Below are positions 1 to 32,164 of a DNA stretch of 32,164 nucleotides, one piece after another (positions within the stretch are counted from its first letter, which is position 1; every line of letters starts with the position of its first letter). A model generated the notes under the pieces. That model searched no databases. It was not told where the DNA came from and saw nothing but the letters and a program-made list of their open reading frames with translations. This DNA comes from Nonomuraea lactucae (GTDB taxonomy: Bacteria > Actinomycetota > Actinomycetes > Streptosporangiales > Streptosporangiaceae): the NCBI RefSeq assembly GCF_003313395.1, contig NZ_QNFZ01001060.1, positions 1 to 32,164 of the forward strand, read 5' to 3'. Made by a program: the position numbers and the translations under genes.

Positions 1-2
1 CG

Positions 3-131
3 CACGCCGAGGGGCGCGGGCTCGCGGGGATGCGCGCGACGGTGACCGCCGCCGGCGGGCGGTTCGCCGCCGGCCCTCGTCAGGGTGGCGGCTTCCAGGT
101 CGTGGCGAGGTTCCCGAGGGACATCGGGTGA
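3..131 (+). CDS. C-terminal end of a sensor histidine kinase (partial)
   Basis: The reading frame is open from the window edge and ends in TGA at 129-131, giving 43 residues. It contains GRGLAGMRATV, which matches the G2 box (GxGLxGMRERV) of the HATPase domain of NarL/DesK-type (HisKA_3) sensor kinases, and it ends in a short beta strand (FQVVARFP) as these proteins do. The stop overlaps the GTG start of the response regulator by 4 nt, the usual arrangement of a co-translated two-component pair. The signal cannot be guessed because the sensor part lies outside the window. Confidence 0.8.
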   Translation, partial: HAEGRGLAGMRATVTAAGGRFAAGPRQGGGFQVVARFPRDIG

Positions 132-778
132 TCAGGGTGGCCGTGGCCGACGACCAGGCCGTCGTGCGGATGGGGCTCAGGGCGCTGCTGGAACGGGAGC
201 CCGACCTGGAGTGCGTCGGCGAGGCGGCCGACGGCGCGGGCGCGCTCCAGCTGATCCGCCGCACCCGCCCCGACGTGCTGCTGCTCGACATCCGCATGCC
301 GGGCATGGACGGCCTGGCCACGCTCAGGGCCGTCGCGGGCGACGAGGAGCTCTCCGGCACCAGGGTCGTGGTGGTCACGACGTTCGCCGTCGACGAGTAC
401 GTCTTCGCCGCGCTCCAGGCGGGCGCCAGCGGGTTCGTGCTGAAGGACGGCGCGCCGGAGGAGCTGGTGAACGCCGTACGCGTGGTGGCCGCGGGCGAGG
501 CGCTGCTGTCCCCGTCGATCACCAGGAAGGTGATCGGCCTGTTCGGCCGGCACGGCACGGAGCCGGTGGAGGGCCTCGACACGCTGACCCCGCGCGAGCG
601 GGAGCTGGTCGCCTGGGTGGCCACCGGCAGGTCCAACGACGACATCGCCAGGGAGCTGGTGATCAGCCCCGACACCGTGCGCACCCACGTCAGCCGGGCC
701 ATGGTGAAGCTGCGGGCCCGCGACCGCGCCCAGCTCGTCGTGTTCGCCATGCGGGCCGGGCTGGCCGCGCCCGGCTGA
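128..778 (+). CDS. NarL/LuxR-family two-component response regulator
   Basis: This 216-residue protein is the usual length for a NarL-type regulator. The receiver domain fills about residues 1-120, with the acidic pair D8-D9, the phospho-acceptor D54 in LLLDIRMPGMDG, and the conserved threonine and lysine (VVVVTTF; FVLKDG). A LuxR-type helix-turn-helix follows at about 148-210 (LTPRERELVAWVATGRSN, then TVRTHVSRAMVKL). The GTG start sits in a GTGA overlap with the kinase stop, so the two proteins are co-translated. When phosphorylated by the kinase it should dimerise and bind DNA. Its targets cannot be read from the sequence. The gene converges on the secY-like gene with only 10 nt between the stops, leaving no room for a separate terminator. 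Confidence 0.95.
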   Translation: MIRVAVADDQAVVRMGLRALLEREPDLECVGEAADGAGALQLIRRTRPDVLLLDIRMPGMDGLATLRAVAGDEELSGTRVVVVTTFAVDEYVFAALQAGASGFVLKDGAPEELVNAVRVVAAGEALLSPSITRKVIGLFGRHGTEPVEGLDTLTPRERELVAWVATGRSNDDIARELVISPDTVRTHVSRAMVKLRARDRAQLVVFAMRAGLAAPG

Positions 779-788
779 GCGAGAGGTG

Positions 789-2078
789 CTAGCGCAGGAA
801 ACCCTCGTAGTCGCGCTGCTGCACCTGCGCCTCGATCTGCTTCACCGTGTCGAGTCCCACCCCCACCATGATCAGCACGCTCGTCCCCCCGAACGGGAAG
901 TTCTGCTGCGTGCCGGGATCCTTGAGGATCATGAACGCCACCAGGGGCAGCAGCGCCAGCACTCCGAGGTAGGCGGCCCCGGCCGCGGTCAGCCGGGACA
1001 GCACGTACGCCAGGTACCCGGCGGTGGGCCGCCCCGGCCGGATGCCCGGCACGAACCCCCCGTACCTCTTCATGCCGTCCGCCACCTCCACCGGGTTGAC
1101 GCTGATCGACACGTAGAAGTACGCGAACCCCACGATCATCAGGACGTACGAACCCAGGTACAGCGGGTGCGTCCCCGAGGTGAGGACGCGCGCGATCCAC
1201 CCGGCGGCGCCCTCGCCGAGCAGCGGGGCGGCCAGCGTCGGCAGGTAGAGCAGCGACGTGGCGAAGATCACCGGCACGATGCCCGCCTGGTTGACCTTCA
1301 GCGGCAGGTACGTGCTGGTCCCGCCGTACATGCGGCGCCCGACCATCCTCTTCGCGTACTGCACGGGCACGCGCCGCTGCGCCTGCTCCACGAAGACCAC
1401 GCCCGCGACCACGAACGCCCCCGACACGAGCACGACCGCGAACGAGAAGGGGCTCACCACGAAGACGGTGGACAGGTAGGACGGGAAGACCGCCACGACC
1501 TGCGCGAACATCAGCAGCGACATCCCGTTCCCGATCCCCCTCTCCGTGATCAGCTCGCCGGCCCACATGACCACGCAGGCTCCCGCCACCATGGTCAGCA
1601 CGATCACGACCGCGCTCGTCAGGCCGTCGTCGTGCAGCAGCGGGCGCGGGCACCCGGGCAGCAACTGGCCGGACCGGGCGAGCGCCACGACCGTGCCGGC
1701 GTTGGGGACGGCCAGGCCCACGGTGAGGTACCGGGTGTACTGGGTGATCCTGGCCTGCCCCGCCTGCCCCTCCTTCCTGAGCGTCTCCAGCCGCGGCACC
1801 AGCGCGGGGACGAGCTGCATGACGATGCTGGCGGTGATGTACGGCATCACGCCCAGCGCGAAGACCGACAGCTTCAGCATCGCGCCCCCGCTGAACAGCT
1901 GCATCATGTCGATCAGCCCGCCTCGCGCGGTTCCCAGGCACTGCCGTACGGCGACGACGTCCACCCCCGGCGACGGCATCACCTGCCCGAACCTGAACAG
2001 CGCCAGCAGGCCCAGCGTGAACAGCAGCTTCTTGCGGAGCTCCGGCACCCGGAACGCCCTGATCAGCATGGTTGGCAT
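789..2078 (-). CDS. secY: SecY preprotein translocase channel subunit, stand-alone paralogue
   Basis: The 429-residue product is full length for SecY and should have ten transmembrane segments. It shows the N-terminal [20 protein letters not shown], the plug region after PSPGVD, the cytoplasmic loop [20 protein letters not shown] followed by [13 protein letters not shown], and the C-terminal QRDYEGFLR, all family hallmarks. SecY forms the membrane pore used by SecA and ribosomes for protein export. The primary actinobacterial secY lies in the ribosomal spc operon before adk and map. Here the neighbours are a two-component system and a P-loop ATPase, so this is probably a second copy. Some positions differ from housekeeping SecY, for example a cysteine in RQCLGT and a periplasmic insert around [10 protein letters not shown]. 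No accessory SecA is visible nearby. A second possible start lies three codons in. Confidence 0.93.
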
Positions 2079-2135
2079 GGCTCCCGAGTCTGGCCGGGCG
2101 CCGCGCGGCGGTCGTCCGCTCAGCGGCTGCTTCCG

Positions 2136-2155
2136 CGTACGCGGATCCGCGTACG
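2136..2155. promoter_or_regulatory. 20-bp perfect palindrome between divergent genes
   Basis: The sequence CGTACGCGGATCCGCGTACG is its own reverse complement over 20 bp. It lies between the start of the minus-strand secY-like gene (2078) and the plus-strand ATPase (2189), where the two promoters must be. A palindrome of this size in a divergent promoter region is typical of a dimeric repressor such as a TetR-type protein. No such regulator gene is adjacent, so the binding protein is unknown. Confidence 0.5.
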
Positions 2156-2188
2156 TGCCCCGCCCGGCCAGGCGGGCAGACTGGTCGC

Positions 2189-2755
2189 ATGAGCACGGTC
2201 TGGGTGATCAGCGGGCCGCCGGGCGCGGGCAAGTCGACGGTCGCCGCGGCGCTGCTCGCCCGCCTGGCGCCGGTGCCCGCCCTGCTCGACAAGGACGCCG
2301 TCTACGGAGACTTCGTCGCCGCGGTCCTCGAGGGGCACGGCAGGCCGCCCGGCGAGCGCGAGGGCCCCTGGTACGACGAGCACGTCAAGCGCCACGAGTA
2401 CGCCGGCCTCACCCGGCTGGCCAGGCAGATCCGCGGGCACGGCTGCCCGGTCATGCTCGACGGCCCGTTCACCGGGCAGGTCCACTCGGCCGGCAGGTGG
2501 GCCCGGTGGGTGGAGGAGCTGGGCGGCCCTCCGGTCCGCCTGGTCTGGGTGCGCTCGGACGGCGCGACGCTGCGCGAGCGGCTGGAGGCCAGGGGGCTGG
2601 CGAGGGACGCGGGCAAGCTGGCGGCGTTCGAGGCGTACCTGGAGGCGATCCTCGTGGACGAGCCGCCCGCCGTACCCCATCTGGAGCTCGACAACCGGCG
2701 CGCGGCCCCGCCACTGGACGCCCAGCTCAGCGCGGCGGGCATACCACCGCTGTAG
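2189..2755 (+). CDS. AAA-type P-loop nucleotide-binding protein (small kinase-like)
   Basis: A 188-residue P-loop protein. The Walker A motif GPPGAGKST is at residues 9-17, directly after the first beta strand (VWVIS), and [11 protein letters not shown] supplies the acidic residue expected after strand 2. The layout resembles small-molecule kinases such as gluconate or shikimate kinase and zeta-toxin-like phosphotransferases. A lid-like stretch rich in arginine ([19 protein letters not shown]) lies at about 125-145. The ATG at 2189 was chosen because the frame upstream to 2072 crosses the divergent promoter region and only the shorter form begins with a P-loop beta strand. Its substrate cannot be deduced. 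The downstream genes are on the other strand, so it is probably transcribed alone. Confidence 0.8.
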
Positions 2756-2802
2756 CCCAGGGGGGTCATCGGTGGGCTGTTCCGGCTGTACGGCGGCCTC
2801 GC

Positions 2803-3039
2803 TCAGTATTGGAGCCCGAAAGTGTGCGGCCCCAGGCCGAACCCATCGCCCTTGGGCACCACATACCCCTGCTCGATGAGCGTGGACAGGCTCCGCCGTA
2901 CGTCGTCCTCCTCCAGGCCGCTCGCGCGGGTCAGCGCGCCGAGCCCGACGGCGCCACCCCCGACCGCGTGGGAGGCGACCGCCTCGTACACATGGCTGTC
3001 GACGTCGGACAGTGCCTGCACGTCGTGGTCGCGGGCCAT
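2803..3039 (-). CDS. small winged-helix-like hypothetical protein
   Basis: This 78-residue protein has the helical and turn pattern of a winged helix: VYEAVASHA, then LGALTRASGLEEDDVRRSLSTL, then EQGYVVPKGDGFGLG as the wing. Such a fold would bind DNA or act as a small adaptor, but no family was recognised with certainty. Its ATG overlaps the stop of the upstream DUF6158-like gene in a TGATG junction, so the two are translationally coupled. The strand pairing and codon use agree with a real gene. The function is unknown. Confidence 0.65.
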   Translation of the reverse strand: MARDHDVQALSDVDSHVYEAVASHAVGGGAVGLGALTRASGLEEDDVRRSLSTLIEQGYVVPKGDGFGLGPHTFGLQY

Positions 3040-3263
3040 CAGCGCTCCCTCGCCCCCTCCCGCAGCCGCCCGGGATCGACGTCACGTTCCGGATAGCGGC
3101 GCAGGTATTCGCTTTCGAGCTCGTTCGTCCGCGAGGTGTGCCGCGCCAGGGCGTCGTCCGAACCGTGCAGCAGGGTGTCGGTGCGGGTCGCGTGGAGTTG
3201 CCGCAGCTCACGCAGCAGATCGTCGTCGCCGAGCTCTCTAGGGTCGATTCCCATCGTGGTCAT
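3039..3263 (-). CDS. DUF6158-like small protein
   Basis: A charged 74-residue protein containing GIDPRELGDDDLLRELRQLH, then RHTSRTNELESEYLRRYPERD and a C-terminal REGAR. The pattern matches, from memory, the DUF6158 family of actinobacteria, which has no known function. ATG 3263 was chosen because AGGGGGG lies about 6 nt upstream. The longer frame to 3296 would run into the palindromes at 3292-3330. The stop overlaps the start of the small winged-helix gene, so the two form a unit. The divergent LysR gene shares the upstream region and may co-regulate it. Confidence 0.75.
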   Translation of the reverse strand: MTTMGIDPRELGDDDLLRELRQLHATRTDTLLHGSDDALARHTSRTNELESEYLRRYPERDVDPGRLREGARER

Positions 3264-3291
3264 GGGATCCCCCCTACCCCAGGAGGTCCTC

Positions 3292-3330
3292 GACAATATC
3301 TGTCATATTTCCTGACATAAGGGCATTGTC
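3292..3330. promoter_or_regulatory. nested inverted repeats in the LysR/DUF6158 divergent promoter
   Basis: Two symmetric pairs share almost one centre. The inner arms are TGTCA (3301-3305) and TGACA (3313-3317), and the outer arms are GACAAT (3292-3297) and ATTGTC (3325-3330). The segment is AT-rich compared with its surroundings. The inner pair fits the T-N11-A type of LysR operator, and LysR regulators usually bind in the divergent region upstream of their own gene, as here. The assignment to this LysR protein is inference. Confidence 0.5.
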
Positions 3331-3360
3331 GGGAGGAGACGACCGCCTTACCTTCCCGTT

Positions 3361-4293
3361 ATGGACCTCGAGCTCAGGCACCTCAGGATCGTCCGCGCGG
3401 TCGCGGACGCGGGAAGTGTCAGCAAGGCCGCCGCCCTGCTCGGGCTGGCCCAGCCTGCCTTGACCGCCCAGCTCAAGCGCATCGAGAGGGCCCTAGGCGG
3501 CGCCCTGTTCGAGCGCGACCGGCACGGCGCCCGGCCCACCCTTCTAGGCGAGCTCGTCATCGCCAGAGCCCGGGTGCTCCTGCCCGCGGCCAAGGAACTG
3601 CAGGCCGAGGCCGCACGATTCGTCCACGCCCCGTCCTCCGGCTTCCGCATCGGCGCCACCCACGGCCCCGTTCTGGGCGGCCTCGTCGACCGGCTCGCCT
3701 CCGAGCGCGCCGTCACCACGTACACGAGCTGGTCGGCGCGCGAGCTCACCGCCCGCGTGGAGATGGGCCGCCTCGACTACGCCCTGATCGGCACCTGCGG
3801 CGGCAGCGGCACCCCCGCCGGCAGCCTGCTCTGGGAGACCATCGGCGTCGACCCCGCCTTCGCCCTCGTCGGCTACGACCACCCCGCGGCCGGCGAGAAG
3901 GAGGTGGAACTGTCCGACCTCGCGAGGGAGCAGTGGGCCGTCACACCGGGAGACGGCTGCTTCGCCGACTGCTTCGCCATGGCCTGCGCCCGCGCCGGCT
4001 TCACCCCCGCGACCATCTACGAGACGGACGTGGCCACCTGCACCCACCTCGCCCAGGTCGGCCGCGCCGTGGCGCTCTGCCAGGCCACCAACCAGCCCGT
4101 GGCGGGGCTGGTCATGCTGCCGCTCGCGGGCGCGCCGCTGAGCTGGCGGCACCTCCTCGGCCGCCACCCCTCCGCCCCCGACGCCCCCTGGGTCCTCGCC
4201 CAGGCCAAACAGGCCCACACCGAGTCCGTACGGCGAAGCCCCGTCTACCACGACTGGCTGGTACGCAACACCGGCTACGGCACTGCCCCCTGA
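3361..4293 (+). CDS. LysR-family transcriptional regulator
   Basis: A 310-residue protein of standard LysR length. The N-terminal winged helix-turn-helix spans about 1-60 (LRHLRIVRAVADAGSVSKAA, then QPALTAQLKRIERALGGALFER), followed by the linker helix and a periplasmic-binding-protein-like effector domain from about residue 88. Cysteines at GTCGGSG, DGCFADCFAMACARAG and DVATCTHL are more numerous than usual but no redox pair can be assigned. The gene is divergent from the DUF6158-like pair across a palindromic region, which it may control. It converges on the phosphatase gene across a GC-rich repeat tract. The effector is unknown. Confidence 0.92.
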   Translation: MDLELRHLRIVRAVADAGSVSKAAALLGLAQPALTAQLKRIERALGGALFERDRHGARPTLLGELVIARARVLLPAAKELQAEAARFVHAPSSGFRIGATHGPVLGGLVDRLASERAVTTYTSWSARELTARVEMGRLDYALIGTCGGSGTPAGSLLWETIGVDPAFALVGYDHPAAGEKEVELSDLAREQWAVTPGDGCFADCFAMACARAGFTPATIYETDVATCTHLAQVGRAVALCQATNQPVAGLVMLPLAGAPLSWRHLLGRHPSAPDAPWVLAQAKQAHTESVRRSPVYHDWLVRNTGYGTAP

Positions 4294-4347
4294 CCCTCTC
4301 CCCCGGCACCCGGCGCCCGGCCCTCCCGCTGGGCGCCCCCGCACGCC

Positions 4348-4486
4348 ATGATCGGCGGCCAGGTCAGGCGGACCGGCGAGGCGGGCAGGTCAGACGCGGG
4401 CGATCAGGCGCGGCGATCAGGCGCGGCGGCGAGGCGGGGCGGCGAGGGGGGAGGTCAGACGGGGCGATCAGGCGGGGCGGTCAGGC
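4348..4486. repeat. degenerate GC-rich tandem repeat tract
   Basis: The region between the convergent LysR and phosphatase genes is a low-complexity tract. The decamer CGATCAGGCG occurs at 4401-4410, 4414-4423 and 4465-4474, with related copies GGTCAGGCG, GGTCAGACG and CGGTCAGGCC. It is probably a slippage-generated spacer and may help separate the two convergent transcripts. It does not look coding on either strand. Confidence 0.6.
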
Positions 4487-5011
4487 CAACAGGAACTCCC
4501 ACCCGGGCTGCCACTCGAACGGCGCATCGACAAGCTCCTCCAACGGCACCCCCTCAAGCAGGTTCTGCAACGCCCACCGATTCGCGGAGTGCGCGATGAT
4601 CAGCACCGTGCCCCCCTGCCACTCCTTCTTCACCTCTTCCTCCAGGAACGCCGCGGTCTCTGCCACCACGTGCCGGTAGCTCTGCCCTCCCGGCCACGGC
4701 GCGTCGATGTGCCTGCCGCGCAGCATCTCCACCTCGCTCACCGGCCGCCCGTTGTAGATCCCGTAATCGCACTCCCGCAGCCGCGCGTCGAGCCTGACCT
4801 CCTTGCCGCCACCGAACGCGATCTCCACCGTCTCCACGGCCCGCCGCAGATCGGAGGCGTACACGACGTCCACGTCCCGCCGCCGCGCCCCCAACTCCAC
4901 GGCCAGCTCCCGCCCCGCCCGTGACAGCTCGCCCGGCAGCCACCCGGTGGCGATCCCGATCTCGTTGTCCACCGTCATGGAATGGGTCTCGTAGATCAGT
5001 CTCACGCCCAT
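4481..5011 (-). CDS. histidine phosphatase superfamily protein with altered RHG motif
   Basis: A 176-residue member of the phosphoglycerate-mutase-like (histidine phosphatase) fold. The first strand reads LIYETHSMTVDNE, where the usual RHG is THS: the phospho-accepting histidine remains, but the preceding arginine is threonine. Other hallmarks are present: GWLPGELSRAGRELA, SDLRRAVETVE (second arginine), RECDYG (catalytic glutamate) and LIIAHSANRWAL (second histidine). Close relatives with this altered start are, from memory, common in actinobacteria, so it may define a subgroup. Activity is plausible but the substrate is unknown. ATG 5011 was preferred over 5035 because the domain begins there. 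The upstream 210 nt to the tRNA hold no recognisable gene. Confidence 0.85.
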   Translation of the reverse strand: MGVRLIYETHSMTVDNEIGIATGWLPGELSRAGRELAVELGARRRDVDVVYASDLRRAVETVEIAFGGGKEVRLDARLRECDYGIYNGRPVSEVEMLRGRHIDAPWPGGQSYRHVVAETAAFLEEEVKKEWQGGTVLIIAHSANRWALQNLLEGVPLEELVDAPFEWQPGWEFLLA

Positions 5012-5221
5012 TCCCCCGACGCTACCGGCCCCCACATCCCCATTGAGGGGAATTCTCCGGCTATGCCCTCGGCGTACATCACCCCACGGACTCGATCAAC
5101 CCTCGGGAGCGTGGAATGATGTGCGAGGCGGCGATCCATCCGGGCGCGGCGTCACCGCCGGATCCGATGCTCTAGCCTTAGCGTGCGCGGGGGCATCGAC
5201 GCGCCCACACAACTCAATCCA

Positions 5222-5295
5222 GGGGCGGTAGCTCAGCCGGTCAGAGCATCGGACTCATAATCCGTGGGTCGTGGGTTCAAGTCCCACCCGCCCTA
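5222..5295 (+). tRNA. tRNA-Met (CAT anticodon)
   Basis: A complete cloverleaf of 74 nt without encoded CCA. The acceptor stem GGGGCGG pairs with CCGCCCT (a G-U pair at the end). The D-arm is GCTC/GAGC, the anticodon loop is CTCATAA with CAT at 5256-5258, and the T-arm is GTGGG/CCCAC with loop TTCAAGT, discriminator A. The terminal pair of the anticodon stem is T-T. The lack of an initiator-type anticodon stem argues for elongator methionine. The isoleucine isoacceptor with a lysidine-modified CAT anticodon cannot be excluded. Its 3' half is the integration site of the adjacent element. Confidence 0.93.
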
Positions 5296-5298
5296 CTT
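5249..5298. repeat. attL: tRNA-proximal attachment repeat
   Basis: This 50-bp stretch, running from the anticodon stem through the 3' end of the tRNA, is repeated at 24350-24399 with a single mismatch (A5253 versus C24354). Forty-five bases from 5254 are identical. The repeat restores the tRNA 3' end after integration, as for other tRNA-targeting tyrosine integrases. Confidence 0.95.
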
Positions 5299-5315
5299 CT
5301 TCCGAACAGCCAAAA

Positions 5316-5352
5316 CCCCCGCCTGACCTGCGCTTTCGCGCGGTGACGGGGG
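5316..5352. terminator. stem-loop terminator between the tRNA and the restriction gene
   Basis: CCCCCG (5316-5321) pairs with CGGGGG (5347-5352). Inside it ACC pairs with GGT and GCGC with GCGC around a TTTC loop. On the minus strand the stem is followed by TTTT, so it can terminate the restriction-enzyme transcript coming from the right. It also lies at the correct place to stop tRNA readthrough. Confidence 0.6.
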
Positions 5353-5394
5353 CTTCTCATGTCCGGCTGTCTACGGCCGATACTGATCGTTTGC

Positions 5395-5420
5395 GGGTAG
5401 CTCTACCCAATACTTACCCA
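5395..5420. other. candidate integrase arm-type site, attL side
   Basis: TACCCAATACTTACCCA at 5404-5420 matches TACCCAATGCTCACCCA at 24263-24279 on the attR side, with two differences in 17 bp. An inverted half-site, GGGTAG-CT-CTACCC (5395-5408), overlaps it. Tyrosine integrases bind repeated arm sites inside the element at both ends, at distances like those seen here (about 105 and 75 bp from the cores). Confidence 0.5.
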
Positions 5421-5441
5421 CGACTTCACCAAGAGCGTGAC

Positions 5442-6386
5442 CTACAACGCGAACCCGGGCCGACTGGCGCCGTACCCCTGCTTGGCCGGCCACACGATGA
5501 CGATGTCCTGGCTGTGGGCCAGTTCGATCAGGTCCTGGCGCGGCTCGCTGGGCAGGAGAATCGCCCTGGTGGCGTCAGGCAGGAAGCGGCCGTAGTCGGC
5601 GAGCTGGCCGATGGCCATGCGCACGTTCTCACGGGTGACGCTGCCCTTGGCCTCGACCAGCAGCTTCGCGGTGTGGTCGTACAGGTCGGTGAAAAGCGGC
5701 CGGGTCTCTCCCTTCGGCAGCATCTGGTGCCGGCCGACCTTGTGGCTTTTGCCGCGCAGGTAGTCGCCCAGCGCCTGCACGAGAGCGGCCTCCTTCCGTT
5801 CGGCCTCGTACGGCTCGCGGTCCGGGTTGACGAAAGTCCGCTCGGTGAGCTGCTGTTCCAGGTCGAGCTCCTGCACCTGGTCTTTGTTCGGGTTGCGCTT
5901 GGCGGCGTCGAGCAGCCGGGCCAGGCTGGTCTGCGGCGGCTGGACGGCGGCGTCGATCGGACGCAGTCGGAAGACGATGACCCGGCGAATGGCGCCCCCG
6001 CCGGTCTCGGGGGCGTCAGCCTCGTACCAGGGGTCCTGGTCGTCCACCTCGAACTTGCCGAGGTAGGTGACAGTGCCGCGGGCGCCCTGGAAGACGCGCA
6101 GCGCCTTCCCCTGCTGCTTGTGGTTCAGGATGCTGGCGTTCCCGGACATCATCCGCTGGTCGCCGTACTGGCCTTCGCCGCTGTAGTGGAACAGGCCGTC
6201 CGGCATCCAGCCGTCGAAGTAGCCGTGCTTCTCGCCGGCGATGGGATCGGTGAAGACGAAGACGTTGGCGCTGCGGCTGGACGGGCCAATGCCGCCCTGG
6301 GTGCGACCACCGAAGTCCTCGTGCAGCGCCTTGCGCTCGATCGGCTCGCCGGGCTTGAGAGTCCATGCGGGGGTGGGGGTGGTCAT
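5442..6386 (-). CDS. predicted modification-dependent restriction endonuclease (SRA-like plus PD-(D/E)XK)
   Basis: A 314-residue, two-domain protein. Residues about 20-145 (DFGGRTQGGIGPS, VFVFTDP, GYFDGW, LFHYSGEGQYGDQRM, GNASILNHKQQGKALRVF) resemble, from memory, the SRA-like base-reading domain of ScoMcrA-type type IV enzymes. Residues about 185-300 carry a PD-(D/E)XK nuclease core: helix with E185-E189, D234/D237, the strand LLVEAKG with E245 and K247, then QLADYGRF. The combination suggests cleavage of DNA carrying modified cytosine. An AGGAGG site lies about 9 nt before the ATG. The gene is cargo wedged between int and attL. The 19-bp palindrome at 6404-6422 just upstream suggests tight repression. 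Family and specificity are inferred. Confidence 0.75.
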   Translation of the reverse strand: MTTPTPAWTLKPGEPIERKALHEDFGGRTQGGIGPSSRSANVFVFTDPIAGEKHGYFDGWMPDGLFHYSGEGQYGDQRMMSGNASILNHKQQGKALRVFQGARGTVTYLGKFEVDDQDPWYEADAPETGGGAIRRVIVFRLRPIDAAVQPPQTSLARLLDAAKRNPNKDQVQELDLEQQLTERTFVNPDREPYEAERKEAALVQALGDYLRGKSHKVGRHQMLPKGETRPLFTDLYDHTAKLLVEAKGSVTRENVRMAIGQLADYGRFLPDATRAILLPSEPRQDLIELAHSQDIVIVWPAKQGYGASRPGFAL

Positions 6387-6403
6387 GAGGCTGTCCCTCC
6401 TGC

Positions 6404-6422
6404 GATCACTTTGCTTGTGATC
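6404..6422. promoter_or_regulatory. 19-bp palindromic operator upstream of the restriction gene
   Basis: GATCAC and GTGATC (6404-6409, 6417-6422) are perfect inverted arms around a 7-nt spacer. They lie just upstream of the AGGAGG ribosome binding site on the minus strand. The position would block transcription of the restriction gene, or form a hairpin in its leader. No dedicated controller protein is encoded next to it. Confidence 0.5.
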
Positions 6423-6430
6423 TACCTTAG

Positions 6431-6492
6431 CGGACCCCGATTACGGATGTGCAATCCCTATTAAGAAATTGGATATCGATTTTCGGGGTCCG
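6431..6492. promoter_or_regulatory. long-spaced inverted repeat in the int/restriction intergenic region
   Basis: CGGACCCCGA (6431-6440) and TCGGGGTCCG (6483-6492) are perfect 10-bp arms 42 nt apart, framing an AT-rich stretch. The segment is the likely promoter of the restriction gene. Reading the minus strand, TTGCAC may act as a -35 box ahead of TAAGGT. It could also end int transcription. Roles are inferred. Confidence 0.4.
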
Positions 6493-6507
6493 ATTGAGGT
6501 ATCAGCG

Positions 6508-7932
6508 TCAGGTCGGGGGTTCCAGATCCTTCAGGGCGTCGGTGATGCGCCGCTTGGCGGCCTCATCTTGGCCAACGACGGTTTTGGCGTAGATCCTTAG
6601 CAGGACGTCCACGCTATGACCTGCCCATTCGGCTACCTGGGTGGCCGGTACGCCGGCATTGAGCCAGGTCGAGACGCAGGCGTGGCGCAGGTCGTAGATG
6701 CGCTTGGCCAGCGGTGACTGCGCCTCGTTGCTGGTCAGGGCTTGTTCTCTGGCCTTGGCCCATACGCGCCGGCACGTGATGCCCGCCACCTCGCCACCGC
6801 GCACCCCAGTGAACACCCGCCCTCCGGGGCCAGGGCCGAACTCCGCAAGGTGCGCGCGAAGAATCCGGGTAAGCGCGGGCGGACAGGGAACGACGCGGGT
6901 CTCCCCCTCGGCGCGGTGCTTGAGGGCGCGTTCTTCTCGCAGGCTGCCGTCGTCCGTCCACTCGCGGCCGGCGAACGGCGCGGCGCTCGCAAAGCGAAGT
7001 TCGCCCCAAGCGTCGGCCGGTTCCTCCAGTTCTCCCGTCTCAGGATTCCTGGCCAGATAGGGAAGGATGACGTTGTCCTCGCGGAGCCTTACTACCTCCT
7101 CGGGACGTAGCCCCGCGTAGTAGATGACGGCGAAGAACGCGACCAGGCGCTTTCCGCTGGGCTGTTGTGCTTCCACCGCGGCAAGAAGGCGGCGCGCTTG
7201 AGCGTGGTTGACGACGCTACGTCTGTCCACTTCGTAGGTGACCCGCGGTGGCTTCCACTTCAGAGCCTTGATCGGGTTGGAATCCAAGAGCTTCAGCTCT
7301 ACGGCGTAGTCCATGGCGTTCTGCAGGATGGTCTTGTGCCGGCGAATCGTGCTTGTGGCGGCGGCCTTCCCGTTCAGGCGCGAGGTGGCGGCGTCGAGCA
7401 TCGCACGGACGGTGGCCGCCTCGGTAAGCGCGGAAACGGGACGGGTGTTCTTGGCAAGCCACGCCAACACCTCGGCCGTTTCCTCGGACGCTTCGGCGCG
7501 CTGTTTCGTGTTGAACCCCCATCGACGCATGGCAGTTCGGAGGTCAAGGTCAGACGGCTTGCCCTTGCCACTCGTGAACATGGCCGGCGTAGCTCCGGTA
7601 AGGGCGCGGGCGATGTCTTGGCGGTACTTGGCCGAGGCAGCTTTCCATTTGAAGTCGGCGAACTTGCAGGCGAAGTCGTACCAGGTCATCGCTGGCCGCT
7701 CAACGCGGCTCCACCTCACCGGCTCGCCGGTGGCCAGGCTGAAAGGCTCACCCTCCCGAGCAGCGGTGAGCAGCTTGCTTCGGTACGCGTCTGCCTGCGC
7801 GCTCTTCTGGAAAGTCCGCTTCCACGGTTTGCCATCCGTGGACCACTGGACGCGATAGGAAGTGATCTTGCCCGCGGCGTTCTTGCGGACCTCGGTCTTG
7901 TGAACGCGAACGCGGTAGGTGGTGTTCTCCAT
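6508..7932 (-). CDS. int: tyrosine recombinase, element integrase
   Basis: A 474-residue site-specific recombinase. An arm-binding N-terminus (1-70), a helical core-binding domain (about 80-225) and the catalytic domain follow in order. Catalytic residues seen are R276 (YYAGLRPEEV), K338, R416 in YDLRHAC (the usual histidine of HxxR is Y413), H439 (WAGHS) and the nucleophile Y448 (RIYAK). It should join the element att site with the tRNA 3' end and, with Xis, reverse the reaction. Its start overlaps the xis stop by 1 nt (TGATG), so the two are co-translated. The gene lies beside the tRNA, separated from attL only by the restriction gene. Confidence 0.96.
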   Translation of the reverse strand: MENTTYRVRVHKTEVRKNAAGKITSYRVQWSTDGKPWKRTFQKSAQADAYRSKLLTAAREGEPFSLATGEPVRWSRVERPAMTWYDFACKFADFKWKAASAKYRQDIARALTGATPAMFTSGKGKPSDLDLRTAMRRWGFNTKQRAEASEETAEVLAWLAKNTRPVSALTEAATVRAMLDAATSRLNGKAAATSTIRRHKTILQNAMDYAVELKLLDSNPIKALKWKPPRVTYEVDRRSVVNHAQARRLLAAVEAQQPSGKRLVAFFAVIYYAGLRPEEVVRLREDNVILPYLARNPETGELEEPADAWGELRFASAAPFAGREWTDDGSLREERALKHRAEGETRVVPCPPALTRILRAHLAEFGPGPGGRVFTGVRGGEVAGITCRRVWAKAREQALTSNEAQSPLAKRIYDLRHACVSTWLNAGVPATQVAEWAGHSVDVLLRIYAKTVVGQDEAAKRRITDALKDLEPPT

Positions 7933-8129
7933 CAGGCTGCGTCCTCTCGGGCGTTAAGCCAGTTTTCAAGGTCGGTACGGCGGACGCGAAGGGAGCCGTT
8001 GGGCAGGGTGATACAGCGCGGGGCGCGACCTTTCTGGCGCCAGTCGTAGAAGGTGGATCGTGAGATCTGGAGTTCCGCGCAGACCTCGGGGACGGTGAGC
8101 ATCGCGCGTAGGCGGGTGACGGTGGCCAT
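7932..8129 (-). CDS. xis: excisionase-like helix-turn-helix protein
   Basis: A 65-residue MerR/HTH_17-type protein: LTVPEVCAELQISRSTFYDW is the helix-turn-helix, and LPNGSLRVRRTDLENWL is the wing and closing helix typical of actinomycete Xis proteins. It should bind att arms and direct Int towards excision. GGAAGGA lies about 9 nt before the ATG. It overlaps int by 1 nt. A repeated stem-loop (8177-8213) lies 47 nt before its start codon. Confidence 0.9.
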   Translation of the reverse strand: MATVTRLRAMLTVPEVCAELQISRSTFYDWRQKGRAPRCITLPNGSLRVRRTDLENWLNAREDAA

Positions 8130-8176
8130 GGCGGCACGTCCTTCCGGGTGTGGCGTGATCGGAAAGAAGTTCGGCG

Positions 8177-8213
8177 CCCTCGGCGGTCGTGCTTGGCGGC
8201 TTGTCGCCGAGGG
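8177..8213. repeat. intercistronic stem-loop repeat, copy 1
   Basis: CCCTCGGCG (8177-8185) pairs with CGCCGAGGG (8205-8213) around a 19-nt loop containing GTGCTTGGCGGCTTGT. The same loop occurs at 10667-10705 and 11760-11794, and the arm ends vary. It lies after the DUF3631 gene and 47 nt before the xis start codon. Confidence 0.8.
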
Positions 8214-8247
8214 GCCGATGGCATGTCTGGAGGGGTAGCCGTTTCAA

Positions 8248-8378
8248 CCCGTTACAGCCGTAACATTGCAGCTCAGGGCAGGAACGGCTTGATGTGGTGT
8301 AACGGGTTAAGCCGTTACAGGGTCGGAAGCCGTATCGCCTTGACCTGCGGTGTTACGGCTGTAACGGCTGTAGCGGCT
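8248..8378. repeat. iteron-like GTAACGG repeats at the end of the replication gene
   Basis: GTTAC/GTAAC pairs occur at 8251-8264 (GTTAC-agcc-GTAAC) and 8299-8318 (GTAACGG...CCGTTAC). Three tandem 9-mers follow at 8352-8378: GTTACGGCT, GTAACGGCT, GTAGCGGCT. The last group also encodes the SRYSRYSR tail of the DUF3631 protein. Closely spaced repeats next to a replication initiator are typical of a replication origin. The function is inferred. Confidence 0.5.
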
Positions 8379-9479
8379 ACCCCGCTCCAGATGCAGGATG
8401 TCGGCCTCTGGAGCGGGTTCGAGGGTCGGGCAGTAGCGCGCCCATGCGTCGGCGAAGTCGCCGCGGCGGTACCCTCTCAGCGGACCATCGGGGAAGCGGA
8501 TCAGGGCTGGGCGGATGTCGTATTCGCGCAGCATCGTGCCGAGTCTTATGGGTGTCAGGCCGACTGGTCCGTGCTCGTTCCATTCGCCCTCGGGGTCGGC
8601 CTTGAGTCGTTCCAGGAGTACGGCGGTGGGCAGCGCGGTGTCGGCGCCGAATGCGGCGCGGCAGGCGGCCAGCAGCCGGACACGTGCCGATGCCTGGTCG
8701 TTGTCGTCGGCCTCGGCGGTGATCGCCAGGGCGGCGGCGCGGGCACGCTCGGGCCAGGTGCTGGCGGCGTAGTCGGCGACGATGACCAGGGGTTCCCAGG
8801 TGTCGGCGGCGCGGTCCTCCACGGGCATGGCGGGTTCGGCCTGTTCCAGGGTGGCCAGGTCGGCGCGTAGCCACTGGTTGAGGTCGGCGGCCAGGTCGCG
8901 GAGTGGTGTGCGGTCGCGGCGGTGGCGGTAGGGTGCGGCGGTTTCGCCGGGTGCGCGGCGGCGCATGCGGACGACGACGGCGCGGTCTTCGATGGTGTCG
9001 GGCATGGCGCCGATGCCGGCGAGTGCGGCCATGGCGAAGGTCGGAATGCTTTCCACGCGGTTGGTGGCCGCGTCGTAGCGTTTGGCCGGCCGGTTGCGCT
9101 GATGTCCGGCGTTGAGCAGGCCGCGCAGGTCTTCATTGCCGTCCGCCTTGGGACCGAAGATGGTGTCAGCCTCGTCGACGAGCATCGTAGGCGGGTCCTC
9201 GGTGATGGACCGGTAGACCGCGGCGCTGGACGAATTGACCGTGATGAACGGTGCGTAGCAGGTGGCCTCGACGACGTCGAGCAGGCGGGACTTGCCGCAG
9301 CGCTTCTCCGGGCCGCGGATGACCAGGCGGGGCGCGTGCGCCCACGCGGGTTGGGCGTGCGAGGCGGCGATCCACAGCGTGACCGCGTCGGCGGCCTCGC
9401 TGCTCGGCAGGATGACGTACCGGGTCAGGGCGGCCCGGAGTCGATCGAGCAGGGCCGCGCCGGTCGGGTGTTGGGTCAT
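8307..9479 (-). CDS. DUF3631 P-loop ATPase, replication helicase partner of prim-pol
   Basis: A 390-residue ATPase. Walker A is GPEKRCGKS (56-64) and Walker B is MLVDEAD (D102-E103), followed by a sensor-type region (AMAALAGIGAMPDTIEDRAVVV) and an arginine-rich segment. The C-terminal DUF3631 region runs through ADAWARYC. DUF3631 proteins normally follow prim-pol genes in actinomycete elements and phages and act as the helicase or loader half of the initiator. ATG 9479 was chosen because GGGAGG lies 7 nt upstream. The tail ends in SRYSRYSR, encoded by the iteron-like repeats. It is 23 nt downstream of the prim-pol gene in the same operon. Confidence 0.85.
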   Translation of the reverse strand: MTQHPTGAALLDRLRAALTRYVILPSSEAADAVTLWIAASHAQPAWAHAPRLVIRGPEKRCGKSRLLDVVEATCYAPFITVNSSSAAVYRSITEDPPTMLVDEADTIFGPKADGNEDLRGLLNAGHQRNRPAKRYDAATNRVESIPTFAMAALAGIGAMPDTIEDRAVVVRMRRRAPGETAAPYRHRRDRTPLRDLAADLNQWLRADLATLEQAEPAMPVEDRAADTWEPLVIVADYAASTWPERARAAALAITAEADDNDQASARVRLLAACRAAFGADTALPTAVLLERLKADPEGEWNEHGPVGLTPIRLGTMLREYDIRPALIRFPDGPLRGYRRGDFADAWARYCPTLEPAPEADILHLERGSRYSRYSRNTAGQGDTASDPVTA

Positions 9480-9502
9480 GGTGGTGCCTCCCAAGGTGCG
9501 GG

Positions 9503-10402
9503 TCAGACGGCGGTCAGGCGGCGGGGACGGCGGGCGCCGTGCCGCAACCCGGACTCGACGGTTCGGGCGACTTCGCCCGGGGGCAGCCCGAGGTCGCCCC
9601 CTCCCTGTTCAAGCAGCTCTTTGATCGGCTGCTCTGGGAGCGCGCCGCCGGCGATGAGTTCCCCAAGCGCGGCGGCGGCGCCGAACAGGGAGCGGTTGCG
9701 CTGGCCGGGCTGGGCGGCGGCCAGGTGCGCGAGTTCGCGGTCCAGAGCCGCGCGCAGATAGGCGGAATGGCAATCATCGGCGATGGGGACGTGCACAGGC
9801 CGTTTGGCTGGTATCGGGGCGGGCGAGAGCAGCTTGAACAGGGAGGGGGCCAGCTGGGCGGGCATCGTGGCGTGCTGCACGCGGTAGCGTCCGGCGCCGT
9901 CTGGCAGGGTGACGGTGCTGCCGGGGGCGACGACGTAGCCGCCCCAGGCGCGGGTGTCGATCAGCCATCCCAGGCTGCCGTTAGTGCTGGGCAGGCGGGC
10001 GTCGGGCGGGGCGGTGTAGTACAGATGCAGGCCGCCTCGGCGGGTACGAACCTGCAAGGTCTCCCACTGCACCGGGATGCCGGCACGCTGGCAGAGGAGC
10101 GCGAACACATCCGCGCCGTCACCGACGCCGGGCAGGTCCCATTCCGGGGGCGGGTGCTGTCCGGGCTTGGGCATGTCCAGGTCGATCACGACCAGTCCGG
10201 CCGGGCCGGTGGCGATGCCAACGTTGTAGGGGGCGCGCTTCCACCAGGCGCGGATGCGGTCGGGGTCACAAGTGGCGCGCGTCTCCCAGTCGGTGAAGCC
10301 GCGCGGGGGTGCCTTGTCGCCCACGGCGAGGGGGAAAACCGGCCAGCCACGGGCGGCGGCGCCCAGAGCGGCGGCTGTCATGTCATGACGACGTGCGGTC
10401 AT
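9503..10402 (-). CDS. bifunctional DNA primase/polymerase (prim-pol), replication initiator
   Basis: A 299-residue archaeo-eukaryotic-type primase domain. It opens with ALGAAARGWPVFPLAVGDKAP, as prim-pol N-terminal domains do, and has the metal-binding pair in VVIDLDMPK (D74, D76), the GIATGPAGL strand, and the RGGLHLYY histidine. It should prime and start replication of the excised element together with the DUF3631 ATPase. The protein is short, so the helicase function is supplied by the separate neighbouring gene. The start overlaps the upstream 74-aa gene in ATGA, with AAAGG 8 nt before it. Confidence 0.9.
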   Translation of the reverse strand: MTARRHDMTAAALGAAARGWPVFPLAVGDKAPPRGFTDWETRATCDPDRIRAWWKRAPYNVGIATGPAGLVVIDLDMPKPGQHPPPEWDLPGVGDGADVFALLCQRAGIPVQWETLQVRTRRGGLHLYYTAPPDARLPSTNGSLGWLIDTRAWGGYVVAPGSTVTLPDGAGRYRVQHATMPAQLAPSLFKLLSPAPIPAKRPVHVPIADDCHSAYLRAALDRELAHLAAAQPGQRNRSLFGAAAALGELIAGGALPEQPIKELLEQGGGDLGLPPGEVARTVESGLRHGARRPRRLTAV

Positions 10403-10623
10403 GCTGCCCGCCTTTCAGGCTCGCTGAGCAGGGCGGCGGTCAGCGCCCGTTCGAGACAGACCTTGTGGACGGGGCGCCGGTCGTCGTCGAGTAGGAAGCT
10501 CGGGCTCCGGCAGAAGCGGCAGGGGCGGCGGCGTCCCCCGCCCCAGTGCTCGCGTTTCTTGTGCCAGTCCAGGGACACGCGCCCCTGGTAGATCCAGTAG
10601 CCGCTGGAGACGGTGGCTGTCAT
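10399..10623 (-). CDS. small zinc-binding hypothetical protein in the replication operon
   Basis: A 74-residue protein with GYWIYQGRVSLDWHKKREHW, followed by CRFC and, after a short stretch, HKVC, a C-x2-C...H-x2-C zinc-binding set. ATG 10623 was chosen because AGAAAGG lies 11 nt upstream and the longer frame would cross the stem-loop repeat at 10667-10705. It overlaps the prim-pol start by 4 nt, so it is translated with it and may assist replication. No family was recognised. Confidence 0.7.
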   Translation of the reverse strand: MTATVSSGYWIYQGRVSLDWHKKREHWGGGRRRPCRFCRSPSFLLDDDRRPVHKVCLERALTAALLSEPERRAA

Positions 10624-10666
10624 GCTGGCAAGTGCCTTTCTTCTGGTGATCGGGAGCAGGGCGGGC

Positions 10667-10705
10667 GGCCTCGGCGGTTGTGCTTGGCGGCTTGTCGCCG
10701 AGGCC
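10667..10705. repeat. intercistronic stem-loop repeat, copy 2
   Basis: GGCCTCGGCG (10667-10676) pairs perfectly with CGCCGAGGCC (10696-10705). The loop is nearly identical to copy 1 and identical to copy 3, and flanks are shared with copy 3 (GATCGGGAGC before, GCACCCTT after). It lies 43 nt before the start codon of the 74-aa gene. Confidence 0.85.
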
Positions 10706-10721
10706 GCATGCACCCTTGTGG

Positions 10722-11714
10722 TTAGGCGGCATCAGAGGTGAGCTGGTCGCCGCGGCAGCTCCACGGGGAGCAGCCGTCGAGCGCGCCTTCCTCGGCCTCG
10801 TCGGCCTCGTCGGCGCTGTCGATGGCGTGGTCTGCCAGGGCCTCCAAGAGGTCGATCTGGCGTTGCTTCCATTCAGTGCGGGTGACTTTGTCGATCGCAG
10901 CCTGATCGAGGGGCAATAGGCTGCGGTGCAGGTAAGGCCGCTCTTTGATGCCACGCAATGTGGCCTCACGCAGGCTGCGATCGAAGGCGACCGCATCGGC
11001 CCACTCGTCGGGGTGGTTGTCGCGGAGCTCGCGCCACTGTCGGTTGCCGTGGAAGGGGCAACCGATACAGGCGCTTTTGGGGGTGTCTGCCCAGCCCTGG
11101 GCGCGGAGGTAGCGCACGCAGTCGGTGCGCGTCCAGCCGGGCCGGCCATCGGCAGCGTCGTCGAGGTCGAGCAGCGGGAAGGCGTTGTGCAGGTAGCGCA
11201 CGTGGGCATCCTTGGCCCGGTGGAACTCATCACGGCTGATGCCGACCCACTGCTCAGCGAACACGCTGGCGGGCACCGGGCGCGGGTGTGGGTACCCCAG
11301 CAGTGCCCGGATGGCGGCCTTGATCGGGCTGACCTTGTATTCCTCGGTGCACTGACGGCGTACCATCGCGGACCCGGACCCGTCACGGTTGCGTACGAAT
11401 ACGGGCATGCGGACAAACGCTCCGGGGGTGAGGGAGTCAGCGCGGAGGTCTCCGGTGATGCGCTGGGCGTTGCTGTCGGCCTGCACCCGCACGATGGGGA
11501 TGTCGGCTGGCTGGGCAACCTCGCGTTCGAGCCGGTCGAGGTGGGCGTAGACGGCGTGCGGTTCCCAGCCGGTGTCAGCGAAGATGGCGACGTCGATTTT
11601 GGGGAGCTGCCCACGGGCGGACAGCAGCAGCAAGGTTGTGGACTGCACGCCGGCGCCGAGGCTGAGCACGCGCAGGGCGGGATTGTTTGACTGTGATGCA
11701 GGGCCGCTGGTCAC
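10722..11714 (-). CDS. PP-loop ATPase of the PAPS-reductase-like family
   Basis: A 330-residue protein starting with LRVLSLGAGVQSTTLLL, the PP-loop that binds ATP in adenine-nucleotide alpha hydrolases. AIFADTGWEP, RRQCTEEYKVSPIKAAI and CIGCPFHGNRQW follow, as in phage- and element-borne members called phosphoadenosine phosphosulfate reductase. The conserved cysteines could carry a thiol or a metal cluster. True sulfate reduction is unlikely in a mobile element, and a nucleic-acid modification role is possible but unproven. The GTG at 11714 was chosen because AGAAAGG lies 9 nt upstream. A longer frame to 11957 would overlap ssb and the stem-loop repeat. Confidence 0.85.
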   Translation of the reverse strand: MTSGPASQSNNPALRVLSLGAGVQSTTLLLLSARGQLPKIDVAIFADTGWEPHAVYAHLDRLEREVAQPADIPIVRVQADSNAQRITGDLRADSLTPGAFVRMPVFVRNRDGSGSAMVRRQCTEEYKVSPIKAAIRALLGYPHPRPVPASVFAEQWVGISRDEFHRAKDAHVRYLHNAFPLLDLDDAADGRPGWTRTDCVRYLRAQGWADTPKSACIGCPFHGNRQWRELRDNHPDEWADAVAFDRSLREATLRGIKERPYLHRSLLPLDQAAIDKVTRTEWKQRQIDLLEALADHAIDSADEADEAEEGALDGCSPWSCRGDQLTSDAA

Positions 11715-11759
11715 GATCGCAGACCTTTCTTGGCAGATGATCGGGAGCGGGGCGGGCGG

Positions 11760-11794
11760 CCTCGGCGGTTGTGCTTGGCGGCTTGTCGCCGAGG
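11760..11794. repeat. intercistronic stem-loop repeat, copy 3
   Basis: CCTCGGCG (11760-11767) pairs with CGCCGAGG (11787-11794). It lies 45 nt before the PP-loop gene start and shares about 70 nearly identical bases with copy 2. A second short hairpin (TGCAC/GTGCA around the CCTTC of GCACCCTTCGTGC) lies between it and the ssb stop. Confidence 0.85.
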
Positions 11795-11820
11795 ACGCCT
11801 GCACCCTTCGTGCACGGGGG

Positions 11821-12267
11821 TTAGAACGGGGGCTCGTCACTCGCCGGGGTGGAGCTTGCCCACGGGTCGGCGGGCGCGCCGCCGTGGCCGTTGTGGGCGG
11901 AGCGGGCGGCCTTTTGCGGTTTGGCGGTGGCGAAGCGCAGCGAGGGGCCGATCTCATCCACGGTCATCTCCACGACCGTGCGGCGGTCGCCGTCGCTGGT
12001 TTCGTAGGTGCGCTGGCGCAGCCGTCCCGAGGCGATGACGCGGGTGCCCTTGGTCAGGGACTCGGTGACGTGGTCGCCGAGGTCGCGCCATGCCGAGCAG
12101 CGCATGAACAGCGGCTCGCCGTCTTGCCACTGCTCGACCTGCTTGTTGTAGACGCGGGGGCTGGAGGCGATGGTGAAGCTGGCCACGGCCAGGCCGCTTT
12201 GGGTGTAGTTCAGTTCGGGGTCGCCGGTCAGGTTGCCGATGATGGTGATCGTGGTCTCGCCGGACAT
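11821..12267 (-). CDS. ssb: single-stranded DNA-binding protein
   Basis: A 148-residue OB-fold protein: ITIIGNLTGDPELNYTQSG, then SGRLRQRTYETSDGDRRTV, with a disordered glycine/proline-rich tail that ends in DEPPF. That acidic tip is the docking site for replication partners in bacterial SSB. It should coat single-stranded DNA during replication or transfer of the element. The host also has its own SSB. ATG 12267 was chosen because GAAAGGA lies 9 nt upstream. Confidence 0.95.
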   Translation of the reverse strand: MSGETTITIIGNLTGDPELNYTQSGLAVASFTIASSPRVYNKQVEQWQDGEPLFMRCSAWRDLGDHVTESLTKGTRVIASGRLRQRTYETSDGDRRTVVEMTVDEIGPSLRFATAKPQKAARSAHNGHGGAPADPWASSTPASDEPPF

Positions 12268-12349
12268 GGCGGGTCTTCCTTTCAAGACATGGCGGATCAG
12301 CGTTGGCTTGATGGGGACGAGATGGAGGGCGCGGCGTAGCGTCGGGCCT

Positions 12350-12619
12350 ATGGCTGAGCAGAGCTACACCGGTGACGATCTGAGCGCGTGGGAGCAGTCG
12401 GTCAACACGCTGCGGTACGGTCCGCACGACGATCCGGGCGACGTGCGCGAGGCCGAAGAGGCCACCGCGAACCTGTGCTCGGCGTGGGGCGGCTGGATGG
12501 ACATGCCTGAGGCGGTGGCGAACATCGTGACGCGCGCCGTGGAGACCGGATACCTCAAGGCGTTGTCCGACGTGCGTGAGGGTCGGGTGGCCGGTCTGGG
12601 CATGCTGGAGGAGGACTGA
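12350..12619 (+). CDS. hypothetical protein on the opposite strand within the backbone
   Basis: An 89-residue acidic protein with YTGDDLSAWEQSVNTLRYGP and HDDPGDVREAEEATANL, followed by WGGWMDMPEAVANIVTRAV. ATG 12350 was chosen because the frame upstream is the reverse of ssb. The codon pattern is good. It is the only plus-strand gene in the backbone, between ssb and the membrane zinc protein. No family was recognised. Its promoter must lie in the 82 nt upstream that also contain the ssb leader. Confidence 0.65.
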   Translation: MAEQSYTGDDLSAWEQSVNTLRYGPHDDPGDVREAEEATANLCSAWGGWMDMPEAVANIVTRAVETGYLKALSDVREGRVAGLGMLEED

Positions 12620-12648
12620 GGGCTCCCCCGCCCCGAACAGCACAGTGG

Positions 12649-12936
12649 TCAGCGGGCGCCGGCGTGGTGCAGGCGACGCAGGTAGTTGTAGAGGCGGCGG
12701 CCGAGGCGCAGGCGCAGGCCGGTGCCGTCGCAGCGGCGGCACCAGCGCTTGACGCGCCCGTTGGGCTTGAGGGTCTTGCCGTGGCCCTTGCAGCGGCGGC
12801 AGCTGCCGAACGGGTCGGCGGCGCAGGCGGCGGCGTAGCCGAGCAACCACAGCGCGGCCAGCAGTCCCAGAAGGACCATGGGTGGTAGCGAGCCGGTAGC
12901 GGTGAGAGGGGTAGCGGTAGCGGCAGGGAGGGTCAT
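12649..12936 (-). CDS. membrane-anchored zinc-ribbon small protein
   Basis: A 95-residue protein with one transmembrane segment (about 19-38, LPPMVLLGLLAALWLLGYAA) and then a DnaJ-type zinc ribbon: C46-x2-C49-x-G-H-G and C66-x2-C69-x-G-T-G. The basic C-terminus should face the cytoplasm. ATG 12936 was chosen because GGAG lies 8 nt upstream. The position next to the TraB-type gene suggests a role in DNA transfer like the small Spd proteins, but no homology was seen. Its first part is encoded through the 8-bp repeats of the candidate clt. Confidence 0.65.
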   Translation of the reverse strand: MTLPAATATPLTATGSLPPMVLLGLLAALWLLGYAAACAADPFGSCRRCKGHGKTLKPNGRVKRWCRRCDGTGLRLRLGRRLYNYLRRLHHAGAR

Positions 12937-13079
12937 GGTGAGCACTCCAGGGGCGTTTTTCGGCGTGGTGGAGGAAGCCCGCTACCCGCTACCTGCGGGT
13001 ATTTGGGCTGATCAGAGAGGGTGCGGGCGGTAGCGGCGTGGGTAGCGCGTTCGCTACCGGTAGCGGGTGAGCCGCTACC
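12884..13079. repeat. cluster of GGTAGCGG 8-mers (candidate clt transfer locus)
   Basis: GGTAGCGG or its complement CCGCTACC, with single-base variants, occurs about ten times: 12884, 12895, 12910, 12916, 12979, 12986, 13029, 13041 and 13072, plus the perfect palindrome CGCTACCGGTAGCG at 13052-13065. The cluster lies just downstream of the traB-like gene. TraB of Streptomyces plasmids such as pSVH1 recognises 8-bp TRS repeats in a noncoding clt region. These repeats have the same size and position but a different sequence. Confidence 0.55.
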
Positions 13080-13169
13080 TCGGCGCCCCCTCCCAAGGGG
13101 TGTGGCGGGCGGTCCACCGGCCGCGCCCGGAACGGCGGGTACGGCCGGTGGACGGTGGGGTTGCGCCCG

Positions 13170-15443
13170 TCAGCTTCCGGTCTGGGCGCGGCGGCTCACC
13201 GCGGCCTGGATGGCGGCACGCTTGGCGCCCTTGAGCACCTGACCGTCGCGCTTGATGTTCACGCTGGGCACGTTCAGGTCGCGAAGCTGAGCGGAGATCG
13301 CATCGCCGGTGAGGTCGGCGTAGTGCTCGGGGATGCGTTCGGCCAGCCGGGCGGCGATCTGCGCCCAGGACAGGCCGGTCTCACTGCCCTCGAAGACGCT
13401 CACGGCGTCGGCCAGCACGTCGCGCACCTCGCGCACGGCGGCTTGGCCGGCGGCCATGCCGGACAGCGTGCCGGCGCGTTCGCGCAGCTTGCGCGCGGTC
13501 AGCAGGATCTTTTCGGCGTCCTCGGCGTCGGCCAGGTGGAAGCGCACCGTGGGCGTGTCGTCGCCGGCGCCGCGCAGGATGCCGACACCCTTGTAGGACG
13601 GGAGCAGGGTGGAGGAGTCGAAGCCCTCGGAGTTCGCGCCGGAGCCGAGCACCAGGTCAGAGACCTGCCAGGAGCCGGTGCGCAGCGCGATGCGCACCTG
13701 GTGGTTGTCGCGGAAGCTGGTGAAGGCGGTGGCGGCGTCGCCGGTGCCGACCCCGCCGGGCTTCTGCGTGGCGTCCAGCACGATGACGCCGGCGGCCGGG
13801 GCCACCTTGACCAGGAACACCAGCAGGCCGGATATCTCCTTGTTCAGCTCCTTGTCGCCGGTGTCGAAGTACTCCTGACACTCATCGATCACGACCAGGC
13901 GCACGGGCATGCCGTACTTCGGGTCACGGGCGATGTCGCGGGTCAGCTTGCCCTCGGGGCAGATGTCCACGGGCAGCTCGGACAGCTTCTGGTAGCGGGC
14001 TTGCACGTCGGCCTTGAGGTCGCGCAGCATCTGCACGAACGTCTCCAGCGGGTCGCCGTCGCGGGTGAGGGTGAAGCCGAACCCGCACGAGTGGGCGACC
14101 AGGGCGAACTTGCGCCAGTCCGGCGAGCCCTTGCCGTCGAAGACCTCCAGCCGCACGTACGGGTCCAGCGCCGCATACAAGGCGAGGAGGCGGGCGGTGA
14201 AGCTCTTACCCTGCCGAGGTTGCGCGCCGACCAGGATGGACGTCCACAGCATGAGCAGCGTGACGGCGCGGCCTCGTTCGTCCACGCCGAGCGGGGCGGG
14301 CTGCCAAATGTCGGTTTCCTTGCAGGCCAGCAGCGGCGTGCGACCGGCCGGCGTCGCGAGCGGGTCGGAGTCGGCGACCCACAGCCAGTGCGAGCGGTGC
14401 GATTCGGGGTCGCGGGAGATGGTGACCTGCGACAGCGCCACATCCAGCCCCGAGGCGATGGCCGGGCGGGCCTTGACCGCGTCATCGAAGGTCTTGCCGT
14501 AGGGCAGGTTGACCAGCACCTTGGAGCCGTTGCCCTCGCGCGCCATGGCGGCGCCGAACTCGATCTGCTGGTTCGGCCGCTCGGGGTGGCCGAGGTTGGC
14601 GGAGTAGTAGGCGCGCAGCACGATGTCGCTGTTGAGCCGGCGGTAGCGGCGCGTCACCACGGCGGAGGGGATGAGCTGTCGGCCGGCGGGACGCCCGTAG
14701 CGGGCCAGCACCGGCACCAGGCCGGCGACGATGACGCCCTGCCACAGCGCGGGCAACCCGAGCACCACCATCATGGCGATGAACAGGGCGATGAGCTGGA
14801 AGAACAGCACCACACCGCGCCAGCGGCGGGTGGCCTTGCCCTCCCGGTGCAGCTTGAGCCACATCGCCGGGTCGTTGTCAGTGGCGGCCTGCTGCAACAA
14901 CAGATACTGCTCATTGACCCACCACCAGCGAAGCTGCCGGCCGGCCAGTCGGAACACGCCGACGATCGCCCACCAGGCGACCTTGAGCAGGTACCACGGT
15001 GAACGGACCGCGTGGAAACCGGCGATGTAGCCCCAGCGGGCGGCGGTGATGCGGATGGTCGCGCCGAGGTTGGTCCGGCGCAGCGCGGTCGGGATGATCG
15101 GCCGTCGCTTCTGCACCGGCGGCGTAGTCGGGGCGGCGGCCTCGGGTGAGTCCACCGGCACCGGCGTGTCGTCGGCGGGCGGCGGGTCGTCCAGCTCGAT
15201 CTCAAAGGACGTGTCACGGGCGGCGGACCGCCGCACGGTCGGGGCCTGCGGGTCAGCGGTCGGATCGCCGGCCGGGTCGGCGGTCGGGTCGCCGTCCGGT
15301 GTGGGCGGCAGGGTGCCGTACGGCAGGCGGTCGGCGCGGGCGGCGTCCAGGTCCACCACGTCCGCCCCCGGACGGTCGGCGGCGCGGTCGGCGGTGAGGT
15401 CGGCGGTGAGGTCGGCGGGTGTGTCGTGGGTGAGGTCGGTCAT
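13170..15443 (-). CDS. FtsK/SpoIIIE-type conjugative DNA translocase (TraB-like)
   Basis: A 757-residue septal DNA pump. An acidic, probably disordered N-terminus (1-115, with repeated TADLTAD and DPTADPAGD units) leads to two transmembrane helices (about 211-229 and 232-247). The motor carries Walker A GAQPRQGKS (406-414) and Walker B LVVIDE (D520-E521). A C-terminal winged helix of FtsK-gamma type (about 690-757) should read the clt repeats. In actinomycetes one such hexameric protein moves double-stranded plasmid DNA between hyphae. ATG 15443 was chosen because the domain and GAGG support it. The frame upstream is GC-rich intergenic sequence. It follows the MazG-like gene after 228 nt. Confidence 0.93.
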   Translation of the reverse strand: MTDLTHDTPADLTADLTADRAADRPGADVVDLDAARADRLPYGTLPPTPDGDPTADPAGDPTADPQAPTVRRSAARDTSFEIELDDPPPADDTPVPVDSPEAAAPTTPPVQKRRPIIPTALRRTNLGATIRITAARWGYIAGFHAVRSPWYLLKVAWWAIVGVFRLAGRQLRWWWVNEQYLLLQQAATDNDPAMWLKLHREGKATRRWRGVVLFFQLIALFIAMMVVLGLPALWQGVIVAGLVPVLARYGRPAGRQLIPSAVVTRRYRRLNSDIVLRAYYSANLGHPERPNQQIEFGAAMAREGNGSKVLVNLPYGKTFDDAVKARPAIASGLDVALSQVTISRDPESHRSHWLWVADSDPLATPAGRTPLLACKETDIWQPAPLGVDERGRAVTLLMLWTSILVGAQPRQGKSFTARLLALYAALDPYVRLEVFDGKGSPDWRKFALVAHSCGFGFTLTRDGDPLETFVQMLRDLKADVQARYQKLSELPVDICPEGKLTRDIARDPKYGMPVRLVVIDECQEYFDTGDKELNKEISGLLVFLVKVAPAAGVIVLDATQKPGGVGTGDAATAFTSFRDNHQVRIALRTGSWQVSDLVLGSGANSEGFDSSTLLPSYKGVGILRGAGDDTPTVRFHLADAEDAEKILLTARKLRERAGTLSGMAAGQAAVREVRDVLADAVSVFEGSETGLSWAQIAARLAERIPEHYADLTGDAISAQLRDLNVPSVNIKRDGQVLKGAKRAAIQAAVSRRAQTGS

Positions 15444-15549
15444 GATGTGAGGCACCTCGCGTGCGTTGTCGGTAAGCGGGGCGGCAGGGCACGGCTTCGG
15501 TTTGGCGACTGAGGGGCCGTGCCCTGCCTGGTGGTGCGGTCTGCCGGGG

Positions 15550-15617
15550 CGGTCGGACCGCGTCTGGCCGGTGCGGGCGGGTGGTGCGGGAGGTGGGCGG
15601 GCGGACCGTGCGGTCCG
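15550..15617. promoter_or_regulatory. inverted GGTCGGACC/CGGTCCG repeats upstream of the translocase gene
   Basis: CGGTC-G-GACCG (15550-15560) and CGGACCG-TG-CGGTCCG (15602-15617) lie in the 228-nt gap between the MazG-like gene and the translocase. A repressor controlling transfer could bind here, since TraB-type genes are usually kept silent. Part of the gap is simply very GC-rich, so the signal is only moderate. Confidence 0.4.
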
Positions 15618-15671
15618 ACCGAGGCTCGCCGGGCGGTCGGGGCCGTGGAGGTCCACCGGGCGGCGGTGCGC

Positions 15672-16013
15672 TCAGGCGGCGTCCAGGAGGCGCAGCAGCC
15701 TCGGGTAGCGGGCGGCGATGTGGGTGCTGAGGATCTTTTCGGCGTCCTCGGGGCCGCCGGCGACGGTGGCCAGTGCCGACATGGCGGCGATGATGACGTC
15801 GCACAGTTCGCCGGTCAGCTCGGCGTGGGTGGCGCTGACGCCCTTGCGGGGGTTCTGGCCGGTCACGCCGATGTAAGCCGAGACGACCTCACCGAACTCT
15901 TCCCCGATCTTCATGATGCGCATGGCGATCTCGTGGTCGGTGCGGGGGTTGGCCGCGTCCAGCCAGGTCAGCAGCAGCCGGACGTGCTGGGCAAGAGTGA
16001 TCTGTTTAGCCAT
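15672..16013 (-). CDS. MazG-like nucleotide pyrophosphohydrolase-fold protein
   Basis: A 113-residue all-helical protein. IMKIGEEFGEVVSAYIGVTG supplies the metal-binding E-x2-E pair, and ELTGELCDVIIAAMSAL the second E-x3-D motif of the MazG/all-alpha NTPase fold. It probably hydrolyses a nucleotide triphosphate, and such proteins are common in actinomycete elements. ATG 16013 has AAGGGA 9 nt upstream. It lies 14 nt after the DUF2637 gene. Confidence 0.85.
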   Translation of the reverse strand: MAKQITLAQHVRLLLTWLDAANPRTDHEIAMRIMKIGEEFGEVVSAYIGVTGQNPRKGVSATHAELTGELCDVIIAAMSALATVAGGPEDAEKILSTHIAARYPRLLRLLDAA

Positions 16014-16027
16014 GACGAGCGGTCCCT

Positions 16028-17062
16028 TCAGACGGCGGTGTGCTGCTCGGCGGGGGCTTCGGTGCGCAGCCGGGTCAGCAGCGCGCCGGCGCGGTCGGTG
16101 GAGATGGACTGACCGGTCTGCCGGATGGCCTCGCGCAGCCGGTCCCGGGTGAGCTGTTCGCCCTTGGTTTCCAGGTCGGCGGCGATCTGCCAGCCGAGCG
16201 GCATCAGGTCGTCCACGTCCGGCGGCGCTGCCCGCTTGCCGGTACCCGACGTGCGAGCGGCAGGGCGGGTGCCGGTGCGGGTGGTGCGCTTGCGCGGGGC
16301 GGGCGGCAGGGCGGGACGCGCGGGAGTGGGCGGGGTGAGGCGTTCGCTTTCGACATGGACGGGTGCGCCGGTGGGGGCGAGTTCGCCGAGGCGGTACAGG
16401 GCGCGCTCGCGACGGCTGGCCTTGAAGCGCCACAGCCGGCCGTAGCGGTCCTGTAGGTCGGTCTTGGCCAGGATGCGCTCACGCTCGCGTGCCAGCGCGT
16501 CGGGATAGGAGCGGACCTCCCACAACACCATGCGCCGCCACAGGGCGAACGTCGGGAATGGGGCCAGCAGCCAGCGGGAGCGGCGGATGCCGTCCATCCG
16601 GTCGGGCTTGGCCAGGTCGGCGCGCTTGCGGATGACGTGCGCGCCGACCTCCACGGCCACGACCCACAGCAGCGGCAGCACCGCGTGTGCCACGACGGCG
16701 AACCAGTCGATCGGGTCGGCCTGAAGGTAGGCGGCCACGTTGAGGTAGACGGTGGCGGCGGTCAACGCCCACGGGATGAACCGCAGCCAGCGCACCCGCA
16801 TGCCGAGGCGGGCGAGCACGATGTCCAGCGCGGAAAACACCGCGATGCCCAGGTCGATGCCGAGGGGCACAGTGAAGGACAGCCAGCCGAACGACGGTTC
16901 GGCGGCCTCGGCGACGCGGCCGAAGCTGTTGACGAAGCCGAGCAACCCGAGCACGCCGGTTACGGCGGCGGTGACGGCGACGGCGGTGTGTTCGCCACTG
17001 GTCAACTCGCGCGGGCGGGCGCCGGCGGCAGTGATGCCAGTGGTCATGTCGGTGGGGGTCAT
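16028..17062 (-). CDS. DUF2637 membrane protein (SpdB-like)
   Basis: A 344-residue protein with four transmembrane helices at about 26-46, 59-80, 93-112 and 121-143, characteristic of DUF2637 proteins in actinomycete conjugative elements. The soluble C-terminal half is basic and has a winged-helix-like end (ETKGEQLTRDRLREAIRQTG, then ALLTRLRT). It may act at the membrane during DNA spread. Its ATG overlaps the RRQRL-type gene in ATGA, with AGGAGG 7 nt before it. Confidence 0.85.
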   Translation of the reverse strand: MTPTDMTTGITAAGARPRELTSGEHTAVAVTAAVTGVLGLLGFVNSFGRVAEAAEPSFGWLSFTVPLGIDLGIAVFSALDIVLARLGMRVRWLRFIPWALTAATVYLNVAAYLQADPIDWFAVVAHAVLPLLWVVAVEVGAHVIRKRADLAKPDRMDGIRRSRWLLAPFPTFALWRRMVLWEVRSYPDALARERERILAKTDLQDRYGRLWRFKASRRERALYRLGELAPTGAPVHVESERLTPPTPARPALPPAPRKRTTRTGTRPAARTSGTGKRAAPPDVDDLMPLGWQIAADLETKGEQLTRDRLREAIRQTGQSISTDRAGALLTRLRTEAPAEQHTAV

Positions 17063-17442
17063 GCGGCGGCCTCCTGTCCGCAGTCGAGGCAGGTCCCGAG
17101 GTGGCGCGGCAGCACGTAGCCGACATCGCGCGTGCACACCGGGCAGGTACGGCGAGCTTGGTTGGCCTTGGCCAGCGCGGCGCGCTGGCGCGGGCTCGGG
17201 TGGCGCTTCGGCAACGCGAACCGCACGTCGTAGAGGTAGGCAGCGCGCACGCCGGGCGCCCCGTAGCGGCGCGAGCGCCACAGCACTTGCGCCTGCACGC
17301 CCTGACCACCGGGGCGCAGCCCTTCGGCGGTGAGCTGACGCAGGGTCAGCAGATGCGGCGGGGCCATCTTCCACGGGTAGGTGGGCAGGCCGCCGTGGCT
17401 CTTGCCGGTCGGATCCCAGAAGCGGGCCAGGATGCGCGACAT
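17059..17442 (-). CDS. RRQRL-motif zinc-binding protein
   Basis: A 127-residue protein starting MSRILARFWDPTG, with LLTLRQLTAEGLRPGGQ and a C-terminal zinc set, CPVC plus CLDCG. This pattern matches RRQRL-motif proteins, common and uncharacterised in actinomycete mobile elements. ATG 17442 overlaps the upstream stop (TGATG) and has GGAGGTG before it. The role is unknown. Confidence 0.8.
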   Translation of the reverse strand: MSRILARFWDPTGKSHGGLPTYPWKMAPPHLLTLRQLTAEGLRPGGQGVQAQVLWRSRRYGAPGVRAAYLYDVRFALPKRHPSPRQRAALAKANQARRTCPVCTRDVGYVLPRHLGTCLDCGQEAAA

Positions 17443-17975
17443 CACGCCACCTCCGCGAACGTGTACCGGCTGAGCAGGTGCGCGGCGAAGTAGCGAACGA
17501 CATCGGCGAGGATGGGCGCATCGAGTATGGTCAGCCACCAGTCAGGCGCGGTGTCCTCGGCCAGGCCCATCGCCTTCCGGAGGTCGGCGAACGTGCCGAC
17601 GCGGATCCGGGTCGGCATGCCGTAGGCCGCTTCCAGGTCGGCGGTCAAGCCGTCGCGATCGTGACATCCGCGGATGTCGAGGAAACGGCCGGCCGGGGTG
17701 ATGACCCCTACGTGCGTCCACTCCCAGCCGTCCTCACGCCGTCGTTCGACCAGGCCGTATGACCAGCCGGTCACCTCGTGCAGGGCCGCCGCTAAGAGCC
17801 AGCAGTAGCCCCAGGCGAAGAACTCGTCGGCGTCGTCGTCGATCACGCCGGGACGCAGCATCGCGCACGTGAGTCCACGCCGCGTGGTGGGCTTGGACGG
17901 CCAGAACTCCACCGCGATCTGCTCGAACGGCTGGCCGGCGGCGGCCTGCTCCAGATGCGGGTAGGTGGCGGTCAT
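17442..17975 (-). CDS. hypothetical protein with a possible papain-like triad
   Basis: A 177-residue protein, not assigned to a family. GYCWLLAAALHEVTGW, WTHVGVITPAG and RFLDIRGCHD could form a Cys-His-Asp triad in the order and spacing of small papain-fold hydrolases. That is inference from motif spacing only. The rest is rich in aromatic residues near the C-terminus (DWWLTILDAP, VVRYFAAHLL). ATG 17975 has GGAGGTG upstream and overlaps the whiB stop (TGATG). Confidence 0.6.
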   Translation of the reverse strand: MTATYPHLEQAAAGQPFEQIAVEFWPSKPTTRRGLTCAMLRPGVIDDDADEFFAWGYCWLLAAALHEVTGWSYGLVERRREDGWEWTHVGVITPAGRFLDIRGCHDRDGLTADLEAAYGMPTRIRVGTFADLRKAMGLAEDTAPDWWLTILDAPILADVVRYFAAHLLSRYTFAEVA

Positions 17976-18343
17976 CACGCCACCTCCAGACCGGACAGTC
18001 GCTGAGCGGCACGAGAGCGCATCGCCTCGTACAGCTCCGTGATCTCGGCGTGGGTGTCGATCTCGGCGGCGGTGCGGCCGGCCCAGATGCCCGAGGTCGG
18101 GCGGAGTCTCAGGGCGTACTCGTCGCACAGCACGCGCGCCGGGCAGGTGGCGCACACCTCACGCGCCACGGCCTCACGGGCGGCACGCTCAGCAGTCGTC
18201 TCGATCAGCAGGCGCGGGCCGGTGTGCAGCTCCGGGTCGTAGGTGCACTCAGGCAGCAGCGGGTCGACATCCCCGCCCCACAGCGTTTCGATCTCGGCGA
18301 GCGACATGCGAGACGGGTGGATCGGAAGGTCGGAGCGAACCAT
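17975..18343 (-). CDS. WhiB-family iron-sulfur transcription factor
   Basis: A 122-residue WhiB-like protein. Cys33, Cys64, Cys67 and Cys73 form the C-x30-C-x2-C-x5-C cluster site, and GIWAGRTAAE matches the G[I/V]WGG turn. It should bind a [4Fe-4S] cluster and alter transcription with sigma factor. ATG 18343 has GAAGGAG 10 nt upstream. A 40-nt hairpin lies 27 nt before it. It opens a tightly coupled set of five genes. Confidence 0.93.
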   Translation of the reverse strand: MVRSDLPIHPSRMSLAEIETLWGGDVDPLLPECTYDPELHTGPRLLIETTAERAAREAVAREVCATCPARVLCDEYALRLRPTSGIWAGRTAAEIDTHAEITELYEAMRSRAAQRLSGLEVA

Positions 18344-18370
18344 GATGGTGGTACTCCTTCGGGAGTCGAG

Positions 18371-18410
18371 CGGGGGCGGCTCAGGTCTTGGCGGATGAGG
18401 GCCGCCCCCG
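18371..18410 (-). promoter_or_regulatory. leader hairpin upstream of the whiB-like gene
   Basis: CGGGGGCGGC (18371-18380) pairs perfectly with GCCGCCCCCG (18401-18410) around a 20-nt loop. The structure is 27 nt before the whiB-like start codon and 13 nt after the preceding stop. It may end part of the transcripts or control translation. Confidence 0.55.
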
Positions 18411-18423
18411 GCAGATGAAGTGG

Positions 18424-18600
18424 TCACTTGCTGCTGACGGCCTTGATGAACTCGGCGAACTGCTGCGCGCCGGTCACGATCGCCTCAAAGGCCCACTTGC
18501 ACGCCACGGCAGCGCCCTGCGGGTCGGTGAAGAGGTAGATGACAAAGCCGATCAGGACCAGCGACGGCAGGAACCGGCCGACGCTCTTGGCAGGCTGCAT
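18424..18600 (-). CDS. 58-residue single-pass membrane protein
   Basis: A small gene in the whiB operon. It starts MQPAKSVGRF, has one strong hydrophobic segment (about 10-24, FLPSLVLIGFVIYLF) and continues with TDPQGAAVACKWAFEAIV and an amphipathic end (FAEFIKAVSSK). GGGAGC lies 5 nt before the ATG. The codon pattern is good. A tRNA-like leader structure lies 43 nt upstream. It may be a small Spd-like transfer protein or a membrane regulator. No family was recognised. Confidence 0.7.
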   Translation of the reverse strand: MQPAKSVGRFLPSLVLIGFVIYLFTDPQGAAVACKWAFEAIVTGAQQFAEFIKAVSSK

Positions 18601-18643
18601 GGAAAGCTCCCATGGGTAGGTGAACCCGGCAGAGCAGCCGGAG

Positions 18644-18687
18644 CGCCCCGGCAGGGAGTCGAACCCTTGCCTGCGACCATCGGGGCG
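18644..18687 (-). ncRNA. tRNA-like leader structure, copy A
   Basis: Read on the minus strand, a 7-bp acceptor-like stem (CGCCCCG with CGGGGCG, 18644-18650 with 18681-18687) closes on a T-arm mimic with the loop TTCGACT, which fits the tRNA T-loop consensus. The stem GCAGGG pairs with CCCTTGC with one bulge. The D and anticodon arms are replaced by 10 nt (ATGGTCGCAG). It lies 43 nt before the start of the 58-aa gene. Copy B differs by a compensating pair change. Confidence 0.6.
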
Positions 18688-18714
18688 AAAGCGGAAAGGC
18701 CAGACCGGTCGTGG

Positions 18715-18870
18715 TCAGCCGGGGGCCACCTCGACATAGACCCGGACACTGGGTTGGGCAGGAGCCGAAGGGCACAGCCCTTTGATCGCGGTGATGGAGA
18801 ACGTCTCGCGCAGGGTCAGCACGGCGTCGGCTACCTCGGCAGGCGTTCCGGTCAGTCGGATGGACAGCAT
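18715..18870 (-). CDS. 51-residue conserved-type small protein
   Basis: The product contains MLSIRLTGTPAEVADAVLTL, then RETFSITAI and ends RVYVEVAPG, forming a beta-alpha-beta-beta pattern. Similar proteins of about 50-60 residues are, from memory, frequent in actinomycete AICEs and have no known role. AAAGGAG lies 5 nt before the ATG. It is the first gene of the minus-strand operon, and a tRNA-like structure lies 45 nt before its start codon. Confidence 0.75.
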   Translation of the reverse strand: MLSIRLTGTPAEVADAVLTLRETFSITAIKGLCPSAPAQPSVRVYVEVAPG

Positions 18871-18915
18871 CAGCACTCCTTTGGGTGGGCTGTGACAGAG
18901 GCGAGAGGCGTGGGT

Positions 18916-18956
18916 GCCCTGGCAGGGAGTCGAACCCTGCCTGCGACCATCAGGGC
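18916..18956 (-). ncRNA. tRNA-like leader structure, copy B
   Basis: On the minus strand GCCCTG/CAGGGC closes on a perfect GCAGGG/CCCTGC stem with a TTCGACT loop. The 10-nt joining strand ATGGTCGCAG is identical to copy A. Against copy A the outer stem has a C-G to T-A exchange on both sides, which keeps pairing. It lies 45 nt before the 51-aa gene start. Confidence 0.6.
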
Positions 18957-18967
18957 GAATCGAAGGG

Positions 18968-19000
18968 GCGTGGCCCGAGGCAACCAACCCCAGGCCACGC
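18968..19000. promoter_or_regulatory. inverted repeat in the leader of the minus-strand operon
   Basis: GCGTGGCC (18968-18975) and GGCCACGC (18993-19000) can form an 8-bp stem with a 17-nt loop. It lies directly upstream of tRNA-like copy B in the transcript. It could be a terminator-like or regulatory hairpin. Confidence 0.4.
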
Positions 19001-19082
19001 GGTGTATGGAAGATCAAAAAGTGCAGGGGTCGATGCCCCATGCGGGCCGCCTTTTCAATGGGAGGCGGTGGCCCTTGTCGTC

Positions 19083-19101
19083 GCTATTGAGTTCTCAAAA
19101 G
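19083..19101 (-). promoter_or_regulatory. rrn-leader-like motif at the start of the minus-strand operon
   Basis: On the minus strand the sequence reads TTTTGAGAACTCAATAGCG, in which TTGAGAACTCAA forms a small palindrome. This closely resembles the antitermination (boxA) region of actinobacterial rRNA leaders. It lies about 210 nt before the first small gene, where the operon leader should be. The resemblance is from memory. Confidence 0.45.
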
Positions 19102-19166
19102 ATCAGGTGCGACAGCCCGTCGGCGCGCGGCTTGCGCCGCCTTCCCAAGTCTTCCGGCTGTGCTTG

Positions 19167-19291
19167 AACTGGCTTGAGCCAGTTCGTCTATGGCCTGATT
19201 GAAACTGGCTCAAGCCAGTTGGTCAAGGGCTTAGACCAAGAAGTTCGGCATCAGTGGCCTGAGCCAGTAGGCTAAGTGGCGTAAGCCAGGG
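19167..19291. promoter_or_regulatory. four operator copies upstream of the GntR gene
   Basis: AACTGGCTTGAGCCAGTT (19167-19184) and AACTGGCTCAAGCCAGTT (19203-19220) have perfect 8-bp arms around a 2-nt centre. Degenerate copies with AGCCAG half-sites follow at 19252-19269 and 19274-19291. The array covers the region between the minus-strand operon and the GntR gene, so the repressor can probably silence both itself and the divergent operon. No gene was seen in 18871-19325 apart from these signals. Confidence 0.75.
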
Positions 19292-19325
19292 CAAATAGCT
19301 CTGCGTGACCGCGAGGGAACCTTTG

Positions 19326-20108
19326 ATGAACGATCACGAGGAACGCGAAAGCGTGCGCCGCCCGCCGAGCAAGCGCATCGCCGATGAGCTTCGCCAGGCA
19401 ATCGAGTCGGGAGAGCTGACGCCAGGCGCGAAGCTGCCGTCCGAACGTGACCTAGCCGCCCACTACGGCACCGCGCGCAACACGGCACGAGAGGCGGTCA
19501 GGATCCTGACCGACGCAGGTCTTGTGATCGCGGAACATGGTCGGGGGGCCTACGTGCGCAAGCCTCAAGCCCTCATCCGGCTGGGCAACGATCGTTACTC
19601 GCCGAAGTATCGCGACGCTGGACTGTCGCCCTTCCTGCTGGAATGCGCCAAGCAGGGCAAGACGGGCCGGTTCGAGGTCTTGAGCATCGAACGCGCCACA
19701 CCGCCGACTGAGGTAGCGGGCCGGCTCGATGTCTCCGAGAAGACCAAGTCTGTTCTGCGACGTGAGAACGTCTTCTGGGCGGACGATGACCCGGTCCAGC
19801 GAGTGACCACCTACATCCCGTGGGCGATCGCTACGGGCACGGGTCTCCTACAAGAAGAGGTCCCCCATCAGTACGGCATCCACGGAGTGCTGGAAGATCG
19901 GGGCCACGTGATGGCCCGCATCCGCGAAGAGATAAATGCGCGCATGCCACGGGCTGACGAGGCGCGACATCTGCGACTGCCCCCGGGCGTGCCGGTTATC
20001 GATGTGCTCCACACCAGCGTTGACCAGAAGGGGAAGGCTTACGAGGTGACCCGGTTCGTCATGCGGGCGGACATGTCTGGCCTGCTCTACGACGTGCCTG
20101 TCGAATGA
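19326..20108 (+). CDS. GntR/UTRA-family transcriptional repressor (KorSA-like)
   Basis: A 260-residue protein. The winged helix-turn-helix (about 14-78: SKRIADELRQAIESGELTPG, KLPSERDLAAHYGTARNTAR, GRGAYV) is followed by a UTRA effector domain to the end (for example EVTRFVMRADMSGLLYD). GntR/UTRA proteins repress transfer and excision in AICEs such as pSAM2 (KorSA). ATG 19326 was chosen over the GTG at 19305 because GAGGGA lies 7 nt upstream. Four operator copies lie before it. Its stop overlaps the transporter gene (ATGA), so both are made together. Confidence 0.92.
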   Translation: MNDHEERESVRRPPSKRIADELRQAIESGELTPGAKLPSERDLAAHYGTARNTAREAVRILTDAGLVIAEHGRGAYVRKPQALIRLGNDRYSPKYRDAGLSPFLLECAKQGKTGRFEVLSIERATPPTEVAGRLDVSEKTKSVLRRENVFWADDDPVQRVTTYIPWAIATGTGLLQEEVPHQYGIHGVLEDRGHVMARIREEINARMPRADEARHLRLPPGVPVIDVLHTSVDQKGKAYEVTRFVMRADMSGLLYDVPVE

Positions 20109-20980
20109 CTCGTGTCGGCATTGGGGGCGCCGCACGGGTGCTGGCGTTGGCCCTGCTGTGGGGATCAGGGTTCCTATGGATCAAGATCGCTCTGTGGGGC
20201 CTCTCCCCCACGCAGGTCACGCTGACCAGACTGCTCTTGGGGGCGATTGTGCTGGTGGCGATCGTCTATAGCCAGCGACTAAGACTCGCATCTGGGCGAT
20301 ACCTTTGGGCACACCTCGCCGTGGCTGCCCTATTCGCCAATGCGGCTCCCTACCTGCTATTCGCCGTAGGCGAGCAGACAGTCTCATCCTCGGTGGCGGG
20401 CATCATTAACTGCACCACCCCCTTGTGGACCATGCTTCTTGCATATGCCTCAGGTCATGACCGAAAGCTCGGTACAGCTCGGCTTCTCGGCCTGCTCATG
20501 GGCTTTGTAGGCACGCTCCTGATCTTTGCCCCCTGGTCCTCGGGCAACCAGGTTGTCTCCTGGGGGGGACTAGCCTGTCTCGGCGCCTCTCTGTGCTATG
20601 CGATCAGCTACCTCTACATGGACCGTTTCCTCGTTAACCGAGGGTTGCCCCCGTTGGTGCTTTCAGCCAGCCAACTGATCGCAGCATCAGGTCTCATGGT
20701 CCTGGCACTGCCGTTCGAGGGTCTGCAGGCGATCAAGCCTCGTCTGGATGTGTTGGTTGCCATCGTCGTTCTCGGCTTCCTAGGCACTGGAATGGCGTAC
20801 GTGCTCAACTACAGGATCATCCAAGATGACGGCCCCGTGCTCGCATCGACCGTGACCTACCTCCTCCCGATTGTGGCCGTGATCCTTGGCTGGTTGGTGC
20901 TCGCTGAAGTGCCTACCCTCCTTTCGCTAGGTGGCATGGCCGTGGTCCTGGCCGGCGTCGCCATGACACGGGTCCCGTAG
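20105..20980 (+). CDS. EamA-type (DMT superfamily) membrane transporter
   Basis: A 291-residue protein with ten predicted transmembrane helices in two EamA repeats (ALALLWGSGFLWIKIALWGL; ANAAPYLLFAVGEQTVSSSV; later LGFLGTGMAYVLNYRI and VTYLLPIVAVILGWLVL). Such carriers export small metabolites or amino acids. Its start overlaps the repressor stop, so it is controlled with it. Its role in the element is unknown and it is probably cargo. GC is lower than in the backbone. Confidence 0.9.
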   Translation: MTRVGIGGAARVLALALLWGSGFLWIKIALWGLSPTQVTLTRLLLGAIVLVAIVYSQRLRLASGRYLWAHLAVAALFANAAPYLLFAVGEQTVSSSVAGIINCTTPLWTMLLAYASGHDRKLGTARLLGLLMGFVGTLLIFAPWSSGNQVVSWGGLACLGASLCYAISYLYMDRFLVNRGLPPLVLSASQLIAASGLMVLALPFEGLQAIKPRLDVLVAIVVLGFLGTGMAYVLNYRIIQDDGPVLASTVTYLLPIVAVILGWLVLAEVPTLLSLGGMAVVLAGVAMTRVP

Positions 20981-21066
20981 CCGGAACCACCAAGACTTCG
21001 GGTAAGTTAACCGGCCTTCGGGAGGCGACAGACAGAGTTACGTCCGTTCGGTTACTGTCCGAGGTT

Positions 21067-21213
21067 ATGGCTAAGGGCGACGACGACGAAGCCCCTCCCG
21101 TTTGCGGGACCTGCCTCGGGGCGGGTGGCGAGTGGATCGAGCTCAACGGCAAGAAGGGCCAGGAACGAAAATGGGTTCAATGCACAGCATGCAACGGAAC
21201 CGGGCGTAGGTGA
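21067..21213 (+). CDS. 48-residue zinc-ribbon protein
   Basis: A small gene beginning MAKGDDDEAPPV and containing CGTCLGAGG and CTACNGTGR, two C-x2-C-x-G-x-G motifs like one half of a DnaJ zinc domain. The GTGA overlap with the next gene and the shared motif type show that the two belong together. The ATG follows a weak AGG. The 86 nt upstream show no clear promoter. Confidence 0.7.
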   Translation: MAKGDDDEAPPVCGTCLGAGGEWIELNGKKGQERKWVQCTACNGTGRR

Positions 21214-21521
21214 CTGATCCAATCGCCTGCCCAGAGTGCGAAGGGCGCAAGGGTCAGCGGCTTGGCGAACTTTTCCTAGCCTGTCGATTCTGCGGCGGTT
21301 GCGGCTGGGTCGGCGGCAGCAATGAGCCGGCCGAACGAAGCGACCAACCGCCGCCCGCACCGCCACCAGCCTGGGCGCACAAGGTTTGGCGGGATCCATG
21401 GATCGCCTCCGCCATCTCCTGTCGCCTATGCCTCGGATCCAAGAAGGTCTCTCATGTGGACGAGGAAGCAGGCACCCTGGTGACCGTTCCTTGTAAATGT
21501 GTTGACGGCCAAGGCCGCTAG
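21210..21521 (+). CDS. 103-residue double zinc-ribbon protein
   Basis: The product has CPECEGRKG and CRFCGGCGW near the start and CRLCLGSKKV with CKCVDGQG near the end, each a C-x2-C or similar pair. A proline-rich stretch (QPPPAPPPAW) separates the two halves. The GTG start overlaps the preceding stop. Such proteins are common in actinomycete elements and might bind nucleic acid or partner proteins. The role is unknown. Confidence 0.75.
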   Translation: MTDPIACPECEGRKGQRLGELFLACRFCGGCGWVGGSNEPAERSDQPPPAPPPAWAHKVWRDPWIASAISCRLCLGSKKVSHVDEEAGTLVTVPCKCVDGQGR

Positions 21522-21624
21522 TGGGCGGCTATCCGACAGCATCACGGCGTACAACTCATCAGTTCTGGTGCCCGAGCATGCACTTAGTCCAAGAAATCGA
21601 ACTAATCAATCAAAGAGGGTCACA

Positions 21625-22473
21625 GTGCTCGCCGTTGAGGATACCGCGTCAGGCTTAGACATTGCGGCATTCATAGTTTCTGCTATTGCCATATTTGTGG
21701 CCATCGCTGTAGGAAGATACGCTCGCCAACAGGCAAATGCTGCGATTGATCAGGCCGTCGAGGCCGGTAAGCAAGCCGATTCAGCCAATGACCAAGCGCT
21801 TTCTGCTAGAGAGCAGGCAGACATAGCCAATCGACAGCTAGCCCTGTCAGAGCAAATCCGTCGAGAGCAATCAGAGCCCTACATCACTGTTGATATTGTG
21901 CCGTCACCAATTGTGAGCTGGGTATTTCTCTTGGTGATCGAAAACATCGGTCCAACCATGGCCCGGAATGTCCGCATTACCTTCAACCCGCCGATCCAAA
22001 GGGTCAGAGATAGCGATGGCCGTGGTGCACTCCCGATGGCCGAAGCCTCAATGTTCCGCGAAGGGATTGCACTCATGCCCCCAAGAAGGAGGATAGAACT
22101 CTTCTTCGATCGCACATTCGACCTCGTTCCCTCCGACTTGCCAAAGACCTATACGGTAACCGTGGAAGCCGATGGGCCATTTGGCGCCGTAGAGCCCCTG
22201 ACTTATAAAATTGATCTCAACATGTACGACGAGGGATATGATCGAATCAGCCCCAAAAATCTCCACGATGGCGTACAGACGCTCGACAAGATTCTCACTG
22301 AGATCAAAAAAATTCGGACAGAGATCACTAATCAGAGAGCTAACGAAGTGGCCGGATTGAGCAGCCTCGGCGATACCCAGCCGGAGGAGGTAGGAACTCG
22401 CACGCTACGTGCAACGTTAGCGGCCGTTCTGCGGAGGGTTCTAGCACGCACCCATACCCCGCACGAGAGGTAG
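21625..22473 (+). CDS. membrane-anchored coiled-coil hypothetical protein, low GC
   Basis: A 282-residue protein. One transmembrane segment (about 13-31, IAAFIVSAIAIFVAIAVG) is followed by an alanine/glutamine-rich coiled coil (32-85) and a beta-rich domain (YITVDIVPSP; VIENIGPTMARNVRITFNPP). GTG 21625 has AGAGGG 5 nt upstream. The GC content is clearly lower than the backbone, so it is foreign cargo. A 13-bp palindrome (22478-22490) follows its stop. No family was recognised. Confidence 0.7.
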   Translation: MLAVEDTASGLDIAAFIVSAIAIFVAIAVGRYARQQANAAIDQAVEAGKQADSANDQALSAREQADIANRQLALSEQIRREQSEPYITVDIVPSPIVSWVFLLVIENIGPTMARNVRITFNPPIQRVRDSDGRGALPMAEASMFREGIALMPPRRRIELFFDRTFDLVPSDLPKTYTVTVEADGPFGAVEPLTYKIDLNMYDEGYDRISPKNLHDGVQTLDKILTEIKKIRTEITNQRANEVAGLSSLGDTQPEEVGTRTLRATLAAVLRRVLARTHTPHER

Positions 22474-22477
22474 GCCC

Positions 22478-22490
22478 GGCATGTCATGCC
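22478..22490. promoter_or_regulatory. 13-bp palindrome after the cargo gene
   Basis: GGCATG-T-CATGCC lies 5 nt after the stop of the coiled-coil protein in the convergent gap. The loop is too short for an RNA hairpin without opening a base pair, so its use as a terminator is uncertain. Confidence 0.3.
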
Positions 22491-22610
22491 TGACTCCGAG
22501 CGGTGGCGCTGACCACATCGTGACCAGCATGACGGAATTGGTCGCAACCGACTCCAGGGAGAGGCACTGAGAGCATTATAGGACGACGAAATAGACATTT
22601 CTCAAAGCCA

Positions 22611-23303
22611 CTAATTGCTTGCCATCAATATTCTTTGAAGAACGGCGAGCATTATTAGCCATATGCATACCGACAGGGTAACTCGATGATACCCAAGGCG
22701 AATCGCCAGCGGAGATATCTTGCGTCGATGCGTGAAGGCGCAGCATCCCAGTCGCCGTACTTTTCTCTGAAAAGAGAAGAGCGCTACCAGCATGGATATA
22801 CCCACGACGGGCGTTATGCCAACAATGAGGATTAGCAGCGGCTTGAGCTGAATAAAGATCGCTTGGGCTGCAATTGGTAGGATCGTAAGTACTGGCCACA
22901 GGGCGGCCAGCCATAGAATCGGTCGCAGTATGGCGAAAGAAATGGCCGGATATCCGTAGGGAGCTAGCGTGCGATGGATTTTGGCAGTTACAGCATCCGA
23001 TCGTTTAGTTCTTTTTAATGCAAGCGTGTAGGCACCTCTATATCCTAGGTTTATCGACATTTTGGGATTCGAGCAAAGGATTTTTAGATCTTGAAGCTCC
23101 CCGTAAGATGCGTCATCGAGATCCTCTACACCTTTAGGTGCACGAGAGCCCTTCGCATATAGCTGTGGACCTGCCTTCATTTCCTTAAGTACTACAAGAA
23201 GGTCACGGACTGCCTGCGTATCAATTTTATAAGTTCCGAGCCGAACAAGATGGCTCCGATCCTCTATTGGCGTATTGTCGACATGTCTCCTGAGAGGACT
23301 CAT
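22611..23303 (-). CDS. multi-pass membrane protein, paralogue 1 of a cargo pair
   Basis: A 230-residue protein. The N-terminal soluble part (about 1-115: VRLGTYKIDTQAVRDLLVVL; GVEDLDDASYGELQDLKIL) precedes three hydrophobic segments (AISFAILRPILWLAALWPVL, then ILIVGITPVVGISMLVALF and VTLSVCIWLIMLAVL). The soluble part aligns by eye with the next gene. GGAGG lies 4 nt before the ATG. GC is low and the host-like codon bias is absent. It may belong to an unknown defence or exclusion function, but that is inference. Confidence 0.65.
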   Translation of the reverse strand: MSPLRRHVDNTPIEDRSHLVRLGTYKIDTQAVRDLLVVLKEMKAGPQLYAKGSRAPKGVEDLDDASYGELQDLKILCSNPKMSINLGYRGAYTLALKRTKRSDAVTAKIHRTLAPYGYPAISFAILRPILWLAALWPVLTILPIAAQAIFIQLKPLLILIVGITPVVGISMLVALFSFQRKVRRLGCCAFTHRRKISPLAIRLGYHRVTLSVCIWLIMLAVLQRILMASN

Positions 23304-23337
23304 TGGGCCTCCGCGAGGCAGTTGGCAACCTGAGCGT

Positions 23338-24024
23338 TTATTTGGGCAAATTCAGTATCACTACAAGCGCTGAGATCGCGGCCGTGATTGTGCCACCTAC
23401 TATCCCGGACGCCGCCACCATTGCGACATCTTTTCTAATCCCCCTCCATTGAGTCATCTTATCCTTGCGCCACCTTCGTATAACATATGCAGATCCATGC
23501 GTGTACTGTCTGACGATGAGCATTATATTCACTATTGCAATCATGGTGAAATAGAGGATCAATCGAGCAGCTTGGAAGTCGTCGGGATACCGGATGATAT
23601 ACCAGCCATATAGGGCATAGAAAAGTATGGATGTAGTTACTATGGCTACAAAGAGAGGGTGAACGACCAAGGGGACTTTAAATGCTCTGGTGAATAACCA
23701 GACATTGTCTACTAGTTTTTTCGCGGCCACCTTCTTGTCTCGGGTGGAAACTTGTGCCCCACCTAGATATAGCTCTACAACAATCATTGGTTCTGCAGTT
23801 TTTATCGTGACGTAATATTTCTCCTTTTTTCGCGCTTCCAGTAGGTCCTCAACACCAGTCTCAGCCACGCAGTCACCTGCCCACAACTCAACCGCTCTGC
23901 ATTCAGCGCGAAGATACATGAGAAGATCATCTAGATCCTCAAAATGAAGGCGCAGGCGCCCTAAGTTGCGAACATAGCCGCGTTCCGGACTTGAGTTACG
24001 ATCAAGAGGCGACACAAACTCCAT
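23338..24024 (-). CDS. multi-pass membrane protein, paralogue 2 of a cargo pair
   Basis: A 228-residue protein of the same architecture as its neighbour: a soluble N-terminus (about 1-115: NLGRLRLHFEDLDDLLMYL; TGVEDLLEARKK) and hydrophobic segments (HPLFVAIVTTSILFYALYGW; LILYFTMIAIVNIMLIV; GIVGGTITAAISALVVIL). Shared features are the LG-x-DDLL start, the G-VED block and the length. The two genes are 34 nt apart in tandem. No strong ribosome binding site was found before ATG 24024. The function is unknown. Confidence 0.65.
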   Translation of the reverse strand: MEFVSPLDRNSSPERGYVRNLGRLRLHFEDLDDLLMYLRAECRAVELWAGDCVAETGVEDLLEARKKEKYYVTIKTAEPMIVVELYLGGAQVSTRDKKVAAKKLVDNVWLFTRAFKVPLVVHPLFVAIVTTSILFYALYGWYIIRYPDDFQAARLILYFTMIAIVNIMLIVRQYTHGSAYVIRRWRKDKMTQWRGIRKDVAMVAASGIVGGTITAAISALVVILNLPK

Positions 24025-24349
24025 GGTAGGCGTAAGGACACAGTTTGGGGAGTTCTACCTCCTGGAGCACTGCGATCGAGGACAGGGCATGTATGCATGG
24101 GGGGTAACCTAGCTGCTCATACTCTGAACTTTGTTTTCTAGCAAGGCCCACCGTTCCGAAGGGCGGCCCTGTGTGGCACGCTGACGGCCGTTCTGCAATG
24201 GCTCCAAGCCTTACCCTCGGACGGTAGCGACAGCCGACACAGAGCCATTCAATCTTGATCGTTACCCAATGCTCACCCAATGGGGTCAGCATGGCGACGT
24301 GCAAACCATGTTGTCGCTGGTCAAAGACATGACATAGCTACAACGGAAG
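24025..24349. other. non-coding end region with candidate arm-type site (24263-24279)
   Basis: No convincing gene was found in these 325 nt. TACCCAATGCTCACCCA at 24263-24279 matches the attL-side site at 5404-5420 with two changes. It is followed by another ACCCAATGG, so it may be a double arm site. A minus-strand frame here (24002-24304) has no recognisable features. Confidence 0.45.
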
Positions 24350-24399
24350 TCGGCCTCATAATCCGTGGGTCGTGGGTTCAAGTCCCACCCGCCCTACTT
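24350..24399. repeat. attR: distal attachment repeat
   Basis: A copy of the tRNA 3' half with one mismatch to 5249-5298. The tRNA cannot be rebuilt here because the acceptor 5' part and D-arm are missing. The sequence diverges after 24399. The defence operon follows from 24744. Confidence 0.95.
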
Positions 24400-24743
24400 T
24401 CCAGTTCCGCATTCGACCTGGGGTTTCACGGTTCTCGTCGGCCTCGGATCGCGTTGTTGATCATGGTTAGTTGCTCGGTGGTTGCTCTTGTGTAGGGACC
24501 GTGTATCCCGGTAGATCATTTAGACGATCACCGTCAGCTCAGACCCCAGAGATGACCATCCGAAGATCAAGCCGGAAAGCCTGCTCGCGTCGCACTTCAG
24601 GCCGGCAAATAGCCCTCAACTAGGGACCTCAGCCCCTCGCCATCATATTCGTTGACTCAGTTAACACTCACCCCATACCAAACCCACGCCAATGCGTGTA
24701 CGGTAGCGCTAGTGATCATCGTGCGCAGGGCGAGGAGCTTACG
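24400..24743. promoter_or_regulatory. promoter and leader region of the kinase-helicase operon
   Basis: The 344 nt between attR and the fusion gene hold no clear gene. TTGACT at 24652-24657 could be a -35 box with a weak -10 (CATACC or TACCAA) at about 24674-24681, giving a leader of about 60 nt. The segment is less GC-rich than the flanks. Confidence 0.4.
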
Positions 24744-27700
24744 GTGAACGTAGACGTGGTGGCGGGCCGGTTCCGACTGCTGACTCCCCTCGGCAAGGGG
24801 AACATGGGAGAGGTCCACCGGGCGCAGGATCTCCATGATGACAACGCCGCCGTCGCCGTCAAGCTGATCCTCCGCAGCAGGTCTGGAACGGTCCTGGACT
24901 CACGGTCCGATGCCAAGGCCGTGCAGCGGTTCGACCGCGAGGTGCGCATCATGCGCAGGCTCGAGCATCGCAATCTGCCCCGCACGATCGCCGGCGGCGT
25001 CGACTCCTCTGGCCTGCCGTACCTGGCGATGGAGCTCTTGGACGGCGAGTCCCTCACCGACCTCGTCACCGAGCACCCACAGCTCCCCGTCTCCTGGGCC
25101 GCCGCCCTGGGAACGCAGATGGCCGATGCGCTGTCCGCCGCTCACGGCGTCGAAGTCGTCCACCGCGATCTCAAGCCGAGCAACGTGATGCTGCTGCGCG
25201 GCGGCCTGGTCAAGGTCCTCGACTTCGGCGCGGGCCGGATCATCGGGGACGTCGAGCACAGCAAGATCACCAGCACGGGGGTCACGGTCGGCAGTGCCCG
25301 CTACATGGCCCCTGAGCAGTTCCGCGCTTCGACCGTCACCCCGGCGGCCGACCTGTACGCCCTGGGCTGCTTGCTGTACGAAATGCTCACCGGTGTCCCG
25401 CCGTTCCACAGTGAGTCCGCCTACGACCTCGCCGAGAAGCACCAGAAGGAGCAGCCGCCGCCCATCAGCCTGCTCCGCTCCGACGTCCCGCAGGACCTCA
25501 CACGCCTGGTGGAGCGGTTACTCGCCAAGGACCCGGCCGACCGCCCCGCCGACGCGGTCACCGTCCGGGAGGCGCTGCTGCCACTCGTAGTAGGGACGGC
25601 GAACGTCCCCGGCTGGTCCGAGTTCGACCCGGTGGCCTGCCTCAAGGCCAGGCCGGCCGATCAGGTGCAGGCTCCCGCCCCGGCACCGGAGTCGCGCCAC
25701 ACGGGAGCCGGCATGGACGTCTTCGGCGTCCACCAGCAACTGCTCAAGGACTACAGGGCGTTCACCGAAAGTGGCACGACCATCCGCGACGGCCGGATCG
25801 CGGCCTTCGTCGAGGACAACCTGGACGCCAAGTCCCAGTGGCCCGATCCGTGGGTGTCGCTGAACCCGTTCTTCAAGTCGGGCGGCACAGTACTGGAGGC
25901 GTCCCAGAACGGCACCCTGCACCCGGAGTGTGCCCGCATCTTCCAGGTCGGCAAGACCGAGGACGGCACGGAGTGCGACGGCCGGCCGCTGACGCTCCAC
26001 CAGCACCAGCTCGAAGCCATCAGGACCGCACAATCCGGCAGTTCGTACGTGCTCACGACCGGCACGGGCTCGGGCAAGTCCCTGGCCTACATCGTGCCGA
26101 TCGTCGACAGAGTGCTCAGGCAGCGTGACCAGGAGGGCCCGAAGGCGCGTAAGCGCGTGCGCGCGATCATCGTCTATCCGATGAACGCCCTGGCCAACAG
26201 CCAGCTCAAGGAGCTGGAGAAGTATCTGCGGGACGGTTACGGCGCCGGCCGGGAGAAGGTGCGCTTCGCCCGCTACACCGGCCAGGAGGACGAGGCCGCC
26301 CGCAAGAAGATCCGCGACGATCCCCCGGACATCCTGCTCACCAACTACGTGATGCTGGAGCTGATGCTCACCCGGCCTGAGGACCGCAGGTCGCTGATCA
26401 GAATGGCCGAGGGGCTGGAGTTCCTGGTCTTCGACGAGCTGCACACCTACCGCGGCCGGCAGGGCGCCGACGTCGCCCTGCTCATTCGCCGGGTGCGTGA
26501 CGCCTGCCGCGCCACGAGCCTGCAGTGCATCGGCACCTCCGCCACCATGGCCACCGAGGGCACGGCCCAGGACCGCCGCGACGAGGTGGCCCGCATCGCG
26601 ACGACGCTCTTCGGCACGCCGGTCGACGCCGCGAACATCATCGGTGAGACGCTGGTCCGCGCTACCGGGGAGCCCCCGCAGACGGTGCCGGTCGAGCGGC
26701 TGACCGCGTCGGGGGCGCCACGCGCGTACGAGGGCCTCGTCAGGGATCCCCTGGCACGCTGGATCGAGACCCGCTTCGGGCTCGCCCTCGACGAGGAGGG
26801 CCGGCTGGTCCGCCAGCAGCCCGCCAAGATCGAGGATGCCGCGGCCGAACTGGCCGAGGCGAGCGGTCTGGACGCGGACACGTGCGCGGAGGCGATCCGG
26901 GCCACGCTGAAGGCCGGATCGGAGGCATGCCACCCGCTGACCGGCCGCCCGCTCTTCGCCTTCCGGCTGCACCAGTTCCTGTCCAAGGGCGACACAGTGC
27001 ACGTCACGCTCGAGGACGAGTCGAGCCGTCATCTGACCCGCGACTACCAGCTCTACCAGCCGGGCACCGACGGCAAGATCCTGCTGCCGCTGGCCTTCTG
27101 CCGCGAGTGCGGCCAGGAGTACCTGACCGTGTGGCGCTCGGAGAAGAACGGCAAGACCGTGTACGAGAACCGCCGCGAGACGGCCGCCACTGGCGGCAGC
27201 GGCGAAGACGGCTACCTCTACGTCGACTCCACCCATCCGTGGCCGTCCACCGTCGAGCAGGCGATGAAGGACCGCCGGCTACCCGAGTCCTGGCTGGAGT
27301 TCGACGCGCACGGCGGGGAAATGGTGCGGGACTCGTACCGGCCGAGGATTCCCCGCCTCGTCACCGTTGACCCGTACGGCGTGGAGGGGCAGGGCGAGCT
27401 GAAGGCCGCGTTCATCCCGGCGCCGTTCCTGTTCTGCCTGCACTGTGGGGTGAGCTACGAGCAGGTACGTGGCAAGGACTTCGCCAAGCTGGCCCGCCTC
27501 GACCAGGAAGGGCGTTCCTCGGCGACGTCGCTCATCTCCGCCTCGATCGTCCGCTCGCTCAAGGAGGTGCCGGCCGAGACGTTGAAGAAGGAAGCCCGCA
27601 AGCTGCTGACGTTCGTCGACAACCGGCAGGACGCCTCCCTGCAGGCGGGGCACTTCAATGACTTCGTCCAGATCACCCAGCTTCGCAGCGCGCTTTACCA

Positions 27701-30700
27701 CGCGGCGACGGCCGCGGGCGAGGAGGGCATCCGGCACGAGGACCTGGCTGCCCGTGTCTCCGGGGCGCTGGGGGTGAGCCCTGGAGACTACACCGCAGGC
27801 GATGATCCGCCGCCGATGATGGCCGCGAGCGCGGCGAAGACGCTACGGGACGTCATCGCCTTCCGTCTCTACCTGGATCTGCAGCGGGGCTGGCGCGTCA
27901 CCATGCCCAACCTGGAGCAGACGGGCCTGCTGGTCATCGACTACGCGGACCTCGACTGGCTGGCCGGCAGGGACGAACGGTGGAGCGATGTCCGTCCCGA
28001 ACTGCGCCAGGCCGAGCCGGGGCAGCGCGCCGAGATCATGCGTGCGTTGCTGGACGAGATGCGCCGGTCGCTGGCCATCGACGTCGAGTACTTCCGGGAG
28101 GACTTCGACAGCCTGCAGCGCGCGAGCGAGGAGCGGCTGAAGGATCCGTGGCGGCTGGCCGGCGGCGACCGGCCGAAGGTGAGTACCGCCTACCCGCAGG
28201 GCTCCCGCCCCGGCATCGACCGTTCCGGGCTGTTCCTGTCAGGGAGGGGCAAGTTCGGCAAGTACCTGCGGCGGATCCACTTCCCCAAGGTGTCGGCCGA
28301 CGACGCCCAACGGATCATCGCGGACCTGATGAAAGTGCTGGCCAAGGCGTACCTCCTGACGACGGTCGAGGTCGCACCGCAGCGGGCCGGCCGGTACCGC
28401 CGCCCTTCCGGCCCGCCCGTCACCGGTTACCGCATCGCCGCCGCCTGCCTCATCTGGCGGGCAGGCACCGGCGAGAGCGGCACACACGACCCGCTGACCC
28501 GCACCTACGCCAGCGGCGACGGCCCGCGCGTCAACGTCTTCTTCCGCGACCTCTACCGCGACACGGCCGCCGCCCTCGTCGGCCTGTCGGCCCGCGAGCA
28601 CACCGCGCAAGTGTCCCCGCAGGACCGGGAGCAGCGCGAGGAGGACTTCCGCAAGGCGGAGCTCAAACTGCTCTACTGCTCCCCCACCATGGAGCTGGGC
28701 GTGGACATCTCCGAACTCAACGCGGTCATGATGCGCAACGTGCCGCCCACGCCCGCCAACTACGCCCAGCGCAGTGGCCGGGCGGGCCGGCAGGGGCAGC
28801 CGGCGCTGGTCACCACCTACTGCGCCACCGGCAACAGCCACGACCAGTACTACTTCCGCCGCTCCGACCGCATGGTGGCCGGGGCGGTCCGCCCGCCACG
28901 GCTGGACCTCGCCAACGAGGACCTGGTCCGCTCACACGTCCAGGCCATCTGGCTGGCCGAAACGGGGCTCAGGCTGGGCAACAACATCCCGACGCTCATC
29001 GACCTGAGCTACGACGAGGGCGCCCGCCGCCCGAACCCCGATCTGCTCCTGCACGCCTACGTCGAAGCCGACGTCCGTGATCAGGAAGCTCGCCGGCGCG
29101 CGGTGGCGGCGGCCCACAATGTGCTCGACGGGGTGCTGCCCGGTCCCGGTGAACCGCCCACCTGGTGGCACGACGAGTGGATCGAGGAGCAGGTGCGCCG
29201 CGCTCCCGAGGGGTTCGACCGATCCTTCGACCGCTGGCGCGACCTGTTCAGGGCGGCCTTGGCCGACCAGGCCGAGCAGAACCGGCGGCGCCTGGACCAC
29301 ACGCTCACCGACCGCGACCGCAAGATTGCCGAGCTGCAGCGCAAGCAGGCCGAGACCCAACTCGACCTGCTGAAGAACGAGAGCGTGGACAGCCGGTCGC
29401 TGCTGTCGGACTTCAACCCGTACCGCTACCTGGCCAGCGAGGGCTTTCTGCCCGGCTACTCCTTCCCGCGTCTCCCACTGGCGGCGTACATCCCGACGAC
29501 GGGGCGGCGCTACGGCGACGGCGACTACCTGCAGCGTCCCCGTTTCCTGGCGATCAGGGAGTTCGGGCCCGGTGCGCTGATCTACCACGAGGGCAACCGC
29601 TACCAGGTGGAGCGCATCCAGCTGCGTCCCGACGCCTCGGGCGAGGTGGTGACCACCGAGGCGCAGCGCTGCGCCGGTTGCGGCTACCACTATGACTCGG
29701 GCGACCGCGCCGACAAGTGCGACGTGTGCGACGCGGCACTGCCCACGCCGACGCGCGGCCTGCTCCAGTTGCACACCGTCTACACCCGGCGGCGGGAGCG
29801 GATCTCCTCCGACGAGGAGGAGCGGCGCCGCGCGGGCTTCCGGCTGGTGACCTCCTACCGCTTCAACGATCACGGGCGGCGGACGGGCCGCCGTGACGCG
29901 CTCCTGGCCGACGCCGCCGGGAAGCTCGCGACGCTCTCGTTCGGCGACTCCGCCACCGTACGCATCTCCAACATGGGACGCCTGCGCGCCAAGAAGGACG
30001 AGCCTGACGGTTTCTGGCTCGACCCGGCCGACGGCCGCTGGCTGAACGAGCAGGCGGCGGCCGACGCCTCCGGCGACTCCAGCGAGATGCCGGTGGTCGA
30101 CGCCGACGGCAACGAGAAGCGTCAGCGCAAGCGGGTCATCCCGTACGTGCAGGACACCCGTAACATCCTGGTGCTCAAGCTCGATGAACCTCTACCCGTG
30201 CCGGTCGCGCTCTCATTGATGTACGCGCTGGAACGCGGTATCGAAGCCGCCTTCGAGCTGGAGGACTCGGAGTTGACCAGCGAGCTGCTGCCGCCCAACG
30301 AGGGGCCGCGGGATCGCATGCTCTTCACCGAGGCCGCAGAGGGCGGCGCCGGCGTGCTCCGGCTGATGCAGTCGGAGCCGGGTGCGCTGGCCCGCGCCGC
30401 CACCGAAGCGCTGGAGATCTGTCACTTCGCCCCTGACGGCACCGACCGCGGCGGCCCCCGCCCCGACCGGAAGTGCGCCCACGGTTGCTACGACTGCCTG
30501 CTCACCTACGGCAACCAGCTCAACCACACCGACATAAACCGGCACTCGGTCCGGGACCTGCTGCTGCGCCTGGCCGCCGCCGAGGCCAGGCCGACCGGGC
30601 GCGGCGAGAGCCGTACCGAGCAGCTGAACCGGCTGGCGGACCAGTCGGAGAGCGGGCTGGAGCGCGACTTCCTCGCCTGGCTGAAGCAGCAGGGTCTGCG

Positions 30701-30968
30701 CCTGCCCGACGAAGCGCAGACGTTCATCACCGAGGCGCTGGCCAGGCCCGACTACGTCTACCGGCTGCCCGGTGTCAAGCTGGCGGTCTTCGTCGACGGC
30801 CCGGTCCACCAGGACGCGGTGGTCGCCGAGCGGGACGCCGAGGCCGAGGAGCGCCTGTTCGACCAGGGCTGGGACGTCATCCGCTTCTCGCACGACGCCG
30901 ACTGGGCGGCGGTCGCGTCCCAGAACGAGCGCTACTTCGGAACCATGACGACACGAGGAAACAGTTGA
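24744..30968 (+). CDS. Ser/Thr kinase-DEAD helicase-DUF1998-nuclease fusion (defence protein)
   Basis: A 2,074-residue multidomain protein. Kinase about 8-285: GKGNMGEV (17-24), HRDLKPSN (140-147), DFG (160-162), APEQ. Helicase lobe 1 about 425-610: HQHQLEAI, TGTGSGKS (K445), YPMNALANSQ, DELH (564-567), GTSAT (597-601). A long insertion has two C-x2-C zinc pairs (Cys786/789 and Cys898/901). Lobe 2 carries YCSPTMELGVDIS and QRSGRAGR (1342-1349). DUF1998-like zinc sites follow at Cys1643/1646/1659/1662 and Cys1911/1915/1918. The C-terminus has VFVDGPVH (D2018), like Vsr/DUF559 nucleases. GTG 24744 has GAGGAG 6 nt upstream, and 24696 is less likely. Domain calls are seen; a defence role is inferred from DISARM/Druantia-type helicases. 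Confidence 0.88.
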   Translation: MNVDVVAGRFRLLTPLGKGNMGEVHRAQDLHDDNAAVAVKLILRSRSGTVLDSRSDAKAVQRFDREVRIMRRLEHRNLPRTIAGGVDSSGLPYLAMELLDGESLTDLVTEHPQLPVSWAAALGTQMADALSAAHGVEVVHRDLKPSNVMLLRGGLVKVLDFGAGRIIGDVEHSKITSTGVTVGSARYMAPEQFRASTVTPAADLYALGCLLYEMLTGVPPFHSESAYDLAEKHQKEQPPPISLLRSDVPQDLTRLVERLLAKDPADRPADAVTVREALLPLVVGTANVPGWSEFDPVACLKARPADQVQAPAPAPESRHTGAGMDVFGVHQQLLKDYRAFTESGTTIRDGRIAAFVEDNLDAKSQWPDPWVSLNPFFKSGGTVLEASQNGTLHPECARIFQVGKTEDGTECDGRPLTLHQHQLEAIRTAQSGSSYVLTTGTGSGKSLAYIVPIVDRVLRQRDQEGPKARKRVRAIIVYPMNALANSQLKELEKYLRDGYGAGREKVRFARYTGQEDEAARKKIRDDPPDILLTNYVMLELMLTRPEDRRSLIRMAEGLEFLVFDELHTYRGRQGADVALLIRRVRDACRATSLQCIGTSATMATEGTAQDRRDEVARIATTLFGTPVDAANIIGETLVRATGEPPQTVPVERLTASGAPRAYEGLVRDPLARWIETRFGLALDEEGRLVRQQPAKIEDAAAELAEASGLDADTCAEAIRATLKAGSEACHPLTGRPLFAFRLHQFLSKGDTVHVTLEDESSRHLTRDYQLYQPGTDGKILLPLAFCRECGQEYLTVWRSEKNGKTVYENRRETAATGGSGEDGYLYVDSTHPWPSTVEQAMKDRRLPESWLEFDAHGGEMVRDSYRPRIPRLVTVDPYGVEGQGELKAAFIPAPFLFCLHCGVSYEQVRGKDFAKLARLDQEGRSSATSLISASIVRSLKEVPAETLKKEARKLLTFVDNRQDASLQAGHFNDFVQITQLRSALYHAATAAGEEGIRHEDLAARVSGALGVSPGDYTAGDDPPPMMAASAAKTLRDVIAFRLYLDLQRGWRVTMPNLEQTGLLVIDYADLDWLAGRDERWSDVRPELRQAEPGQRAEIMRALLDEMRRSLAIDVEYFREDFDSLQRASEERLKDPWRLAGGDRPKVSTAYPQGSRPGIDRSGLFLSGRGKFGKYLRRIHFPKVSADDAQRIIADLMKVLAKAYLLTTVEVAPQRAGRYRRPSGPPVTGYRIAAACLIWRAGTGESGTHDPLTRTYASGDGPRVNVFFRDLYRDTAAALVGLSAREHTAQVSPQDREQREEDFRKAELKLLYCSPTMELGVDISELNAVMMRNVPPTPANYAQRSGRAGRQGQPALVTTYCATGNSHDQYYFRRSDRMVAGAVRPPRLDLANEDLVRSHVQAIWLAETGLRLGNNIPTLIDLSYDEGARRPNPDLLLHAYVEADVRDQEARRRAVAAAHNVLDGVLPGPGEPPTWWHDEWIEEQVRRAPEGFDRSFDRWRDLFRAALADQAEQNRRRLDHTLTDRDRKIAELQRKQAETQLDLLKNESVDSRSLLSDFNPYRYLASEGFLPGYSFPRLPLAAYIPTTGRRYGDGDYLQRPRFLAIREFGPGALIYHEGNRYQVERIQLRPDASGEVVTTEAQRCAGCGYHYDSGDRADKCDVCDAALPTPTRGLLQLHTVYTRRRERISSDEEERRRAGFRLVTSYRFNDHGRRTGRRDALLADAAGKLATLSFGDSATVRISNMGRLRAKKDEPDGFWLDPADGRWLNEQAAADASGDSSEMPVVDADGNEKRQRKRVIPYVQDTRNILVLKLDEPLPVPVALSLMYALERGIEAAFELEDSELTSELLPPNEGPRDRMLFTEAAEGGAGVLRLMQSEPGALARAATEALEICHFAPDGTDRGGPRPDRKCAHGCYDCLLTYGNQLNHTDINRHSVRDLLLRLAAAEARPTGRGESRTEQLNRLADQSESGLERDFLAWLKQQGLRLPDEAQTFITEALARPDYVYRLPGVKLAVFVDGPVHQDAVVAERDAEAEERLFDQGWDVIRFSHDADWAAVASQNERYFGTMTTRGNS

Positions 30969-32107
30969 TGCCCGCCTACTCCGCCGGCTCCCTGGTCTCG
31001 GCCAGGGGCCGCGACTGGGTGGTGCTCCCCGAGAGCGCCCCCGACATGCTGGTGCTGCGCCCGCTGGGCGGCTCCGACGACGACGTCGCCGCCGTCTTCC
31101 CGGCGTTCGAGGACGTGGTCAGCGCCAGCTTCGCACCGCCCTCGCCGAAGGATCTGGGCGACCAGCACGCCGCCGGGCTGCTGCGCTCGGCGCTGCGCAT
31201 CGGCTTCCGCTCGGGCGCGGGGCCGTTCCGGTCGCTGGCGGGGATCGCAGTGGAGCCGCGGGCGTACCAGTTGGTGCCGCTGATGATGGCGCTGCGGCAG
31301 AAGACCGTCCGCATGCTGATCTCCGACGACGTGGGCATTGGCAAGACCGTCGAGGCCGGGCTGATCGCCGCCGAGATGCTCGCCCAGGGCAGCGCGGAGC
31401 GGCTGGCCGTGCTCTGCTCACCGGCGCTGGCCGAGCAGTGGCAGGAGGAGCTGCGGACGAAGTTCGGCATCGACGCCGAACTCGTCTTAGCCAGCACGGT
31501 CTCCAAGCTGGAGCGGGGCCTGGACCTGGGGCAGTCGCTCTTCGACCGGCACCGCCGGGTGATCGTCTCCACGGACTTCATCAAGTCCACCCGGCACCGC
31601 GACGACTTCGTCCGGCACTGCCCCGACCTGGTGATCGTGGACGAGGCGCACACCTGCGTGGCGGCCGACGACGGCACCTCCGCCCAGAACCAGCTCCGCT
31701 TCGAGCTGCTGCAGCGGATCGCCAAGAAGCCAGAGCGGCACCTGCTCCTGGTGACCGCGACCCCGCACAGCGGTAAAGAGAGCGCCTTCCGCAACCTGCT
31801 GGGCCTGCTCAGCCCCGAGTTGGCCTCGGTCAAGCTCGACTCGGACGCCGGGCGGCGACTGCTTGCCCAGCACTTCGTGCAGCGCAAGCGGGCCGACGTA
31901 CGCCAATTCCTCACCGTGAACGACGGCCTGGCCGACGACAGCCAGCGCGAGGACACATCCTTCCCCTCCGACCGCTACTTCAAGGACGAGACCTACCGCC
32001 TCTCCCCCGCCTACCGGGCGTTACTCGAAGACGCCATCGCCTACGCCAGCGAACGAGTGTCGGCGGCGGGCGAGCAGGGCAAGCGGGGTATCCATTCAGG
32101 CCTGTGA
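30968..32107 (+). CDS. DrmD-like SNF2 helicase, truncated
   Basis: The 379-residue product contains only the first helicase lobe. Walker A is SDDVGIGKTVEAGLIA, the DEAH box is DLVIVDEAHTC and motif III is LLVTATPHSG, followed by RRLLAQHFVQRKRADVRQFL and LSPAYRALLEDAIAYASE. The sequence closely resembles DrmD of class 1 DISARM, normally about 1,000 residues. The frame then reads GEQGKRG-IHSGL and stops, losing the second lobe and motifs V and VI. TGATG overlap with the kinase-helicase gene shows one operon. The truncation coincides with foreign sequence that begins about 32085-32095. The intact gene probably continues beyond the window on the other side of an insertion. Confidence 0.8.
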   Translation: MPAYSAGSLVSARGRDWVVLPESAPDMLVLRPLGGSDDDVAAVFPAFEDVVSASFAPPSPKDLGDQHAAGLLRSALRIGFRSGAGPFRSLAGIAVEPRAYQLVPLMMALRQKTVRMLISDDVGIGKTVEAGLIAAEMLAQGSAERLAVLCSPALAEQWQEELRTKFGIDAELVLASTVSKLERGLDLGQSLFDRHRRVIVSTDFIKSTRHRDDFVRHCPDLVIVDEAHTCVAADDGTSAQNQLRFELLQRIAKKPERHLLLVTATPHSGKESAFRNLLGLLSPELASVKLDSDAGRRLLAQHFVQRKRADVRQFLTVNDGLADDSQREDTSFPSDRYFKDETYRLSPAYRALLEDAIAYASERVSAAGEQGKRGIHSGL

Positions 32108-32111
32108 TTGA

Positions 32112-32164
32112 TCAGGCGTTTTGTGGTGGCATCCAGGGGGTTCCGGCCAGGGCCTCGCGGAGGG
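32112..32164 (-). CDS. C-terminus of an unidentified gene, probably a transposase (partial)
   Basis: On the minus strand an open frame enters from the window edge and ends ...LREALAGTPWMPPQNA with TGA at 32112-32114. Its direction, its start just where the SNF2 gene is broken, and its short 3' tail fit an insertion sequence whose right or left end lies near 32088. The family cannot be named from 17 residues. The terminal inverted repeat may include TATCCATTCAGGCC. Confidence 0.4.
   Translation of the reverse strand, partial: LREALAGTPWMPPQNA

Follow-up and report, generated by a model that had tools for sequence, protein, structure and literature searches.

A probable kinase-bearing variant of the ARMADA type I operon in Nonomuraea lactucae and other actinomycetes

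ARMADA type I has been described as an operon of a YprA homologue, a BrxHII/RapA-like SNF2 helicase and a PglX-like methylase, in that order (Bell et al. 2025 preprint, PMC12458937). The phage tests in the sections drawn on here concern ARMADA type II and not type I; type II needed its helicase motors and the methylase motif, and gave non-abortive defence. The main text of the preprint, as distinct from its supplementary tables, does not contain the word 'kinase', and no description of a kinase in ARMADA was found among the papers listed in literature searches. Here we consider an operon in a 32,164-nucleotide stretch of DNA from Nonomuraea lactucae (the window, which is the entire contig C766, the two ending together; NCBI NZ_QNFZ01001060.1, assembly GCF_003313395.1). 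Judged from domain content and gene order, we hold it on balance probable that the operon is an antiphage system of ARMADA type I, and that a Ser/Thr kinase has been added at the N-terminus of its YprA helicase-nuclease to give a kinase-regulated variant (Table 1). Relative to ARMADA type I as described, the kinase is a new part.

Table 1. Features of the operon and its surroundings. Residue numbers, here and in the text, follow the start at 24696; numbering from the start at 24744 is lower by 16.
Feature	Position	Strand	Remarks
tRNA-Met (CAT), presumed integration target	5222..5296	+	
Att-like site shortly before the operon: 3' end of tRNA-Met copied over 50 bp (98%)	24350..24399	+	
Kinase-YprA helicase-DUF1998/MZB-nuclease fusion protein	24744..30968	+	2074 aa from GTG 24744
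Hanks-type Ser/Thr kinase domain	24759..25577	+	residues 22-294; Pfam, PDB PknB relatives, residue counts
Kinase motifs			K56, E82, HRDLKPSN 156-163, D176FG, APE 205-207 (24696 numbering)
N-terminal region with RecA1	25713..26645	+	Walker A K461, DELH 580-583, SAT 615-617
RecA2	28566..28955	+	motif VI RSGRAGRQG
MZB / DUF1998-type zinc-binding module	30216..30500	+	Pfam; MrfA and DrmB fold matches
Probable C-terminal PD-(D/E)xK (Vsr/DUF559-like) nuclease domain	30651..30950	+	D2019, D2034
Interrupted 5' part of SNF2/BrxHII-like helicase gene	30968..32087	+	residues 1 to about 373 of about 956
8-bp target-site duplication CAAGCGGG	32080..32087	+	second copy C572:77-84
Insertion-sequence end	32088..32164	+	16-bp inverted repeat GTATCCATTCAGGCCT at 32088-32103; contig stops inside element

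The first gene of the operon occupies an open frame that is uninterrupted from 24696 to 30968 (2090 aa), within which the GTG at 24744 is the likelier start, because it is preceded by GGAG and because the length of relatives (about 2074 aa) fits it. In this single frame Pfam found, above its cut-offs, Pkinase (3e-42, residues 28-285), DEAD (6.1e-27), Helicase_C (1.6e-13) and MZB, a zinc module of DUF1998 type (2e-8). An earlier note on this DNA, which had joined a kinase, a DEAD helicase and a DUF1998-like zinc module in one polypeptide, is thereby borne out, as is its reading of HRDLKPSN and DFG motifs in the kinase; the Vsr/DUF559-like C-terminus that it proposed can be kept as a probable PD-(D/E)xK domain, the DUF559 match there (0.0073) being below the Pfam cut-off. 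The presence of OB/CON/DUF1998 in the same polypeptide as the YprA helicase, a feature of ARMADA type I, is shared by the fusion. PknB entries are the closest solved kinases by sequence in the PDB, and the closest solved helicases by sequence are 9tu7 (2108 aa), 9wae (1970 aa) and YprA/MrfA (6znp); chains 9tu7 and 9wae carry the label 'helicase' only. When predicted models of up to 1200 residues were compared by fold, MrfA was the closest solved structure and chain B of DrmAB the second, among the matches listed. ARMADA type I proteins are described as having a BrxA-like domain after RecA1, a zinc-binding beta-barrel and MarR-like inserts within RecA2, and a helical finger ahead of OB. In the models, RecA1 is followed by a block of helices, and a long hairpin of helices is also present; neither BrxA nor MarR is among the structure matches listed for them, which does not establish their absence. 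The CxxC pairs at 802/805 and 914/917 are conserved.

Is the fused domain likely to be a working kinase? In an alignment of 138 rows (120 proteins from the search listing, 17 loci and the window's own protein once more), drawn from close relatives of which some are near-identical, K56, E82, H156, R157, D158, K160, D176, F177, G178 and E207 are invariant and N163 is conserved in 136 rows; the glycine-rich loop is somewhat variable, its first glycine being present in 122. The core residues are thus retained throughout, rather than lacking in most relatives, as the earlier note had allowed that they might be, and on these residues the fused kinase looks catalytically active. Mean identity to the window's protein is 0.70 for the kinase and 0.78 for the N-terminal region with RecA1, and the excess of the kinase over the linker (0.47) implies that the kinase is under constraint.

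At its 3' end the fusion gene overlaps the SNF2 gene by TGATG (30966-30970), an arrangement that recurs in the relatives G045 and G011; the TGATG that the earlier note read as translational coupling is real. The DrmD-type protein that it named is not intact: the open frame at 30968-32107 encodes a truncated stub of 379 aa, compared with 956 aa for the SNF2 orthologue of G045 (where the site is uninterrupted and the fusion protein is 97% identical to the window's), and its last codons derive from the end of an insertion sequence. On contig C572 of the same assembly, a reverse copy of the terminal repeat (61-76) is followed by CAAGCGGG and then by SNF2 sequence from about residue 370 to 956, downstream of which a PglX-like methylase is encoded at 1835-5941. 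The assembly contains seven exact copies of the repeat, none of them more than about 76 bases from where a contig stops. From the remainder on C572 and the 8-bp duplication it follows that the strain's operon consists of kinase-YprA, SNF2 and methylase genes with the SNF2 gene split by the insertion, and because of that split the operon is probably inactive in this strain. The further genes foreseen beyond the window therefore include a methylase; a PLD nuclease, also foreseen, was found by Pfam in none of the three operon proteins.

Against PADLOC models, the SNF2 protein matched DrmD (1.4e-81) and BrxHII (2.4e-49). Its best PADLOC label, DpdE (PDLC02853, 1655.8 bits), was not taken at face value; the NCBIfam DpdE model gave 118.3 bits on the stub, compared with a cut-off of 500. 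The methylase matched DrmMI (2.6e-62) and PglX (1.7e-14). No 7-deazaguanine genes were noticed in the gene lists inspected.

The order YprA, BrxHII/RapA-like SNF2, PglX-like methylase, which is the order neither of DISARM nor of Druantia or BREX, is spread across two contigs by the insertion sequence in G000 and is intact in G011. In a set of 37 loci (17 fused, 20 unfused), SNF2 follows YprA in 36 and the methylase is present in 34, the three without it (the window and two on short contigs, L101 and L105) all being at contig ends. A count over 80 named loci gave 75 with SNF2 and 69 with the methylase, most of the misses again falling at contig ends; L148 has room on its contig, yet has neither gene, and in L140 the methylase is placed upstream. 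On the Chroococcidiopsis plasmid pCHRO.01 the YprA gene comes after those for SNF2 and the methylase, and a reversed gene order has been described for ARMADA type I in many cyanobacteria (in sections of PMC12458937). Across 116 loci searched, all 86 methylases of the expected length have NPP[WFY] and 85 of them G.G.F, and all 91 SNF2 proteins of the expected length have Walker A, with DE[AS]H in 86.

Matches were found in eight of 55 genomes of the genus (three fused, five unfused), in 24 of 100 of the family (27 matches: 13 fused, 12 unfused, two partial), in 38 of 200 of the order (41 matches: 21 fused, 17 unfused, three partial) and in ten of 197 sampled from the class (five fused, three unfused, two partial); these samples overlap, the query was either the protein or its helicase part, and for class, family and order the distinction between fused and unfused rests on frame length and identity. 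Checks for the kinase by tblastn at 29 places in the class and family samples (14 fused, 15 unfused) revealed no disagreement. A protein search with the helicase stretch placed 7,997 of 8,000 scored relatives at E<=1e-50, and all 120 of these that were listed have the kinase domain. In the 80 named loci, the kinase is part of the YprA frame in 44, a separate divergent gene upstream in five and absent from 31; as these are the best of 587 confirmed matches, they are biased towards fused forms. In the neighbourhood of most unfused ARMADA I loci inspected there is no kinase. By these searches, the fusion layout is common to many actinomycetes. The helicase part matched no phage record and 70 plasmid records, one at 60-80% identity and the others lower. 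The label of one locus, L110, is Melainabacteria; its protein shares 72% identity with that of the window, and the contig may have been misbinned.

Between the tRNA-Met gene and the copy of its 3' end lie an integrase gene, a Prim-Pol gene and a DUF3631 gene, a set that we take to resemble actinomycete integrative elements, and the operon begins just outside this interval. Unfused ARMADA operons in two other genomes (G052 and G039) adjoin the same att-like sequence, copies of which flank both sides in G039. Since the sequence thus lies beside operons in three genomes, the tRNA looks like a site that islands share. Near the operon, the Rfam matches were all sub-threshold, and a repeat finder detected no repeat within each of two short stretches.

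How was the kinase acquired? In a tree of YprA parts (FastTree; 120 parts, of which 114 are unique; Chroococcidiopsis chosen as root; L144 left out because its match was under 1500 aa, so that 120 of 121 tips were retained; several tips are one locus fetched twice), the fused proteins, recognized by length and the position of the helicase match, make up 61 of the 62 tips of a single clade (support 0.976), whose sole kinase-less member is L130. Joined to it at 0.999 is a sister clade of six tips (0.909), five of them Streptomyces loci where the kinase has a gene of its own (called at about 321-362 aa) that points away from YprA, and the sixth, L091, having no kinase. The DNA beyond the separate kinase genes comprises four unrelated flanks in the five loci (L158 and L176 being alike), so that kinase and ARMADA genes seem to travel together. 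In a kinase tree (midpoint-rooted; two of 133 kinases did not align and were dropped), the 61 fused kinases form one clade (0.933) and the separate kinases are placed among other kinases of about 320 aa (1.0), next to PkaE-like proteins, PkaE being a database label. This grouping speaks against a single origin of the two ARMADA-linked kinases; as the background consisted of kinases picked for their closeness to the separate kinase or taken from the home genome and flanks, and the rooting was at the midpoint, the evidence on this point is moderate. The trees suggest two kinase recruitments, one by fusion and one as a divergent partner gene. L130 seems to have lost its kinase and yet to persist; with L091 it makes two loci that retain the operon but have no kinase, so the kinase cannot be a strict requirement.

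What might a kinase do for such a helicase? Our tentative reading, which we regard as possible and would not put higher, is that a DNA-translocating helicase-nuclease carrying its own kinase turns its gathering on foreign DNA into phosphorylation, kinase control having been recruited twice, by fusion and as a divergent partner. The PglX-like enzyme would mark host DNA, and the SNF2 and YprA motors would load on phage intermediates that are unmarked or bear ssDNA; helicase protomers gathering there might bring their kinases together, which could then phosphorylate each other and partner proteins, and this phosphorylation would license unwinding and cleavage. The kinase would then act like PglW in BREX-2, a dangerous helicase-nuclease being held off until infection. 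Pgl resistance requires the kinase activity of PglW, being abolished by K677A (as given in parts of PMC4365076), and DruE, a YprA-family relative, is described as dimeric and assembling on ssDNA (in parts of PMC13192584). Ser/Thr positions specific to the fused clade number two in YprA, one in SNF2 and none in the methylase; on inspection they are not visibly more frequent than such positions with other residues, which counts against fixed phosphosites. The general suggestion is that phosphorylation controls the ARMADA variant that has the fused kinase. A kinase with invariant catalytic residues offers a handle on the switching-on of ARMADA, DISARM and Druantia-like helicases, and the two apparently independent recruitments argue that phosphorylation matters for this helicase class.

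The kinase might instead be a brake, constitutive phosphorylation keeping the helicase or methylase off until infection relieves it. A large helicase-nuclease would presumably need restraint, methylases of this type can harm the host, as the toxicity of PglX in Pgl indicates (in parts of PMC4365076), and Pfam found no phosphatase domain in the three proteins of the operon; but kinase-free ARMADA I is common and evidently tolerated, and the apparent loss of the kinase from the persisting L130 points the same way, so that we consider a brake doubtful. Abortive action, in which the kinase would be a second effector that phosphorylates host or phage proteins and stops growth, is unlikely: the PD-T4-6 kinase models of PADLOC score high on the kinase domain (best 5.5e-83), and the kinases of PglW have been proposed to target self proteins (in parts of PMC12839542), but general kinase similarity would yield the same PADLOC matches, and ARMADA II of E. 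coli, though of the other type and without this kinase, is reported to be non-abortive (PMC12458937).

That the operon is not for defence at all, being a DNA-repair or housekeeping module, we regard as very improbable. DNA-repair helicases make up one of the main YprA branches (as set out in part of PMC12458937), and the repair reading also has MrfA as closest solved fold in its favour; against it are the patchy distribution in genus and class, the methylase partner, the att-like sites beside the operon in three genomes, and the antiphage activity demonstrated for type II of the ARMADA class in the same preprint. Our preferred reading remains that of an ARMADA I variant regulated by its kinase.

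The earlier note had seen here a relative of DISARM or Druantia with a kinase built into the helicase, and a system not yet described; the relationship and the built-in kinase stand, and since the kinase-free operon was described in 2025 as ARMADA type I, the system is not an unknown one. Like DISARM (DrmA/DrmB/DrmC/DrmD/DrmM), the operon has an SNF2 protein resembling DrmD and a methylase resembling DrmMI, and DrmAB chain B was the second fold match; DISARM is ruled out as an assignment in that the helicase and MZB are one polypeptide, there is no PLD protein DrmC by Pfam, and a kinase is present. With DruE of Druantia type III the fusion shares a YprA-family helicase, DruE3 being its best-scoring PADLOC model (3.2e-105), but the window's operon has SNF2 and methylase partners, and an assignment to Druantia III is contradicted by the lack of the PLD domains that end DruE of type III-A, none being found by Pfam; DruH was not seen among the neighbours scanned with PADLOC (part of the neighbours; best 25 rows). 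Among Druantia III-like proteins there are some with a Vsr nuclease and some with no nuclease (in sections of PMC12458937). BREX-2 (Pgl) likewise combines a Ser/Thr kinase, a PglX-like methylase and a helicase in one system, and serves as the model for kinase control, whereas the operon here has three genes without other BREX-2 genes among them (neither PglZ nor PglY by Pfam in its three proteins); BREX-2 is ruled out in that Pfam finds no NERD domain and a single rather than tandem kinase domain in the fusion, that this kinase is fused to a YprA helicase, and that the match to the PglW model is weak, at 57.9 bits for a cut-off of 990. It is ARMADA type I that the operon most resembles, in gene order, in having helicase and DUF1998 in one polypeptide and in its probable nuclease-like C-terminus, and from which it differs in having an N-terminal Ser/Thr kinase.

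ARMADA type I loci did not all share one gene order. In that of Glycomyces arizonensis (L140, 4258-8289), the methylase gene lies 5' of the kinase-YprA gene, not 3' of the SNF2 gene. The locus of Streptomyces sp. AC1-42W (L130, 9752-15346) belongs to the clade with kinase-YprA fusions, yet gave no upstream kinase match, and its lineage has apparently lost the kinase. Four genomes seem to have one fused and one unfused copy each, as judged by frame length and identity: G272, G301 and G310 from the family sample (100 genomes), and G368 from the order sample (200).

The PADLOC model PDLC02853, labelled DpdE, matched the ARMADA SNF2 protein over almost its full length (1655.8 bits), and this label may cause ARMADA type I to be taken for a partial Dpd system. 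A second SNF2 gene, DrmD-like (4.4e-131 against a DrmD model), is found in G045, whose fusion protein is 97% identical to that of the window; it lies on the opposite strand, immediately 5' of the fusion gene. L077 has a similar match, likewise upstream. In the window, an integrative element is bounded by tRNA-Met and a 50-bp copy of the tRNA-Met 3' end.

Coordinates of accessory features in the window and in ARMADA type I loci
Feature	Location	Remark
Integrative element	window 5222-24399	about 19 kb
Integrase gene	window 6508-7932	inside element
DUF3631 gene	window 8307-9494	inside element
Prim-Pol gene	window 9503-10402	inside element
Second SNF2 gene	L019:4631-8242	G045
UvrD/GajB-like helicase gene	L020:7459-9612	N-terminal extra ~240 aa
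UvrD/GajB-like helicase gene	L028:1708-3798	N-terminal extra ~240 aa

Such extended UvrD/GajB-like helicase genes occur in the vicinity of 14 of 117 ARMADA type I loci examined (a count including some loci fetched twice and some partial matches), and lie near loci of every kind, whether the kinase is fused, separate or absent. The extended helicase, in which no RelE-like part was evident, is reminiscent of ArmD, which ARMADA type II encodes in its fourth gene.
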